Of a stretch of DNA of 62,376 bases, positions 1 through 62,376 are shown piece after piece (the first letter of the stretch is position 1; the number at the start of each line of letters is the position of its first letter). The stretch comes from an uncultured Bacteroidales bacterium. Lineage in GTDB: Bacteria; Bacteroidota; Bacteroidia; Bacteroidales; UBA932. Made by a program: the position numbers and the translations under genes. The notes under the pieces were generated by a model. It did not search any database, was not told where the DNA came from, and saw only the letters and a list, made by a program, of their open reading frames with translations. The DNA is taken from the NCBI GenBank assembly GCA_905233345.1, contig CAJODQ010000010.1:1-62376 (forward strand), written 5' to 3'.

Positions 1-670
1 GCGTAATAACAGCCGCCAGCACAGCAATGATCAGTACCGCCCACTTCCAGCCGCCGATGAGCGTCTGGCGCGTAATCAGGCCGATCTGCGAGAGCGCAGC
101 CAGCAGCGTGGGAATCTCGAACACAATGCCGAAGAGCAGCACCGTGGAATTGACCGTCGAAATATACGAATTGAGCGAGATGGTATTGACCACCGACTCG
201 CTCACCTTGTAGCCGTCGAAAAAGTTAATCATCAGCGGCAGGATGATGCAATAGCCCACCGCAATGCCCAGATAGAACAGGAACGACGCGAAAATGAAGG
301 CACGCCGTGTGGCCCGCTTCTCTTTCTGGTAGAGCGCCGGCGCAATGAAGCGCCAGATTTCGAAGAGGATGTACGGGCAGCAGACGATGAGCGCGCACAT
401 CATCGTGACGCGCATGTGCACCATGAACTGCGTGGAAAGCTCAATATTGACCAGCTGCAGGCCCGTCTTCATGCCGAACCAGCGGTAGAAGAAGAAATCG
501 GGCCGGGTCGGCGCCAGAATCAGCTTGTCGAAGAGGAAATCCTTGAAGAAGAACAGCACGATGAAAGCCACGACCAGGGCAATGACCACGCGGAACAAGC
601 CCTGCCGCAATGCTTCCAGGTGATCCCAGAAGCTCATGTCCTTGGAATCGTCGAGCTCCTCTTCAGCCAC
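1..670 (-). CDS. tatC: Sec-independent (Tat) translocase subunit TatC, 3' end beyond window
   Basis: Multi-spanning inner-membrane receptor of the twin-arginine translocase, which exports folded proteins. The reading frame is open from a GTG at 670 to the window edge, giving about 223 residues. It begins VAEEELDDSKDMSFWDHLEA; the SFWDHLEALR motif is the TatC N-terminal signature and is followed by several hydrophobic helices. An in-frame ATG at 637 (MSFWDHLEA) is the alternative start. The GTG lies 9 bases after the tatA stop and the end of tatA supplies a GGAG, so translation is probably coupled. The C-terminal membrane segments lie off the window. A candidate Tat substrate, the PIG-L protein at 56080-56838, is in the same window. 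Confidence 0.9.
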   Translation of the reverse strand, partial: MAEEELDDSKDMSFWDHLEALRQGLFRVVIALVVAFIVLFFFKDFLFDKLILAPTRPDFFFYRWFGMKTGLQLVNIELSTQFMVHMRVTMMCALIVCCPYILFEIWRFIAPALYQKEKRATRRAFIFASFLFYLGIAVGYCIILPLMINFFDGYKVSESVVNTISLNSYISTVNSTVLLFGIVFEIPTLLAALSQIGLITRQTLIGGWKWAVLIIAVLAAVIT

Positions 671-679
671 GGTCCGCCG

Positions 680-940
680 CTACTCCTCTTTCTTCGTCTC
701 TTTCTTTTCAGGCTTCTTCTCGTCCTCGTCGTCCTTGACGATTTCAGCCTTGATCTCCTGGATGTCCTTCTCGGCATCCTTCATGCCGGCCTTGAAGCTC
801 TTGACACCTTTGCCCAGTCCGTGCATCAGCTCGGGAATCTTCTTGCCACCAAAGAGCAGAACGATGACCAGGGCGATGATGACCCACTGCCAGGGGCCGA
901 TGACGCCAAGCGGAAGTATTACTGTAAATAAACTTGCCAT
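680..940 (-). CDS. tatA: Tat translocase pore subunit TatA
   Basis: Small 86-residue TatA/E protein. One N-terminal membrane helix (about residues 6-26) is followed by the conserved FGGKKIPELMHGLGKGVK hinge and amphipathic helix, then a highly charged Lys/Glu tail. TatA oligomers form the transport conduit recruited by TatC, which is encoded directly downstream. It sits 24 bases after the valS stop on the same strand, so it is probably expressed as valS-tatA-tatC. No tatB-like second copy is visible, as is usual for minimal TatAC systems. Confidence 0.93.
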   Translation of the reverse strand: MASLFTVILPLGVIGPWQWVIIALVIVLLFGGKKIPELMHGLGKGVKSFKAGMKDAEKDIQEIKAEIVKDDEDEKKPEKKETKKEE

Positions 941-964
941 AATAGCTGGTATTTAGATGTTTGA

Positions 965-3670
965 TTATTTCTTTAATGCAGCCAGACGCGCCTGCAGATT
1001 CTCGATCTTCAGGGTTGCGTCCTGCAGTTTCTTGCGCTCGGTTTCCACGACCTGCGCCGGAGCGTTGGCCACAAATTTCTCGTTGGAGAGCTTCGCTTTC
1101 ACGCCGCGCAGGAAGCCTTCGAAACGCTGGATCTCGCCCTCGATCTTGGCAATTTCACCCGCCACGTCGATCATGCCGTCGAGCGGCACGCCGAACTCCG
1201 TCGTACCCACCATGAAGATCTCGCCAGTGCCGGAGAAGGCATCCACCAGCTCGATGCTGGAGACGAAAGCCATCTTCTTGATCACCGGCGCCATCGCAGC
1301 GGGGAACATGCCTTTCACCTGCAGTTTCAGCGGCTCTTTCGGGCCGATATTCTTGGCCTGACGAATGGCACGGACATTCACGACCACGTCGCAAGCCGTC
1401 GCGAAATCGGCGATCAGCCTTTCATCGTAATCACCACCCGTAGGGAGCGGCTGGAACATGATGGTCTCCCCTTCCTTGCGATCTTCCAGCGCGTGCCAGA
1501 GCTCCTCGGTGATGAAGGGCATCACGGGGTGCAGCATGCGCAGGAGTGCGTCGAAGAAGCTGATGGTCGCGTCGTAGGTCGCACGGTCGAGCGGCTGCTG
1601 CACGTTGTCCACAAACGCGGGCTTGACGAGCTCCAGATACCAGGAGCAGAAGTCATCCCAGAAGCACTTGTAGGTCGCCATCACGGCGTCGTTGATGCGG
1701 AAGTTCTCGTAGTCGTGGTGGGTCTGGGCAGCGGTCTGGGCGAGTTTCGCCTGGAACCAGTGCACCGCCACACGATTGGCCTCGCTCTGCGGCACGTCGG
1801 CCACCGTCCAGCCCTTCACGAGCCGGAATGCGTTCCAGATCTTGTTGCTGAAGTTGCGGCCCTGTTCCACCTGCGTCTCGTCGAAGAGGATGTCGTTGCC
1901 GGCGGAGGTACAGAGCAGAATGCCGAGGCGAACGCCGTCGGCGCCGTATTTCTCGATCAGACCGATCGGGTCGGGCGAGTTTCCGAGCTGCTTGCTCATC
2001 TTGCGACCGAGCTTGTCGCGCACGATGCCGGTGAAATAAACGTTGCGGTACGGCACGTCATGCATGTATTCCTCACCGGCCATGATCATACGCGCCACCC
2101 AGAAGAAGATGATGTCGGGGGCCGTCACCAGGTCGCTGGTCGGGTAGTAGTACTTGATCTCCGGATTGTCGGGATTACGGATGCCGTCGAAGAGGGAGAT
2201 CGGCCACAGCCAGCTGCTGAACCAGGTGTCCAGCGCGTCTTCGTCGTGACGCAGGTCTTCGGCCTTCAGGTTCTCGTATCCGGCGATCCGGTGGGCTTTT
2301 GCCAGCGCCTCCGTGCGGTTCATGGCCACGATGAAGCGTTCCTCCTCCCCTTCCGGGGTCGGGAGATAATAGGCGGGGATGCGGTGGCCCCACCAGAGCT
2401 GGCGGCTGATGCACCAGTCGTCAATGTTCTCGAGCCACTGGCGGTAGCTGCCCACGAATTTCTCGGGATAGAACTTGATTTCACCTTCCAGGACGGGCTT
2501 GAGTGCGATCTCGGCCAGGTGCTGCATGCGGACGTACCACTGCTTGCACAGGCGTGGCTCCACGGCCGTGTCGGGGTTGCGCTCCGAATAGCCCACCTTG
2601 TTCACGTAGTCTTCCACCTTTTCCATCAGGCCGGCGGCCTCCAGGTCCTTGGCGATCTGCTTGCGGACCACGTTGCGGTCAAGGCCAACATAGAGCGGCG
2701 ACTGGTTGCTGATGGTGCCGTCGGGGTTGAAGATATCGATGGTTTCCAGGTTATGGGTCTTGCCCAGGTTGTAGTCGTTCACGTCATGGGCCGGGGTCAC
2801 CTTGAGGCAGCCCGTACCGAACTCGATGTCGACGTAACGGTCCTCAATCACGGGGATCACGCGGCCCACCAGCGGCACGATGACCTTGTGGCCGCGGAGC
2901 CACTGGTTCTTCGGGTCCTTCGGGTTGATACACATGGCGGTATCGCCCATGATGGTCTCGGGACGGGTCGTCGCCACCACAGCGTAGTAGCGGCCCTGCT
3001 CGTCGCGGTGCAGGACTTCGCCTTCCGCACCGGTCGGCTTCACCGTTTCCTGGTCGGCTACGTAATATCTCAGGTAGTAGAGTTTCGAATGTTCTTCCTT
3101 GTAGATCACTTCGATGTTCGACAGCGCGGTCTGGGCTTTCGGATCCCAGTTCACCATGCGCAGGCCCCTGTAGATAAGCCCCTTGTCGTAGAGGTCGCAG
3201 AACACGCGGAGCACGCTCTCGGAGCGGATTTCATCCATCGTGAAGGCGGTGCGGTCCCAGTCGCAGCTGGCGCCCAGGCGGCGCAATTGCTTGAGGATGA
3301 TGCCGCCATGCTCACGGGTCCAGTCCCAGGCATGCTCCAGGAACTGCTCGCGCGAGAGGTCCTGCTTGCGGACGCCTTTCTCAGCGAGGCGGCCCACCAC
3401 CTTGGCTTCCGTGGCGATGGAGGCGTGGTCGGTGCCCGGCACCCAGAGGGCGTTCTTGCCGAGCATGCGCGCGCGGCGGACGAGCACGTCCTGCAGTGTG
3501 TTGTTCATCATGTGGCCCATGTGGAGCACGCCTGTCACGTTCGGCGGCGGAATCACGATGACGTAGGGTTCGCGTCCATCGGGTTCGGAATGGAAGCATT
3601 TATGTTCCAGCCAGTACTGGTACCATTTGTCCTCGGTCTGCGAGGGGTCGTATTTTGCAGAAATCTCCAT
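965..3670 (-). CDS. valS: Valine--tRNA ligase
   Basis: Class I aminoacyl-tRNA synthetase of 901 residues that charges tRNA-Val with editing of misactivated threonine. The ATP-binding HIGH motif reads HMGH in [15 protein letters not shown] near residue 50. The second signature is KMSKQ in [14 protein letters not shown] near residue 550. An editing (CP1) insertion lies between them, and the C-terminus is the charged coiled-coil arm typical of ValRS (about residues 835-901). Length is normal. The start ATG at 3670 has a TACATTTG -7 box 18 bases upstream. tatA and tatC follow. Confidence 0.97.
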
Positions 3671-3687
3671 AGTATCTATTTATCCTG

Positions 3688-3695
3688 CAAATGTA
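3688..3695 (-). promoter_or_regulatory. -7 promoter box TACATTTG for valS
   Basis: Reading the minus strand, TACATTTG matches the Bacteroidetes TAnnTTTG -7 element and lies 17 bases upstream of the valS ATG. It forms a divergent promoter pair with the plus-strand box at 3708-3715. No convincing -33 element was seen. Confidence 0.6.
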
Positions 3696-3707
3696 ATGAT
3701 TTTATCG

Positions 3708-3715
3708 TATCTTTG
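3708..3715 (+). promoter_or_regulatory. -7 promoter box TATCTTTG, near-leaderless
   Basis: A perfect TAnnTTTG box ends only 6 bases before the ATG at 3722. The transcript would therefore start at or beside the initiation codon. Confidence 0.65.
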
Positions 3716-3721
3716 CATACC

Positions 3722-5056
3722 ATGAACAACAAACTCCATCTCGTCATTTTCTCGTCTGCCCTGCACGACAACAACAGCGTCATGGGCTCCCGGCTGGAAC
3801 TGTTCGAAGGGCTCCGCCGCTTCGCCGAACTCGATATCGTTTATCCCTCCATGCTTGCCACTGCCGCGGCCGTCAACGGCCAGTTCGACGGCAGCACGAG
3901 CACAGGTCGGACACTGACCGATTCGGCACACGAGAAAACGCTCTGCTTCATCGCGACCGGCGGCACGGAAGAGATCTTCCGCAACTACGCCGAGGTGCTC
4001 CCCCGCCCGGTCCTGCTGCTGAGCGACGGCCTGCACAACTCCTTTGCCGCCTCGTTTGAGATCAAGTCCTATCTGGCGCAGCGCGGCATCGCCAGCACGC
4101 TCTTCAATGCGCCGCTCGACGAGAATCCGGAGTTCTATACAGAGTTGGAAGAGAGTTTGTTCGGCGCAGGCGCCGTGCCCGACACCCTGACGCCTTCCGA
4201 GCCGCTGCCCAAGTTCCCCAAGAGCGTGGTCAAGGGTTTCGAAAAGACGCGCATCGGCCTGATTGGCGGCGCGAGCGACTGGCTCATTGCCTCGGGCATC
4301 GACCGCGACGCTGTATCCAAAACCTATGGTGCCACCTTCCTCGACATTCCGCTCCGGGAGCTGGAGGTGGAATTCACCAACACGCCGGACGACGCGCCGG
4401 AGTTGCGTTCGATGGATGCCCGGTTGGAGCGTTTCCTGACCGACGACCGCACGCCCGAACAGTTGTGCGAAGCGGCGCGCATGTACCTTGCCCTGAAGAA
4501 AATCTGCGCGAAATACAATCTCAACACACTAACGCTCAAATGCTTCGGCTTGCTCAACAGCTGCCATACCACGGCCTGCCTGGCCCTGGCCCTTCTCAAC
4601 GACGAGGGCATTGTCTCGGGCTGCGAGGGTGACATTCCCGCGCTCTGGACCATGCTCTATGCCCGCTACGCTTACGGAGAGCCGGCCTTCATGGCCAACC
4701 CGTCTTCCTCGAACCGACGGGAATGGACCATCGATTTCGCACACTGCACGATTCCGCTGAGCATGGTCCATGGATATCGCCTGCCCTCACACTTTGAGTC
4801 GCAGACGGGCATCGGCATCGCAGGCAGCGTGCCGAGCGGACGGTATCGCATCGTCAAGTTGTTCGGAGAGCGCCTCGACCAGTATTACGAGGCGACGGGC
4901 GACATCATCATGAACACCAACATCCCGCAGCGCTGCCGCACCCAGATCCGTTTCCGCTTCCCCTCGGAGGCCGAATTCGACCGTTTCTTCCGGGTCAGCA
5001 AAGGAAACCACATAATTCTGTGTAGAGCCGCTGGACCGGGAGCCCCATCACGTTAA
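3722..5056 (+). CDS. L-fucose/L-arabinose isomerase-fold protein
   Basis: Protein of 444 residues resembling the COG2407 family (L-fucose isomerase-like proteins common in Bacteroidetes). It has alternating Rossmann-like segments, with GLIGGASDW near residue 178 and the conserved middle portion LKCFGLLNSCHTTACLALALLNDEGI-x-GCEGDIPA near residues 270-300. The CEGD motif and the later SHFES and GNHIILCR segments are typical of this fold. The substrate cannot be told. The frame is open far upstream, but that part is antisense to valS. The start at 3722 is chosen because it follows a -7 box directly and the family similarity begins there. The 3' end overlaps convergent maf by 62 bases. Confidence 0.68.
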   Translation: MNNKLHLVIFSSALHDNNSVMGSRLELFEGLRRFAELDIVYPSMLATAAAVNGQFDGSTSTGRTLTDSAHEKTLCFIATGGTEEIFRNYAEVLPRPVLLLSDGLHNSFAASFEIKSYLAQRGIASTLFNAPLDENPEFYTELEESLFGAGAVPDTLTPSEPLPKFPKSVVKGFEKTRIGLIGGASDWLIASGIDRDAVSKTYGATFLDIPLRELEVEFTNTPDDAPELRSMDARLERFLTDDRTPEQLCEAARMYLALKKICAKYNLNTLTLKCFGLLNSCHTTACLALALLNDEGIVSGCEGDIPALWTMLYARYAYGEPAFMANPSSSNRREWTIDFAHCTIPLSMVHGYRLPSHFESQTGIGIAGSVPSGRYRIVKLFGERLDQYYEATGDIIMNTNIPQRCRTQIRFRFPSEAEFDRFFRVSKGNHIILCRAAGPGAPSR

Positions 5057-5573
5057 AATACGAGCCGCGGATCCCGGTGATCCCGGTATAGCCGATCCAT
5101 TCCTGAATGCCATAGGCACCGGCCTTGTCGAACGGTTTATACGTATCGACATAATAGTCGATTTCGCTGTCTTTCAGGACTTTGAAATCCACTTCTGTTG
5201 TGACGGCGAAGTTGTGCATCCGCTCCCGGGTACGGATGGCGACGCCGGTCGTCACGGTATGGGTACGGCCTGACAGTGCTTTCAACATGGCGACGGCCTC
5301 GGCCCGGTCGTGCGGCTTGCCAAGGATCTGTTCGTCGAGGAACACGAGGGTATCGGCCGTGATGAGCACTTCGCCGGGGTGCAATTCGCGATGGAAGGTT
5401 TCGGATTTATGGCGTGCCAGAAAAGCTGGGATTTCGGTATGGGGCAGTCCGGGGTCGAAGGCTTCTTTTTCGTCCTTCCCCGGCTCTACTGTAAAATCGA
5501 TATCCAGTCCCTTCAGCAGTTCCCGCCGCCGCGGACTCGCCGACGCCAATGTAAATGTATATTCTTCAAACAT
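4995..5573 (-). CDS. maf: Maf family nucleotide pyrophosphatase
   Basis: Protein of 192 residues with the Maf N-terminal signature LASASPRRRELL. Further family motifs are the conserved DTLVFLDEQILGKP segment and the GAYGIQEW segment near residue 150. Maf proteins hydrolyse non-canonical or methylated nucleoside triphosphates to monophosphates as a house-cleaning activity. The start ATG at 5573 overlaps the stop of the upstream KdsC-like gene by 8 bases, so the two are translationally coupled. The 3' end overlaps the convergent isomerase-like gene. Confidence 0.9.
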   Translation of the reverse strand: MFEEYTFTLASASPRRRELLKGLDIDFTVEPGKDEKEAFDPGLPHTEIPAFLARHKSETFHRELHPGEVLITADTLVFLDEQILGKPHDRAEAVAMLKALSGRTHTVTTGVAIRTRERMHNFAVTTEVDFKVLKDSEIDYYVDTYKPFDKAGAYGIQEWIGYTGITGIRGSYFNVMGLPVQRLYTELCGFLC

Positions 5574-6138
5574 TCTTTCCAGTTAGTTTTGCGTATTTCG
5601 TGATGGAATCGGGATGAGAGCCTTTCCAGGGGTTGGTCGGATCGAATTTCCATTTGCCCTGAGGCTTGAGGACCCGCTCCATGAGGTCGCGGATGCAGCC
5701 GCGGCCGCCGTTGAACGACGAAACGAAATCGGCCACCTCGCGAACCTCCGCCACGGCATCGGCCGGACAGACGCCCAGGCCAGCCAACTGCATGGCCGGA
5801 ATATCCGGAATATCATCGCCCACAAAGGCCACCTGGCTGGGTTCCAGCCCGATGCGCTGGCAAAAATGCAACAGGTCGGAGGCCTTGTCTTTCGACAACA
5901 TGTAGAGATATTCATCCGGAACTCCCAGCGAATGGGCTCGGTGCATCAGGCTCGGCGACACGCCGCCCGTGATGATTGCGCAGGGGAAGCCGTTGTCAGC
6001 CGCCGTCCGCACACCGAAACAATCCTTCGAATTGAACTGCCGCAACAAATCGCCGTCTGGCATCGCCAGCACCAGTCCATCGGTAAAGACCCCGTCCACA
6101 TCGAATGCAAAAGCCTTGATATCTTCAAATCGCGTCAT
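5566..6138 (-). CDS. KdsC-like HAD phosphatase (3-deoxy-manno-octulosonate-8-phosphatase type)
   Basis: HAD superfamily subclass IIIA protein of 190 residues. Motif I is AFDVDGVFTDG, with nucleophile Asp and the DVDGV signature of KdsC and YrbI. Motif II is the IITGG loop, and motif IV is FVGDDIPDIPAM. KdsC dephosphorylates KDO-8-phosphate in LPS inner-core synthesis, and length and motifs fit that family. The ATG at 6138 (MTRFEDIKAF) is preferred over in-frame TTG codons at 6147 and 6144. It lies 10 bases after the upstream gene and overlaps maf downstream, a pairing often seen in Bacteroidetes. Confidence 0.82.
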   Translation of the reverse strand: MTRFEDIKAFAFDVDGVFTDGLVLAMPDGDLLRQFNSKDCFGVRTAADNGFPCAIITGGVSPSLMHRAHSLGVPDEYLYMLSKDKASDLLHFCQRIGLEPSQVAFVGDDIPDIPAMQLAGLGVCPADAVAEVREVADFVSSFNGGRGCIRDLMERVLKPQGKWKFDPTNPWKGSHPDSITKYAKLTGKNV

Positions 6139-6148
6139 ACGCAACAAA

Positions 6149-7045
6149 TTATTTCATAAATAAAGCCAATAATACCGTCAACGAACTGATTACCAATAAT
6201 ATGGAACCATACATAATCGCCCACATGATGCCAGTGGAAATCGTCAGCCGAATGCTCTTCTTCCAACTCAGATCCAGCCACTGGTGGTAATCCACCACCA
6301 GAAGAATGCCCATGAGGAAGGCATCGATAGACGTTTTCTTCCCCCAACTGAACAACACGGCGAAGAGCATGAAGAAGCAGAATTGACAAAGAATGTAGGC
6401 CGCAGCCGCTGCATACGCAGACTTACCCATCCTGTATCGTCGCAACGATACACACATCGCCAGCCACAGCATCAGGAAATCCCCGATAAACAACGGAATG
6501 CCCTGGCTCCGCAGTGCGCCTTCAAAAGCGGCCAGCGAAGCTTCATACTGGGTATCCACCTCATCCGGATACTGATCCAGATGCAGCAGAAACCATCCTC
6601 TCCGCACGATAAGCACGGTATTGTTGACCAGCTGTGCCCCGCGCGTATCAGGCTGTTTCTCCGGTGTCATTTCGTACTCGGATAAAGGCGGCTGCTCCAG
6701 ACCCAGCTCCTTTTCCCGAGCTTGAATCGGTTGCAGTATCGAAGATACCAGCGCAAAGAAAGCATAGAAAACGATCAGCGAGGTCAGCGGCGCCAGATAG
6801 ATGTCATGCTTGCCGTTGATGTAATCGCGGATCATGTAGCCCGGACGCAGCAACAGGTGCACGAAGGTGCGCTTCGCATCGTCGTTCAGGAACGGGATGC
6901 TGTCGAAAGCACCCTTGTAGAAGTCTTTGGACCCTTTCTTCCGCTCCTCTTTCGGCCGCTGCCAGGGATTGAACCCCAGGTTCTGCCACATCCGGAAGGC
7001 ACGCCAGCGGACGTCCCAGGAATGAAACTTACGCTTGCCGCGCAT
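6149..7045 (-). CDS. DUF3667-like integral membrane protein
   Basis: Protein of 298 residues with a basic N-terminus, the segment LLLRPGYMIRDYINGKHDIYLAPL followed by a membrane helix, and three to four more hydrophobic segments in the C-terminal half. RPG-x-x-IRDY-x-x-GK is reminiscent of DUF3667, but the N-terminal zinc-ribbon cysteines seen in many members are absent. Function unknown. The start at 7045 (MRGKRKFHSW) is chosen because upstream sequence is the +1 frame of the preceding channel gene's charged tail. The two genes overlap by 17 bases, and kdsC-like and maf follow. Confidence 0.55.
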   Translation of the reverse strand: MRGKRKFHSWDVRWRAFRMWQNLGFNPWQRPKEERKKGSKDFYKGAFDSIPFLNDDAKRTFVHLLLRPGYMIRDYINGKHDIYLAPLTSLIVFYAFFALVSSILQPIQAREKELGLEQPPLSEYEMTPEKQPDTRGAQLVNNTVLIVRRGWFLLHLDQYPDEVDTQYEASLAAFEGALRSQGIPLFIGDFLMLWLAMCVSLRRYRMGKSAYAAAAAYILCQFCFFMLFAVLFSWGKKTSIDAFLMGILLVVDYHQWLDLSWKKSIRLTISTGIMWAIMYGSILLVISSLTVLLALFMK

Positions 7046-7862
7046 CCTGCTCTTGCTTTTGATTTTGTTCTTGTTCCAGTTCTTCTTTCTCGCGCTCTTC
7101 CCGTTTTCTGGCACTCCGGAGTTCATCCATATAGCTGGCCGTGATGACGCCGGAAGGCAGCGCGATGATCGCCACCCCGAAGAGCGACGACAGCATGCTG
7201 ATAAAACGACCGACGTCCGTCACGGGAATCATGTCGCCATAGCCCACGGTTGTCAGGGTGACGGTCGCCCAGTACAGGGCGTCGAAGAAAGAACCGAAGG
7301 TCTCGGCACCAGTCGCCGGATTGAAATGCGGCTCCATGTTGAACATGACCAACGCCGTGACAAATACATAGAAAATGGCAATGCCCAGCACAGTCAGCAA
7401 AACATCCTTTTCCTTTCGGATCACCCGGAGCAGCACTTCGATCTTGTCGGTATAGCGGATCAGCTTGAAAACGCGCAGGATGCGCAGCAGACGCAGCATG
7501 CGGGAGAGACGCAGGAGCTTGAAACTGCCCGTAAGGACATGGAGGCCCGGCAGAATGGACAGCAGGTCGATGATGGCCCAGCCCGTGAACGGATACAGGG
7601 CGAAAGACCATCCTCCCTTTTTCAATCTAAAATCCGCTGTTAACCAACGCAATAGATAATCAGCGACAAAGATGGTGACCGTAACGATCTCGATGATCTC
7701 AAACACCGGATAATCACGGGTATAGGTCAACGGGATGATGCTGGCGACAATAGCGCAAAGCATCAGGGCATCGTAGACCCAGCCCGATTTACCGCCGTGG
7801 CCGGGTTCAATGATCTGATAGATGATCTTTCGAATGTCAGTAAGCTTTGATCTGTTTTTCAT
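7029..7862 (-). CDS. Kv-type six-helix potassium channel
   Basis: Protein of 277 residues with the ion-transport (voltage-gated channel) layout. There are four helices, including an arginine-rich S4 (LLRLSRMLRLLRILRVFK, about residues 108-125), then a pore loop with the selectivity filter TVGYGD near residue 215 and a final S6 helix. The filter predicts K+ selectivity. The cytoplasmic C-terminus is very rich in Glu, Lys, Arg and Gln and looks like a coiled coil. Its first 26 bases overlap the 3' end of trmO and its tail overlaps the DUF3667-like gene, so the three are tightly coupled. Confidence 0.88.
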   Translation of the reverse strand: MKNRSKLTDIRKIIYQIIEPGHGGKSGWVYDALMLCAIVASIIPLTYTRDYPVFEIIEIVTVTIFVADYLLRWLTADFRLKKGGWSFALYPFTGWAIIDLLSILPGLHVLTGSFKLLRLSRMLRLLRILRVFKLIRYTDKIEVLLRVIRKEKDVLLTVLGIAIFYVFVTALVMFNMEPHFNPATGAETFGSFFDALYWATVTLTTVGYGDMIPVTDVGRFISMLSSLFGVAIIALPSGVITASYMDELRSARKREEREKEELEQEQNQKQEQDARQA

Positions 7863-8487
7863 GAACGGTAAAATGGATGTCGTGGCCAGCGTATGAGAGG
7901 CCGTAGATTCTTCCGGGATTATCGTGGTAGGCCGGTCGCGGGTCCTGGGCGAGGATCTCGCGCAGGGTTGCCAGCTGGTTGTCCGTTAAGCGGGCGGCCA
8001 GTTCCGGCGCGATCTCGACCTCGAGCAGTGTCTGGGGCCGGGCGCCGACGAAGCCGTCGGTCGCCTCAGGGTGGGCGTCCACGCCGGTCAGATAAGGTTT
8101 GATGTCATAGATGGGCGTTCCATCCATGAGGTCAGCGCCTGAGACGATGAGCACCCGGCCGTTCGCGCCGTCGTCTTCGATGGCTTCGAGCCGGACGCAC
8201 GACAGGCCGATGGGATTGGGCCGAAACGGTGAGCGCGTGGCAAACACCCCCATCCGCACGTTCCCGCCCAAGCGCGGAGGCCTGACAGTCGGCGACCAGC
8301 CTTCCGATTCGGAAAACTGCCAGATCAGCCAAATGTGGGAGAAGCCTTCTAGGCCGCGGAGCGCTTCGGCCACGCGGTAGGCCGGTTCGAAGATGATCTT
8401 CGCACGCAACGACGGAGCCAGCGACGCCTGCCGCGGCAGCCCGAACTTCGTCGGAAAATCGTTGTGAATCCGTGCGATGATTTCCAT
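7837..8487 (-). CDS. trmO: tRNA (N6-threonylcarbamoyladenosine(37)-N6)-methyltransferase TrmO
   Basis: YaeB/TsaA-family protein of 216 residues that uses S-adenosylmethionine to methylate t6A37 in threonine tRNAs. Recognisable motifs are PRQASLAPSL near residue 19, LEGFSHIWLIW near residue 46, and the conserved GVFATRSPFRPNPIGLS near residue 80. The C-terminal extension with DPRPAYHDNPGRIYG is also typical. The ATG at 8487 is 8 bases from a -7 box. It heads an apparent operon of overlapping genes down to maf. A tRNA-Thr gene, the class of substrate for this enzyme, is at 32081. Confidence 0.88.
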   Translation of the reverse strand: MEIIARIHNDFPTKFGLPRQASLAPSLRAKIIFEPAYRVAEALRGLEGFSHIWLIWQFSESEGWSPTVRPPRLGGNVRMGVFATRSPFRPNPIGLSCVRLEAIEDDGANGRVLIVSGADLMDGTPIYDIKPYLTGVDAHPEATDGFVGARPQTLLEVEIAPELAARLTDNQLATLREILAQDPRPAYHDNPGRIYGLSYAGHDIHFTVHEKQIKAY

Positions 8488-8495
8488 ATAATCTA

Positions 8496-8503
8496 CAAAG
8501 ATA
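8496..8503 (-). promoter_or_regulatory. -7 promoter box TATCTTTG for trmO operon
   Basis: TATCTTTG on the minus strand ends 8 bases before the trmO ATG and lies just past the umuC stop codon. Confidence 0.62.
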
Positions 8504-8509
8504 GTTATT

Positions 8510-9775
8510 TTATTTCACCGTCACCTTCGGAATCTCGCTCCAGCGGGTGGTGCGGTGGGGCGACTGCTGCTCGCGGGCGCTCTGCACCTGGCCGTCGCCC
8601 TGGATGCCGAAGAGGACGGAGCCGCGGCCGTAGGTGGCGTTGATGGCGTCGATGGCCTGGGAGAGGCGCGCGTCACGGGCATCGGTGTCGGGGTCGCGGA
8701 AGAGCGAGCGCGGATGCCCGTCCTTGGGAACGACGCGCGTAAAGACCACGCCGGCCTTCTTGTAGCCGTAACGCGGGTTGAAAAAGGTTCGGACCGCGTC
8801 GGCCGCCGCCACGACCACGGCGGCATGGTCGTCGGTACCGTCGGGAAAGAGCACCAGCTGGCTCGCCAGGGTCTGCGGATCATCTTCGTGGAATCGGTTG
8901 GTCATGGCGAACGCCACCATCTCGAGTGCCAGAGAGCCCTGCCGCCGCAACTTCGTCACGGCGGACTCGGCGAAGGTCGCCACCTGGCTGCAGAGTTCGC
9001 CGACATCACGGATTTCCTTAGCGAAACTGCGGGAGACGCAGATGGTCTGCTTCGGCTCGATGTAATCCTCGAATTCCACGCAGGGCACGCCCTGCAATTC
9101 CTTCCAGGTGCGCCAGCCTGGCAGCGCGAACTGCTTCCGGACATCATATTCCTTCAACTGCACATAATCCCAAGCCGTGTTTACACCCAGCAGCGCAAGT
9201 TTCTTCACGGAGCGCCGCCCGATGCCCCAGACATCCGCCACGGGGAAGCGGCGCAGCACTTTCTCGATATCCTGGGGACGGTGCATGTAGCAGCCACCCT
9301 GCAGTTTCGGGTATTGCTTGCAGAGCTTCGATGCGATCTTGGCCAGGGTCTTGGTCGGGGCGATGCCCACAGACACGGGAATGCCGGTCAGCTTGCGGCA
9401 AGCCCGCGAGATTTCGCGCGCATAGGCCGCAAAATCATCTCTCTCCACGCCGCGCAGGTCCAGGAACGACTCGTCGATGGAATACTGCTCGACCGAAGGA
9501 GCGAAGGTCCGCAGCACCTGCTGGACCCGGTGTGACATATCGCCGTAGAGCGCAAAATTCGATGAGAACACCGCCACGTGGTGCTTTTCCACGATGTCGC
9601 GAATCTTGAAGAGCGGCGCGCCCATCGCAATGCCCAGCGCTTTGGCCTCGTTGCTGCGGGCCACGGCACAGCCGTCGTTGTTGCTCAGCACGATGACGGG
9701 CTTCCCCTCCAGATCGGGACGGAACACCCGTTCGCACGAGGCGAAGAAGTTATTGCAGTCGGCCAGGGCGAACAT
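8510..9775 (-). CDS. umuC: Y-family DNA polymerase UmuC
   Basis: Error-prone translesion polymerase of 421 residues. Catalytic and fingers motifs are ADCNNFFASCERVFRPDLEG at the N-terminus, SNNDGCAVARSNEAK, and YSIDESFLDL near residue 100, with the metal-binding Asp and Glu. It then has the helix-hairpin-helix thumb (VADVWGIGRRS), a little finger domain, and a DUF4113-like C-terminal segment. Length is normal. It starts 2 bases after the umuD stop, so UmuD'2C can be made from a single SOS-type message. No LexA operator was recognised by eye. Confidence 0.95.
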   Translation of the reverse strand: MFALADCNNFFASCERVFRPDLEGKPVIVLSNNDGCAVARSNEAKALGIAMGAPLFKIRDIVEKHHVAVFSSNFALYGDMSHRVQQVLRTFAPSVEQYSIDESFLDLRGVERDDFAAYAREISRACRKLTGIPVSVGIAPTKTLAKIASKLCKQYPKLQGGCYMHRPQDIEKVLRRFPVADVWGIGRRSVKKLALLGVNTAWDYVQLKEYDVRKQFALPGWRTWKELQGVPCVEFEDYIEPKQTICVSRSFAKEIRDVGELCSQVATFAESAVTKLRRQGSLALEMVAFAMTNRFHEDDPQTLASQLVLFPDGTDDHAAVVVAAADAVRTFFNPRYGYKKAGVVFTRVVPKDGHPRSLFRDPDTDARDARLSQAIDAINATYGRGSVLFGIQGDGQVQSAREQQSPHRTTRWSEIPKVTVK

Positions 9776-9777
9776 CG

Positions 9778-10197
9778 CTAGGCTTTCTTGATGATGTAAG
9801 TCACGACACCCCAGATCACAAAGTCGTTGTCGGGGCCGACCGGGATGGGCTTGAATTTCGTATTGTGTTCGTTGCAGGGCAGCAGCACGGCACCTTCGGC
9901 ACCGATGGCCACGCGCTTGACCGTGAACTCCCCGTCGATGAAACAGACGGCTTTGCAGTCGCTGTACGGCTCCACAGAGCGGTCAACAATCAGGATGTCC
10001 CCCTCGTCCATGTCGGCGTCGACCATCGACACGCCGTCCACCTGAAAGAAAAAGGTGGAGGCGGAATGCCGCACCAGCAGCTTCACAAGGTCGAGTTTCT
10101 CGCGCACCTCTTCGGCTGGCGAAGGAAAGCCCGCCTTGATGGCGCCGACCAGGATGCTCTCGAACGAATCAGAATCAGTTATCGGATGGGGTTGCAT
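9778..10197 (-). CDS. umuD: UmuD-like S24 autoprotease subunit of DNA polymerase V
   Basis: Protein of 139 residues with the LexA/UmuD peptidase fold. The Ala-Gly self-cleavage site is in IKAGFPSP near residue 20. The nucleophilic Ser is in DGVSMVDADMDEGDILIVDRS near residue 57, and the general-base Lys is in FTVKRVAIG near residue 93. RecA-stimulated self-cleavage gives UmuD', the accessory subunit of UmuC. The start MQPHPITDSD at 10197 is chosen because a -7 box ends 4 bases upstream; longer readings run antisense through the HAD gene. umuC follows directly. Confidence 0.92.
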   Translation of the reverse strand: MQPHPITDSDSFESILVGAIKAGFPSPAEEVREKLDLVKLLVRHSASTFFFQVDGVSMVDADMDEGDILIVDRSVEPYSDCKAVCFIDGEFTVKRVAIGAEGAVLLPCNEHNTKFKPIPVGPDNDFVIWGVVTYIIKKA

Positions 10198-10201
10198 AGC
10201 A

Positions 10202-10209
10202 CAAAGGTA
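10202..10209 (-). promoter_or_regulatory. -7 promoter box TACCTTTG for umuDC, near-leaderless
   Basis: TACCTTTG on the minus strand ends 4 bases before the umuD ATG, so transcription would begin at the start codon. It is divergent from the plus-strand box at 10224-10231. Confidence 0.65.
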
Positions 10210-10223
10210 CATAAAAATATTCG

Positions 10224-10231
10224 TATCTTTG
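10224..10231 (+). promoter_or_regulatory. -7 promoter box TATCTTTG for HAD phosphatase/ABC-F
   Basis: Perfect TAnnTTTG box 23 bases before the ATG at 10255. The short intergenic space with umuD carries two back-to-back promoters. Confidence 0.62.
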
Positions 10232-10254
10232 CCGCAAATACATGCACGAATCCC

Positions 10255-10863
10255 ATGATCCGCAACATCATCTTTGACTTCGGCCAAGTCCTCGTGGACT
10301 GGAATCCGCACTACCTGTTCGATCCCTATTTCGGCGATCCCGACAAGGCGACCTGGTTTCTGGATCACATCTGCACGAACGAGTGGAACCGCCAGTTTGA
10401 CGCCGGAAAACCTTTCGCCGAAGGCATTGCTGAGCTGAAGGCCGAATTCCCGGAATGGACCCGCGAAATCGATGTATACTGGTCGGAATGGACGAAGATG
10501 ATGGGCGGCCCCATACCGGGCATGTACGAACTCGTGGCCGACCTGAAAGCCGCAGGATACGGTGTGTACGGCCTGACCAACTGGTCTTCGGAAACCTTCT
10601 ACCAGATCGAGAAGTACTATCCGGTCTTCGCCCTGCTCGACGGAAAAGTGGTTTCCGGCGACGTACGGCTGCTGAAACCCGATGCCGCCATCTTCCACTG
10701 CCTGCTCGACCGCTACGGCCTGAAGGCCGAAGAATCGGTCTTTATCGACGATACGCTCTCCAATGTAGAGGGCGCCCGCGCCACCGGCCTCTCCGGTATC
10801 CATTTCAAGGATGCGGAGACGCTGCGGAAAGCATTGCACGCCAGCCTGCCCCATCCATTCTGA
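10255..10863 (+). CDS. HAD family hydrolase (subfamily IA, YihX-like)
   Basis: Soluble phosphatase of 202 residues. Motif I is IIFDFGQVLVDWNP with nucleophilic Asp8. A helical cap follows (about residues 20-85), then motif II GLTNWSS with the conserved Thr, Lys in motif III (RLLKPDAAIF), and motif IV ESVFIDDTLSNVEGA. The FDFGxVLVDWNP start and the TNW motif place it with YihX-type sugar-phosphate phosphatases; the physiological substrate is unknown. The ATG at 10255 directly begins the motif-containing strand. The ABC-F gene starts 4 bases after its stop. Confidence 0.85.
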   Translation: MIRNIIFDFGQVLVDWNPHYLFDPYFGDPDKATWFLDHICTNEWNRQFDAGKPFAEGIAELKAEFPEWTREIDVYWSEWTKMMGGPIPGMYELVADLKAAGYGVYGLTNWSSETFYQIEKYYPVFALLDGKVVSGDVRLLKPDAAIFHCLLDRYGLKAEESVFIDDTLSNVEGARATGLSGIHFKDAETLRKALHASLPHPF

Positions 10864-10867
10864 AACA

Positions 10868-12748
10868 ATGGCCTCCTACCTGCAGATCGAGAACATTTCC
10901 AAGTCGTACGGGCCGAAAGTCCTGTTCGACCACATCGGCTTCAATGTGAACGAAGGCGACAAGATCGCCCTGATCGCGCCCAACGGCACCGGAAAGACCT
11001 CGCTCATGCGCATCCTCGCCGGAAAAGACAAATCCGACTCCGGCGGCAAGATCACCTTCCTGCAGGAAATCCGCATCGCGTTCCTGGAACAGGATTACGA
11101 CTTTGATCCCGAAGCCACCCTGCTCGACCAGGTGCTCAGCGGCAGCACGCCTTTCCTGAAAGATCTCGACGACGCGGGCCGCTTCGAATACGAACACCGC
11201 ATCATCCGCATCCTCACCGAGTTCGGCCTCAGGCCCGACCAGCAGATGAAGGAACTCTCCGGCGGCGAAGTCAAGCGCGTGGCCATCACCCAGGTCCTCG
11301 CCCCCGAAGCCGACTTCCTCATCCTCGACGAGCCCACCAACCACCTCGATGTCGACGCCATCGAATACCTGGAGAACTACCTTCGCCGCTCTCGCTGCAC
11401 CCTTTTCATGGTCACCCACGACCGCTACTTCCTCGACCGCGTCTGCAACATCGTCATGGAGCTCGACCACGGCCAGATTTACGTGTACAAAGGTGATTAT
11501 GAGAACTATTTGGAAAAACGCGCCGAACGCATCGCCAACTACAACGCCGAGACCGACAAAGTCCGCAACCTCCTGCGCCGCGAACTCGAGTGGATGCACG
11601 CCACCCCCTGCGCCCGCACCGGCAAGGCCAAATACCGCAAACAAGCCTTCTGGGAACTGAAAGACCGCGCCGAACAGACCCACGCCGTCCGCCAACTGAC
11701 GATGGAAGCCCTCGAAGGCGCCACCCGCCTGGGCACGAAGATCATCGACTGCTACGACGTCGGCTTTTCCTATAGCGAGCGTAGCGGTGGGTGTGTTTTC
11801 GGTGAGCGAGCATTTTTTCGCGAGCGAAACGGAAACCAGAGCCGCGAAGCAAGCGATAAATGGTTAATCAAAGACTTCACGTATAAGTTTCAACGCTACG
11901 ACCGCATCGGCATCGTCGGGCGCAACGGCATCGGGAAGAGTACGTTTATTGATCTCCTCACCGGCGCCCTCGAACCCACTACCGGCCACATCGAACGCGG
12001 CGAATCCCTCAAAATCGGCTACTACCACCAAAGCGGCATCCAGTTCGACGAGCGCCAGACTGTCCTCGAGACCGTCAGTAACCTCGGATTGCTGAACCAG
12101 TTCCTGTTTCCCCACGACATGCTCAACAACCCCGTGGCGAAACTCTCCGGCGGCGAAAAACGCAGACTCTACCTGCTGACCATCCTCATGCAGCAGCCCA
12201 ACCTGCTGATCCTCGACGAGCCCACCAACGACCTCGATATCGTCACCCTCAACATCCTCGAGGAATACCTCCTTGACTTCAAGGGCAGCTTGATCGTCGT
12301 CTCCCACGACCGCCACTTCCTCGACCGCGTCGTCGACCACCTCCTCGTCTTCTGCGGCGACGGCCTGATCAAAGACTTTGTCGGCGGCTATACCGAATAC
12401 CGCACGTTTATCAAGGACTACGAGGCCGAACAGAAAAAGCAAGCGAAGTTGCGGGAGGATGCGCGTAGCAGCGATCGGTTTTCGGAGCCGCGAGCATTTT
12501 TTCGCGAGCGGGACGAAAACCGGAGCAGCGGAGCGCAAAAGAAACGGCTATCCTATAAGGAGCAACGCGAATTCGACGCCCTTGAGGCCGAACTGGAGAG
12601 CCTCAACGCAGAGAAAGCCGACATTGAAGCCCTGCTCGCCGCCGGCACCGCCAACTACGAAGAAATCCGCAAGGCCTCCGAACGCTACGAAGCCCTCAAA
12701 TCCGAACTTGACAAAAAAGAAACCCGCTGGCTCGAACTGAGCCTGTAG
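10868..12748 (+). CDS. ABC-F family ATPase (Uup-like) with two inserted repeat-encoded segments
   Basis: Cytosolic ribosome-associated ABC-F protein, 626 residues, with no membrane domain. ATPase 1 has Walker A APNGTGKTSLMRI (near residue 40), LSGGEVKR and ILDEPTNHLD. ATPase 2 has GRNGIGKSTFIDLL (near residue 354), LSGGEKRR and ILDEPTNDLD. A charged coiled coil ends the protein, as in Uup. Two segments, about residues 302-329 just before the second domain and 528-558 in the linker before the coiled coil, share the peptide AFFRER. They are encoded by related palindromic DNA (11774-11855 and 12452-12540). Bacteroidetes relatives as I know them pass almost directly from FSY to LIKDF at the first site. 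The ATG at 10868 begins MASYLQIENISKSYG. Confidence 0.92.
   Translation: MASYLQIENISKSYGPKVLFDHIGFNVNEGDKIALIAPNGTGKTSLMRILAGKDKSDSGGKITFLQEIRIAFLEQDYDFDPEATLLDQVLSGSTPFLKDLDDAGRFEYEHRIIRILTEFGLRPDQQMKELSGGEVKRVAITQVLAPEADFLILDEPTNHLDVDAIEYLENYLRRSRCTLFMVTHDRYFLDRVCNIVMELDHGQIYVYKGDYENYLEKRAERIANYNAETDKVRNLLRRELEWMHATPCARTGKAKYRKQAFWELKDRAEQTHAVRQLTMEALEGATRLGTKIIDCYDVGFSYSERSGGCVFGERAFFRERNGNQSREASDKWLIKDFTYKFQRYDRIGIVGRNGIGKSTFIDLLTGALEPTTGHIERGESLKIGYYHQSGIQFDERQTVLETVSNLGLLNQFLFPHDMLNNPVAKLSGGEKRRLYLLTILMQQPNLLILDEPTNDLDIVTLNILEEYLLDFKGSLIVVSHDRHFLDRVVDHLLVFCGDGLIKDFVGGYTEYRTFIKDYEAEQKKQAKLREDARSSDRFSEPRAFFRERDENRSSGAQKKRLSYKEQREFDALEAELESLNAEKADIEALLAAGTANYEEIRKASERYEALKSELDKKETRWLELSL
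11774..11855 (+). repeat. Intragenic palindromic repeat, copy 1, read in frame within the ABC-F gene
   Basis: Copy 1 of a roughly 80-base element. It shares with copy 2 an identical 21-base core at 11806-11826 (two GCGAGC-type blocks separated by six Ts). The core is flanked by imperfect inverted arms TTTTCG (11796-11801) and CGGAAACC (11830-11837). It is translated in the same frame as copy 2 to give AFFRER and adds about 28 residues at a loop before the second ATPase domain. Confidence 0.7.
12452..12540 (+). repeat. Intragenic palindromic repeat, copy 2, in the ABC-F linker
   Basis: Second copy. The identical core is at 12490-12510, inside a perfect inverted repeat GGTTTTCG (12477-12484) / CGAAAACC (12514-12521). 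Flanks match copy 1 over about 80 bases with substitutions and small gaps. It encodes about 30 linker residues, including AFFRER. Confidence 0.7.
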
Positions 12749-12772
12749 TGGCCGGCTTCACGTTTTTTTTCG

Positions 12773-12780
12773 TATCTTTG
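12773..12780 (+). promoter_or_regulatory. -7 promoter box TATCTTTG, near-leaderless
   Basis: Follows a run of eight Ts and ends 6 bases before the ATG at 12787. The T run may also terminate ABC-F transcription. Confidence 0.62.
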
Positions 12781-12786
12781 TGGGTT

Positions 12787-13635
12787 ATGAAAAAGAAACC
12801 CACTGTAGCGTTGATCTATGACTTCGACGGGACGCTGTCGCCCGGGAACATGCAGGAATTCGGGTTCATCCAGGCCATCGGCCAGACACCCGAAGAATTC
12901 TGGAGCAAGAGCAACGCCGTGCCCGAAGGACAGGAAGTCAGCAGCATCCTCTCGTACATGAAACTCATGATCGACGAGGCCAAGAAGAAAGGTATTTCCC
13001 TGACCCGCGACTCTTTTGTCTCCTTCGGCAAACACATCGAACTCTACGAGGGCGTTCATCACTGGTTCTCCCTGATCAATGACTATGGCCGGCGCCACGA
13101 CGTGGTGATCGAGCACTACATCAATTCCTCCGGCCAGACCGAGCTCATCGAAGGCACCAGCATCGCCAAGGAATTCAAGAAAATCTTCGCCTGCTCCTTC
13201 TGGTACGACGAGAACGGCGTCGCCGTCTGGCCCGCCGTCGCCGTCGACTACACCGGCAAGACCCAGTTCCTGTTCAAGATCGCCAAAGGCATCATGGACA
13301 TCAGCGACAACACCAAGGTCAACGACAGCCAGAAAGAGGATGAGAAACCCATCCCCTTCAGCCACATGATCTACTTCGGCGACGGCACGACCGACATCCC
13401 CTGCATGAAGATCGTCAAGATGTTCGGCGGCAACTCCATTGCCGTGTACGACCGGAATAACCAGCACCAGATCGATACGGCCCGCACCCTCCTGAAACAG
13501 GACCGCGTCAATTTCATCTGCGAAGCAGACTACCGCATCGGCAGCGAGATGTATGAAGTCGTGACGACGATCATCGACAAGATCAAAGCCGAAAGCGATT
13601 TCCAGGCCCTGCAACGCAAAAACCGCAGAAAATAA
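12787..13635 (+). CDS. HAD family hydrolase
   Basis: Protein of 282 residues. Motif I is IYDFDGTLSPGN (nucleophile Asp12) and motif IV is IYFGDGTTDIPCMK near residue 203, with a large helical cap between. Motif II is a Ser in YINSSGQ and the Lys is in DYTGKTQFLFKI. The arrangement resembles PSP-like or haloacid-dehalogenase-like phosphatases annotated as HAD hydrolases in Bacteroides; the substrate is unknown. The ATG at 12787 sits 6 bases after a -7 box. The next gene starts 1 base after the stop, indicating an operon with the VanZ-like and amidase genes. Confidence 0.82.
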   Translation: MKKKPTVALIYDFDGTLSPGNMQEFGFIQAIGQTPEEFWSKSNAVPEGQEVSSILSYMKLMIDEAKKKGISLTRDSFVSFGKHIELYEGVHHWFSLINDYGRRHDVVIEHYINSSGQTELIEGTSIAKEFKKIFACSFWYDENGVAVWPAVAVDYTGKTQFLFKIAKGIMDISDNTKVNDSQKEDEKPIPFSHMIYFGDGTTDIPCMKIVKMFGGNSIAVYDRNNQHQIDTARTLLKQDRVNFICEADYRIGSEMYEVVTTIIDKIKAESDFQALQRKNRRK

Positions 13636-13636
13636 C

Positions 13637-14023
13637 ATGAAATTCAATACCCGGATCATCTGGCCCATCATTTTCCTCCTCTACGTGGCCACCGTTGCCT
13701 GGCTTTGCTTCGGCAACTTCTCCCCCAGCCCCGACATGCCCCGCCAGATTCTCGGCATTCCCCTTGACAAGTGCGTCCATTTTCTGATGTTCATGCCCTT
13801 CCCCGTCCTGGGCACCCTGGCTTTCCGCAAATACTCCTGGTGGAGGACCCTCTGCTGGATGACCCTGCTGGCCAACATCATCGCCACCCTTTTCGAGACC
13901 TTCCAGACCCGCATCAACCCCGAGCGTTTTACGGATCCCAAAGACCTGAACGCCAACCTGCTCGGCATTACCACGGGTCTGCTGCTGATGGCCCTCATCG
14001 GGCTTTTCTCCCACAAGAAATAA
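13637..14023 (+). CDS. VanZ-like membrane protein
   Basis: Protein of 128 residues with four predicted membrane helices (about residues 8-25, 50-65, 72-90, 105-124). The VanZ-family signature is DKCVHFLMFMPFPVL, with conserved Asp and His residues. VanZ itself confers low-level teicoplanin resistance in enterococci, but the role of these stand-alone homologues is unknown. It lies between a HAD phosphatase and a cell-wall amidase-like gene, which loosely suggests an envelope role. Confidence 0.75.
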   Translation: MKFNTRIIWPIIFLLYVATVAWLCFGNFSPSPDMPRQILGIPLDKCVHFLMFMPFPVLGTLAFRKYSWWRTLCWMTLLANIIATLFETFQTRINPERFTDPKDLNANLLGITTGLLLMALIGLFSHKK

Positions 14024-14036
14024 GTCAACTTCGCAT

Positions 14037-17000
14037 ATGAACCACAAATTGCTGTTTCCCCTTCTGCTGCTGGTCCTCCTGCTGCCCGCCCCGGCACAGG
14101 CCGCCCGCGACAAAGACCTCCAGCCCATGGCCGATTCCCTCACCAACTACCTGAAGGAAAAGACCACCGTCCGGAGTTTCGTCACCGTTGAAAAAGCCAA
14201 CATCCTGAACGACGGCACCCTCCGCCTGACCCTCAGCCGCGGCCTCGTCGACTTCCCCCTGCGCGAACAGGAGATCAAGGATATCTACGCGATCGCCCGG
14301 GCAACCCTGCCGAAGAAATATGCCAAGTACAAGAACAAACTCTCCCTGTACGCCGACAAGAAGCCCGTGGAGTATTACAAGAGCCGCTACTTCATCGGTG
14401 AGCGCGACCGCGGCGCCGTGAAGGAACACCAGCAGTACGCCGGACAGTTCCACGACCAGCTCGCCGCTCCCCTGCTCACCCGCAGCTCCTCGGCCAACCA
14501 CCCGACGCAAGGCCTCCAGAACCGACACATCGCCCTCTGGCAGAGCCATGGCTGGTATTACGAGCAATCCCTGGCACGCTGGGAATGGCAGCGTGCCCGT
14601 ATCTTCGAGACGGTGGAAGACCTCTATACCCAGAGCTACGTGGTGCCCTTCCTGGTGCCCATGCTCGAGAATGCCGGCGCCGTGGTGCTCCTGCCGCGCG
14701 AACGCGACTGGAACACCCGGGAAGTGATCGTGGACAACGACCTCGACGCCAAGGGTTACCACGAGACGGGACAGTGGCAGGCCGCTCCTGATACGGGCTT
14801 TGCCCACAACCGATCGACGTATCTTTTCAAGGAGAATCCCTTCAAGATGGGTACCGCACGCATGGCCATCACCGATAAAAACGGGAGCAAGAGCATCCGC
14901 TGGATCCCCAACGTCCCCGCGGACGGCGAATACGGAGTGTATGTGTCCTACCAGACCGTTCCGGGCAGTACCAACGCCGCACAGTACGAAGTGCACCACA
15001 ACGGCGGCGTGACCCGCTACAGCGTCAACCAGCAAATGGGCGGCAGCACCTGGATCTACCTGGGCCGCTTCGGCTTCCGCAAGGGCAGTCCCGACCAGGG
15101 CGTGTATCTCAGCAACCTGGGCGACGGCCAGAGCGTCGTGACCGCCGACGCCGTGAAATTCGGCGGCGGCATGGGCAACATGGCCCGCGAACCATTGGAG
15201 ACCAAGGAAGGTGCCTACGATTTCGAACCTGAAATCTCCGGCTATCCCCGCTTCACCGAGGGCTCGCGCTACTGGCTGCAGTGGGCCGGCTTCAACGACA
15301 CCATCTACTCGCGCAACGCCGGAACCACCGACTACAACGACGACTACATGTCGCGCGGCCTCTGGGTCAACACCATGTCGGACGGCTCCTACCTGAAACC
15401 AGACAAGAAGGGCTACAACGTACCCTTCGACCTCTCGTTCGCCTTCCACACTGATGCCGGCACCACGCTCAACGACTCGATCATCGGCACGCTGGCCATC
15501 TACACCCGCCTGTCGAACGACGACGAGAAATACCCCAACGGCGAAGACCGCTCCATCGGCCGCGACTACACCGATATCGTCCAGACCCAGATCGTGGAGG
15601 ACATCCGCGCCCTCTACGAACCCATCTGGAACCGCCGCCAGCTCTGGGACCGTTCCTATGCGGAGAGCCGCATGCCTGAAGTGCCCGGCATGCTCCTGGA
15701 GCTCCTCTCCCACCAGAACCTGGCTGACATGCGCTACGGCCTCGATCCGAGTTTCCGCTTTACCGTATCGCGCGCCATCTACAAGGGCATGCTCAAGTTC
15801 CTGGCCTACATCAATGATTTCGACTACACCGTGCAGCCCCTGCCCGTGGAGGGCTTTGAGGCGCACCTGAACGCCGAAGGAAATGCCTGCCTGAGCTGGA
15901 CGCCCGTGGAAGACCCGCTCGAGCCCACGGCCACCCCCACTGGTTACATCTTGTACACCCGCATCGACGATGAAGGCTTCGACAACGGCCAGCCGCTTTT
16001 CGAAGCCCATGCCGAGCTGCCCGTCGAGTCCGGCCACATCTACAGCTTCAAGGTGGCGGCCACCAACGCCGGCGGCGAGAGCTTCCCGAGCGAGATTCTT
16101 TCGGTCGGCGTGGTGTCGAAAGATGCACCGACCATCCTGATCGTCAATAACTTCGACCGCGTCAGCGCTCCTGTGAGCTTTGCCAGCAAAGACTCGCTCT
16201 ACGCCGGTTTCATGAACCGGCTCGACAGCGGCGTGCCCTACCTGCAGGACATCTCCTTCATCGGCAACCAGCACGAATTCCGCCGACACATCCCCTGGAT
16301 GGACGATGACAGCGCCGGCTTCGGAGCTTCCGACAGCGACTTCGAGACCCGGGTCATCGCCGGCAACAGCTTCGATTATCCTTACGTGCATGGAATGGCC
16401 TGGATGCACGCCGGCTACAACATTATCTCCGCCAGCCGCAGCGCCGTGGAACAGCACCGCATCGCCATGAACCAATATCCCCTGGCCGACATCATCTGCG
16501 GCAAGCAGATCACCACGCAGATCGGCCGGGAAGGCGCTGGCCCGCTGCGCTACCAGCTCTTCCCGCAGGGCCTGCGCGAACAGATCGCCGATCTGACCCG
16601 CGTGGGCGGCAGCGTGCTCGTCTCGGGCGCCTATGTCGGTTCCGATCTCTGGGAGCCCGTGTTCCGCTTCCCCATCGATTCCACGCTGAAAGCCGATTAT
16701 TTCGATCCTGCCAAACAGTTTGCCACGGAAGTGCTCCACTACAAATGGATGACCAACAGCGCCGCCGTGACAGGCCAGGTGCGCGGCGAGCAGAATCCCT
16801 GCGGCATCACGCGCAACAGCCGCTACTACTTCAACCAGCAGCTGGGCGAGCGTGTCTACTGCGTAGAGTCGCCCGACGGCCTGACGCCGGTGGGCAACGG
16901 TGCCTGCACCATCTTCCGTTACGCAGAAAACAACATCTCGGCCGGTGTGGCATACCAGGGCGATTATAAAACCGTGGTCCTGGGATTCCCGGTCGAGACG

Positions 17001-17069
17001 CTGGAAACGCAAGAGCAGATCGACTGCCTGATCGGCGAGATCGCCCGCTTCTTCCAAAAAGATCGCTAG
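14037..17069 (+). CDS. Secreted golvesin-domain / N-acetylmuramoyl-L-alanine amidase-like protein ('xanthan lyase' family)
   Basis: Large exported protein of 1010 residues with a signal peptide (residues 1-22, ending AQAA). It resembles Bacteroidales proteins usually annotated as xanthan lyase or golvesin C-terminal-like. Amidase_3-type zinc motifs appear split: an ALWQSHGWYYE segment near residue 170, LSFAFHTDAGTTLND near residue 475, and PGMLLELLSHQN near residue 557. A golvesin/CBM-like beta domain (about residues 260-380, with AQYEVHHNGG and WIYLGRFGF) is inserted between them. A fibronectin type III-like domain follows (about 600-690), then an alpha/beta C-terminal domain. Likely an envelope or secreted peptidoglycan hydrolase; its substrate is not proven. 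Its stop overlaps the convergent BACON gene. Confidence 0.7.
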   Translation: MNHKLLFPLLLLVLLLPAPAQAARDKDLQPMADSLTNYLKEKTTVRSFVTVEKANILNDGTLRLTLSRGLVDFPLREQEIKDIYAIARATLPKKYAKYKNKLSLYADKKPVEYYKSRYFIGERDRGAVKEHQQYAGQFHDQLAAPLLTRSSSANHPTQGLQNRHIALWQSHGWYYEQSLARWEWQRARIFETVEDLYTQSYVVPFLVPMLENAGAVVLLPRERDWNTREVIVDNDLDAKGYHETGQWQAAPDTGFAHNRSTYLFKENPFKMGTARMAITDKNGSKSIRWIPNVPADGEYGVYVSYQTVPGSTNAAQYEVHHNGGVTRYSVNQQMGGSTWIYLGRFGFRKGSPDQGVYLSNLGDGQSVVTADAVKFGGGMGNMAREPLETKEGAYDFEPEISGYPRFTEGSRYWLQWAGFNDTIYSRNAGTTDYNDDYMSRGLWVNTMSDGSYLKPDKKGYNVPFDLSFAFHTDAGTTLNDSIIGTLAIYTRLSNDDEKYPNGEDRSIGRDYTDIVQTQIVEDIRALYEPIWNRRQLWDRSYAESRMPEVPGMLLELLSHQNLADMRYGLDPSFRFTVSRAIYKGMLKFLAYINDFDYTVQPLPVEGFEAHLNAEGNACLSWTPVEDPLEPTATPTGYILYTRIDDEGFDNGQPLFEAHAELPVESGHIYSFKVAATNAGGESFPSEILSVGVVSKDAPTILIVNNFDRVSAPVSFASKDSLYAGFMNRLDSGVPYLQDISFIGNQHEFRRHIPWMDDDSAGFGASDSDFETRVIAGNSFDYPYVHGMAWMHAGYNIISASRSAVEQHRIAMNQYPLADIICGKQITTQIGREGAGPLRYQLFPQGLREQIADLTRVGGSVLVSGAYVGSDLWEPVFRFPIDSTLKADYFDPAKQFATEVLHYKWMTNSAAVTGQVRGEQNPCGITRNSRYYFNQQLGERVYCVESPDGLTPVGNGACTIFRYAENNISAGVAYQGDYKTVVLGFPVETLETQEQIDCLIGEIARFFQKDR

Positions 17070-17632
17070 AAAGCGCTCATGTCGATGGCCGATACGCCGG
17101 CGACGCTCTCCATCGCAAAGGAGGTGCCGCCGGCGAGTTCTATCACCACCTTGTGTGTGCCGGTGGACGAATAGTTCCATTTCAGGCCGGCCGCATAATT
17201 CTGCTTCTCCCCTTCCCCGAAGTCCACTTTGCCGGACAGGCCGTTGCCATTGATGGTCGGGACCACAAACGTGGGCAGGTTGTGCGTGATGGCCAGGCGC
17301 TGGTTGAGCGGCTGTGCCTGGGTGATGGTCACCGCACGGGTCAGGCCCTCACAGTTGAACGTCACGGAACCCTTGCGAATGGAAGAGCCGGTATTGGCGG
17401 CGATTTTCATCGTGACCGTGCTCGTTCCTTTGTCGCCCGATGCGGGACTGATGGTGATCCAGGGATCGGCCGTGGCTGACCATTTGTAGTTGCAGGAAAC
17501 GGTGACTGACGATGACCCGCCTTCCGCCGAGATCGAAACCTGGCCCGTGCTGAGCGTCAGTTCAGGATCTTCTTTCTGGCAGGCGGTCAGCCCCAGGACA
17601 CATACAAAAAAGAGTGCAATATATCTTTTCAT
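17066..17632 (-). CDS. BACON-domain lipoprotein
   Basis: Protein of 188 residues with a lipoprotein signal peptide (lipobox LTAC, Cys18). A BACON domain follows (about residues 25-105) containing SAEGGSSSVTVSCNYKWS, WITISPASG and TVTITQAQP. The last 80 residues are a separate beta-rich domain unlike BACON. BACON domains usually mediate binding of glycans or proteins at the cell surface. It starts 7 bases after the C10 peptidase stop, so the two are made together. Small proteins beside C10 proteases are often inhibitors or propeptide-like partners, which is a possible role for the C-terminal domain. The start at 17632 is set by the signal peptide. Confidence 0.78.
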   Translation of the reverse strand: MKRYIALFFVCVLGLTACQKEDPELTLSTGQVSISAEGGSSSVTVSCNYKWSATADPWITISPASGDKGTSTVTMKIAANTGSSIRKGSVTFNCEGLTRAVTITQAQPLNQRLAITHNLPTFVVPTINGNGLSGKVDFGEGEKQNYAAGLKWNYSSTGTHKVVIELAGGTSFAMESVAGVSAIDMSAF

Positions 17633-17639
17633 GGCCGTA

Positions 17640-19439
17640 TCAGAATGTAAGGGTAAGGGAAAGTTTGTCATTACCGCGCTGAAGGGTGAGCGTGTAGGCA
17701 CCTTTCAGTTTCGATGCGGCGATGCTCATCTGCACGCCAGCATACGTGACGCAGTCGGAAGCATCCGCGCCGGTGGAAGACTTGAAGGTCCAGTTGACAT
17801 GGTCCTTGGTATCGATGGAGACGATCTGGAGCGTCTTGGCATAGGAGAAAGTCGTCGCCTCAGCGAGGGTCTGGTTGTCAAAGACCGGAATCTCTGTCAC
17901 CAGCGTCTCGTCGGTCGTATCGTAGAGGAAAGGCGTCCACTGGTTTTCTCCCCAGTTCTCACTACGGTAGAAGGCCCGGATCCGGTCGCCCTCCAGCGGG
18001 TAGGTATTGAGGATGCAAGGGATGCCGGTATAGCCGCGCCAGCTGCGCGCACTCGTCAGGTCGTAATATTGCGAACCGCTCACGAAGTCCTTGATGTTCC
18101 CATCCGCATCGGTCAGGGCCAGGATGAAATAGCCTGCAAAAGGATCGTTGCCGCCGTTGCAAACGCCGCCCACCTTCATGTTGAAGCTCTTGCGGGGAAC
18201 GATCGTTCCGTCCGGCTCCAAACCCTTGAAGACGGTACCGGACGAAGACGTGCCGGAAAGGAGATAGAGGTATTCCTTCGCCATACCGCCCTGGTCGGGC
18301 TTGAACCCGATGATTGCCGCATGCTGGAAGAGATACTGCCGGTTCGGATTGGGCACGAATGCCGACAGCGCATAGTAACCGTTGCTTTCACCGCTCCAGC
18401 CCCAGTTGACGCTCAGGTTGCCGGCCTCGTCGTAGCCATCCACCAGGAAAGTATGGCCGCCGCCGTCGCGGTGGGCCGCATAAATCACCGGATGCTCCTG
18501 CAATTCTTTCTTGAGCATATCGAGCCAGACCGCATCGCTGAAATAAGCGCGATAATAATACGTTGCTCCGGCGTCGAAGCCCAGGTGATCGATGGCCTTG
18601 CCCGCCACAAGGTGGGTCTTGGCGCTGGTCGAGGCATCAAACTTGGCCTGGACCATCACGCCACATTCGTAAACCAGTTGCGCCACAGCATCCGCCTCTG
18701 CGGCAGTGTACTCGCCCTTATATTCCATCCGGATATTCGACCAGTCGTAGGGTTTGCCAAGGTCCATGCCCGGAATCGTCACGTTTTCACCGGAATCCGT
18801 CGTATAACTGTAACTCGGCAGGGTCCCCTTTCCGGCAGCCGGATAGCCGTAAAAGCGCGCCAGCATGCTCATGGCCAGCGGAACACAGCCACACACAGCT
18901 TTTTTGCCGCCCACTTCGGGCGCCAGGTTGTTGAAAGGCGTTCCCTGCCCCCAGAGCGGGGTGTCGTACTTGATGGCCGGCTGATAGGGATTGTCGGCCT
19001 TGGTCTGCACGAACATGGCGTCCCACTGACGCAGCGCCCGCGCCCGCTCGTCGGACGTAGCCTCACGCGAAAGGACCACCTGGTCGGCGATATCGTCCAG
19101 CCACGCAGACAGGCCTTCGGGCATGTCGGCGCCACGGCCGAAAGAATTCGTGAAGGAGTAACCCAGGATGGGGTTGCAGGCGTCCTCAGCCGCCACAATC
19201 ACGAAGCCGCCACCGGCACGGTTGAAGATGTAGAAGGGAGGCTGCTCTTCCGCTGCCTTGGTCAAAGGAACGGCAGCGCGCTCCACGGACTGCAGCGGAG
19301 CCATCCGCAGGGCCACATTACGGTCGTTGCGGAAGAAGGCGCGCGCCACCTCGGCGGCACGCAGTGCATCGACCGAATCAGCCCGCAAGGGCAGGACGGA
19401 CAGCAGGATCAACGAAAATAATAAAGTGAAATGTTTCAT
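17640..19439 (-). CDS. C10 family (streptopain-like) cysteine peptidase
   Basis: Secreted protein of 599 residues with a signal peptide (1-20). A Spi-like propeptide follows (about 25-150, with GGGFVIVAAEDACNPILGYS). The mature protease has catalytic Cys185 in AVCGCVPLAMSML and catalytic His in GGGHTFLVDGYD near residue 340; NWGWSGESNGYY carries the conserved WGW. The C-terminal 230 residues form a beta-rich domain ending in a sorting-like beta strand. Family members include SpeB and Bacteroides fragilis Bfp proteases. Its ATG overlaps the nhaC stop by 1 base, and the BACON lipoprotein gene follows closely. Confidence 0.88.
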   Translation of the reverse strand: MKHFTLLFSLILLSVLPLRADSVDALRAAEVARAFFRNDRNVALRMAPLQSVERAAVPLTKAAEEQPPFYIFNRAGGGFVIVAAEDACNPILGYSFTNSFGRGADMPEGLSAWLDDIADQVVLSREATSDERARALRQWDAMFVQTKADNPYQPAIKYDTPLWGQGTPFNNLAPEVGGKKAVCGCVPLAMSMLARFYGYPAAGKGTLPSYSYTTDSGENVTIPGMDLGKPYDWSNIRMEYKGEYTAAEADAVAQLVYECGVMVQAKFDASTSAKTHLVAGKAIDHLGFDAGATYYYRAYFSDAVWLDMLKKELQEHPVIYAAHRDGGGHTFLVDGYDEAGNLSVNWGWSGESNGYYALSAFVPNPNRQYLFQHAAIIGFKPDQGGMAKEYLYLLSGTSSSGTVFKGLEPDGTIVPRKSFNMKVGGVCNGGNDPFAGYFILALTDADGNIKDFVSGSQYYDLTSARSWRGYTGIPCILNTYPLEGDRIRAFYRSENWGENQWTPFLYDTTDETLVTEIPVFDNQTLAEATTFSYAKTLQIVSIDTKDHVNWTFKSSTGADASDCVTYAGVQMSIAASKLKGAYTLTLQRGNDKLSLTLTF

Positions 19440-20872
19440 TATTCAGCGTATTTCAAGCGATGGATCTTGTAATTGGTAAATCCGAAAATAATGGCGATCA
19501 CCGGCGTGATGAAGCAGAAGATCGCGAAGGGGAAATAGGCCATGGTGGCCACCCCCAGTACGCTCGACTGCACCACGGCGCAGGTATTCCAGGGCACCAG
19601 CACGGAGCTCACCGTTGCGGAATCCTCGAGGGTACGGCTGAGCACCTCCGGTGCCAGGCCGAAATGACGGTAGGACGAGCGGAACATGTTGCCGGGCAGC
19701 AGGATGGCCATGAACTGATCGGAGAGCGTCACGTTGCAGAAGATGCAGCTGACGACCGTGGCCAGGATCAGGCCGCCCGTGCCATGGACGGAGCGGACGA
19801 TGCGTTCGGTGATGGTTTCCACCATGCCACAGGCCGAGAGGCAGCCGCCAAAGAGCATCACCGAGAGAATAATCCACACGGTGTTGACCATCGACTTCAT
19901 GCCGCCGGTCGAAGCCAGGCGCGTGACCAGCGGATCGGGTGTATCAATCGACACATCGGTCGACATCATCTGGAAAAGCGAGCCGAAGAAACGGCGGAAC
20001 GGCGCCGCATCGGGTCCGACAATGCGGTCGATGATCTGCGGCTGGGCGAAATAAGCCAGCAGGCCGCCGGCCAAGGCAGACAGGAAAAGCGTCACCACGG
20101 CCGGCACTTTCTTATAGATCATGAAAATGGTCAGGCCGGGGACCAGCAGGTACCAGGGCGAAATGTGGAACACCTCGTGCAACACGGCGAGCTGCGCGTC
20201 CATGTGGACGCCGGTCTTCACGGGCACGACGAGACCAACGACCGTATAGAAAATCAGGCAGATGATCAGGGCCGGAATCGTGGTGATGAAGGTATAGCGC
20301 ACATGCGTATAGAGGTTCACGCCGGCGATCGAGGCCGCCAGGTTGGTGGTGTCGCTCAGCGGCGAAACCTTGTCACCCAGATAGGCACCCGAAATGATGG
20401 CGCCGGCCAGCCAGCCCACCGGCAAGCCGATGAAGCTGCCTGCTCCGAACATGGCCAGGCCCACGGTCGCCACCGTCGTCCAGGAACTGCCCGCCAGCAT
20501 CGACACCACGGCACAAAGCAGGAAAGCCATGACGATGAAGATGCGCGGATGGATGAGTTTCAGGCCGTATACGATCATCGACGGCACGATGCCCGAGAGC
20601 ATCCAGGTAGCCGTCAGTGCGCCAATCGACAGCAGGATAATGATGGCCGGTGCGGTATTCTTGAAGTTCTCCCCCACCTTCTCTTCAAACTGGCTCCAGG
20701 GAATCTTCAGGTAGTACAGGCCGATGAGGGCCGCCACCACCGACGCGCCGAAAAGTGCCAGCTGCGACGGTCCGCCCGTCAGCGCATCGCCGAAGATCAC
20801 CACGCCAATCACCAGCAGGGCGATCAGCGTCAGTACGGGCACGAGCGACAATAATAAACCGGGCCTTTTCAT
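19439..20872 (-). CDS. nhaC: NhaC family Na+/H+ antiporter
   Basis: Integral membrane protein of 477 residues with about a dozen hydrophobic helices. Conserved NhaC segments are YLGDKVSPLSDTTNLAA near residue 164 and CNVTLSDQFMAILLPGNMF near residue 380. The family exchanges cytoplasmic Na+ for external H+. It lies 1 base downstream of corA and shares its stop with the ATG of the C10 peptidase gene, so it belongs to the mqnA-corA-nhaC-protease-BACON run. NhaC paralogues can also transport amino acids or organic acids, so the exact substrate is inferred. Confidence 0.85.
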   Translation of the reverse strand: MKRPGLLLSLVPVLTLIALLVIGVVIFGDALTGGPSQLALFGASVVAALIGLYYLKIPWSQFEEKVGENFKNTAPAIIILLSIGALTATWMLSGIVPSMIVYGLKLIHPRIFIVMAFLLCAVVSMLAGSSWTTVATVGLAMFGAGSFIGLPVGWLAGAIISGAYLGDKVSPLSDTTNLAASIAGVNLYTHVRYTFITTIPALIICLIFYTVVGLVVPVKTGVHMDAQLAVLHEVFHISPWYLLVPGLTIFMIYKKVPAVVTLFLSALAGGLLAYFAQPQIIDRIVGPDAAPFRRFFGSLFQMMSTDVSIDTPDPLVTRLASTGGMKSMVNTVWIILSVMLFGGCLSACGMVETITERIVRSVHGTGGLILATVVSCIFCNVTLSDQFMAILLPGNMFRSSYRHFGLAPEVLSRTLEDSATVSSVLVPWNTCAVVQSSVLGVATMAYFPFAIFCFITPVIAIIFGFTNYKIHRLKYAE

Positions 20873-20873
20873 T

Positions 20874-21821
20874 CTACATCATCTTCTTTCTGCGGAAGAA
20901 CAGGAACACCAGCAGCACGATCACCAGCATGGCGCCCAGCACGATCAGGATGTCCCAGAACCCGCCCACCAGCGGCAGCTGGATGTTCATGCCGTAGATG
21001 CTGGCAATCAGCGTCGGCGGCATCAGCAGCAGGGAAACCATCGTGAAGATCTTCATGATCTTGTTCTGTTCCAGGTCGATCAGACCCAGCACCGTGTTCT
21101 GCAGGTATTCAAGTCGTTCGAAACTGAAGTCGGTGTGGTTGATCAGCGACGAAATGTCTTTCAGCAGGACGCCCAGCTTGCCGTTGATCACGTCGGGCGT
21201 CTTGTCGGAGCGCAGGATGCTCGAGATCATGCGCTGCTTATCAACGATGTTCTCTCGCACCAGCATGGTGTTCTCCTGCAACTGGTTGATGTCGAGGAGG
21301 AATTCTTCGTTGACGTCCTCACCCAGGCTGACGCGCTTACTGTACTGGCCGATCTCCTTCGACATGAGCTCGATCATGTCCGCATCCAGGTCGATGCGGT
21401 TCTCCAGGATGCCCACCAGCACGTGGAAGCCCGTGGGATAGAGTTTTGCGTTGAAGAGGATGCGCCGCTGGATGTCGGTAAAGCTGCGCAGGGGCACCTG
21501 CCGGATGGAGGTGATGGTGTGGCCGGTCAGCACGAAGGAGACCGACTCCATGGTGTAGTTCTCAGCGCTCGGAATCAGGAAGTTCGTATTGGCGAAGATC
21601 GCGTCGATGGTCTCGGAGTAGCGCGATGAACTCTCGATCTCCTCGGCCTGAGCGCGGCTTTGCAGGGTGGTGTGCAGGAAAAGTTCGACGGCCCGCTTCT
21701 CTTCCCCCGTGGGGTTGAAGAGGTCGAGCCACAGGGCATCCTCCATCGAGATCTGTTTCAGGATCGCGATCGATTCGGAGACTTCCGCCTGTCCGTTGAG
21801 CGTATAAAAGATTTTGATCAT
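20874..21821 (-). CDS. corA: CorA family magnesium/cobalt transporter
   Basis: Protein of 315 residues: a large N-terminal cytoplasmic domain, a long helix (about residues 150-255) and two C-terminal membrane helices. The diagnostic YGMN loop is in SIYGMNIQLPLVGG near residue 273. It forms pentameric Mg2+ channels in the inner membrane. The C-terminus is short and basic (FFRRKKMM), as in other CorA proteins. It sits 54 bases after mqnA and 1 base before nhaC. The 54-base gap holds a short GTCC/GGAC hairpin without a U tract. Confidence 0.92.
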   Translation of the reverse strand: MIKIFYTLNGQAEVSESIAILKQISMEDALWLDLFNPTGEEKRAVELFLHTTLQSRAQAEEIESSSRYSETIDAIFANTNFLIPSAENYTMESVSFVLTGHTITSIRQVPLRSFTDIQRRILFNAKLYPTGFHVLVGILENRIDLDADMIELMSKEIGQYSKRVSLGEDVNEEFLLDINQLQENTMLVRENIVDKQRMISSILRSDKTPDVINGKLGVLLKDISSLINHTDFSFERLEYLQNTVLGLIDLEQNKIMKIFTMVSLLLMPPTLIASIYGMNIQLPLVGGFWDILIVLGAMLVIVLLVFLFFRRKKMM

Positions 21822-21875
21822 GTTCCTCGAGTTTAAGTGTGTTGGGATTCCGTGAACCGGACCACCGTCCGGGAC

Positions 21876-22637
21876 TCAGCACACACATTCTCGAGGGGTC
21901 AGTTTCTCCAGGGCCACGCGACGGAACTCCGACAGTCCGGCGCGTTTCTCACTATCGAGCGTGAAGGAAATGTTGTCCCGCAGATATCTGTAGGCATACT
22001 CCCTGGGAAACTGATGATCGTATTTTTCTACGGCCTCGGGGATATGGCGGATGCCATATTCGAGGGCCTGGTTGAAGGATTCGATGAAAGAGGGTTCGAG
22101 GGGCCGCGAGGCGGTCCAGCACGCGAACACGAAAGGCAAATGTTTGAGGGCGATCCACTCGGAGGCCAGGTCATACACATGGCGGAACTCCCCGCCGTGC
22201 CGAAGGGCCTTGTCGCCGATGAGCAGGTAGCAGCGGGACGGATCGAGTGCCTCGCGCGAAAAATCGAAGGGTTTCAGGCGCGGAGCGATGTGCCACTTCT
22301 CGCGGCAGAGATACTGCGTCAGGAGCACAGAGGTACGGCTGTCCACGTCGAGCAGGATCTCGTCGACTTCTGCGATGGGGCGACCGGATACCACCAGCAC
22401 GCTGGCCACGGGGCCCGTGGCACCGATGCAGAAATCCGACACGATGGACGGGTGTTTCAGGTCACTGAGCGCGCCCACCGGCATGATGCCCACGTCAGCC
22501 TTTCCCTCCCGCAGCAGGGCGGCAGAAACCGACGGGGTGCAGAATTGCATACAGATCTCACCGGGGGCCATCCTGGCCTCCAGCCCGTACAGGAACGGGA
22601 TCGTATTCAGATAGTTGATCGCAGCAATTCTTACCAT
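21876..22637 (-). CDS. mqnA: Chorismate dehydratase MqnA (futalosine menaquinone pathway)
   Basis: Protein of 253 residues of the MqnA/MqnD periplasmic-binding-like fold. It starts MVRIAAINYLNTIPFLYGL and contains the conserved PSVSAALLREGKADVGIMPVGA segment near residue 36. MqnA converts chorismate to 3-enolpyruvoyl-benzoate, the first step of futalosine-dependent menaquinone synthesis. A TTG nine bases upstream would add three residues, but the ATG at 22637 is favoured because it lies 6 bases after a -7 box and matches the family N-terminus. It heads the corA-nhaC run. Other mqn genes are not in the window. Confidence 0.85.
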   Translation of the reverse strand: MVRIAAINYLNTIPFLYGLEARMAPGEICMQFCTPSVSAALLREGKADVGIMPVGALSDLKHPSIVSDFCIGATGPVASVLVVSGRPIAEVDEILLDVDSRTSVLLTQYLCREKWHIAPRLKPFDFSREALDPSRCYLLIGDKALRHGGEFRHVYDLASEWIALKHLPFVFACWTASRPLEPSFIESFNQALEYGIRHIPEAVEKYDHQFPREYAYRYLRDNISFTLDSEKRAGLSEFRRVALEKLTPRECVC

Positions 22638-22643
22638 ATCTTG

Positions 22644-22651
22644 CAAAGGTA
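22644..22651 (-). promoter_or_regulatory. -7 promoter box TACCTTTG for mqnA, near-leaderless
   Basis: Minus-strand TACCTTTG ends 6 bases before the mqnA ATG and lies just beyond the symporter stop at 22662. Confidence 0.65.
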
Positions 22652-22661
22652 GGTAATTTTT

Positions 22662-24191
22662 TTATTTGGTGTTCTCCCGCACCCGGAAAAGCCACATGCC
22701 GAAGAAGGTCAGCAGGCCGTTGACGATCAGCAAGGTGAAGCCCAGATCAAAGCCCCAGAAGCGCTTGCTCACCAGGTTGAAGATCAGGCAAAGCACCGGG
22801 GCCGCGATGGCGATCCAGGGCGTAGCGCCGTCGCGTACCTTCACCTTCGTCAGGATGCCGAAGAAGAACATGCCCAACAGCGGACCGTAAGTATACGAAG
22901 CCAGCTTGTAGACGAGGTTCACCACCGCGTCGTTGCTCACGACGAAGAGCACCACGATAATGATCAGGAAGAGCACGGCCACGCCGGCATGCACGAGCTT
23001 GCGGATGTGCTCCTTGCGCACTTCACCCAGGTCACTGCGACCGTTGAAATTCAGGTAGTCCACACAGAAACTGGTGGTCAGCGATGTCATGGCCGCACCA
23101 GCGCTCGGATACGAAGCCGAGATCAGGCCGATGAGGAAGAAGATGCCGGCCGCCACGCCGAAATACTGGCTGGCGATGGTCGGGAAGAGTTCGTCGGTCT
23201 TGTCGATACCCAGGGCTTCGAAACCACCCAGGTGCTGGGCATACACACACAGCAGCGCGCCCATCAGCAGGAAGAAGAAGTTGGCCACCACGATGATGAC
23301 AGAGGTGGTGTACATGTTCTTCTGGGCAGCCTTGATATCCTTGCAGGCCAGGTTTTTCTGCATCATGGCCTGGTCGAGTCCCGTCATGGCGATGGTCACG
23401 AAGATACCGGCGATGAACTGCTTGATGGCGTTGGTGCCGTGGCTCCAGTTCCAATCGAACCAGCTGGTGAATGTGTGGCCGTAGCCCACCGTACCGGCGT
23501 TCTCATTGACCGTATTCCCCACGATGGAGAACATCTGGCCGAAGTTCCAGCCCATGTTGCGGCAGATATAGAAGATCGTCATACCCACAGCCAGCAGCAT
23601 GAAAGTGGTCTGCAGCACGTCGGTCCAGATGATGGTCTTGACGCCGCCCTTGAAGGTATAGAGGTAGAGCAGCAAGAGGAACACAGCCGTGATAAGGGTA
23701 AACAGCAACACCGGCGACATACTCTGCGACAGGCTGCGCGGCATGAAGGCGAAGAAAACCACGATGACCACGAACACGCGCACGGCGGCGCCCAGGATAC
23801 GGGATACCATGAAGACGGTCGTGCCGGTCTTGTGCGATTTCGGCCCGAAGCGCTCTCCCAGATAGGTGTAGATCGAGGTCAGGTTCATCTTGTAGTAGAG
23901 CGGCAGCAGCACCTTGGCAATGATGATGTAGCCCCCTACAAAGCCCAGGACCAGGGGCATATAGAAAAAATTCTGCACCCACACGTTGCCCGGCACGGAG
24001 ATAAAGGTCACGCCCGAGATGGACGCGCCAATCATGCCATAGGCCACCACGGGCCACGGGGCTTTCTTATCGCCGGAGAAGAAGGAATTCGATCCGGCCT
24101 TGCGTCCCGTGATCCAGGAGATCAGGAACAGGAGCGCGGTGTATGCAGCAAAGGCCACGAGAAACCATACGAAGGGAAATTCGTGTCGCAT
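22662..24191 (-). CDS. Sodium:solute symporter (SSS family), candidate MurNAc transporter
   Basis: Inner-membrane protein of 509 residues with about 13 helices. SSS-family features are GASISGVTFISVPG near residue 55, AVRVFVVIVVFF, and GLDQAMMQKNLACKDIKAAQKNMY near residue 260. The sodium-dependent substrate is not determined by sequence. It starts 3 bases after recR in a run with murQ and a MurK-like kinase. In Tannerella forsythia a transporter, kinase and etherase (murTKQ) act together on MurNAc, so import of MurNAc is a reasonable inference here. Confidence 0.85.
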   Translation of the reverse strand: MRHEFPFVWFLVAFAAYTALLFLISWITGRKAGSNSFFSGDKKAPWPVVAYGMIGASISGVTFISVPGNVWVQNFFYMPLVLGFVGGYIIIAKVLLPLYYKMNLTSIYTYLGERFGPKSHKTGTTVFMVSRILGAAVRVFVVIVVFFAFMPRSLSQSMSPVLLFTLITAVFLLLLYLYTFKGGVKTIIWTDVLQTTFMLLAVGMTIFYICRNMGWNFGQMFSIVGNTVNENAGTVGYGHTFTSWFDWNWSHGTNAIKQFIAGIFVTIAMTGLDQAMMQKNLACKDIKAAQKNMYTTSVIIVVANFFFLLMGALLCVYAQHLGGFEALGIDKTDELFPTIASQYFGVAAGIFFLIGLISASYPSAGAAMTSLTTSFCVDYLNFNGRSDLGEVRKEHIRKLVHAGVAVLFLIIIVVLFVVSNDAVVNLVYKLASYTYGPLLGMFFFGILTKVKVRDGATPWIAIAAPVLCLIFNLVSKRFWGFDLGFTLLIVNGLLTFFGMWLFRVRENTK

Positions 24192-24194
24192 AGG

Positions 24195-24809
24195 TCAAGG
24201 TTTAAAGGGTTGTCGGTTGGTAATGGAGCGACCCAGGGTCAGCTCATCGGTATATTCGAGGTCGTCGCCGAATCCCACGCCGCGGGCGATGGACGTCACG
24301 GTCACCGGAAAGTTGGCGATCTGCTTGTACAGGTAATAGGCGGTAGTCTCCCCTTCCATGCTGGTGCTCAGGGCGAGCACGACTTCCTGGATGCCGCCCT
24401 GCGCGAGACGCTCGCCCAGTTCGCGGATGCGGAGGTCGCCGGGGCCGATCCCGTCGATGGGCGAAATGATGCCGCCCAGGATGTGGTAGAGGCCGTTGTA
24501 CTGGCCGGTATTCTCGATGCTGAGCACGTCGCGCAGGCTTTCCACCACGCAGACCAGCGAGGTGTCGCGGCGGGTGTCGCCACAAAGCGGGCAGACGCCG
24601 TCGTCGGAGATCATGCCGCAGACGGGGCAATGGTGGACATCCTGGCGCAGGCGCACCAGCGCACCGGAGAATTGCTCCACATTCTCGCGGGGCTGGTCGA
24701 GCAGGTGCAGGGCCAGGCGCAGGGCGGTCCGGCGACCGACCCCGGGCAGCGTGGCCAGCTGATCCACGGCCTCTTCGAGTAAAGCGGAGGAATAATTCCG
24801 GCGGAACAT
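24195..24809 (-). CDS. recR: Recombination protein RecR
   Basis: Protein of 204 residues. A helix-hairpin-helix (LATLPGVGRRTALRLALHLL) is followed by the four-cysteine zinc finger CPVCGMISDDGVCPLCG (near residue 57). A TOPRIM domain holds VVESLRDVLSIE and ALSTSMEGETTAYYL. It acts with RecF and RecO to load RecA at gaps. It lies between murQ (15 bases upstream) and the symporter (3 bases downstream), a housekeeping gene inside a cell-wall salvage operon. Length and motifs are normal. Confidence 0.96.
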   Translation of the reverse strand: MFRRNYSSALLEEAVDQLATLPGVGRRTALRLALHLLDQPRENVEQFSGALVRLRQDVHHCPVCGMISDDGVCPLCGDTRRDTSLVCVVESLRDVLSIENTGQYNGLYHILGGIISPIDGIGPGDLRIRELGERLAQGGIQEVVLALSTSMEGETTAYYLYKQIANFPVTVTSIARGVGFGDDLEYTDELTLGRSITNRQPFKP

Positions 24810-24824
24810 CGGCGGAAAGCGCGC

Positions 24825-25652
24825 TTATCGGCGCTTGTCGGGGTTCTGGTCGAAATAAGTGTCGACGGCGTTGCGGACGGAGCCGTAGTGCAGCAGCATA
24901 GCCTTGGCTTCGGCGTAGTCTTCAATGCCGGTTTCATCCATGATCATCTTGGTGCCGCGGTCCACCAGTTTCTTGTTGGTGAGCTGCATATCCACCATCT
25001 TGTTGCCTTTCACGTGGCCCAGGCGGATCATCGTGGAGGTGGAGATCATGTTGAGGATGAGTTTCTGCGCGGTGCCCGATTTCATGCGGGTGCTGCCGGT
25101 GACGAATTCGGGGCCGACGACAGCGACGATGGGAATCTCGGCGGCGGCAGCCACGGGGGCGTCGGGGTTGCAGGTGATGCAACCGGTGAGCAGGCCGCGT
25201 TTGCGGGCTTCTTCAATGGCGCCGATCACATAGGGCGTCGTGCCGGAGGCGGCGATGCCGATGACGATATCGTCTTTCGTCGGGCGGTACGGCTCGATGT
25301 CTTTCCAGCCCTGTTCCCGATTGTCTTCGGCACCCTCGGCGGCACGGCGGATGGCGCTGTCGCCGCCAGCCATCAGGCCGATGAACAGGTCGTAGGGAGC
25401 GCCGTAGGTCGGCGGGATTTCGGAGGCGTCGAGGATGCCGAGGCGGCCGCTGGTGCCGGCACCCATATAAAAGACGCGGCCGTTGCGGCGCATGCGCTCA
25501 ACGATGCCGTCAACGAGTTTCTCGATCTGCGGGATGCATTCCGCCACGACTTCCGGCACATGCCGGTCCTCGCGGTTCATGTTTTCGAGCAGCTCCCGCG
25601 TGCTCATCTTGTCGAGGTTCGAATAGTTCGAACTCTGCTCTGTCACCTTCAT
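24825..25652 (-). CDS. murQ: N-acetylmuramic acid 6-phosphate etherase
   Basis: SIS-domain lyase of 275 residues that splits D-lactate from MurNAc-6-phosphate to give GlcNAc-6-phosphate in peptidoglycan recycling. Signatures are GAGTSGRLGILDASEIPPTYG near residue 64, GLMAGGDSAIRRAAEGAEDN near residue 93, and GIAASGTTPYVIGAI near residue 133. The conserved STRMKSGTAQKLILNM near residue 190 is also present. The ATG overlaps the stop of the upstream kinase gene by one base. Together with the kinase and symporter it forms a phosphotransferase-independent MurNAc route. Confidence 0.95.
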   Translation of the reverse strand: MKVTEQSSNYSNLDKMSTRELLENMNREDRHVPEVVAECIPQIEKLVDGIVERMRRNGRVFYMGAGTSGRLGILDASEIPPTYGAPYDLFIGLMAGGDSAIRRAAEGAEDNREQGWKDIEPYRPTKDDIVIGIAASGTTPYVIGAIEEARKRGLLTGCITCNPDAPVAAAAEIPIVAVVGPEFVTGSTRMKSGTAQKLILNMISTSTMIRLGHVKGNKMVDMQLTNKKLVDRGTKMIMDETGIEDYAEAKAMLLHYGSVRNAVDTYFDQNPDKRR

Positions 25653-26491
25653 TATTTCGCGTTTTTATGATATTCTACCAAACCGTCGATGGGGCCCTTG
25701 AGGATGATGCCCATGCGCATGCCGGCGGCGTTGACGGCTTTCTCCAGGATGTCCTTGTAGTAGAAAGCGATGGAGCCGACGAAGTTCACCGGATATTTCT
25801 TGTAATCGTAGTGCACGATATTGCGGTGCAGGAACTCCTCGAAGCTGCTCTTGAGCAGGTTGGCCATGTGCGGATGGTTCTTGAACTCACTGATGAAAGG
25901 CGAGAACGATGCGAGGAAGCGGCTCGGCATGGGCTCGCGGTAGACCTTCTGGACAATGGCCATGTAGTCAAGGCCGAAGCGTTTCGTGAATTCATTCTCG
26001 ATGGCCGGCGGAAGCAGACCCTTGATGAAGTCGGAGATCAGGCGTTTGCCGAGATAGGCGCCGCTGGCTTCGTCGCCGAGGATGAAACCACCGGCACGGA
26101 CGTTCTGCGCAATCCCCTCCCCGTCGTAGAAACAGCTGTTCGAGCCGGTACCGAGGATGCAGGCGATGCCGGGCTTGTGGCCGCAGAGGGCGCGGGCCGC
26201 CGCCAGCACATCCGACGCTGCCTCGCAGGTCGAACCCGGGAAGACTTTCCCGAAGCAGCGCTCCAGTTTGGCGGAAATCTCACCGCCCACCATGCCGGCA
26301 CCGTAGAAGAAGATCTGGTCGACTTTCGTGCCGATCTCCGGAACCAGTTTCTCTTTCAGAATCTTCTCGATTTCGGCATCTTCCATGAAAACGGGGTTGA
26401 TACCCACGGTCTCGATCGACTTGACCGAACCGTCATCGCAAATGGCCCGCCAGGAAACCTTGGTGGAACCGCTGTCAGCTATCAGTTGCAT
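25652..26491 (-). CDS. BadF/BadG-type sugar kinase, likely MurNAc/GlcNAc kinase (MurK-like)
   Basis: ASKHA-fold ATPase of 279 residues. It opens MQLIADSGSTKVSWRAI (phosphate-1 motif DSGSTK) and has ACILGTGSNSCFY (phosphate-2) near residue 113 and AGGFILGDEASGAYLGKR near residue 130. This is the N-acetylglucosamine-kinase/MurK group. Being the first gene of a kinase-murQ-recR-symporter run favours phosphorylation of MurNAc at O-6. A TATATTTG box lies 26 bases upstream of the ATG. The precise sugar specificity cannot be read from sequence. Confidence 0.8.
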   Translation of the reverse strand: MQLIADSGSTKVSWRAICDDGSVKSIETVGINPVFMEDAEIEKILKEKLVPEIGTKVDQIFFYGAGMVGGEISAKLERCFGKVFPGSTCEAASDVLAAARALCGHKPGIACILGTGSNSCFYDGEGIAQNVRAGGFILGDEASGAYLGKRLISDFIKGLLPPAIENEFTKRFGLDYMAIVQKVYREPMPSRFLASFSPFISEFKNHPHMANLLKSSFEEFLHRNIVHYDYKKYPVNFVGSIAFYYKDILEKAVNAAGMRMGIILKGPIDGLVEYHKNAK

Positions 26492-26517
26492 ATCTTTTTA
26501 AAATTAGATTCAATCTA

Positions 26518-26525
26518 CAAATATA
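26518..26525 (-). promoter_or_regulatory. -7 promoter box TATATTTG for the kinase-murQ-recR-symporter operon
   Basis: Minus-strand TATATTTG 26 bases upstream of the kinase ATG. A pair of hairpins lies immediately upstream (26541-26622), so they could also act as an operator. Confidence 0.6.
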
Positions 26526-26540
26526 GTCATTTTTCCGTCG

Positions 26541-26622
26541 CCGATGTCCCAAAAACGGGGACACCGGGAGCAAATACCCACTAAAATGCGCCCGATGTCC
26601 CAAAAAGTGGGACATCGGGCGC
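26541..26622. repeat. Tandem pair of related hairpins sharing GATGTCCC
   Basis: Hairpin B (26588-26622) has a perfect 15-bp stem, GCGCCCGATGTCCCA pairing with its complement, around a five-base loop AAAAG. Hairpin A (26541-26567) has CCGATGTCCC paired with GGGACACCGG (one non-complementary position) around an A-rich loop. Both carry the same stem sequence and a purine loop. They lie between DUF1460 (ends 26656) and the kinase promoter, so they could be a terminator, a duplicated operator, or copies of a palindromic repeat. On the minus strand no long U tract follows, only ATTTTAG. Confidence 0.8.
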
Positions 26623-26655
26623 AATAACGGTCGGTTTTGCTCCCCGACTGCTCTA

Positions 26656-27507
26656 CTATTTCAGCCGGATCACCCGCACGCCGTTCTGGGACTTGATGGC
26701 GTTGAGCTGGTCGACCATGGGGGTCTTGTTGATCACCACTTTCTTTTCGGAGTAGGAGGCGTGGATGAAGGTCAGGGTGTCGCCCTCCCAGTAGGCATAG
26801 GCCACGTGGGCGATATCAAGGCCGGGCGTGGCGCTGTTGAAGCCGATGATGTCGCCGGTCTGGATATTCTTGAGGTACTTCGGCAGTTCGGCCTTCGGGA
26901 TGTACCAATAGCGCCAGCTGTCGAGATTCTGCTCCACGGCACGGATCTTCTCAACGTTTTTCGGACTGTCTTTCAGCTGTTTGTAAGATCCTGGATGGGT
27001 CGACATGTAGAAGAACTTCTGGTCGAGGGGACTGCCGCCGCATTCCCGGCTGACTTCCCGGAAAATGCCGCGGAGCTCGCCCTGGATGATCCATTCCGAA
27101 GTGTAGTGGATGCGCGAAGTGTAGCCGTCCACCTTGCCGTTGCGGTAGCGCAGCTGCCGCAGGTTGTCTACATATTTTTCGAAGGTCGGTTCTGCCTCTT
27201 TTGCAGTCAGCGACATCGCCAGGCACATCTCCACAAAGAGGATGCAGTCGGTCTCGCGCGTATTGACCGTCAGGCGCTCCGGCTCCTGCTCCAGGGTGCC
27301 AGCCACGTAGGGCGTACCGAGGAAGTGCTTGGCGACCTTGATCACCAGCTCGCTCATGGGCTTGTCCCTGTCGGGGGCCAGGAGTTTCATCACCGTGTTG
27401 AAATTCTCCACGTCCTGCTGCGTGAAGCGCGCATCGCCCTTTTCAAAGGCGGCAGCGCTGAACATGAGCCCGAAAAGGGCGACGAAAAGTATGAGGATGC
27501 GTTTCAT
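26656..27507 (-). CDS. DUF1460 secreted amidase-like protein
   Basis: Protein of 283 residues with a signal peptide (MKRILILFVALFGLMFSAAA). The DUF1460 family has an NlpC/P60-like papain fold and is annotated as N-acetylmuramoyl-L-alanine amidase-like. Candidate catalytic residues are Cys in RETDCILFVEMCLA near residue 93 and His in LDIAHVAYAYW near residue 235; the conserved FLGTPYVAGTLE is near residue 65. A role in periplasmic peptide cross-link turnover is inferred. The start at 27507 is set by the signal peptide. It begins only a few bases after the RNase P RNA U tract, so it may depend on read-through. Confidence 0.82.
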   Translation of the reverse strand: MKRILILFVALFGLMFSAAAFEKGDARFTQQDVENFNTVMKLLAPDRDKPMSELVIKVAKHFLGTPYVAGTLEQEPERLTVNTRETDCILFVEMCLAMSLTAKEAEPTFEKYVDNLRQLRYRNGKVDGYTSRIHYTSEWIIQGELRGIFREVSRECGGSPLDQKFFYMSTHPGSYKQLKDSPKNVEKIRAVEQNLDSWRYWYIPKAELPKYLKNIQTGDIIGFNSATPGLDIAHVAYAYWEGDTLTFIHASYSEKKVVINKTPMVDQLNAIKSQNGVRVIRLK

Positions 27508-27518
27508 AGTCAAAAAAA

Positions 27519-27853
27519 GGCAAGCCGGTAAGCCGGATTCTGTACCCTGACGGGCTTCTGTCATTTCTCTGATGCAGCCTACCCCTCGGCTCAGGCGAGC
27601 AGCCCTCAGACGCCGATATATTTGGCCTTGCAGCCCTCCGGTGCGTACCCCGCGTACGTCGCCGCACGCGGTCGTGGGCTCTTACCCCACGTTTTCACCC
27701 TTGCCGGCTCCGGATCAAGTCCGGGCGAAACCGGCGGTTGTTTTCTGTTACGCGCTCCATAAACTTTCACCTATCTGTGCTTTCCACAGGGAGGAGCTCT
27801 GTGCTGTCCGGACTTTCCTCACCGCTTGCGCGGCGCGACAGAAAAGCTTGCCG
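27519..27853 (-). ncRNA. rnpB: RNase P RNA (class A)
   Basis: Catalytic RNA of RNase P, which matures tRNA 5' ends. Read on the minus strand, it has the conserved CR-I sequence GAGGAAAGTCCGGAC at 27816-27830 and the CR-V sequence ACAGAATCCGGCTTA at 27529-27543. The closing P1 helix pairs GGCAAGC (27852-27846) with GCTTGCC (27525-27519). Seven Us follow (27518-27512). A TACCTTTG promoter lies just upstream. The length of about 335 bases is normal for Bacteroidetes. Short open frames across it are not genes. Confidence 0.96.
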
Positions 27854-27857
27854 GGTG

Positions 27858-27865
27858 CAAAGGTA
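27858..27865 (-). promoter_or_regulatory. -7 promoter box TACCTTTG for rnpB
   Basis: Minus-strand TACCTTTG ends about 5 bases before the first base of the P1 helix of rnpB, placing the transcription start at the RNA 5' end. This independently supports the spacing rule used for the protein genes. Confidence 0.72.
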
Positions 27866-27896
27866 CAAGAAAAATGGTTTGAACGATTATTTTTCC

Positions 27897-27904
27897 TATC
27901 TTTG
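27897..27904 (+). promoter_or_regulatory. -7 promoter box TATCTTTG for the DUF1846-apt-pnuC operon
   Basis: Perfect TAnnTTTG box 26 bases before the ATG at 27931, divergent from the rnpB promoter. Confidence 0.65.
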
Positions 27905-27908
27905 TAAC

Positions 27909-27927
27909 CCGTTAAAGAACTTAACGG
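27909..27927 (+). promoter_or_regulatory. Leader hairpin directly before the DUF1846 start codon
   Basis: CCGTTAA (27909-27915) and TTAACGG (27921-27927) form a perfect 7-bp stem with a five-base loop. It fills almost all of the short leader and ends 3 bases before the ATG, so it would affect initiation or act as an operator palindrome. Confidence 0.5.
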
Positions 27928-27930
27928 ACT

Positions 27931-29424
27931 ATGAAAATCGGCTTCGACAACGACAAGTATCTGAAGATTCAGTCAGAGAACATCAAGGAACGCATCGCAC
28001 TCTTCGGGGACAAGCTTTACATGGAATTCGGCGGCAAACTGTTCGACGATTACCATGCCAGCCGCGTGCTGCCCGGCTTTGAACCGGACAGCAAGCTGAA
28101 GATGCTCATGCAGTTGCGGGATGAGATGGAGATCATCATCGTGGTCTCCGCGGTGGATATCGAGAAAAATAAGATCCGCAGCGACCTGGGCATCACCTAC
28201 GACGTGGACGTGCTGCGTCTGCGGGAAGAGTTCGAAAGCCGCGGAATGAACGTCAATTCGGTCGTCATCACGCATTACAACGGCCAGGCCAGCGCCAGCG
28301 CCTTCCGCAACCGGTTGGAGAAGATGGGCGTCAAGGCCTATTACCATTATATCATCGAAGGCTATCCGACCAACGTAGACCTGATCGCATCGGACGAAGG
28401 TTTCGGCAAGAACGACTATGTGGAGACCACCCGGCCGCTCGTCGTGGTGACGGCGCCCGGACCCGGCAGCGGCAAGATGGCCGTGTGCCTGAGCCAGCTC
28501 TACAACGAGCGCAAGCGCGGCGTCAAGGCGGGTTACGCCAAATTCGAGACCTTCCCGATCTGGAACCTGCCGCTGAAACATCCCGTGAACATCGCCTACG
28601 AAGCCGCCACGGCCGACCTCGACGACGTGAACATGATCGACCCGTTCCACCTGGAAGCCTACGGCAAGATCGCCGTCAACTACAACCGTGACATCGAGAT
28701 CTTCCCCGTACTCGACGCGCTGTTTACCCAGATCTACGGCAAGAACCCCTACAAGTCGCCCACCGACATGGGTGTCAACATGGTTGGCTTCTGCATCAGC
28801 GACGACGACGTGTGCCGCGAGGCCGCCAACAACGAGATCATCCGCCGTTACTACACCGGCCTGTGCAACCTGGCCGAGGGCGAGGAAAACGAAGAGGAGG
28901 TCAACAAGCTGACCTTGCTGCTCAAGCAGGCCAACCTGGCCGCCGAGTATCGTCGCGTGACCGTGGCCGCCAAGCAGAAGGAAGCCAGCAGCGGCGAATA
29001 TGCCGCCGCAATGGAACTCCCGGACGGCACGGTGATCACCGCCAAGCAGAGTCCGCTCCTGGGCCCGAGTGCGGCACTGATTTTGAACGCACTCAAGCAC
29101 TTGGCCGGTATCCCGCATCCGGTCAAGCTGATCCCCGCCGCGATGATCGAACCCATCCAGAAGACCAAAGTGTCGTACCTGCACGGCCATAACCCGCGCC
29201 TGCACACCGACGAGGTGCTGGTGGCCATCTCCATGCTCAGTCTGACCGACGAGAACTGCCGCAAGGCCATCGACTGCCTGCCGATGTTCCGTGGCTGCCA
29301 GGTCCACAGCACCGTGATGCTCACGGAGGTCGACCGCAAGACCTTCAAAAAGCTGGGTGTCGGCCTGACCTGCGAGCCTGTCAAGAAGCAGAGCAGCAGC
29401 TATCGCAAATATTCCCAGCAATAA
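27931..29424 (+). CDS. DUF1846 domain protein
   Basis: Protein of 497 residues matching the DUF1846 family over its full length: N-terminal KIGFDNDKYLKIQSENIKER, central VVVTAPGPGSGKMAVCLSQLY (near residue 172, a P-loop-like segment), and FETFPIWNLPLKHPVN. Structures of family members suggest an ATP-dependent enzyme, but no reaction is established. It is the first gene of a tight plus-strand operon with glutaminyl cyclase, apt and pnuC (gaps of 11, 2 and 3 bases). The adjacent nucleotide-salvage genes hint at nucleotide metabolism; this is inference only. Confidence 0.85.
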   Translation: MKIGFDNDKYLKIQSENIKERIALFGDKLYMEFGGKLFDDYHASRVLPGFEPDSKLKMLMQLRDEMEIIIVVSAVDIEKNKIRSDLGITYDVDVLRLREEFESRGMNVNSVVITHYNGQASASAFRNRLEKMGVKAYYHYIIEGYPTNVDLIASDEGFGKNDYVETTRPLVVVTAPGPGSGKMAVCLSQLYNERKRGVKAGYAKFETFPIWNLPLKHPVNIAYEAATADLDDVNMIDPFHLEAYGKIAVNYNRDIEIFPVLDALFTQIYGKNPYKSPTDMGVNMVGFCISDDDVCREAANNEIIRRYYTGLCNLAEGEENEEEVNKLTLLLKQANLAAEYRRVTVAAKQKEASSGEYAAAMELPDGTVITAKQSPLLGPSAALILNALKHLAGIPHPVKLIPAAMIEPIQKTKVSYLHGHNPRLHTDEVLVAISMLSLTDENCRKAIDCLPMFRGCQVHSTVMLTEVDRKTFKKLGVGLTCEPVKKQSSSYRKYSQQ

Positions 29425-29435
29425 AACCCGTTTCC

Positions 29436-30209
29436 ATGAATAAGTCCTTCCGCATGTTAGCCATCCTGTGTTGCCTGCTGGTCCTTCCGGCCTGCAAGGC
29501 CGACGGGCAGACTGTCAAGACGTACGGATACAAGGTGGAGGAAGTGCTGCCGCACGATGCGGGTTCCTATACCCAGGGCCTCTTTTTCGAAAACGGGGTG
29601 CTTTACGAATCCGCCGGCCAGTACGGCCAGTCGAGTTTCCGGCAGGTCGACCTGAAAACGGGCCGCGTGGAGCGGCGCCTCAACTTCGACCGGCGCTACT
29701 TCGCCGAGGGTTCCTGCGTGCTGGACGGACGCCTTTATGTGCTGACCTGGCAGGAGCACGAGTGCTTTGTCTATGATTTCAATACCTGGGAGAAACTGGG
29801 CTCGCACCGCTACCAGGGTGAGGGTTGGGGCCTGACCACCGACGGCAAGCAGCTCATCATGAGCAACGGCACGTCTGAAATCACGTTCCGCGACCCGAAA
29901 AACTTCCAGGTGCAGCGCAGCATCACCGTGACGCTTCGTGGACAGAAAGTGATGTATCTCAACGAATTGGAATACATCAAGGGCGAGATCTGGGCGAATG
30001 TCTATGGTACCGACCAGATTGTCCGCATCGATCCGTCCACAGGCCAGGTGCGCGGCGTCATCAACCTCCGCGGCATCCTGCCGGCGCAGCTGCGCACGTC
30101 AGGCACCGACGTGCTGAACGGCATTGCCGTCGACGCGAAAGGCAACGTCTACGTGACGGGCAAATACTGGCCGAAACTGTATCGAATATCCATCGTCGAA
30201 AAGAAATAA
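29436..30209 (+). CDS. Glutaminyl-peptide cyclotransferase lipoprotein
   Basis: Protein of 257 residues with a lipoprotein signal peptide (lipobox LPAC, Cys20). A five-bladed propeller of the plant/bacterial glutamine cyclotransferase family follows: DAGSYTQGLFFENGVLYESAGQYGQSS near residue 41, YFAEGSCVLDGRLYVLTWQE, GEGWGLTTDG near residue 128, and LNELEYIKGEIWANVYGTDQI near residue 170. It converts N-terminal glutamine to pyroglutamate and probably acts in the periplasm on exported proteins. It sits between DUF1846 and apt in one operon. Confidence 0.9.
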   Translation: MNKSFRMLAILCCLLVLPACKADGQTVKTYGYKVEEVLPHDAGSYTQGLFFENGVLYESAGQYGQSSFRQVDLKTGRVERRLNFDRRYFAEGSCVLDGRLYVLTWQEHECFVYDFNTWEKLGSHRYQGEGWGLTTDGKQLIMSNGTSEITFRDPKNFQVQRSITVTLRGQKVMYLNELEYIKGEIWANVYGTDQIVRIDPSTGQVRGVINLRGILPAQLRTSGTDVLNGIAVDAKGNVYVTGKYWPKLYRISIVEKK

Positions 30210-30211
30210 CC

Positions 30212-30745
30212 ATGAGTAAAGAGAGTCTGATCGCCAGTCTGAGGACTGTTCCCGATTACCCCAAGCCGGGCATCAAGTTCTGGGATGTCACAACCCTGTT
30301 CAAGAACGCCGCCGCTTTCAAGGAAGTGGAGGACATCCTCTATGAGGAATACAAGGACAAGGGCATCACCAAAGTGGCCGGCATCGAGAGCCGGGGCTTT
30401 GTGATGGGTGCCGCCCTCGCTTCCCGCCTGGGCGCCGGTTTCGTGTTGATCCGCAAGCCCGGCAAGCTGCCCTCCGAAACCATCGCGCTCGAGTATGAGC
30501 TGGAATACGGCCGCGACAAAATCGAAATCCATACCGACGCCATCGAGCCGGACGATGTCGTCCTGGTGCATGACGACCTGCTGGCGACCGGCGGTACAGC
30601 CAATGCTGCCGTGAAGCTGGTCCGCTTTTTCCATCCGAAGCATGTGTATGCCAGTTTCATCATCTATCTGCAGGATTTCGGCAGCATCGAGCGCTTCCCG
30701 AAGGAAGTGCCGGTGACCACAGTGCTGAACCTGCGCGGCTTTTAG
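30212..30745 (+). CDS. apt: Adenine phosphoribosyltransferase
   Basis: Type I PRTase of 177 residues converting adenine and PRPP to AMP. The PRPP-binding motif is VVLVHDDLLATGGTANAA near residue 112, and the base-specificity region is KVAGIESRGFVMGAALA near residue 53. The N-terminal RTVPDYPKPGIKFWDVTTL is typical of Apt. Length is normal. It is followed 3 bases later by pnuC, so purine-base and nicotinamide-nucleoside salvage are coexpressed. Confidence 0.95.
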   Translation: MSKESLIASLRTVPDYPKPGIKFWDVTTLFKNAAAFKEVEDILYEEYKDKGITKVAGIESRGFVMGAALASRLGAGFVLIRKPGKLPSETIALEYELEYGRDKIEIHTDAIEPDDVVLVHDDLLATGGTANAAVKLVRFFHPKHVYASFIIYLQDFGSIERFPKEVPVTTVLNLRGF

Positions 30746-30748
30746 TCC

Positions 30749-31408
30749 ATGGACAGCATCGGCGCATATTTCGTCGGGCTCGACGTCTGGGGCTGGCTGG
30801 AGATCTTCGCCATGGTGGCGGGGATTTACTATGTCTATCTGGAGATCGGGAAGTCGCCGTGGCTCTGGTACGTCTGCATCCTGACCTCCGTCCTGAATAT
30901 TTTCGTTTACTGGCACAACAACTTCGTGTCGATGACGGTCATCCAGTTCTATTACATCGTGATGGCCTTCTACGGCATCCATGCGTTCCGGGAGCTCAAG
31001 GATGACGCCAAAGCTGAGGCCATAGAGAAAGCGGCGTCTTCAGACAAGGAAGTACTCATCCGCCGCTTCGACTGGAAGACGGGCGCCTGGACGATGGCCA
31101 TCGCGATCCCGGCCTATTTCCTCGTGGCCAACCTCCTCAAGGCCTATGCGGACACGCACGGCACCGCCCTCTTTCCTAGCCAGCCTTACTGGGATGCGTT
31201 CATCGCCGTGGGCAGCATGGTGGGCACCTTCTTCCTCAGCCGCTCGTACATGTGCCAGTGGTATGTCTGGATCTTACTCGACACGATCACTGTCGGTGTC
31301 TTCATTTACAGCCGCATGTACTGGATGGCCCTGATGTATGTGGTTTACATCATCCTGGCTTTCTTCGGCATCCGCCACTGGAAGAAGTATGGGGTGTATG
31401 TAGATTGA
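30749..31408 (+). CDS. pnuC: PnuC family nicotinamide riboside transporter
   Basis: Inner-membrane protein of 219 residues with about seven helices. PnuC features include the N-terminal GWLEIFAMVAGIYYVYLEI, the conserved Trp-Asn-rich VYWHNNFVSMTVIQFYYIVMAFYG near residue 52, and the C-terminal CQWYVWILLDTITVGVFIYS. PnuC imports nicotinamide riboside by facilitated diffusion for NAD synthesis. Thiamine-specific relatives exist in Bacteroidetes, but no TPP riboswitch is visible upstream, so NAD precursor uptake is favoured. It ends the DUF1846 operon at a strong hairpin. Confidence 0.83.
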   Translation: MDSIGAYFVGLDVWGWLEIFAMVAGIYYVYLEIGKSPWLWYVCILTSVLNIFVYWHNNFVSMTVIQFYYIVMAFYGIHAFRELKDDAKAEAIEKAASSDKEVLIRRFDWKTGAWTMAIAIPAYFLVANLLKAYADTHGTALFPSQPYWDAFIAVGSMVGTFFLSRSYMCQWYVWILLDTITVGVFIYSRMYWMALMYVVYIILAFFGIRHWKKYGVYVD

Positions 31409-31415
31409 CAGCCAA

Positions 31416-31450
31416 AAATGAAATGCCCGGATTAACCGGGCATTTCATTT
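31416..31450. terminator. Bidirectional terminator between pnuC and the DUF4890-like gene
   Basis: Perfect 15-bp inverted repeat with a five-base loop ATTAA: AAATGAAATGCCCGG (31416-31430) pairs with 31436-31450. A/T-rich outer arms give U-rich 3' ends on both strands. The right arm touches the stop of the convergent gene at 31449. Confidence 0.82.
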
Positions 31451-31997
31451 ATTCAATCATCCGACGGAACTCTTTCTCCGTCTCGACCGATTTCCAGCGC
31501 TGATACTGTTCGGGGGTCAGGATCTTGCTGTACTCCTTGTCGCGCTTCTCCTGCTGCTCTTCCATGAACTTCTCCATGTCCTGATTCCTCGGACCGCGGA
31601 ATTGACCATCACCACGCGGAGGCATTCCGCCCGGTCCACCAGGGCCCATGCCGTCAGGACGCCCCTGCCCCATCGGCGGACGTTCGCCGCCAAAATCAGG
31701 ACGACCGCCCGGAAAACCTTCCGACCGGCCCTGCGGCATCATGTTCTCCAGCTCACTCTGGCGCTGCTGTTCCATCTTCTTGTTAAACTTGTAGATCTTC
31801 TTGTACTGCTTCGGCGTCAGCAACACCAGTTCATTGAGCTGGTCGGTCTGCTCCTGTGCCACCTGCGCGGGATCACGTTGTTCAAACTGCGGAGGGAACG
31901 GTCTGTCGCCAGGCCTCTGCGGACCCTGACCGTTGGGCTGTGCAGCGGCTGTGAAAGCAATCACGAGCGCCACTGCGAAGAATAATACCTTTTTCAT
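31449..31997 (-). CDS. Secreted Gly/Pro/Met-rich DUF4890-like protein
   Basis: Exported protein of 182 residues with a signal peptide (MKKVLFFAVALVIAFTAAAQ). An N-terminal helical part with QLNELVLLTPKQYKKIYKFNKKMEQQ follows, then a low-complexity Gly-Pro-Met-Arg segment (about residues 88-135), then a C-terminal helix KILTPEQYQRW. The two LTPxQY repeats recall periplasmic LTXXQ/Spy-like helical proteins and DUF4890. Function unknown; periplasmic chaperone or metal binding are possible. It converges with pnuC. Confidence 0.7.
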   Translation of the reverse strand: MKKVLFFAVALVIAFTAAAQPNGQGPQRPGDRPFPPQFEQRDPAQVAQEQTDQLNELVLLTPKQYKKIYKFNKKMEQQRQSELENMMPQGRSEGFPGGRPDFGGERPPMGQGRPDGMGPGGPGGMPPRGDGQFRGPRNQDMEKFMEEQQEKRDKEYSKILTPEQYQRWKSVETEKEFRRMIE

Positions 31998-32040
31998 GCT
32001 ATTATCTGCTAAAAAATTTTTGCAATCTGATACTTTTGAC

Positions 32041-32048
32041 TATTTTTG
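32041..32048 (+). promoter_or_regulatory. Promoter of tRNA-Thr: TTTG (32019-32022) and TATTTTTG
   Basis: TATTTTTG at 32041-32048, preceded by TTTG with an 18-base spacer, matches the full Bacteroidetes -33/-7 promoter layout. It lies 32 bases before the mature tRNA 5' end. Confidence 0.7.
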
Positions 32049-32080
32049 CAGTCCCAAGTTTAACGCGGGAACAACGATCA

Positions 32081-32153
32081 GCCACTTTAGCTCAGTCGGT
32101 AGAGCAGCGCATTCGTAACGCGCAGGTCGGCAGTTCAAGTCTGCCAAGTGGCT
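32081..32153 (+). tRNA. tRNA-Thr(CGU)
   Basis: A 73-base cloverleaf. Acceptor stem GCCACTT pairs with AAGTGGC. The D stem is GCTC/GAGC with loop AGTCGGTA. The anticodon loop TTCGTAA gives anticodon CGT, and the T stem GGCAG/CTGCC has loop TTCAAGT. The last pair of the anticodon stem (A111 with C119, offset 32000) does not match. CCA is not encoded; the discriminator is T. It is followed at once by a strong terminator. Confidence 0.95.
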
Positions 32154-32155
32154 CG

Positions 32156-32189
32156 AAAAAAACGGAGAGGCTAGCCTCTCCGTTTTTTT
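32156..32189 (+). terminator. Terminator after tRNA-Thr
   Basis: Perfect 34-base palindrome whose arms run from seven As through CGGAGAGGCT to the complement and seven Ts. It starts 3 bases after the tRNA. Confidence 0.88.
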
Positions 32190-32202
32190 CGGGCCAGATA
32201 CA

Positions 32203-32235
32203 AAAGAAGGGTTCGCATGTCGCGAACCCTTCTTT
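32203..32235. terminator. Terminator of the rpmB-rpmG-DUF4295 operon (probably bidirectional)
   Basis: Perfect 14-bp stem AAAGAAGGGTTCGC (32203-32216) with 32222-32235 and a five-base loop. On the minus strand it ends in TTCTTTTG after the DUF4295 stop at 32253; the plus strand also has a T-rich end. Confidence 0.82.
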
Positions 32236-32252
32236 CATACTAACCTACTTTA

Positions 32253-32411
32253 TTATTTCTTGAAGTAGTCGGCTACTTCGTCGGTAGGAACGAGTTCCTC
32301 TTGGAACGCGTAGGCACCCGTGCGCTCAGACTTGACCATCTTGATGCACTTCACCACATTTTTCAGCTGGGATTTGTCGCCAGAGAACGTTGCGACCGCT
32401 TTCTTTGCCAT
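32253..32411 (-). CDS. DUF4295 small basic protein
   Basis: Protein of 52 residues starting MAKKAVATFSGDKSQLKN and ending DEVADYFKK. DUF4295 proteins are found in Bacteroidetes directly after rpmG, as here. They are small, basic and presumably ribosome-associated, but no function is established. The gap to rpmG is 19 bases. A hairpin terminator lies 18 bases downstream of its stop codon. Confidence 0.88.
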   Translation of the reverse strand: MAKKAVATFSGDKSQLKNVVKCIKMVKSERTGAYAFQEELVPTDEVADYFKK

Positions 32412-32430
32412 GGTATAATAAAGTTAGATG

Positions 32431-32613
32431 TTACTTGATCTCTTTGTGAACGGTGTAGCGTTTGAGGTACGGATTGTACTTCTTGAGCTCCAGACGCTCA
32501 TTCGTGTTCTTCTTGTTCTTGGTCGTGATATACCGGGAGATGCCGGGAACACCGCTTTCTCTCTGTTCGGTGCATTCGAGGATCACCTGAACTCTGTTAC
32601 CTTTCTTTGCCAT
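32431..32613 (-). CDS. rpmG: 50S ribosomal protein L33
   Basis: Protein of 60 residues, [20 protein letters not shown] and so on, with [22 protein letters not shown] and the C-terminal YTVHKEIK typical of L33. Only one Cys of the zinc-ribbon type is present, so this is the zinc-free (C-) form. It lies 12 bases after rpmB and before DUF4295. Confidence 0.96.
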
Positions 32614-32625
32614 TGCAGTAAATTA

Positions 32626-32868
32626 TTAAACGATGTTGATCAAACCTTTCTCACGGGATTCCTTCAGGGTTTCAGCCAGACCGTTCTTGTAGATGGTCTT
32701 CATACCCTTGCAGGACACTTTCAGGGTCACGAAACGCTGCTCCTCTTCGAGCCAGAAACGTTTGGTCTTGAGGTTCGGGGCGAATTCGCGTTTAGTACGT
32801 CTTTTGGAGTGGGAAACGTTGTTTCCGATCACTCTCTTCTTTCCGGTAACTTGACAAACTCGTGCCAT
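32626..32868 (-). CDS. rpmB: 50S ribosomal protein L28
   Basis: Protein of 80 residues with the L28 signature MARVCQVTGKKRVIGNNVSHSKRRTKR and LKTKRFWLEEEQRFVTLKVS. First gene of rpmB-rpmG-DUF4295. The AT-rich upstream region contains a near-consensus GATATTTG box with TTTG 20 bases before it on the minus strand. Downstream genes follow with short gaps and end at a hairpin. Confidence 0.96.
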   Translation of the reverse strand: MARVCQVTGKKRVIGNNVSHSKRRTKREFAPNLKTKRFWLEEEQRFVTLKVSCKGMKTIYKNGLAETLKESREKGLINIV

Positions 32869-32963
32869 TGCTTATATTTTTTTATTTTCTATTTTCCAAA
32901 GGGGCTGCAAATATCTTGATTTTTATTCAAAAAACCAAATAATATTTTCTTTTACTAATTCAT

Positions 32964-34310
32964 TTACAAAAACTTCAGCAAACGCTTCCACCGAATGTTC
33001 CGGGGGAACTTCTGGTTCGCATCGGTCGACATCCAGATCACCCGGGGCTTGCCCACGATGTGGTCTTCGGGAACGAAACCCCAGTAACGCGAGTCGAGCG
33101 AATTGTGGCGGTTGTCACCCATCATGAAGTAGTAATCCATCTGGAAGGTGTAGGTATCGGTCTCCTCCCCGTTGATGAAGATGCGACCGTCGTCCGTCAC
33201 TTCGAGGGTGTTGCCCTCATACACTTCGATGATGCGCCGGTAGAGCGGCAGATTGTCGGCGGTCAGCACCACGGACTCCCCCTTTGCCGGAATCCACAGC
33301 GGACCGTAATTATCGCGCGTCCAACCCGTTGCCACGAAGGGGAAGAGCATTTCCTCCGAATCGGGATAGTCGGGCGGATAGATGTCGACATTCTGTTCGA
33401 CGCTCACCACGTTGGCCAAAGCCTGGATCTTTTCCTTTCTCTCGTCGGTCAGCGGCAGGGCCGGATAACCGGGCAGCGTCTGGCTGTACCAGATCTCGCC
33501 CAGGTTGAAGTCCATGTCGCGCAGCAGGACCGGATTGACGGGCGTTCCGTCAGTAATCACCTGGTAGGTGTTCTGGATACCCGGCCAGCGCTCCTGGGCC
33601 TGTCCGTTGACATACACCTGCCCGTCGATGACGCGCAGGGTATCGCCCGCCACTGCCACGCAACGCTTCACATAGTGGTCCTTCTTGTCCACCGGACGGA
33701 CCCGGATGGGGCCGTAGGTCTTGATGGCGTAGTCGCGCGAAGTCAACCGCACATGTGTGTAGTAGTCTTCGGCGGGCGCCTTCGAGAGCACCGTGTCGCC
33801 GTGCGGGAACGAGAACACGACGTAATCGTCGCGCTGGACGTCGCCAAAACCCTTGATCCGCCGATACTTGAACTGCAGGGCGGTCGAGTAGCTCTCTTTC
33901 CCGGAGAAAGGCATGGTGTTGTGGACGAAAGGCATGGAAAGCGGAGTCTGGGGCAATTTCGGGCCGTAGGCCGTTTTGCTGACGAAGAGATAATCGCCTG
34001 TCAGGAGGGAACTCTCCATGGAGGAGGAAGGAATCTTGAACGCCTGGAAAAAGAAGATGTTGATGAAGCTCACTACGACGACGGCGAAAAGAATGGCATC
34101 CAGCCATCCGGCAATCACCTTGAACGTGTGACTCTTCTCGGCCTTCTTGTCGATCCAGGCCTTGAGCCGGCGGCTCACGCAGAACTCGAAAATCACGGGC
34201 AACCCGAGGAGCCACCACCAGTTTCCGTGCCACGCGATCCACGCGACATACAATGCGGTCCAAATAGCGAACCGCACCCAGGATTTCCTATCAATTCCCT
34301 GGACAGTCAA
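32964..34310 (-). CDS. lepB: Signal peptidase I
   Basis: Inner-membrane S26 peptidase of 448 residues that removes signal peptides from exported proteins. Two N-terminal hydrophobic stretches precede the catalytic Ser in FKIPSSSMESSLLTGDY (near residue 97) and the catalytic Lys in HYVKRCVAVAGDTLRV (near residue 214). The C-terminal box is FMMGDNRHNSLDSRYWGFVP. A large insertion between boxes makes it longer than E. coli LepB, as in other Bacteroidetes. No ATG fits; TTG at 34310 (MTVQGIDRKSW) is the best start, 9 bases after rplT, with GTG at 34277 an alternative. It is apparently the last gene of the thrS-infC-rpmI-rplT run. Confidence 0.9.
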   Translation of the reverse strand: MTVQGIDRKSWVRFAIWTALYVAWIAWHGNWWWLLGLPVIFEFCVSRRLKAWIDKKAEKSHTFKVIAGWLDAILFAVVVVSFINIFFFQAFKIPSSSMESSLLTGDYLFVSKTAYGPKLPQTPLSMPFVHNTMPFSGKESYSTALQFKYRRIKGFGDVQRDDYVVFSFPHGDTVLSKAPAEDYYTHVRLTSRDYAIKTYGPIRVRPVDKKDHYVKRCVAVAGDTLRVIDGQVYVNGQAQERWPGIQNTYQVITDGTPVNPVLLRDMDFNLGEIWYSQTLPGYPALPLTDERKEKIQALANVVSVEQNVDIYPPDYPDSEEMLFPFVATGWTRDNYGPLWIPAKGESVVLTADNLPLYRRIIEVYEGNTLEVTDDGRIFINGEETDTYTFQMDYYFMMGDNRHNSLDSRYWGFVPEDHIVGKPRVIWMSTDANQKFPRNIRWKRLLKFL

Positions 34311-34319
34311 TGCACGAAA

Positions 34320-34664
34320 CTACTTTACCGAATTGACGATAGCTTCGAAAGCCTTCGGATTGTTCATCGCCAGGTCGGCGAGAACCTTGCGGTTCAGACC
34401 CACGTTCTGCTGTGCGAGCTTGCCCATGAACTGGGAATAGTTCATTCCGTGCTGACGGGCAGCGGCATTGATGCGGGTAATCCAAAGGGAGCGGAAATTG
34501 CGCTTCTTGGTCTTGCGGTCGCGGTACGCGTAAGTGAGACCCTTCTCATAGGTATTCTTCGCTACGGTCCAGACATTTTTCCGGGCGAGGAAGTTACCGC
34601 GGGTTTCTTTCAGAACTTTCTTGCGGCGTGCCCTGGATGCGACACTGTTTACACTTCTAGGCAT
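34320..34664 (-). CDS. rplT: 50S ribosomal protein L20
   Basis: Protein of 114 residues, [20 protein letters not shown], with the conserved [25 protein letters not shown]20 is an early-assembly 23S rRNA-binding protein. In other bacteria it represses the infC-rpmI-rplT mRNA through its leader. The 79-base gap from rpmI contains inverted-repeat-like sequence but no confident structure. Confidence 0.97.
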
Positions 34665-34743
34665 AATCTTTTGGTTTTTTGGAAGTCAGCGCCCTGACTC
34701 GCAGGGACTTTTCGGCTGATCATCCGGTTCAACAATAAAAAAA

Positions 34744-34938
34744 CTACTTGACTAACAAAGCTCTTACGCGACCAACGTCGGCCTTGTCGATCAAGGACAC
34801 GTGGGCGAGGTTTCTCTTCTGCTTCTTCGTCTTCTTGGTGAGGATGTGGCTGTGGTAAGCGTGTTTCCTCTTGATTTTACCCGAGCCGGTGAGCGTGAAA
34901 CGCTTCTTTGAACCGGTGTTCGTTTTCAATTTAGGCAT
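34744..34938 (-). CDS. rpmI: 50S ribosomal protein L35
   Basis: Protein of 64 residues, [31 protein letters not shown], matching L35 throughout. The ATG at 34938 is the only sensible start; the longer frame upstream is a shadow of infC. It lies between infC (26 bases upstream) and rplT in the standard order. Confidence 0.97.
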
Positions 34939-34964
34939 AATACTGTTTTTATAAAAAGTTGTGG

Positions 34965-35564
34965 TTACTTCTTCTTGTTCGGGGCGAGCATCATGATCAT
35001 CCGCTTGCCTTCCAGTTTCGGCATCTGCTCGGCCTTTCCGTAATCTTCCAGCTCGAGGGCGAAGCGCAGCAGCAACTTCTCTCCCTGTTCGGAGAAGAGG
35101 ATGGAACGGCCGCGGAAGAACACGTAGGCTTTCACCTTGGAACCTTCCTGGAGGAAGCTCTTCGCATGGTTGAGCTTGAACTGGAAGTCGTGTTCGTCGG
35201 TCTGCGGGCCGAAGCGGATCTCCTTGATGACCACTTTCGAAGCGTTCGACTTCTGTTCTTTCGCCTTCTTCTTCTGTTGATAGACGTACTTCTGGTAGTC
35301 GAGGATCTTGCACACGGGAGGATCGGAATTCGGAGCGATTTCCACCAGATCCAATTCCCGTTCTTCCGCCATCCGGAGTGCTTCCGAGAGCGGGTAGATA
35401 CCCTGCTCGGGCACATTGTCGCCGACCACGCGGACGCGCGGTGCGGTGATGGCATCGTTGATTCTGAGTCCGTCCTCCTTGTCATGCCGGTTCTGCGGCA
35501 GTCGCTGATCCGGTTTGCGGGGGCCTTGCGGTCTCGGTTTCGGGGGTCTGTAGTTCGTTGCTAT
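34965..35564 (-). CDS. infC: Translation initiation factor IF-3, apparent AUA start
   Basis: Protein of 199 residues. The core [43 protein letters not shown] lies near residues 41-85 and the C-terminal domain contains [23 protein letters not shown]-3 checks initiator tRNA-start codon pairing on the 30S subunit. Between the upstream in-frame stop and the core there is no ATG, GTG or TTG. An ATA at 35564 lies 8 bases after a perfect AGGAGG (35573-35578), a strong Shine-Dalgarno site rare in this window. A non-AUG start is expected for infC, whose protein autoregulates by rejecting it. The N-terminal extension is Pro/Arg-rich. Confidence 0.9.
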
Positions 35565-35572
35565 GGTCTGGT

Positions 35573-35578
35573 CCTCCT
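35573..35578 (-). promoter_or_regulatory. Strong Shine-Dalgarno site AGGAGG for infC
   Basis: Perfect AGGAGG on the minus strand, 8 bases before the ATA at 35564. Bacteroidetes genes usually lack strong sites, so its presence here supports the unusual start codon. Confidence 0.7.
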
Positions 35579-35607
35579 GTAATTAAAAGTGGTTGTTGTT
35601 ACTATAT

Positions 35608-37542
35608 TTATTTCAATTCGTTGGCAATCTCTTCCTTCATGTAAGCCATGAAGTCGGCGATCGTCATCACGCCCTTGTCTTCTCCACCCTGCTTACGCAC
35701 TGATACTGTGTCAGTTGCCTGCTCTTTTTCACCGACAATCAGCAAGAAAGGCATCCGTTTGAGCTCATTCTCACGGATCTTCTTGCCAATCGTGACGTTA
35801 CGATCGTCAATTGAGGCGCGAATTTCGGAATTATTCAACAAATCGCAAACTTTTTTTGCAAAATCGTTAAATTTTTCACTCACAGGCAGTATCGACACCT
35901 GGTCGGGAGCGAGCCAGAGCGGAAGCTTTCCGCCCGTGTGCTCGAGCAACACGGCCACGAAACGCTCCATCGAACCGAAGGGGGCGCGGTGGATCATCAC
36001 CGGGCGGTGACGCTTGTCGTCAGCGCCCACATATTCGAGTTCGAAGCGCTCCGGCAGGTTGTAGTCGACCTGGATGGTACCCAGCTGCCAGCTGCGGCCG
36101 ATGGCATCCTTCACCATGAAGTCGAGCTTCGGACCGTAGAAAGCGGCCTCGCCGTATTCGACCACGGTGGGCAAGCCCTTCTCGGCGGCAGCCTCAATGA
36201 TAGCGGCTTCGGCCTTCTCCCAGTTCTCGTCGGAACCGATGTACTTGCTGCGGTCCACCTTGTCGCGCAGGGACACCTGGGCGGTGAACTTGTCGAACTT
36301 CAGCGTGCGGAAGATGTAGAGCACGATATCGATGACCTTGCAGAATTCTTCTTTCAACTGGTCGGGACGGCAGAAAAGGTGCGCGTCGTCCTGCGTGAAA
36401 CCGCGGACGCGGGTCAGGCCGTGCAGCTCACCGCTCTGCTCGTAGCGGTACACGGTGCCGAACTCCGCGAAACGAAGCGGCAGGTCGCGGTACGAACGGG
36501 GCTTCGACTTGTAGATCTCGCAGTGGTGCGGGCAGTTCATCGGCTTGAGCAGGTACTCCTCCCCTTCCTGCGGCGTGGTGATGGGACGGAACGAGTCCTT
36601 GCCATACTTGGCCCAGTGGCCGGAAGTGATGTAGAGTTCCTTGTTGCCGATGTGCGGGGTGATCACCTGCAGGTAGCCGTATTCTTTCTGGACTTTGCGC
36701 AGGAACTGCTCCAGGCGCTCGCGCAGGGCAGCGCCCTTGGGCAGCCAGAGCGGCAGGCCCATGCCCACCTTCGGCGAGAAGGTGAAGAGTTCCATCTCCT
36801 TGCCGAGCTTGCGGTGGTCGCGTTTTTTAGCTTCCTCAAGCAGCACCAGGTATTCGTCGAGCATGCTCTTCTTGGGGAAGGTAATGCCGTAAATACGGGT
36901 GAGCTGCTTGTTGTGCTCGTCACCGCGCCAATAAGCGCCGGCAATGTTGAGCAGCTTGACTGCCTTGATGACAGAAGTATCGCGCAAGTGCGGGCCGCGG
37001 CACAGGTCGGTGAAGGCACCGTTCTGGTAGAAGGTGATGGTGCCGTCCTGCAGGTCGCTGATCAGTTCGCACTTGTAGGGATCGCCTTTTTCGGTATATT
37101 TCTTCAGCGCCTCCGCCTTCGAGACGTCGGTGCGGACAAAATGCTCGCCGGTGCGGGCCAGCTCGATCATCTTGTCTTCGATTTTCTTGAGGTCAGCTTC
37201 CACAAGCTGCCGGTCGCCCAGGTCCACATCGTAGTAGAAACCATTCTCAATGGCCGGTCCGATGCCGAACTTGACGCCGGGATACAGCGCCTCGAGTGCC
37301 TCGGCCATCAGGTGGCTGGAAGAGTGCCAGAACGTGGCTTTCGCCTCGCGGTCTTCCCATTTGTGGAGTTTGAGCGTCGCGTCTTCCAAGATGGGGCGTT
37401 CGAGATCATAAACTTGATCGCCTACCGATGCACACAATACATCGTTGGCGAGCCGGGGACTGATGCTGGACGCGATCTGGTAAGCCGTCGTCCCTCTCTC
37501 GAACTCTTTGACGTTGCCGTCAGGAAAAGTGATTTTAATCAT
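35608..37542 (-). CDS. thrS: Threonine--tRNA ligase
   Basis: Class II synthetase of 644 residues. It has an N-terminal TGS domain (residues 1-62) and an editing domain with the HxxxH motif in [13 protein letters not shown] near residue 75. The catalytic core carries motif 2 [26 protein letters not shown] near residue 365 and the zinc-binding residues in [12 protein letters not shown]. The anticodon-binding domain is at the C-terminus. Length is normal. It heads thrS-infC-rpmI-rplT-lepB. The M23 peptidase gene ends 34 bases upstream on the same strand. Confidence 0.97.
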
Positions 37543-37576
37543 TACAAATTGATTTATGGTTTGTCAGTTGAATCTG

Positions 37577-38554
37577 TTAACGTACGCGGAGGCGCTGGCC
37601 GATCTGCAGCACCTTCTTGGAACTGATGCCGTTGAGCTTGCAGATGGCATTGACGGTGGTCCCGTTCTTCTGGGCGATCTTGCCCAGCGTATCGCCCTTT
37701 TTGACCTTGTAGTACACAGCGTCGGTCGCCTTCTTCGACTGGGCGTCGGTCATGCCGTAGTGCGAGTTCACATTGAAATAGTGACGCTTGAGGGTGAGGA
37801 CGGTGTCGCGGAGCGTGCCGTTGTCGAAGTTGATGACGCGCTCCGGATCGAAGGGCTTGCCCATGTAGCGCGTTTCCATGTGCAGGTGCGGGCCCGTGCT
37901 TCGTCCGGTACTTCCGCCGAGGCCGATCGGATCGCCAGCCGCCACCAGGTCGTTCTCCACCACCAGGCGCTGGGAGAGGTGGCCATAGTAGGTCTCCAAG
38001 CCGTTCGGGTGCCGGACCACCACCAGGTTGCCGTAACCGCCCGTGGCCTTGCCGCCACCCACGTAGCGCACCACGCCGTCGAAGGGGCTGCGGATGGTGT
38101 CGCCCACACGCAGCGGGATGTCAATGCCGTTGTGCGGACGGCCCTTGCGGAACTTGAAGGTGGAGCTGCGACGGCCCACGTACGGGGCCACGAAATGGTG
38201 GGCGGAATCGACCAGCAGCAGGTCGACTTCTTCCGGCAGATCGGAGACCTTCACGTCGCGGTAGGCATGGATCGATTCGATGTTCCAGTCTTCGAACAGG
38301 CCGGTCGTGTCGATGTCCGGACGTTCCAGCTCGATATAGTCCCAGGTATGGTCGTCGAAGAGGATGATCTTCACGTATTTGTCGGGCGTGGCCAGCGTGT
38401 CGATCGCCTTGGCCAGCATCATCGTCGAGTCGCTCTCATCGTGGACTTCATTCATTTCAGGATGCGAGAAATAGGATGTGTCAGGTTCCTGTGCCGAGAG
38501 ACTGAAAGTGCTCAGCAACAGAGCGAAAAGGATGAGGAGGCAATGCTTGGCCAT
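37577..38554 (-). CDS. Secreted M23 metallopeptidase with C-terminal LysM
   Basis: Protein of 325 residues with a signal peptide (1-21, ending LSAQ). The M23 domain is at about residues 130-245, with zinc ligands in RPHNGIDIPLRVGDTI (H and D near residue 138) and HLHMETRY. A LysM domain (about 278-325) starts YYKVKKGDTLGKIAQKNGT. It binds peptidoglycan and cleaves its cross-links in the periplasm, or activates amidases if degenerate; the zinc ligands here look intact. A TACTTTTG box lies 20 bases upstream. Confidence 0.92.
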   Translation of the reverse strand: MAKHCLLILFALLLSTFSLSAQEPDTSYFSHPEMNEVHDESDSTMMLAKAIDTLATPDKYVKIILFDDHTWDYIELERPDIDTTGLFEDWNIESIHAYRDVKVSDLPEEVDLLLVDSAHHFVAPYVGRRSSTFKFRKGRPHNGIDIPLRVGDTIRSPFDGVVRYVGGGKATGGYGNLVVVRHPNGLETYYGHLSQRLVVENDLVAAGDPIGLGGSTGRSTGPHLHMETRYMGKPFDPERVINFDNGTLRDTVLTLKRHYFNVNSHYGMTDAQSKKATDAVYYKVKKGDTLGKIAQKNGTTVNAICKLNGISSKKVLQIGQRLRVR

Positions 38555-38574
38555 ACGATGTTGATATATTTTGG

Positions 38575-38582
38575 CAAAAGTA
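38575..38582 (-). promoter_or_regulatory. -7 promoter box TACTTTTG for the M23 gene
   Basis: Minus-strand TACTTTTG 20 bases before the ATG at 38554; divergent from the box at 38606-38613. Confidence 0.55.
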
Positions 38583-38605
38583 ACAAAATTGTTTCAAAGA
38601 ATGAT

Positions 38606-38613
38606 TATATTTG
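38606..38613 (+). promoter_or_regulatory. -7 promoter box TATATTTG for the DUF4421 gene
   Basis: Perfect TAnnTTTG box 17 bases before the ATG at 38631. Confidence 0.58.
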
Positions 38614-38630
38614 CTAAATATTTATTTGTC

Positions 38631-39647
38631 ATGCGACGTTTCCTGCTTCTGCTTTCGCTGTTCGTCTCCCTGGCCGCCCCCGGCCAGAAAAAAGACAGCT
38701 TCTGGAGGGACCTCAACGATTTCCTCAATATGCGCGAAGACAAGAGCTACGCAAAACTCGATTCCAACTATATAGGCCGCTACCCCTACCACTGGGACGC
38801 CCGCCTCTTTTACAATTCCACGAGCCTGCGCATCAGAGTCGACGGCCTCAACGACGTCGACCTGGCGACGGGCATGAACCACCGGGCAGGCATCGGCCTG
38901 AGTTACAGAGGCCTCGGCCTGAGCTACTCCCGCGCCATCGGCAAAAAGCTCAACTTCAACTTTTCCCTCGACAGTTACGGCAAGAATTTCGGCTTCGAAT
39001 ACGCGCTGCGCTTCACCACAGCCCTGAAAGGCACGGTCAAGACGCCTTCGTCGGAAAGCCCGATGGAGAATCTGGTCCTGGGAGAATCACGCCTGAACCT
39101 GTTCTACAGTTTCAATTCCCGTTTCTCGTATGCGGCCGCCATGAAGCAGTCGAAGATCCAGCGCCGCAGCGCGGGCAGTTTCATCGCTTCCGCATCCTGG
39201 TCCGTATGGGACGTTGTCTCCCTCGACGGCTTCGGGACCGTGAGAGAACCGGAAGAGGTGGAATCCATCTTTGACCAGCTGCAGTCCAACCTGCTGTACA
39301 ACCGCGTATCCATCGGTGCAGGCTACGGCTACAACTGGGTGTTCGGCAACCGGCACTGGCTGATACACGGTTCCCTGGTTCCGATGTGGACAGTATACGA
39401 AGCCACGACCGACTGGGAAAAGGGGAAGCGGAGCCATCACCCCTATCCTTACGGATGGGTCACTTTCTGCGCCACGGGAAGGGCGGCTGTTTCCTATCAA
39501 TGGGGCGAACGCTGGTCCCTGGGGCTGAACGGCGTGATCAACCAAATGGTTTCCCGCAACACCAAGAAGGGTGATGACTTTCATCGCTTCGGCGCGCAGG
39601 ACTGGCAGATCCGCTTGTCGCTGAGTTTCCGTTTCGGCTCGCGCTAA
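38631..39647 (+). CDS. DUF4421 outer-membrane protein
   Basis: Protein of 338 residues with a signal peptide (MRRFLLLLSLFVSLAAPGQ), followed by alternating amphipathic strands with frequent aromatic ends and a final SLSFRFGSR, typical of an outer-membrane beta barrel. Segments such as GLSYRGLGLSYSRAIGKK and RVSIGAGYGYNWVF resemble DUF4421. Function unknown. The stop abuts the convergent STAS gene with no gap. Confidence 0.72.
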   Translation: MRRFLLLLSLFVSLAAPGQKKDSFWRDLNDFLNMREDKSYAKLDSNYIGRYPYHWDARLFYNSTSLRIRVDGLNDVDLATGMNHRAGIGLSYRGLGLSYSRAIGKKLNFNFSLDSYGKNFGFEYALRFTTALKGTVKTPSSESPMENLVLGESRLNLFYSFNSRFSYAAAMKQSKIQRRSAGSFIASASWSVWDVVSLDGFGTVREPEEVESIFDQLQSNLLYNRVSIGAGYGYNWVFGNRHWLIHGSLVPMWTVYEATTDWEKGKRSHHPYPYGWVTFCATGRAAVSYQWGERWSLGLNGVINQMVSRNTKKGDDFHRFGAQDWQIRLSLSFRFGSR

Positions 39648-39947
39648 TCACCGTAAGAAGCTGGCCGAAAGGCCTGTCATGTCAAATACCTCCTGGACCG
39701 TGTCGGTCACTTTCGTGATCGAGAAAGAGCCTCCATTCCTCGTGACAGCCTGCTGGAAGGCCACGAGGATGCGCAGGGCCTTGGAAGACATGTAATCCAG
39801 TTTCGAAAGGTCCATTTCGACTTTCGTATCCTTGCGCTCCATCAAAGGCTCGATGTCACGCTGGAACTGTGCGCTCGTGTCCGTATCCAGTTCACCCTGG
39901 ACAGATACGATCACTACCCCGTTTTTTTCTTCGATGATCGTTTTCAT
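39648..39947 (-). CDS. STAS-domain anti-sigma-factor antagonist
   Basis: Single STAS domain of 99 residues. The phosphorylatable Ser is in LDYMSSKALRILVAFQQAV near residue 57. Such proteins, dephosphorylated by an RsbU-type phosphatase, switch partner proteins in sigma-factor or polysaccharide-export control. It overlaps the phosphatase gene by 4 bases (ATGA), strong evidence for joint function. No RsbW-type kinase gene is adjacent. Confidence 0.88.
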   Translation of the reverse strand: MKTIIEEKNGVVIVSVQGELDTDTSAQFQRDIEPLMERKDTKVEMDLSKLDYMSSKALRILVAFQQAVTRNGGSFSITKVTDTVQEVFDMTGLSASFLR

Positions 39948-41248
39948 ACTATTTTGATATAAATAATTGCAATATCGTCATTCTGCAAGGCGTTGCCGCG
40001 GAAGGCCGCCAGCGTATCCAGCAGGGATTGGCAGGCCGCCTCGCTGGAGATGGCGGGATCCAGCCCGTTCATCCATTCCTGCAGCCGCTTCTCCCCGAAG
40101 AAGGAGCGGTCCGCTCCGCGCGCCTCGGTCACGCCGTCCGTATACAGCAGCACACGGTCTCCGTGGTGCAATTGCACGGTCTGCGTATGATAGGGATAAT
40201 CCCGGTCCAGGCCGGCGAGCAGCTGCGAATCCTGGTCAAGAAAGTCCCCGTTGACCAGCGTCCGCGTATGCCCGGCATTGCAGTATTCCATTTTCAGCGT
40301 TTCCGCATCGATGTGTCCCAGGAACAGCGTACAGAGCATCTCGTACTCCGAATTGTCACAGATCAGGCAGTTCAGTTCCTTCATCAGTTCACAGACAGGA
40401 ACCTCGCCGCGGGTACGGGAATGAATAAAGGAACTGATCGTAAACATCAGCAGCGCGGCTGTCGTGCCCTTGTCCGACACATCGCCGATTACGTACTGGA
40501 ACTTGCCGTCCTGCATCCCGAAACGATAGATGTCGCCGCCCACCTCGCGGGCCGGCCGGAGCACGGCATGCGAATCGAAAAAGGAATTCTTGGGAAAGAC
40601 CGTCGTCACTGCTTTCTGCTGCAGATCGCGTGCCTCGTTGAGCTCGTTTTCAGCCAGGCGCTTGCGTTCAAGGACACGTTCCACGACAGGAATGATCCAG
40701 AACCACGAGACAGCCAGCAGCAGCAGGAAAAGGAGGACCAGCATCATGATAAAGTCTTTCGCTGTCTCCTCGCGATCACCGAAAATATAATCATAGTCGT
40801 AGACGCCGATCAATTCCAGGGGACGTGTCGGGAAGGGATGGATGATGATGAAGCAGCGGTCGCCCCAGACGTCCGCCAGCCAGCAGGTACCCGTTTTGTC
40901 AAGTTGCTTGACCTTCTTCATCTTCAAGGTACGCCCCGCGGCAAAAGAAGGCGCGATGACTTCACCTTCCTTGTCCCTCACCACATAGGAATACTCTCTC
41001 TCTTCGTGCTGCACGCTTGAAACCAGTTCCAGGTAGGCGAAGCAGTCCTTGTCTCCCTGGTTCATCCGTAACTCGAGATACGGAGCAATGGTCTTCAGAT
41101 CGTCCTCCAGATCTTCGTAATTCAGCCTGTAGGAGTGTTCCAGCGAGTCATGCAGCACCCACAGGGTAACACCCGTCGTCAACAAGCCATAAAGGGCCAG
41201 CAACAAGATAATCAGCAGGCGTGGAGATTCAGATATCCGCTTTTTCAT
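39944..41248 (-). CDS. Membrane-anchored PP2C/SpoIIE (RsbU-like) serine phosphatase
   Basis: Protein of 434 residues. A membrane helix (about 10-32), an extracytoplasmic sensor segment (33-165), a second helix (about 168-190) and a short coiled linker with LAENELNEARDLQQKAVTTVFPK are followed by a PP2C domain. Its metal-binding residues lie in REVGGDIYRF, IGDVSDKGTTAALLM and NDDIAIIYIKI. It dephosphorylates the STAS partner encoded next to it. The gene is divergent from the NRPS across 160 bases, so the pair could sense an external signal and influence the cluster; that link is inference. Confidence 0.88.
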   Translation of the reverse strand: MKKRISESPRLLIILLLALYGLLTTGVTLWVLHDSLEHSYRLNYEDLEDDLKTIAPYLELRMNQGDKDCFAYLELVSSVQHEEREYSYVVRDKEGEVIAPSFAAGRTLKMKKVKQLDKTGTCWLADVWGDRCFIIIHPFPTRPLELIGVYDYDYIFGDREETAKDFIMMLVLLFLLLLAVSWFWIIPVVERVLERKRLAENELNEARDLQQKAVTTVFPKNSFFDSHAVLRPAREVGGDIYRFGMQDGKFQYVIGDVSDKGTTAALLMFTISSFIHSRTRGEVPVCELMKELNCLICDNSEYEMLCTLFLGHIDAETLKMEYCNAGHTRTLVNGDFLDQDSQLLAGLDRDYPYHTQTVQLHHGDRVLLYTDGVTEARGADRSFFGEKRLQEWMNGLDPAISSEAACQSLLDTLAAFRGNALQNDDIAIIYIKIV

Positions 41249-41381
41249 TTCCGAAATTTACGAATTAATCGTAATCCGAGCAAATTTTAATTGTCTTTTA
41301 TATACATCCGTTGGCCTGATTCCGTTTCATATGCTCATAAATAGTGGGCAATCCGCGACAAGCACAAGTCTTTTTTTTGTT

Positions 41382-41389
41382 ATATTTGA
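41382..41389 (+). promoter_or_regulatory. -7 promoter box TATATTTG for the NRPS
   Basis: TATATTTG 20 bases before the NRPS ATG at 41410, after a run of Ts. An AGGAG lies at 41404-41408, unusually close to the start codon. Confidence 0.62.
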
Positions 41390-41409
41390 AAGTTAAAATC
41401 CTCAGGAGT

Positions 41410-44400
41410 ATGAGTTATCCCCTGTCCCAATCTCAACTAAGCATCTTCCTGGCTTGCCAGGGACTGAATGAGAACGACGGCAACTATCAGCAGGCATCGT
41501 TGTACCGCCTTCCCGACAGCGTTGACATCAAACGGCTCGCTACAGCCCTCGAAGCTGTGATCCAGGCACATCCCTATGTCCTTTCCCGCATCGTTCAGGA
41601 AGAAGGAATGCCGCGGATAGAAGATCATTCTACCGACGAGTGGCATCCGCTCGTGAAGGAAATCACCTCCATTGACGAGGTTCGCCCGACTTTCTGCCGG
41701 ACGATGAACCTCCTCAAGGATCCGCTGCTCCGCATCGAGATCTACAAAACCAAAAAAGGAAATTATCTCTATTGTGATTTACACCATATTATTTTCGACG
41801 GTGCCTCCACCCTCTTGCTGACAGACCACCTGACGCGTGCGTATGCGGGGGAAGAACTGCCTCCGGAGCCCCTCAACGGCTTTGACATTGCTGCCCGGGA
41901 AGAGGCGCAGCGACAGGGAGAGACCTACGAAGAAGCGAAAAAGTGGTATGCCGGGACCTTCGGGGAAGGCGCCCAGCTCGACTCGAACATCCGGCCCGAC
42001 GTGTACGACACCCAGCCGCAGCCCTATCGCGAACTGCTCATCGACCTGCCGGTCAAGGGTTCTGTCGTCAAGGCACTCCTGGCCAAATACCGCTGCGCCG
42101 ACAGCGTGCTTTTCACAGCCGCCTTCGGCGTGACCCTCGCCGCCTGGAGCGCCGAGCCGAAAGCCGCTTTCAGCACCATCTGGAACGGCCGGAAAGGCCC
42201 TTCGATGAACGCCCTCACCATGAGCGTCCACACCATGCCCGTCCTGGTGAACGCAGACCCCTCCCAGACGGTGACCGGCCTGCTCGAAGCGCTCCGCCAG
42301 CAGATCAGCGGATCGCGCAGCCGCGCCTTCTACTCTTTCGCCGACTGCGTCCGTGATTTCGACTTCAATCCACCCATCAATTTCGGTTATCAGGGCAAAT
42401 TCGCCGCCGCCACCGTGACCATCCGGCTGGAAGGAGTAGACATTCCCGCCGAAGACCTGCGTACCAACCCGCCGGGTCTCGGCCTTACGGTCGAACTCTT
42501 CGGACACGACGACGGCAGCCAGTTGCTCCGTTTCTGGCACCGGCCCGACCAATACTCGGAAAAGATCCTCCGCCAGTTCGCGGAAAGCTTCTCCGCCGTG
42601 CTCATTTCCATGGAAAAGGCCGAAACGCTGGCTGACCTGCAATATGTTACGGCGAAACAGCGAAAACAGTTGGATCGTTTCCAGCCCGCTGAAGCGGCCA
42701 TCGATACCGGGAAGACGGTCCTGGACTACTTCAGGGAATGTGTGTCCAGGACGCCCGAAAAAACAGCGGTGGTCTACGGCGACAAACGGCTCACCTACGC
42801 GGAGCTGGACCGGCTCTCCGACAACCTGGCCGCTGAAATCAACAAGACCGTGAAGCCCGGCGGCGTGGTGTCGATCATCCTGGGGCGCAATGAGCACATG
42901 GTCACCACGCCCGTGGCAGCCATCAAGGCAGGCTGCACCTACCAGCCCCTCGACCCCACCTATCCCTCCGAACGCCTGGGCTATATGGTGCAGGACGCGA
43001 AAGCGGGCCTGCTGATCGCTGACCCGGGGCTTGAGCAACTCGTGGAAGGCTACAAAGGCCCCGTCCTCCTCACCGACAAGATAGCCGGACTGCCGAAAGG
43101 CAAGGGCAAGGGTGCGCCCAGGGCGGATGACTGCATCATTCTGCTCTATACCAGCGGCACCACGGGAAAACCCAAGGGCTGCATGCTCTCCCACACAAAC
43201 CTCCTGACCTTCTGCCTCCGGTCCAACAAGCAGTTTGAACTCGGGCCGGACTCCGCCATGACGGGCTATGCCAGTTTCGGCTTCGACGCCTTCATGGGCG
43301 ATATGTGGCGGACCCTGTGCGCCGGCGCCACACTTCACATCATTCCCGAAGACATCCGGCTCGACCTGGTGGCCCTGAACGAATACTTTGAGAAGAACGG
43401 TGTCACCCACGCCTTCATGACCACCCAGGTGGCCACCCAGTTCGCCCTCACGTTCCCGCGCTGCAAGGGTCTCAAAGTCCTGTCAACCGGGGGCGAGAAG
43501 CTGGCCAGCATCACGCCCCCGGGCTTCAGGTTCTACAACTGCTACGGCCCGACCGAATGCTGCTGCTACGTGGTGAGCAAACTCGTTGAGAAAAAGGAAA
43601 CCGACATCCCCATCGGACGTCCCTCGGAGGGCATACACGTCCATATCGCCACAAAGAGCGGGCAACTGCTGCCGGCCGGCGCGGCCGGCGAACTGCTGGT
43701 CGCCGGACGGCAAGTGGGCATGGGCTACCTGGGCCTGCCTGACAAGACCGGCGAGGTTTTCATTCCCAACCCCTATGAAAAGGAGGCTGCCTACAGCCGT
43801 ATCTACCGTACAGGCGACATCGTGCGCTGGCGCGAGGACGGGGACATCGAATTCATCGGCCGCAAGGACTCCCAGGTGAAGATCCGCGGCTTCCGCATCG
43901 AGCTCAAGGAAATTGAAACCGTAATCCTGGCGTATCCGGGCATCACCGACGTCACCGTGCAGGCCTTCGACGAAGAGGGTGGCGGGAAGTATCTGGCCGC
44001 CTATGTCGTGTCGGAACAGCCGGTCGACGTCGAAAAGCTGAACGCCTTCATCCTGGAGCAGAAACCGCCGTACATGGTGCCGGCCGTTACGATGCAGATC
44101 GACAAGATTCCGCTCAACGTCAACCAGAAGGTTGACCGCAAGGCCTTGCCCAAGCCCCAGCCGCAACAGCAGGAGCACAAAGCTGTCGACGCTCCTTTCA
44201 ACATCCTCGAACAGGAGATCGCCGACTTGATCCGCGACACGGTCCATATCGAGGGCTTCTCGCTCACCGAACCGCTGCTCTACTACGGCCTGAGTTCCCT
44301 CTCCGCCCTGCGTCTGGCCACGGAGCTCTACAAGAAATACGGCGTCCAGATGAACATGGACTCCTTCGTCAAGACCGCGTCGCTGCAGACCATCGAGAAT

Positions 44401-47400
44401 GAGGTGATCAAAGCGCTGATCGCGGGCCGCGGTGCGGCCGCACAGAGCGCGATGCAGCAGGCCGACACGCCGCAGCCGCTGACCTTCCAGCAGACCGGCG
44501 TCTATTTCGACTGCATGAAGGCCCCGCAGGAGACCATGTATAACATTCCCATGTTGTGGACCTTCCCCGGGGAAGTATCGGCCCAGGCCCTGAAGAAAGC
44601 CGTCGAAAAGGTGCTCGCCGCTCATCCTGTCCTGCAGTCTCACTTTGAGCAGAAAGACGGGCAGATCTGCCAGGTGCCTTCCGACGTGCCCATCCCGGTG
44701 AGCATCAACGAAACGGACATCCAGTCCCGCAGAGAGAATTTCATCCTTCCCTTCAACCTGGGCAAGGGCCCGCTGGGCAAGGTGGAAATCGTGCCCGGAA
44801 AGGACAAGACCTACCTGCTGAGCGACTTCCACCACCTGGTGTTCGACGGCCGCAGCTACGACATCTTCATCGAGGAAGTCTGTGCTGCGCTGGAAGGCAG
44901 GGAAATCGCCCCTGAAAACTACAACTACTTCCAGTATGCCGCCTGGCAGAAGGAATCCGAAGGCAGCGAGGCCTTTGCCCAGGCCCAGGACTTCTTTGCC
45001 CGGCAGATGGGCGGGCTGGAAAGTCCTTCGACCGTCATTCCCGACCTCGAACACGGCGACCATCCCGGCCGCGAGGTATTCCTGAGAAAGTTTGTCGAAG
45101 CCGACATCCATCCGCGCTGCAAAGAACTGGGTATCTCGGCCGCCAGCTTCTACCTGGGCGCCGCCTACCTCACCCTCAGCGCCTACAACGCCAACAAGAA
45201 AGTATACATCTGCACCGTCAGCAACGGTCGCGGCAACCTGAAGACAGCCGACAGCTTCGGCATGTTCGTCAATACCCTGGCCCTCGCCGGGGACTGTTCC
45301 ATCGAGCGCACCGGAGACTTCCTCAAACAGTGCGACCAGGACTTCCAGGCCACCCTGCAGCACCAGGACTACCCCTTCGCCAGGATTGCCGCCGATTTCG
45401 GCTTCCAGCCGCAGGTGATGCTGGCCTATCAGGTAGGCGTCCTGGCCGACTACCGCGTGAACGGACAGCCCGTCACTGGCGAGAACCTGGACGCCGGCGC
45501 GCCCAAGTTCCCGCTGAGCATCTATATCGACGGCAGCGAGGGCAAGGAAGCCATCGTGCTGGGCTACGACAACAGCAAATACAGCGAAGCCCTCATGCAG
45601 GCCTTCGCCGACGCCATGGAATGCGTGGTAAGGGGGCTGCTGCAGCATGAGAAGCTCTCCGAGGTGCCGTACGTGGACGGCGAACGCCTGAAAGAGCTGG
45701 ATGGTTTCAACCACTACAGCCAGCAGGTGGATGCCTCCCAGACCATCGTCAGCCTCTTCCGGGAGGAGGCCCGCAGGACACCCGACGCGCCCGCCGTGTG
45801 CTACGAAGACTATCGCTGCACCTATGCGGAGGCCGATGCCCTCACCGACCGCATCGCCGCCGCCATTGCCGCCAGGGGCCTGAAGAACGAAGACGTGGTC
45901 TCGGTGCTCATCGGCCGCAGCCAATGGATGCCGCTGGCCTCGCTGGGTATCCTCAAGGCCGGCTGCGCCTACCAGCCGTTGGATCCGTCCTACCCGGAGG
46001 AGCGCCTCAACTTCATGGTGACCGACGCATCAGCCCGCCTGGTCATCGCAGAGAAGGAACTCCTGCCCGTGCTGAAAGACTACAAGGGACCCGTGCTTAC
46101 CACCGATGAACTGGAGTCCCTGCCAGAAGGTCCGGTTCCGGAAGGTCCCAAACCGGAAAACCTCTTTATCCTGCTGTACACCTCCGGCTCCACGGGCGTG
46201 CCCAAGGGCGTGATGCTGGAGCACCACAACCTGGTGAACTTCTGTGCCTGGTACCGGAAGTACTTCGACCTGAACGAGCACAGCCGGGCATCGGCTTATG
46301 CCAGCTATGGCTTCGACTGCTGCCAGATGGACATGTATCCGACCCTCACCACGGGCGCCTGCCTGTACATCATCCCCGAAGAGACCCGCCACGACATGAG
46401 CCTGCTGAACAGTTTCCTCGTCAACAACGGTATCACCCACAGCTTCATGACCACCCAGGTGGGCGTGATGTACGCCAGGAACTACCCGGACAACCCGACC
46501 CTGCAGCACCTCACGGTGGCCGGCGAAAAGCTGGTTTCCATGGACCCGCCTTCCTACGGCTTCCACAACGGCTACGGCCCCACAGAATGCACCATCCTCT
46601 GCACCATCTTCGACGTGAAGAAACGGGAGGCCAACATCCCCATCGGCCATGCGCTGGACAACACATATATGTATGTGGTGGACAAAGACTTGCGCCGTGT
46701 GCCCGTGGGCGCGGACGGCGAGTTGCTCATTACCGGCGACGCCTGCGTGGGCCGCGGCTACCTGAACCGTCCCGAAAAAACGGCCGAGGTGTTCATTGAG
46801 AATCCCTTCCGGAAAGGCATGCGGGCCTATCGCAGCGGTGACATCGTCCGCTGGCGCACCGACGGCAACATCGAGTATGTGGGCCGCAACGACGGCCAGG
46901 TGAAAATCCGCGGCTTCCGCGTCGAGACCAAGGAGGTGGAGGCTGTCATCCGGGAATTCCCCGGCGTGAAAGACGTGACCGTCCAGGCCTTCGACGCATC
47001 CTCCGGCGGCAAATTCATCGCCGCCTACGTGGTAAGCGAGGGCAATCTCGACACGAAAGCCCTGAGCGCATTCATCCTCGAGCGCAAGCCGCCCTACATG
47101 GTGCCCGCTTCCATCAACGCCATCGACAGCATCCCGCTCAATGTCAACCAGAAAGTGGACCGAAGGGCGCTGCCCGCCCCCGTGCTTTCCGCTTCCGACG
47201 ACTATGTGGAGCCGGCTACCGATACGGAGCGCACGCTCTGCGAGGTGTTTGCACACGTGCTCGATGTGGAGAAGGTGGGGGCGCTCGACAACTTCTTCGA
47301 TATGGGCGGTTCCTCGCTCATGGTGACCAATGTCATGGTGGAAGCCGAGAAGCGCGGCCTCAAGTTCAGCTACGCCGAAGTCTTCATCTTCCCTACCGCA

Positions 47401-48681
47401 CGTGCCCTTGCCGCTCACATCACGGGAGAGAAGGTCCCCGACGCAGCGGGAGCTGAAGCCAGCGCTCCGGCGGAAGACGTGGCGCATTACGACTACACGG
47501 CCATCGACCAGCTGCTGGCCGCCAATACGCTGGAATCCCTCGCAGCCGGCAAGATGCAGAAGCTGGGCAGGAACATCCTGCTGACAGGCGCCACCGGCTT
47601 CCTTGGGATCCACCTGTTGCGGACACTCATCGACTGTACGCCCAAGAGCACGGTGATCTGGTGTCTGCTGCGCGGCAAGGGAGCGAACCTGACGGCCGAG
47701 CAGCGCCTCGCCGGGATGCTCATCTACTATTTTGAGCAGAAATACCGCAAGCTCATCGGCACGCGCATCCGGGTGATCGAGGGCGACATCACCAGGCCCG
47801 CCTCGTTCGAAGCCCTCCAGGCCACCGGCACCTCCTTCGACCTGGTCATCAACTGCGCCGCCAACGTGAAGCATTTCTCCAAGGGCAACGACATCGAGGA
47901 GATCAACTACACTGGCGTGAAGAATCTCGTGGATTTCTGCGAGAAGGCCGGAGCCCGGTTCATCCAGGTCTCCACCGAGAGCATCTGCGGCATGACCGGG
48001 GACGGCCAGCCCAAATTGTTCACCGAACAGCAGCTCTGGATCGGCCAGAACACCGACAACCAGTATATCCACTCCAAGTTCCTGGCCGAACGCCATGTGC
48101 TGGAGCACGTGGCGGCAGGTACGCTGCGGGCCAAGATCATGCGCGCCGGCAACCTGTCTCCCCGTGCGGAAGACGGTGAGTTCCAGGCCAATTTCAATGC
48201 CAACACCACGATGGGACGCCTCAAGGCATACCGGATGCTGGGAGCCTTCCCGTATCCGCTGCTCGACATGAAGATGGAATTCTCCCCCATCGACGAGACG
48301 GCGCTCGCCATCGCGCTGTTGGCAACTACGCCTGACGCGAACTGCGTGTTCCACATATCGAACGACCACCTGCTGCCGATGGACGACATTCTCTCGCGCA
48401 TCCACCGGAGCGACGGTTCACCGATTGCGTATGTGGAACTCCCCGACTTCGCCGCCCGCATGGAAGCGGCCAAGGCAGACCCGGAGAAGGCCAAGGTGCT
48501 TTCGAGCATCATTGCCTACGCCAGCGCCCCCGACGGCCCCCATATGATGCCCAACGTAGCGTCCACCGCCTACACGATGCAAGTGCTGCACCGGCTCGGC
48601 TTCCGCTGGAATGCCACGGCCAGCGACTACGTGGACATGATCTTCGAGATGCTGGCTTCCCTCAGATATTTTGACATTTGA
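41410..48681 (+). CDS. Dimodular non-ribosomal peptide synthetase C-A-T-C-A-T-R with reductase release
   Basis: Megaenzyme of 2423 residues. C1 (about 1-430) has the active motif HHIIFDG at 125-131. A1 (about 460-905) has YTSGTTGKPKG at 580 and YRTGDIVRW. T1 has phosphopantetheine Ser963 in GLSSL. C2 (about 1020-1450) has HHLVFDG at 1141-1147. A2 (about 1470-1915) has YTSGSTGVPKG at 1590. T2 has Ser1969 in GGSSL. The terminal reductase (about 2030-2423) has TGATGFLG at 2059 and YIHSK with Tyr2219 and Lys2223. The N-terminal C domain suggests an acyl or other starter cap, and R suggests NAD(P)H release as an aldehyde, which may be reduced further or cyclise. No thioesterase, PPTase or exporter is adjacent. 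The start MSYPLSQSQ is chosen for the AGGAG and promoter; the upstream frame lacks similarity. Confidence 0.95.
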   Translation: MSYPLSQSQLSIFLACQGLNENDGNYQQASLYRLPDSVDIKRLATALEAVIQAHPYVLSRIVQEEGMPRIEDHSTDEWHPLVKEITSIDEVRPTFCRTMNLLKDPLLRIEIYKTKKGNYLYCDLHHIIFDGASTLLLTDHLTRAYAGEELPPEPLNGFDIAAREEAQRQGETYEEAKKWYAGTFGEGAQLDSNIRPDVYDTQPQPYRELLIDLPVKGSVVKALLAKYRCADSVLFTAAFGVTLAAWSAEPKAAFSTIWNGRKGPSMNALTMSVHTMPVLVNADPSQTVTGLLEALRQQISGSRSRAFYSFADCVRDFDFNPPINFGYQGKFAAATVTIRLEGVDIPAEDLRTNPPGLGLTVELFGHDDGSQLLRFWHRPDQYSEKILRQFAESFSAVLISMEKAETLADLQYVTAKQRKQLDRFQPAEAAIDTGKTVLDYFRECVSRTPEKTAVVYGDKRLTYAELDRLSDNLAAEINKTVKPGGVVSIILGRNEHMVTTPVAAIKAGCTYQPLDPTYPSERLGYMVQDAKAGLLIADPGLEQLVEGYKGPVLLTDKIAGLPKGKGKGAPRADDCIILLYTSGTTGKPKGCMLSHTNLLTFCLRSNKQFELGPDSAMTGYASFGFDAFMGDMWRTLCAGATLHIIPEDIRLDLVALNEYFEKNGVTHAFMTTQVATQFALTFPRCKGLKVLSTGGEKLASITPPGFRFYNCYGPTECCCYVVSKLVEKKETDIPIGRPSEGIHVHIATKSGQLLPAGAAGELLVAGRQVGMGYLGLPDKTGEVFIPNPYEKEAAYSRIYRTGDIVRWREDGDIEFIGRKDSQVKIRGFRIELKEIETVILAYPGITDVTVQAFDEEGGGKYLAAYVVSEQPVDVEKLNAFILEQKPPYMVPAVTMQIDKIPLNVNQKVDRKALPKPQPQQQEHKAVDAPFNILEQEIADLIRDTVHIEGFSLTEPLLYYGLSSLSALRLATELYKKYGVQMNMDSFVKTASLQTIENEVIKALIAGRGAAAQSAMQQADTPQPLTFQQTGVYFDCMKAPQETMYNIPMLWTFPGEVSAQALKKAVEKVLAAHPVLQSHFEQKDGQICQVPSDVPIPVSINETDIQSRRENFILPFNLGKGPLGKVEIVPGKDKTYLLSDFHHLVFDGRSYDIFIEEVCAALEGREIAPENYNYFQYAAWQKESEGSEAFAQAQDFFARQMGGLESPSTVIPDLEHGDHPGREVFLRKFVEADIHPRCKELGISAASFYLGAAYLTLSAYNANKKVYICTVSNGRGNLKTADSFGMFVNTLALAGDCSIERTGDFLKQCDQDFQATLQHQDYPFARIAADFGFQPQVMLAYQVGVLADYRVNGQPVTGENLDAGAPKFPLSIYIDGSEGKEAIVLGYDNSKYSEALMQAFADAMECVVRGLLQHEKLSEVPYVDGERLKELDGFNHYSQQVDASQTIVSLFREEARRTPDAPAVCYEDYRCTYAEADALTDRIAAAIAARGLKNEDVVSVLIGRSQWMPLASLGILKAGCAYQPLDPSYPEERLNFMVTDASARLVIAEKELLPVLKDYKGPVLTTDELESLPEGPVPEGPKPENLFILLYTSGSTGVPKGVMLEHHNLVNFCAWYRKYFDLNEHSRASAYASYGFDCCQMDMYPTLTTGACLYIIPEETRHDMSLLNSFLVNNGITHSFMTTQVGVMYARNYPDNPTLQHLTVAGEKLVSMDPPSYGFHNGYGPTECTILCTIFDVKKREANIPIGHALDNTYMYVVDKDLRRVPVGADGELLITGDACVGRGYLNRPEKTAEVFIENPFRKGMRAYRSGDIVRWRTDGNIEYVGRNDGQVKIRGFRVETKEVEAVIREFPGVKDVTVQAFDASSGGKFIAAYVVSEGNLDTKALSAFILERKPPYMVPASINAIDSIPLNVNQKVDRRALPAPVLSASDDYVEPATDTERTLCEVFAHVLDVEKVGALDNFFDMGGSSLMVTNVMVEAEKRGLKFSYAEVFIFPTARALAAHITGEKVPDAAGAEASAPAEDVAHYDYTAIDQLLAANTLESLAAGKMQKLGRNILLTGATGFLGIHLLRTLIDCTPKSTVIWCLLRGKGANLTAEQRLAGMLIYYFEQKYRKLIGTRIRVIEGDITRPASFEALQATGTSFDLVINCAANVKHFSKGNDIEEINYTGVKNLVDFCEKAGARFIQVSTESICGMTGDGQPKLFTEQQLWIGQNTDNQYIHSKFLAERHVLEHVAAGTLRAKIMRAGNLSPRAEDGEFQANFNANTTMGRLKAYRMLGAFPYPLLDMKMEFSPIDETALAIALLATTPDANCVFHISNDHLLPMDDILSRIHRSDGSPIAYVELPDFAARMEAAKADPEKAKVLSSIIAYASAPDGPHMMPNVASTAYTMQVLHRLGFRWNATASDYVDMIFEMLASLRYFDI

Positions 48682-48698
48682 CATATTACGATCCCGCT

Positions 48699-49208
48699 AT
48701 GAAGAAAATTCTCACCCTCACGCTGCTGCTGGCCCTGCTGCCTTTCCTGGCCGGTGCCCAGGAAGGCGTCAAGAAAGTCTATGACGGAACGCTCAACCAG
48801 ATGGATCAAATCGACAAGGCCGTCCGGCAGGCCAAGGCGGACGGCAAGTTCGTGGTCTGCCAGGTGGGCGGCAACTGGTGCCCCTGGTGCCTCCGCTTCG
48901 CCGACTTCATCACCAAGGACGCCGATATCCGCCAACTGGTCAGCGACCATTTCGTTTACATCCACGTGGACTATTCGCCCAAGGAATTCAAGAACGACCC
49001 CGCCCGGAAGGAGCGCTCCGAGAAGATGATGAAACGCCTGGGCAATCCGGGACGATTCGGCTATCCCGTGTTCGTGGTCCTCGACGAGAAGGGCAAGGTC
49101 ATCCACACCCAGGACTCCAGTTTTCTGGAAGAGGGCAAGGGTTACGACAAAGCCAAGGTCGTCCGTTTCTTCAAGAACTGGACGCCTGAATCGGTCCGTC
49201 AACCGTAA
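48699..49208 (+). CDS. Secreted thioredoxin-fold protein
   Basis: Protein of 169 residues with a signal peptide (MKKILTLTLLLALLPFLAGAQ). The thioredoxin-like domain carries the redox motif CPWC in GGNWCPWCLRFADFI near residue 59 and a cis-Pro in FGYPVFVVLDEKG. It belongs to the thioredoxin_7/DUF255-like group of periplasmic reductases. It begins 17 bases after the NRPS stop and may be cotranscribed, although a link to the peptide product is not evident. The start at 48699 is set by the signal peptide. Confidence 0.85.
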   Translation: MKKILTLTLLLALLPFLAGAQEGVKKVYDGTLNQMDQIDKAVRQAKADGKFVVCQVGGNWCPWCLRFADFITKDADIRQLVSDHFVYIHVDYSPKEFKNDPARKERSEKMMKRLGNPGRFGYPVFVVLDEKGKVIHTQDSSFLEEGKGYDKAKVVRFFKNWTPESVRQP

Positions 49209-49230
49209 GTAAGGTTATTCCCCGGTTTCG

Positions 49231-49542
49231 CTACGCTTCGTCAACGAGTTCCTGCAGGTGCTCGTTGACGCGTACGATGTCGGCCAGCAGGTTGTAAAGG
49301 CCGTCCTCCGAGAGGACGCCGCGTTTGAGGTCGCCCGGTACCAGCCCGGCTTCATCGGCCTCGAAATCTTCGCGCCAGGCGCCGCTTTCCAGATAGTCCG
49401 TCAGACGGTCTATGTCAACCTTTACGGTTTCATAGGTATCCAGGGCTGCTTCCAGCATCTGTACCGCCAGTGCGGTCCGGTCGAACGCCGCCTCCATGGC
49501 GACGATGCGCTGGATGGTATATTCGTTGAGTGCCATGCTCAT
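49231..49542 (-). CDS. DUF4298 small protein
   Basis: Acidic helical protein of 103 residues (RIVAMEAAFDRTALAVQMLE, LTDYLESGAWREDFEADEAGLVPGDLKRGVLSEDGLYNLL) matching DUF4298. No signal peptide or membrane helix. Function unknown. The ATG at 49542 has a TATTTTTG box upstream; an in-frame ATG at 49536 is equally possible. It converges with the thioredoxin-like gene. Confidence 0.75.
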   Translation of the reverse strand: MSMALNEYTIQRIVAMEAAFDRTALAVQMLEAALDTYETVKVDIDRLTDYLESGAWREDFEADEAGLVPGDLKRGVLSEDGLYNLLADIVRVNEHLQELVDEA

Positions 49543-49558
49543 GCGTTTTCTTGCGTTA

Positions 49559-49566
49559 CAAAAATA
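49559..49566 (-). promoter_or_regulatory. -7 promoter box TATTTTTG for the DUF4298 gene
   Basis: Minus-strand TATTTTTG 16 bases before the ATG at 49542; divergent from the box at 49580. Confidence 0.58.
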
Positions 49567-49579
49567 CAGTTTTATTTGT

Positions 49580-49587
49580 TATATTTG
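49580..49587 (+). promoter_or_regulatory. -7 promoter box TATATTTG for the GH2 gene
   Basis: TATATTTG 17 bases before the ATG at 49605 and 32 before the in-frame ATG at 49620, which better fits the lipoprotein signal. Confidence 0.58.
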
Positions 49588-49604
49588 TATGGTAGAAACC
49601 CATA

Positions 49605-52600
49605 ATGGCAACCCCGACCATGAGATTGTCTTCCCTCCCCGGCTCATTCCGCAGTCTTCTGATGCTGAGTATCCTGACGGTTGCCTGCTCATCGCAGGGC
49701 CCTTCCACGAACTTCGCATTGCGGCACCGCGCCTATCACTCCAGTGCCATCGACTTCAACGCCACGGCCCAGCTGGCCGTGGACGGCATCATCGAGACCG
49801 ACATGCCCTACTGGATCGAAGTGTGGAAGAATGAGGACGAAATGCTGTCGAAAATCGAGCACGACGTGCCTTTCGACCCGCGGCCGTGGAGCACGGTGAC
49901 CGCAGAAGGGCCGCACGCTGAATTGTCTGTGCGCACCTTCGGCTTCCGGGAGCCGGTCGACCGGATCACCATGACCTTTTCGGCAGGTCTGCGGGAAGGG
50001 GTGCAACAGAGTCCGTTTACAGCCAGCCTGATGAGCCAGGACGGCAGCGGACAATGGAAAGTGGAGAAACGCTTCCAGGGCGTCTACGCCGGAAAGGCCC
50101 TCACCCTGCCCTGGGATGCCCCGCGCAGGATGGCGCCCGAGCGCTGGAAATTCATCGTGGACATGCCGGAAGCCGAGACGGTCGTCTGGCAGGAATGGCT
50201 CTTTTTCCGGGACGGCAAACGGCTGACGATGCTCGCCTCGGAGCATTTCAGCAGTGTCTGGACATCTGCCACGGGCGACCGGGAATGGCTGTTGGTCGAT
50301 TTGGGGCAGCCGCGCAGTTTCCGGGAGATCCGCCTGCACTGGCTCAACGCACCGAAGCACGGCGCGCTGCAGGTCGGAACGGATTCCTCCAGCTGGCACA
50401 CCGTGGCGGAGCTGGGAGGCAGCGGCGCGGTGCGGTGCGACACGCTGCGCATAAGCGGTCGCGGCCGCTGGATACGGATCCTGCTCGACGCTTCGACCAA
50501 CGGGATGCCCTACATGCTCAGTGAATTAGAAGTGCTGGGACGCGGAAGGCAGAAAGCGCTGGTTACGCCCGAAGGCTGGCCCGTGGACGCCTCAGTCCAT
50601 CACGACCTCGACCATCGCATCGACCTCGACCGGAACTGGCTCGTCGCCCGTCAGCCGGAGGCCAACGATCCCGGGAGCTGGATTCCCGCCTCGGTACCCG
50701 GCACTGTCCTGTCGAGCTACCTGGACGGCGGCATGCTCCCGAATCCGAATTTTGGTGACAATCAGCAGTATATCAGCGAGTCCTACTTCCTGTCGCCCTT
50801 CATCTACCGCACCCGCTTCGCCCTCCCCCGCAGCTACCGCTCCGGCGTTGAAGACGAACGCATGCTGCTGCATTTCGACGGTATCAACTGGAAAGCCATC
50901 GTCTTCCTGAACGGATCATCTGTCGGTATCATTGAGGGCGCTTTTACCGATGCCACCTTCGACATCACGCCCCTGCTGACGGCGGACAACCGGCTGGAAG
51001 TAATTGTCATGCCGCCGGGCCATCCGGGCATGACCAAGGCGAACACCCTGGAGCGCTGCGCCCCCAACGGCGGGGTGCTGGGTGCCGACAACCCCACTTT
51101 CCACGCCTCCATCGGCTGGGACTGGATTCCGACCATCCGCGGCCGCAACATGGGCATCTGGAACGACGTGTGGCTCGAACGCATCGGTCCCGTGCAACTC
51201 ACGGAGCCCACCGCAACGCCCCTCTTCGCGGCGCTGGAGACCCTTCCGCCCATCCTCGACACCAGCCAGGTGCGGATCCGCCTGGGCGCCACGCTGGTCA
51301 ACCGCGCAGAATATGCCGTGGAAGCCCTGTGGGAAGGCAGCTACGGTGATGTCCCCTTCAGCCAGTCCGTCTGGCTGCCGGCGGGCGGATCCCAGCGCGT
51401 CACGACCGAAATCACCCTCAAGAACCCGCGGCTCTGGTGGCCCAACGGCTACGGCGAACCGCATCTCTACACGGTCGACATGCGTATTCGCGGCAGCGAT
51501 GCGCTCCGATTCCAGTCCGGTGTCCGTCGCTTCGACTACGACACTTCCGACGGTACGCTACGCATCTGGATCAACGGCCGTCGGCTGGTGGGGCGTGGCG
51601 GCAACTGGGGTTTCAGCGAAAGCAACCTGCGCTACCGGGCGGAAGATTATGAGCGGGCGATGCAGCTGCACCGCCACGAGAACTTCAATCTGGTCCGCAA
51701 CTGGGTGGGCATGACCGGCGACGAAGAATTCTATGAGGCCGCCGACCGCAACGGCATCCTCGTATGGCAGGATTTCTGGCTGGCCAATCCCGCCCGCCGA
51801 CGAGGCTCTGTTCATGGCCAATGCCGAAAACCTGCTGAAACGCATCCGCAACCACCCGAGCCTCCTGCTCTGGTGCGGACGCAACGAGGGCTATCCGCCC
51901 GTCTCGCTCGACACGGCGCTGCACGCGCTCGTGGCCCGCGAAGATCCACAGCGCTATTACATCTCCTCATCGGCCGACGAGGTGGTGTCGGGCCGGGGAC
52001 CCTATTACCGCCTCCCGGCCAAAGACTACTGGCAACTCGACCAGCGCCCCGGGTACCGCAACGAGAGCCGCATGTTCCACAGCGAACGCGGCATGCCCAA
52101 CTTCCCGAACTACGAGAGCCTGATCGAAATGATGCCGGCTTCCCAGGCCTGGCCGCCGACCCGCCTCTGGGGCGTCCATGACTTTGCGCTGCAGAGCGCC
52201 CAGCGGGGACAGACCTTCATCGATGCCGTCAACGCCTACTTCGGACCTTCCCCCGACGGCGAGACCTTTGCCCAACGGGCCCAATGGGTCAACTACGACG
52301 GATACCGGGCCATGTTTGAGAGCCGCAGCCGCGAGCGGCGCGGACTCCTGCTCTGGATGAGCCACCCGGCCTGGCCTTCCATGGCCTTCTGCACCTACGA
52401 CTGGTTCCTCGACGGCACAGCCGCTTACTACGCCTGCCGCAAAGCCTGCGAGCCCCTGCACATCCAGTGGAACCCGGCCAGCCGGCTGGTGGAGGTCGTG
52501 AACTACAGTGCGGGCGACCAGCACGGGCTGCGTGCCGTGGCCACGCTCTACACGGAAGACGGCCAGGCAGCCAGCCGCCGCGACACGACGCTGGCCCTGC

Positions 52601-53067
52601 GGGAAGATACGACCATGGAGCTCTTCTCCCTGGATTTCCAACGCGCCGGTCTCAACGGCAATCCGCGCTGGGGCCACCAGGTCTGCTTCCTCCGCCTCCA
52701 GTTGTTCAACGGGGCCGAAGTGGTGTCGCACAACGACTACGCTATCGCGGCGGAAGAAGACAACTACCGGCAGCTCAACGGTCTGCCCAACGCCCATGTC
52801 AAACTGTCCCGCAAGCGCGCCCGCAACGGACAGCAGGCCGCCGTCACGGTGACCAACACCTCCGACGTTCCGGCCCTGATGCTTCACTTCGTAGCCCGCC
52901 GCGGCGACGGCACCCGCCTGCTTCCCGCCCTCTGGTCGGACAACTACATCCACCTGATGCCCGGCGAAGAACGCGTGCTGCACTTCGAAACCCCGGGAGA
53001 CAACGCACATGCACTCGTCGAGGTCCGCGGTTTCAATGTCCCGGTCAGCGAGATACTCGTACGCTAA
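49605..53067 (+). pseudogene. GH2 family glycosidase lipoprotein, frameshifted (exo-beta-glucosaminidase/beta-mannosidase type)
   Basis: Two frames together encode about 1150 residues. The first part (49605 to about 51794) has a lipobox (LTVAC), a discoidin-like domain (VDGIIETDMPYWIEVW) and GH2 sugar-binding and sandwich domains (HFDGINWKAIVFLNG), then FYEAADRNGILVWQDFWLANPA. The protein then continues only in the next frame from about 51796: ADEALFMANAENLLKRIRNHPSLLLWCGRNEGYPP, with the acid/base Glu, and FHSERGMPNFPNYESL, with the likely nucleophile Glu. The break is in CCCGCCCGCC at 51789-51798: one extra C, or loss of about 14 bases. A sequencing or assembly error is possible, in which case the gene is intact. 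Confidence 0.85.
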
Positions 53068-53073
53068 ATTTAC

Positions 53074-53081
53074 TATCTTTG
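53074..53081 (+). promoter_or_regulatory. -7 promoter box TATCTTTG for the M13 peptidase
   Basis: TATCTTTG 28 bases before the ATG at 53110, just after the GH2 stop codon. Confidence 0.6.
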
Positions 53082-53109
53082 CGGCTTTGGAAATCATCAA
53101 TTCAAAAAC

Positions 53110-55134
53110 ATGAAAAAAATGTTGTTTTTCCTGGCCGCTGCCGGGCTCATTGCAGCCTCCTGCGGCACCAAGCCTGCCAAGACGGCCGGGCTCAACTACG
53201 ACTACATGGACACCACCGCCCGTCCGGGCGACGATTTTGCGAAGTACGCCACCGGCCACTGGGGCGACTTCAACCCGCAGCCGCCGGAGTATCCTTCCTG
53301 GGGCGCTTTCACCAAGCTCGCTGAAGAGAACACCAAGACCCTGGCCAGCCTGATCCAGGGAATCGCAGCCCAGGACAATGAGAAAGGCAGCATCGCCCAG
53401 AAGATCGGCGACCTCTACAACATGGCCATGGACTCGGCACGCCTGAATGCCGAAGGCGCCGCTCCGCTGAAGGCCCACCTCGCCGAGATTGACGCCCTCG
53501 ACAGCCGCGAAGCGCTCCTGCAATACTGCGCCAGGGAGCACGACAACCTCCTCTTCGGCATGTATGTCGACGCCGACGAGAAGGATTCCGACAACAACAT
53601 CGTCGCCATCGTCCAGGGCGGTCTTACCCTCCGCAACAAGGAGTACTACTCCTCCAAGGACCCGCAGAACGTGATGGTCCGCGAAGCCACGAAAGAGCAT
53701 ATGCAGAAGCTCTTCGAACTGGCCGGCTACCCGGAGAAAGAAGCGGCCGCCAAGGTTGCCCGCATCTGGGCACTGGAGACCGAACTCGCCGCTGCGCACT
53801 ATTCCATGGAAGAGCAGCGCATCCCTGAAAAGAACTACCACAAGATGAGCGTGGACGAACTGATGGCTGCCTGCGCTCCCTTCGACTGGAAAGACTATCT
53901 CAAGAATTATCGTTACGACAAGACGACGGAGGTCGATCTCGGCCAGCCCGAGCCGGTGGCCAAGGCCTGCCGTATGCTCATGAGCACGCCGCTCGAAACC
54001 CTCAAGGATGTCTATCGCTGGAAGCTCATCAACAGCGCCTCCTCCCTGCTGTCCGATGATTTTGCACAGGAGGATTTCGAATACAGCCGCAAGATTTATG
54101 GCACCCAGGAGATCACGCCGCGTTGGAAACGTGCCGTCAATCTGGTGGACGGCCTGATGTCAGACGCTGTCGGTCAGTTGTATGTCGAGAAGTTCTTCCC
54201 GCCGGAGGCCAAGACCGAGATGGTCGAACTGGTCGGCAAACTCCAGAAATCGCTGGGTGAGCGCATCCAGGCGCAGGAATGGATGACCGAAGAGACCAAG
54301 ACCAAAGCCCTCGAGAAACTTGCCGCCTTCCACGTGAAAGTGGGCTATCCCGACAAGTGGGACGACCTGACGCCGCTGGTCATCGACCCCGAGAAATCAC
54401 TCTATGAGAACGCGCGTGCCGCTTCCGAGTTTTACTGGAACCTGAACTACGACAAGCGCTACAACAAGCCGGTCGACAAGGACGAATGGCTGATGCCCGC
54501 CCAGATGGTCAATGCCTACTACAACCCGACCAGCAACGAAATCTGCTTCCCTGCCGGCATCCTGCAGCCGCCGTTCTTCGACTTGCAGGCTGACGCCGCC
54601 GCCAACTATGGCGCCATCGGCGTGGTCATCGGCCACGAGATGACCCATGGCTTCGACGACCAGGGCCGTCTCTACACGAAGGAAGGCAATCTCCAGAATT
54701 GGTGGACCGATGCCGACGCAGAGGCCTTCAAGAAACCCTGCGACGCCATGACAGACTACTTCGACAGCCTCTGGGTCATCCCGAACGAACTCCACGCCAA
54801 CGGCAAGCTCACCCTGGGTGAGAACCTGGCGGACCACGGCGGCCTCAACATCGCCTACAACGCCTTCCAGATGTGGCAGAAAGAGCATGGCCGCCTCGGC
54901 GACGACCACGGTTTCACGCCCGAGCAGCGCTTCTTCCTCGCCTATGCCAACGTGTGGGCCGGCAGCACCTCCGAAGAGATGCTCCGCTACCAGACCATGA
55001 TGGACGTGCACTCCGTGCATTACCTCCGCATCAACGGCGCCCTCGCCCAGTGCGACTACTGGTATGACGCCTTCGGCATCCAGCCCGGCGACGCCTACTA
55101 TGTGGCACCCGAGAACCGCGTGAAAGTCTGGTAA
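53110..55134 (+). CDS. M13 family zinc metallopeptidase lipoprotein (PepO/neprilysin-like)
   Basis: Protein of 674 residues with a lipoprotein signal (AASC, Cys18). The N-terminal peptidase_M13_N region (about 30-410) begins with DTTARPGDDFAKYATGHW. The catalytic domain has HEMTH at 509-513 in VVIGHEMTHGFDD, the third-ligand motif ENLADHGGL near residue 572, and a C-terminal P-x-NRVKVW typical of the family. It degrades small extracellular peptides at the cell surface. Length is normal. A hairpin terminator follows. Confidence 0.95.
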   Translation: MKKMLFFLAAAGLIAASCGTKPAKTAGLNYDYMDTTARPGDDFAKYATGHWGDFNPQPPEYPSWGAFTKLAEENTKTLASLIQGIAAQDNEKGSIAQKIGDLYNMAMDSARLNAEGAAPLKAHLAEIDALDSREALLQYCAREHDNLLFGMYVDADEKDSDNNIVAIVQGGLTLRNKEYYSSKDPQNVMVREATKEHMQKLFELAGYPEKEAAAKVARIWALETELAAAHYSMEEQRIPEKNYHKMSVDELMAACAPFDWKDYLKNYRYDKTTEVDLGQPEPVAKACRMLMSTPLETLKDVYRWKLINSASSLLSDDFAQEDFEYSRKIYGTQEITPRWKRAVNLVDGLMSDAVGQLYVEKFFPPEAKTEMVELVGKLQKSLGERIQAQEWMTEETKTKALEKLAAFHVKVGYPDKWDDLTPLVIDPEKSLYENARAASEFYWNLNYDKRYNKPVDKDEWLMPAQMVNAYYNPTSNEICFPAGILQPPFFDLQADAAANYGAIGVVIGHEMTHGFDDQGRLYTKEGNLQNWWTDADAEAFKKPCDAMTDYFDSLWVIPNELHANGKLTLGENLADHGGLNIAYNAFQMWQKEHGRLGDDHGFTPEQRFFLAYANVWAGSTSEEMLRYQTMMDVHSVHYLRINGALAQCDYWYDAFGIQPGDAYYVAPENRVKVW

Positions 55135-55183
55135 CGACGCCCGTCCCGTGGCGCTTCGCTATCTGACGATCCGTCGTTTAAAC

Positions 55184-55217
55184 AAAACCGCTTGCGTCAT
55201 TGTACGCAAGCGGTTTT
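55184..55217 (+). terminator. Terminator after the M13 peptidase gene
   Basis: Perfect 14-bp stem AAAACCGCTTGCGT (55184-55197) with 55204-55217, six-base loop, T-rich 3' arm; probably also used by msrA from the other strand. Confidence 0.8.
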
Positions 55218-55256
55218 CGTTAATTCGCTGATACATAAGTACCCTTCTGCCACGCA

Positions 55257-55772
55257 TCAATCGCGCTCAGGGCGCGTTTCGCGGGCGAAGCGGAAAAGTT
55301 CGAGCGGGAGATGGCAATAGCCGTCCGGATTCTTGTTCAGGTAGTCCTGATGGTAGTCTTCGGCGCGGTAAAAGTTCTGCAGCGGCCCGACCTCGACGGC
55401 GAGGGGCGCAACGAACGCACGCTGCACTTCGTCAAAGATCGCGCGGATCTTCGGAAGGTCGTTCGAATCGGCGTAGTAAATTCCTGTCCGATAGCGGGTT
55501 CCTTCATCTTCGCCCTGCTTGTTCAGCGAGGTCGGGTCAATGGCTTTGAAGAACATGCGCAGCAGGAACTTCAGGCCGACACGCTCCGGGTCATAGCGGA
55601 CATGCACCGTTTCGGCATATCCGGTGGTATCGGTGTAGACTTCCTTGTAGCTGGGGTCGGGCGTGTGTCCGTTGGCGAAGCCAACCTCTGTCATGACAAC
55701 GCCTTCGATCTGCTGAAAAAAATGCTCGGTGCCCCAGAAGCAGCCGCCGGCCAAATAAATGTCTTTATGCAT
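55257..55772 (-). CDS. msrA: Peptide-methionine (S)-S-oxide reductase MsrA
   Basis: Cytosolic protein of 171 residues. The catalytic Cys is in AGGCFWGTEHFF near residue 11, with GYAETVHVRYDP and the C-terminal YHQDYLNKNPDGYCH also typical of MsrA. It repairs oxidised methionine using thioredoxin. No fused MsrB domain. The ATG overlaps the stop of the TIGR04076 gene by 8 bases, so the two are coupled. Confidence 0.95.
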   Translation of the reverse strand: MHKDIYLAGGCFWGTEHFFQQIEGVVMTEVGFANGHTPDPSYKEVYTDTTGYAETVHVRYDPERVGLKFLLRMFFKAIDPTSLNKQGEDEGTRYRTGIYYADSNDLPKIRAIFDEVQRAFVAPLAVEVGPLQNFYRAEDYHQDYLNKNPDGYCHLPLELFRFARETRPERD

Positions 55773-56076
55773 GATAATCCATTATTTCGATATAAAAACT
55801 GAACGGTCGGAAACCGTCGTTGCAACTGATCATGGCGCTCATGGGGTTCTGCATCCACCCGTCGAAGAAGTTCCCTTCGCCGCGGGCCAGTGATTCGACA
55901 AAGGGCCGCATCACCTCCCAGGCCGACGGGCACAGCCCTTCCGGCCGCTGTCCGTCCACGGAAATCCACTGCTGACCCGGACGGACCTCGCAGGCATGCT
56001 CGATCGGGTTTTCATATAGCGCCATCAAATCGGGATACACCGTCTGGCGGACAGCCGTGATCCGGACTGCGTTCAT
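55765..56076 (-). CDS. TIGR04076 family protein
   Basis: Protein of 103 residues with ITAVRQTVYPDLMALYENPIEHACEVRPGQQW and the conserved FFDGWMQNPMSAMISCNDGFRPFSFYIE, the hallmark of TIGR04076. The conserved Cys in ISCNDG may be functional. Role unknown. It lies 3 bases after the PIG-L gene and overlaps msrA. Confidence 0.82.
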   Translation of the reverse strand: MNAVRITAVRQTVYPDLMALYENPIEHACEVRPGQQWISVDGQRPEGLCPSAWEVMRPFVESLARGEGNFFDGWMQNPMSAMISCNDGFRPFSFYIEIMDYHA

Positions 56077-56079
56077 AGT

Positions 56080-56838
56080 CTAGACGAGTGAGACGGGTTC
56101 CACATGGTGAAGGAAGGCTTCGGCGAAAGCGCTGCGGCATTCGAGACCACGGAAGCGTTCCATCGGGTCGTGCCACTCCTTCATGAGCTCTTCCAGCTGC
56201 TGGCTCTCGTGACAGAAACAGGCCTTGTACTTGCGGTCGCGGGTCGCGCTGATGTCCACCCAGTCAGACGGATGGAACATCTGTGTCTGCGTACCGCTCA
56301 TCACCTCGAAATAGTATAGTTCGAAGCGGCGGTCAAGCCGGCGCCAGGCATCCAGCACCAGAATGCCGCAGACGGCGTGGTCGCGGTGCCCGTCGATGGG
56401 CCAGTGTGTGATGACGACATCCGGCTTCTCGCGGTCGAGCAACTCCCGCATTTCACGATAACGCTCGAGGTTCACCTCCGTGCTGCCGTCAATCTGGTCC
56501 ATGAACAACGGCCGGGCACCCGTGGCTGCACAAGCGGCTTCCGCCTCTTTTTTCCGGATGGCCGCAGCCTCGGCGTGGCTCTTGCCGGCAATCCCCGCCT
56601 CCCCTTTCGTGAGATAGACGCACACCACTTCGTGCCCCGCATCGGTGAGCAGGCAGATGGTTCCGCCCGCCGCGGTTTCAGGATCATCGGGGTGCGCCCC
56701 GATCACGAGAATCTTCTTGCGGTCCTTGCGTTTGCCCGCCGGCGTCATGCCGGCCGCTGCAGCATCCAGCGGAATGCCGCCGAGGATGGTCAGCGCGGCG
56801 GCCCCGCCTGCTGCCTTCAACATTGATCTTCGGTTCAT
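56080..56838 (-). CDS. PIG-L family deacetylase with twin-arginine signal
   Basis: Protein of 252 residues. The N-terminus MNRRSMLKAAGGAAALTILGG is a twin-arginine (Tat) signal, so the folded metalloenzyme should be exported. The zinc-binding motifs are GAHPDDPETAAGG near residue 49 and WPIDGHRDHAVCG near residue 145. PIG-L/LmbE enzymes remove acetyl groups from N-acetyl-glucosaminyl substrates; the substrate here is unknown. The ATG at 56838 lies 5 bases after a TAACTTTG box, and sequence upstream in frame is non-homologous. The TatAC machinery is encoded at the left end of the window. Confidence 0.88.
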   Translation of the reverse strand: MNRRSMLKAAGGAAALTILGGIPLDAAAAGMTPAGKRKDRKKILVIGAHPDDPETAAGGTICLLTDAGHEVVCVYLTKGEAGIAGKSHAEAAAIRKKEAEAACAATGARPLFMDQIDGSTEVNLERYREMRELLDREKPDVVITHWPIDGHRDHAVCGILVLDAWRRLDRRFELYYFEVMSGTQTQMFHPSDWVDISATRDRKYKACFCHESQQLEELMKEWHDPMERFRGLECRSAFAEAFLHHVEPVSLV

Positions 56839-56843
56839 GTCGT

Positions 56844-56851
56844 CAAAGTTA
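56844..56851 (-). promoter_or_regulatory. -7 promoter box TAACTTTG for the PIG-L gene, near-leaderless
   Basis: Minus-strand TAACTTTG ends 5 bases before the ATG at 56838, in the short gap after the alpha/beta hydrolase. Confidence 0.62.
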
Positions 56852-56878
56852 GAAAAAAACAAATCTGTTCCAGCCCGG

Positions 56879-57742
56879 TCAGCGCATGTGCCGGGTGAGG
56901 AAATCAAGCACGTAGCTGTAATACAGTTTGCGGTGCTCCGGTTTCCAAAAGCCGTGACCGGCGCCGAATATCAGGTGAAGTTCGCAGTGGTCATAGACAT
57001 TGGAGGCCAGCGCAGCATACTCGGGCTTGACCAGGCTGTCCTCGGTCCCATGGATGATGAGCACGTCGCCCTGATAGCCGGCAATTTCCTGATAGATGTC
57101 AAAATCGTCGTAAAACGGTTCATAAAAGACCCGGCCGAGACGCATTCCCATGATCGTGACGGTGTCAGGGATGTTCTCGCGCGTCGGGAAAAGCGCAAAT
57201 CCGTCGTCCGGAATGCACAAGGCAGGGTATACGAGCACGATGGATTTGATCTTGCCGGCGGCATAAGGGGCGGCCAGGGCCGAGACACATCCGCCCTGGC
57301 TTTCGCCCAGCAGGAAGACATGCTCCGTATCCACGCAGTCCCAGCTGCGGACCATGTCGAGGATATCCAAGAGATTCTGGCGTTCCGTGAAGAGCGTCAT
57401 CTCTTCCGTGCGGCCTTCGCTGCGGCTGTGGACAGAGCCACCGGCAAAATCATAGCAACAGCACACGTACCCCAGTTTGGCCAGCGTGTCGACCATTGCA
57501 TAAAAGCCCATGTGCGTGCCGTTGTAGCCATGCGAGAGGATCACGGCCGGATGCTTGCCGGGCGAACGCGGAATGAAAGCCTCGCCATAGAGGCGGTTCC
57601 CACCGCTCGTGCACGAGATTTCACGCATTTCATAAGAGGGATCACTGGGCGCCTGCCACTGCCGGGCCGGCATCTGTGCAAAGGTCGTCAGCGAGCACAA
57701 CGCCGCCGCCAGGACACAGAAGAATTGTCGGTATGCCTTCAT
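56879..57742 (-). CDS. Secreted alpha/beta hydrolase (esterase/dienelactone hydrolase-like)
   Basis: Protein of 287 residues with a signal peptide (MKAYRQFFCVLAAALCSLTTFAQ). The alpha/beta fold shows an oxyanion HGYNGTH segment, nucleophile Ser in GESQGGCVSALA near residue 150, Asp in LIIHGTEDSLVKPEY and His in FGAGHGFWKPEH. It resembles secreted feruloyl-esterase or acyl-hydrolase proteins of gut Bacteroidetes; the substrate is unknown. The start at 57742 is set by the signal peptide; an in-frame ATG at 57760 is also possible. Confidence 0.85.
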   Translation of the reverse strand: MKAYRQFFCVLAAALCSLTTFAQMPARQWQAPSDPSYEMREISCTSGGNRLYGEAFIPRSPGKHPAVILSHGYNGTHMGFYAMVDTLAKLGYVCCCYDFAGGSVHSRSEGRTEEMTLFTERQNLLDILDMVRSWDCVDTEHVFLLGESQGGCVSALAAPYAAGKIKSIVLVYPALCIPDDGFALFPTRENIPDTVTIMGMRLGRVFYEPFYDDFDIYQEIAGYQGDVLIIHGTEDSLVKPEYAALASNVYDHCELHLIFGAGHGFWKPEHRKLYYSYVLDFLTRHMR

Positions 57743-57768
57743 GATGGTTCGGTTTTGCATTGGGATTT

Positions 57769-57776
57769 CAAAGTTA
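57769..57776 (-). promoter_or_regulatory. -7 promoter box TAACTTTG for the alpha/beta hydrolase
   Basis: Minus-strand TAACTTTG 26 bases before the ATG at 57742. Confidence 0.55.
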
Positions 57777-57837
57777 GGCAATTTTCTTCAGGAAACCGCA
57801 TCCCGGTTCTAAAAGAACCGTGTGTCGCTTTTTTTCG

Positions 57838-57845
57838 TATCTTTG
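57838..57845 (+). promoter_or_regulatory. -7 promoter box TATCTTTG for the amidase gene
   Basis: TATCTTTG after a T run, 61 bases before the ATG at 57907, giving one of the longer leaders in the window. A small CGGTTC/GAACCG palindrome lies just upstream (about 57804-57820). Confidence 0.6.
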
Positions 57846-57906
57846 AGACTTATTGGATTACTGTGCACCTATAAAAAAGTGCAGCAAAACGAACAAAAAT
57901 TTGATT

Positions 57907-59397
57907 ATGAAAAGATTACATAGCTTACTCGCAGCCGTACTGCTGCTAACCCTCACAATCCCTGCATCGGCGGGCATCAGTTTCAGACGGTCCCCGCATT
58001 ACAACCAGGACACCGTCACCAACAGCCGCTACTACCTGGTCTGCATCACCGATCCGGGCAACCTCGCCGCCATCAACGGCGAACAGGTCAAGGTCTACAA
58101 GACCGGCACTTTCGGCCGCCAGTTGCGCCTTGTGGAAGGAGACAACCGCATCGAAGTGACCCTCTTCAAGGGCCAGGAGGTCGAGACCCGGGAAGTTCAT
58201 ATCTACTACCGCCCCGGGACCGGCCTCGTCAGCCGTCCCGCTGCTGAACCCCAGCTGGAAGACCGTCTTTTCTACGTCACCACGAAAGAAGGCGCCTACC
58301 TCCAGTACGGCTCCGGCAGCGACCGCCTCGGCGGTTCGAAGATGGGCTACCTGGATCCCGGCATTGTTTTGAAAGTCACGGGCGCCGTCGGCGACCTTTA
58401 CAAAGTGCAGCTCGCAACCAACCGCTTCGCCTACATCCACCAGGAAGACGTGGAGTTTTGCCCGCGCAGCAGCCGTATCGTCAACACCAACAACATGAAC
58501 CTCAACAACGTGGGCGACTGCGACCGCATCCGGCTCTCGCTCCCGGAGAAACTCCCCTACGCATCCTGGACTTCACTCGATCCGACCACCATCAACATCG
58601 ACGTGTTCGGCGCCATGAACAACAGCAACTGGATCACGCAGTACAACGAGTTGGGCATGGTGGACTATCTCGATGTGCAGCAGGTCGATAGCGACGTGCT
58701 GCGGCTCGTGCTCAAACTGAAAGACAAATACTGCTGGGGATACAGCGTGCATTACGACGGCAACGTGCTGCAGATTGAAGTCAAGCACACACCGAAGAAC
58801 CTGACGCTCAGAGGGATGACCATAGGCGTCGATGCCGGACACGGCGGCAGCGCCTCCGGCGCGGTGAGCAACACGGGTTTGAAAGAGAGCGACGTCAATC
58901 TGAGCATCGTTCGCGAAGTCGAGAAGCTCTTGCAGAAAAAAGGCGCCAACGTCGTGCTCAGCCGCACGGACGACCGCGACATGACCATGACCGAGCGCAA
59001 GAAGATCTTCCTCGACGCCAACATCGACCTGATGGTCTCGGTCCACAACAACGCCGGCGGCTCTCCGCTCTCCGCCATGGGCACCAGCACCTACTATAAG
59101 CACATCACGAACCGCGATCTGGCCGCCACGCTGCTCAGGCACATGCTAGAACTGAATGTTCCTTCCTACGGCCTGACCGGCAACTTCAACTTCTCGCTCA
59201 ACGCCCCGACGGAATATCCGAACGCCCTCGTCGAATGTCTCTTCATGAGCAGCCTTCCCGACGAAGAGATCCTGGCCGATCCCGCCAACCACCGGAAAAT
59301 CGCTGAAAAAATCGTCGCCGGCCTCGAAGACTATCTTGAACAAGTATCAATAGCAACTGGAAGAACAACGGCAAAAAACAAGAAAGGAAAGAAATGA
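57907..59397 (+). CDS. Secreted N-acetylmuramoyl-L-alanine amidase (Amidase_3) with SH3-like domain
   Basis: Protein of 496 residues with a signal peptide (1-22). A beta-rich region follows, including an SH3b-like domain (about 115-180, SKMGYLDPGIVLKVTGAVGD), then a C-terminal Amidase_3 domain. The zinc and catalytic residues are His in GVDAGHGGSASGA near residue 313, Glu in LKESDVNLSI, His in MVSVHNNAGG, and Glu in NALVECLFMSS. It cleaves the MurNAc-L-Ala bond. A basic Lys-rich tail ends the protein. The only downstream sequence before uvrB is a pair of palindromic repeats. Confidence 0.92.
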   Translation: MKRLHSLLAAVLLLTLTIPASAGISFRRSPHYNQDTVTNSRYYLVCITDPGNLAAINGEQVKVYKTGTFGRQLRLVEGDNRIEVTLFKGQEVETREVHIYYRPGTGLVSRPAAEPQLEDRLFYVTTKEGAYLQYGSGSDRLGGSKMGYLDPGIVLKVTGAVGDLYKVQLATNRFAYIHQEDVEFCPRSSRIVNTNNMNLNNVGDCDRIRLSLPEKLPYASWTSLDPTTINIDVFGAMNNSNWITQYNELGMVDYLDVQQVDSDVLRLVLKLKDKYCWGYSVHYDGNVLQIEVKHTPKNLTLRGMTIGVDAGHGGSASGAVSNTGLKESDVNLSIVREVEKLLQKKGANVVLSRTDDRDMTMTERKKIFLDANIDLMVSVHNNAGGSPLSAMGTSTYYKHITNRDLAATLLRHMLELNVPSYGLTGNFNFSLNAPTEYPNALVECLFMSSLPDEEILADPANHRKIAEKIVAGLEDYLEQVSIATGRTTAKNKKGKK

Positions 59398-59400
59398 CTG

Positions 59401-59551
59401 GCTATTGTGCTTTAGCGCTCTGGGTGTTGCTCCAGAACCGTCTCGCTCCGCTCGACCCCTCCCATGCTGCGCATGGGCCCCTCCCTCTTACAGTGCCGAG
59501 GGTGGCATGGGTTCTGGAGCAAGCACCCACCCGCGCTTGGCGCACAATAGC
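59401..59551. repeat. Palindromic element 1 with about 40-base imperfect inverted repeats
   Basis: The left arm (59401-59439) begins GCTATTGTGC and ends TGCTCCAGAACC. It pairs with the right arm (59510-59551), which runs GGTTCTGGAGC to GCACAATAGC. The roughly 70-base centre contains CATGCTGCGCATG and GGGCCCCTCCC. No coding capacity. It resembles a MITE or REP/BIME-type unit. It begins 4 bases after the amidase stop. Confidence 0.8.
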
Positions 59552-59555
59552 TCAA

Positions 59556-59698
59556 GGCTTGTTTATTGCGCGGGTGTGATATTGCTTTGAGGACCCTAAG
59601 CACCCGCGCTTGATAGCGGGAGGGGCCCGCCGCGAAGCGGTGGGAGGGATGAGCGAAGCGAAGGTCCGAAAAGCAATTCACAGAGCGCAAAACAAGCC
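59556..59698. repeat. Palindromic element 2, related to element 1 in inverted orientation
   Basis: The left arm (about 59556-59595, GGCTTGTTT...TTGCGC...ATTGCTTT...GGACC) matches the reverse complement of the right arm (about 59662-59698) with small gaps. Its centre, reverse-complemented, aligns with the centre of element 1 through CGCT-x-CGCT, CCTCCCA and GGGCCCCTCCC. It ends 6 bases before the uvrB start. Confidence 0.78.
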
Positions 59699-59703
59699 GC
59701 AGA

Positions 59704-61533
59704 ATGGATATGAATTTTGAGTTGACAGCACCCTATCAGCCGACCGGAGACCAGCCGGAGGCCATCAAGCAGATCGTAGCGTCGATCCGCGAGGGGAATG
59801 CTGCGACCACACTCATGGGCGTCACCGGTTCCGGCAAGACCTTCACCATGGCCAACGTCATCGCGACGCTCAACCGCCCCACCCTCATCCTCAGCCACAA
59901 CAAGACCCTCGCCGCCCAACTTTACAGCGAATTCAAAGCCTTCTTCCCCAAGAACCTCGTCGAATACTTCGTTTCCTACTACGACTACTACCAGCCCGAA
60001 GCCTATCTCCCCACCACCGATACGTATATCGAGAAAGACCTGAGCATCAACGACGAGATCGAGAAACTCCGGCTCAGCACGTCCTCCGCCCTGCTCTCCG
60101 GCCGCCGCGACGTCGTCGTCGTATCGTCCGTATCCTGCCTTTACGGCATCGGCAACCCCGACGACTTCCACGAGACCACCGTCCACGTGGAGTGCGGCCA
60201 GAAACTCAGCCGCCAGAAATTCCTCTATAGCCTGGTCGACGCCCTCTACTCCCGCAACGAAGCCGAATTCAAACGCGGCACCTTCCGCGTCAAGGGCGAC
60301 AGCGTCGACATCTTCCTCGCCTACGGCGACTACGGCTGCCGCGTCGTCTTCTTCGGCGACGAAATCGAGACCATCGAGACCATCGACCCCGTCAGCGGCG
60401 CCACCCTCGAGTTCCTCAACGAGATCTCGATCTACCCCGCCAACAACTTCGTCACTACCAAGGAACGCACCCGCAGCGCCATCGCCACCATTCAGGACGA
60501 TATGATGGCCCAGTGCGCCTACTTCGAGGAGATCGGCAAACACCTGGAAGCCAAACGCCTCAAAACCCGCGTGGAGTACGACCTCGAGATGATCAAGGAG
60601 GTCGGCTACTGCCCCGGCATCGAGAACTACTCCCGCTACTTCGACGGACGCAGCGCCGGCATGCGGCCCTTCTGCCTGCTGGACTACTTCCCCGACGACT
60701 TCCTGACCTTCATCGACGAGAGCCACGTCACGATCCCCCAGATCCGGGCCATGTCGGGCGGCGACCGCAGCCGCAAGCAGACCCTCATCGAATATGGCTT
60801 CCGCCTCCCCGCCGCAGCCGACAACCGACCGCTGCGCTTCGACGAGTTCCAGGCTCTCGTGGGCCAGCGGCTCTACGTCAGCGCCACCCCGGGCGACTAC
60901 GAACTGGAAGAAACCGGCGGCGAAGTCGTGGAACAGGTGGTGCGTCCCACCGGCCTGCTCGACCCGCCCATTGAGGTGCGGCCCATCGAAGGCCAGATCG
61001 ACGACCTCCTGGAAGAGATCCAGATCCGGGCCGAGAAAGACGAACGCGTGCTGGTGACCACCCTGACCAAGCGCATGGCCGAGGAACTTGAGAAATACCT
61101 CACCCGCCTCGACATCCGCACCCGCTACATCCACTCCGACGTGGATACCCTGGAGCGCGTCGAGATCCTCGACGACTTCAAGGCCGGGCGCTTCGATGTG
61201 CTGGTGGGCGTCAACCTGCTGCGCGAAGGCCTCGACCTGCCCTCCGTGTCGCTCGTGGCCATCCTCGACGCCGACAAGGAAGGCTTCCTGCGCTCCGACC
61301 GGAGCCTCACCCAGACCGCGGGCCGCGCCGCCCGCAATGTCAACGGCCGCGTGATCATGTACGCCGACAAGATCACCGAATCGATGCAGGCCACCATCGA
61401 CGGCACCAACCGCCGCCGCGCCAAGCAGATGGCCTACAACCAGGAACACGGCATCACGCCGACCCAGGTGGGCGTCACCGCCCACAATGCCGTACAGGGC
61501 CGGAAGACCTACGCCGACGCTTGGCGTTGGTAG
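59704..61533 (+). CDS. uvrB: Excinuclease subunit UvrB, truncated at the C-terminus
   Basis: 609 residues of the DNA damage-recognition helicase. Walker A is [12 protein letters not shown] near residue 36, the damage-binding beta hairpin is [12 protein letters not shown] near residue 91, and the DEAD-like box is [13 protein letters not shown]. The helicase C-terminal half ends with [17 protein letters not shown]. Normal UvrB continues with a linker and a UVR domain that binds UvrC. Here the frame stops after HGITPTQ plus about 20 residues (KTYADAWRW), so that domain is missing. Start ATG at 59704, or 59710 ([13 protein letters not shown]), which matches most homologues. Its promoter must lie in or beyond the repeats. 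Confidence 0.9.
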
Positions 61534-61808
61534 CCACACGAATGGTGAGCACGCGCAGACAAGAAATAGAAAAGATGCAGATGATGCTGCAGTACACGAT
61601 TAGCGCTACTTGCCAAAGCGAACGGAACAAACTGAAGATGATAGAGCAGAAGATCAGTTTGTGTTCGCCCGAACAGATCTTCCGCAAAGGCTACTCGCTC
61701 ACATTGAGCAACGGCAAAGTGGTCAAACAGGCTGCCGAACTTCAGCCCGGTATGACTATCACCTCCGTCTTTTCCGATAGCGAAGTGCAATCCGTTGTGA
61801 AAGGATGA
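61521..61808 (+). pseudogene. xseA: 3' fragment of xseA (exodeoxyribonuclease VII large subunit)
   Basis: About 90 residues matching only the C-terminal end of XseA: the coiled-coil part RRQEIEKMQMMLQYTIS and then CSPEQIFRKGYSLTLSNGKVVKQ, the conserved RGYS-x-T segment. The N-terminal OB fold and catalytic domain are absent, because truncated uvrB sequence occupies that place. Base composition is clearly more AT-rich than uvrB. The left limit of true homology is somewhere near 61520-61550. The stop overlaps the next ATG by 4 bases. Confidence 0.78.
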
Positions 61809-62376
61809 CGGCCAAACAATGGATAGGACTGTGCGTGACACTTGCCGTGGTGGCAGGAGTTCATTTGTGCGTCTATCTGACGCGCAGCCGGTTGAGCCAA
61901 CCTGACGAAGAAGCATTCGTAATGCTTCCGGAGTATGAACGGGCATTCGAAATGTACGTTGACTCCGTAGAAGATGCCGAACGGAAGCAACGCTATTCTT
62001 CGCACCGCCATTCTTCCGTTGAAATCGTCATGCAGCCCTTCGATCCGAATACTGCCGACAGCAGTTTGCTTGTATCAGTAGGTCTGCGTCCGTGGGTGGC
62101 AAAGAACCTTATCCGCTATCGCGAGGCAGGGAAGATTTTCCGTAAGGCAGATGATCTGAAAAGCCTCTACGGCATGAATGACTCGCTCTTTGCATCCATC
62201 CAACCGTTTGTGCAAATTGATACTACCATTATCGACTCATTATCGGGTCATTATCGGTCCATTCACGGTCCTTCATCGGGAGTGATCACTTCTACCTCCG
62301 TTTCGCACCCTAAATGTGACACCATTATCGAACTCAACTCAGCCGATACTTCTTCCCTGCAGTTCATTCGTGGTAT
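61805..62376 (+). CDS. Helix-hairpin-helix (ComEA-like) membrane-anchored protein, cut by window end
   Basis: Frame open from the ATG at 61805 to the window edge, at least 190 residues. An N-terminal membrane helix (WIGLCVTLAVVAGVHLCVYL) is followed by a charged stretch. An HhH repeat, FDPNTADSSLLVSVGL...NLIRYREAGKIF near residues 85-125, comes next, and a second repeat starts at IELNSADTSSLQFI. Bacteroidetes genomes often carry such HhH proteins, probably DNA-binding. It overlaps xseA by ATGA, so the two are a natural pair from the same lower-GC source. Confidence 0.85.
   Translation, partial: MTAKQWIGLCVTLAVVAGVHLCVYLTRSRLSQPDEEAFVMLPEYERAFEMYVDSVEDAERKQRYSSHRHSSVEIVMQPFDPNTADSSLLVSVGLRPWVAKNLIRYREAGKIFRKADDLKSLYGMNDSLFASIQPFVQIDTTIIDSLSGHYRSIHGPSSGVITSTSVSHPKCDTIIELNSADTSSLQFIRG

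Follow-up and report, generated by a model that had tools for sequence, protein, structure and literature searches.

NRPSs that make N-acyl dipeptide aldehydes in gut bacteria have the domain order C-A-T-C-A-T-R (C, condensation; T, carrier; R, reductase) with an intact first C domain, and gut peptide aldehydes are candidate protease inhibitors. We know of no control system for their production. Partner switches composed of a SpoIIE/RsbU-type protein, a STAS protein and a HATPase are represented by SpoIIAA/AB, RsbUVW and SiaABCD. Gut commensals have been described as makers of N-acyl dipeptide aldehydes (Guo et al. 2017, per the available text of PMC8210680), and ruminopeptin of Ruminococcus bromii is described as a gut dipeptide aldehyde in the available text of PMC12327764; in both accounts the products are released by a reductase, and some carry a stabilising N-acyl tail. 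AusA/PznA of Staphylococcus is presented in the accessible portion of PMC12153313 as a six-domain A-T-C-A-T-R enzyme in which A1 takes Val and A2 takes Tyr/Phe/Leu, and it stops at the aldehyde (portions of PMC8210680 and PMC12153313). The available part of a 2010 report on Methanobrevibacter ruminantium M1 (PMC2812497) places serine phosphatases, an anti-sigma factor antagonist and MatE near mru0068, an NRPS with two C-A-T modules, a first C included, to which a figure legend assigns a thioester reductase domain. A bulk catalogue of NRPS clusters from the rumen covers Bacteroidota as well (PMC8241843, available text), and a term search of the main text of that paper returned no mention of aldehyde, phosphatase or sigma. 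A search of the open-access literature returned no paper joining NRPS, anti-sigma factor antagonist, SpoIIE and MATE; judged by title, PMC2812497 alone among the papers listed is relevant to the linkage.

The window analysed here is a 62,376-nucleotide stretch from an uncultured Bacteroidales bacterium of the ruminant gut and is contig C10 in a draft genome that totals 2.32 Mb in 68 contigs, with a completeness of 89.4% and a contamination of 3.2%. Its NRPS gene, NRPS1, belongs with the gut-bacterial NRPSs that release a dipeptide(-aldehyde) through a reductase, and is a Bacteroidales variant with a partner-switch pair. The original prediction had missed the recurrent linkage to a switch in Bacteroidales and the Lachnospiraceae order and the exchange of a C2-A2 unit. 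The N-acyl dipeptide-aldehyde kind itself was already known (PMC8210680 and PMC12327764, in the text available), and the original view of the system as uncharacterised is not supported.

Compared by description rather than by sequence, NRPS1 differs from the gut dipeptide-aldehyde NRPSs in its Bacteroidales host and its adjoining SpoIIE-STAS pair. The mru0068 system, again compared by description, differs from NRPS1 in being archaeal, in a terminal domain that the available text of PMC2812497 calls a thioesterase, and in its MatE gene. NRPS1 has the A-T-C-A-T-R order and the R motifs in common with AusA, and differs from it in an intact C1 (HHIIFDG versus HVSIFDD, at motif level), other A codes and the lack of an adjacent PPTase (AusB). 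The ~400-aa N-terminal region of AusA (L098), in which aa 26-184 match the C1 profile at 39.5 bits and the site reads HVSIFDD, is on this profile similarity a decayed condensation domain. The locus resembles the named partner switches in the conserved Asp residues of its PP2C protein, the invariant Ser of its STAS protein and the HATPase of related loci, and is unlike them in being tied to an NRPS, with the HATPase fused to a MATE exporter in several Lachnospiraceae-order loci.

Architecture of NRPS1 and the role of C1

NRPS1 is a real gene on the plus strand, running from ATG 41410 to a stop ending at 48681; GTG 41344 is an alternative start, and ATG 41410 is preferred. The features of the locus are as follows.

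39648..39947, minus strand: STAS anti-sigma-antagonist-type protein, 99 aa, with a 4-base overlap with the SpoIIE gene (STAS, 66.1 bits)
39944..41248, minus strand: SpoIIE/RsbU-type PP2C phosphatase, 434 aa (SpoIIE Pfam, 134 bits)
41249..41409, no strand: divergent intergenic region, 161 bases, with TATATTTG at 41381-41388 on the NRPS side
41410..48681, plus strand: NRPS1, dimodular NRPS C1-A1-T1-C2-A2-T2-R, 2423 aa (Pfam, profiles, motifs)
41410..42684, plus strand: C1, intact N-terminal condensation domain with proposed N-capping role; HHIIFDG at 41782-41802
42697..44169, plus strand: A1, code DAGQSGCCYK
44197..44424, plus strand: T1 carrier
44461..45699, plus strand: C2 condensation domain, forming the left portion of the other-clade segment
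45727..47184, plus strand: A2, code DCMQTAGILK, with other-clade ancestry to ~aa 1860 (nt ~46990)
47221..47433, plus strand: T2 carrier
47542..48678, plus strand: R, NAD(P)-dependent thioester reductase

The predicted C-A-T-C-A-T-R order with its core motifs was borne out. Pfam detects Condensation, AMP-binding, AMP-binding_C and PP-binding twice each and NAD_binding_4 once, all above cut-off, and profiles made from the orthologues of NRPS1 segment it in the same order. The motifs are HHIIFDG in C1 (aa 125-131), GLSSL in T1 (aa 960-964), HHLVFDG in C2 (aa 1141-1147), GGSSL in T2 (aa 1966-1970) and, in R, TGATGFLG (aa 2059-2066), QVSTESI (aa 2186-2192) and YIHSK (aa 2219-2223). NRPS1 has the two A-T modules, internal C and terminal SDR-type R with Ser/Thr-Tyr-Lys of a reductase-terminated dimodular NRPS and, at motif level, the C-A-T-C-A-T-R order with intact first C of the gut N-acyl dipeptide-aldehyde NRPSs. 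R finds its best PDB sequence matches in NRPS R domains, 6vtj (186.9 bits) and the R of AusA (4f6c, 91.4 bits), and the R of MxaA (4u7w), which gives an alcohol, is also among the matches; the best matches agree with the predicted NRPS-type reductase.

The A1 code is DAGQ(S/T/Y/F)GCCYK in all 16 NRPS1 rows. For A2, DAMQSGGIFK occurs in 21 rows (13 NRPS1, 8 NRPS2 or diverged), DCMQTAGILK in the window and four near kin (L034, L035, L048 and L051), and a code differing from both in the diverged enzyme of G030 (L075). The same method gives DAFSLGGTFK and DAMQIGAVIK for A1 and A2 of AusA. Tentatively, the substrate of A2 in NRPS1 would be hydrophobic.

By the Condensation model, the only C domains in the window genome (89% complete) are the two of NRPS1. 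Among the neighbours scanned there is no PPTase, thioesterase or exporter, as had been predicted, and a tblastn of the whole window for MatE-HATPase returned no match; the one PPTase-family gene (PF01648) in the genome is elsewhere, on a different contig (G000:C5:19014). Nor did these neighbours include a gene for supplying the cap. An A-T-type protein of 812 aa, separate from NRPS1, is encoded at G000:C12:41941-43584 (L092 11897-14335); by eye it has a hydrolase-like end, and its neighbours resemble a TonB receptor and sensor kinases. Downstream of NRPS1, two overlapping frames at 49605-53067 together encode a GH2-type glycosidase, which is a single ORF of 1153-1158 aa in L034 and L035; the split appears to be either a pseudogene or a sequence error.

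HHxxxDG is found at C1 in 19 of the 23 rows compared; of the other four, AusA has HVSIFDD at this site, and a fragment and two NRPS2 rows lack the stretch. Both His, the Asp and the Gly are invariant across 16 aligned C1 domains (12 Bacteroidales, 4 Lachnospiraceae). Against five orthologues, dN/dS was 0.15-0.19 for C1 and 0.14-0.20 for A1, and it was 0.28 for C1 against the more distant L040; C1 is under purifying selection as strong as that on A1. A structure predicted for C1 from 16 sequences (pLDDT 88.2) has the complete C-domain fold. Foldseek ranks C domains first for this model, with CDA first-C and RzmA starter entries at ranks 16-42 and a PCP-E didomain at rank 44; these ranks do not type C1.

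A C-domain tree of 93 rows was constructed by a quick method with SH-aLRT support only. The window C1 and C2 fall into one 43-row family (SH-aLRT 98) that is separate from both the E rows and the C rows of Paenibacillus; within this family, C1 belongs to a 17-row clade (SH-aLRT 99) that also holds the C1 domains of G019, G029 and G030 and of three enzymes from Lachnospiraceae. C1 clusters with neither the E rows nor the DCL-position rows, the latter being plasmid first-C rows that mostly follow E domains and so represent DCL by position. The tree places C1 apart from these and with the Lachnospiraceae C1 domains, and holds no verified starter-C sequence against which the predicted capping type could be read. 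C1 has weak PDB sequence matches, the foremost being portions of PvdL and TycA with E domains in them; an E-domain identity was nevertheless rejected, as ten rows, mostly E by position, sit on a separate starred branch and the first pure E-domain entry in Foldseek is at rank 44.

The Lachnospiraceae clade-mates are A0-T-C-A-T-C-A-T-R enzymes, with A0-T preceding C1 in L052 and L055-L057. At the position of Asp235, which we take to be the amine-binding Asp of amino-acid-activating A domains, A0 carries Val in L052, L055, L056, L057 and L129 and Asp in L131; L130 lacks the stretch. A uniform role of A0 as acyl loader is ruled out by the Asp235 of L131, in which C1 may take an aminoacyl group. 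As A0 mostly lacks Asp235, C1 in most of the A0-T-bearing relatives probably receives a group other than an amino acid, which supports N-capping by C1 in NRPS1.

NRPS2, a paralogue of NRPS1, has the order A-T-C-A-T-R in L040, L046 and L054. It keeps just the second half of a decaying C1 in L063, L067 and L072, stands in tandem with NRPS1 in L040 and L047, and retains the R motifs in the rows checked. The occurrence in one genus of a putatively capped NRPS1 and an uncapped NRPS2 offers a way to test the role of the N-cap.

We infer the product, the acyl donor and the target of the switch, and think it rather probable that NRPS1 makes an N-capped, probably N-acyl, dipeptide aldehyde. C1 would attach a trans-supplied acyl group to the T1-bound amino acid, C2 would link this capped residue to a second, probably hydrophobic, residue on T2, and R would release the aldehyde by NAD(P)H reduction. 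Because the amine would be capped, the aldehyde could not cyclise to a pyrazinone. The intact site, the purifying selection and the clade shared with C1 domains that follow A0-T lend support to the capped product of the original prediction, short of proof. If C1 were instead structurally sound and idle, a free-amine dipeptide aldehyde would cyclise to a dihydropyrazinone/pyrazinone as with AusA. That would fit the AusA model NF047350 being the best-scoring NCBIfam match of NRPS1 (1021.4 bits, below the equivalog cut-off of 2500), the likeness of the relatives' A2 code DAMQSGGIFK to the DAMQIGAVIK of AusA, and neighbours devoid of a cap-supplying gene where scanned. An idle C1 should nevertheless decay, as the N-terminal C has in AusA and NRPS2, yet C1 keeps its site under selection like that on A1, and we regard idleness as unlikely.

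Smaller still is the chance that a separate carrier, such as that of NRPS2 where present, hands C1 an aminoacyl or peptidyl group, so that the product would be a tripeptide or longer aldehyde. The NRPS2-NRPS1 tandem of L040 and L047 and the amino-acid-type A0 before C1 in L131 speak for such a donor; NRPS2, with its R motifs, should however release its own chain, and the window genome, at 89% completeness, has no further C domain and is missing NRPS2 at the syntenic place. A comparably slim chance attaches to a four-electron reduction by R, which would turn the N-capped dipeptide aldehyde into an alcohol: the alcohol-making R of MxaA (4u7w) is among the matches, but that of AusA is closer, and AusA stops at the aldehyde (PMC8210680 and PMC12153313, in part). 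The capped dipeptide aldehyde is the best reading of the product.

The SpoIIE-STAS pair and related partner switches

NRPS1 had been predicted to form a single-gene cluster. This view fails, as a conserved STAS-SpoIIE pair (39648-41248) lies divergently upstream. D239, D256 and D371 of SpoIIE, the metal-binding Asp residues of a PP2C, are invariant in 11 of 11 rows. STAS has an invariant Ser55 (15 of 15 rows), the putative phosphosite. The N-terminal part of SpoIIE was modelled as long helices around a six-strand stretch, and may be read as a membrane-tethered sensor.

Matches to both SpoIIE and STAS occur upstream of 12 of 14 NRPS1 5' ends, counting those whose upstream DNA, NRPS2 excluded, extends for 1 kb or more; several of these are close kin and not independent. 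The loci with both are the window, L007 (STAS cut by the locus end), L034-L038 and L042-L046, the phosphatase of L045 being of SpoIIE-HATPase type. L016 has STAS without a SpoIIE match, L039 ends inside SpoIIE, and L041 and L047, where contig ends are near, match neither. Ahead of NRPS2, Pfam finds a Cache-SpoIIE-HATPase protein in L054, and L040 has a Cache-SpoIIE protein cut by the locus end. Cache-SpoIIE-HATPase-like proteins accompany STAS, by similarity, in L046 and the diverged L073 and L074, and L075 has MatE-HATPase, SpoIIE and STAS matches. The paralogue loci L062, L063 and L067 have neither a SpoIIE nor a STAS match.

In Lachnospiraceae, L056 has MatE-HATPase, NRPS, STAS and SpoIIE-HATPase in a row, L055 has MatE-HATPase, L057 has MatE-HATPase, STAS and a SpoIIE piece, and L052 has STAS and a SpoIIE match. 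Twelve genomes in a 295-genome sample of the order matched at 1e-200, that of L056 included. Among the other 11 matches, seven opened loci are R-terminated, L133-L135 hold different NRPSs, which lack R, and L115 was left out. L131 has MatE-HATPase, STAS, SpoIIE and HATPase; L132 has MatE-HATPase and SpoIIE, with a HATPase-like ORF by blast; L128 has STAS and HATPase, with the SpoIIE end below cut-off; L127 has MatE, with a HATPase match below cut-off; L136 has MatE; and L129 and L130, the latter nearly filling its contig, have none of these genes. A MATE exporter fused to an RsbW-type HATPase is encoded directly beside the R-terminated NRPS at L056 6205-8004, L131 43-1869 and L132 4499-6259.

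The window locus has no HATPase partner of the RsbW type. The sole PF13581 match in the genome, on contig C3, is the C-terminal part of a DAGK/YegS-type protein (L093 5833-7152) near a second SpoIIE gene. As the genome has five SpoIIE matches in all and the arrangement recurs in diverged lineages, chance adjacency of SpoIIE and NRPS1 is unlikely. A motif of ~28 bases at L093 13871-13898 occurs in six of six genomes searched, with many copies in most, as a dispersed repeat of the genus.

TAT-TTTG is kept just before the NRPS in 10 of 10 aligned intergenic regions, and no -33 TTTG was seen by eye. The element matches what we take to be the Bacteroidetes -7 element, which argues, only mildly, against the switch acting via an alternative sigma factor at the NRPS1 promoter.

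It is hypothesized that the pair constitutes a control circuit, in which membrane SpoIIE and STAS would act as a partner switch gating production or export on an extracytoplasmic signal, with the HATPase partner encoded off-locus. A bolder version, possible though doubtful, is that the switch directly gates dipeptide-aldehyde synthesis or export post-translationally, no sigma factor being needed, and that the module travels with the NRPS family while C-A units are swapped. An extracytoplasmic Cache-type sensor would drive SpoIIE to dephosphorylate STAS, and STAS would then bind the HATPase, which in Lachnospiraceae-order relatives would be the domain fused to the MATE exporter. The module would have spread through Bacteroidota and Bacillota and, on the 2010 annotation, also through Archaea, with C-A swaps changing the P1 residue of the inhibitor. 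Recurring in two phyla, or three if the 2010 report is counted, and with its kinase-like domain fused to an exporter in several loci, the switch makes for a testable control circuit.

Exchange of the C2-A2 unit and probable exchange of the cassette

NRPS1 is a natural chimera, in which the C2-A2 unit (aa ~1020-1860) was exchanged and differs in ancestry from the rest. Identity of the window to five orthologues (L037-L039, L042 and L043) is 68-75% for C1, 72-77% for A1, 54-58% for C2 and 72-75% for A2; against L040 the order is reversed, with 48, 64, 81 and 82%, respectively. In 60-residue steps, the identity pattern shifts near aa 1020 and aa 1860, with a further shift near aa 1900 in the G032 piece. 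The C1-A1-T1 tree joins the window and L034 with L007, L037-L039, L042 and L043 (support 99), and the R tree joins them with L007 (96). The C2 tree, by contrast, joins them with L040, L041, L045 and L047 (99), and it is this conflict, with support of 99 on each side, that points to exchange of the unit; the A2 tree places the window A2 weakly (47). The chimera is also present in L034 and the G032 piece and is independent of the window contig. The differing A2 code suggests a changed aldehyde (P1) residue, and an exchange with mapped breakpoints may serve as a natural guide for NRPS engineering.

The full gene is present in 10 of 39 other same-genus genomes (G001-G039) at 69-100% identity, large pieces (70-93%) in three more (G015, G027 and G032), and more distant versions in G019, G029 and G030. 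Twenty genomes of other genera in the family gave, among the matches listed, a best E-value of 1.4e-48, to an A-domain-sized region. A scan of public genomes returned 29 loci, 25 titled Bacteroidales or Bacteroidia and four Lachnospiraceae at 37-38%; many of the Bacteroidales/Bacteroidia titles name rumen, reticulum or omasum, and others give no source.

Compared per kb with G004, the window is 73-93% identical over 1-32 kb (25 of 32 values 82-90), 89-97% over 32-39 kb, 97-100% over 38-58 kb and 93-96% to the end; at another locus the two are 82% identical. The first step, at ~32,233, lies just past a tRNA-Thr gene (32081-32154) and is seen against several same-genus genomes. G024 is 89-95% identical to the window at 35-38 kb and 70-81% between 38 kb and the NRPS end, and G004 and G008 are 86-96% identical to the left of the cassette, 70-82% within it and 81-86% to its right. 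These profiles suggest that species have exchanged the cassette at a single site. Where compared, G004 and G033 show 94-97% identity, so the window contig may be chimeric through misassembly, affecting the identity steps against G004; the G004-G008 profile does not involve this contig, so the point on cassette exchange is independent of its assembly. G004 and G033 carry NRPS2 at a site whose syntenic counterpart in the window, 8487-8512, is without it, and there is a local rearrangement over 8.5-12.7 kb (window 8487-12746 versus L063/L064).
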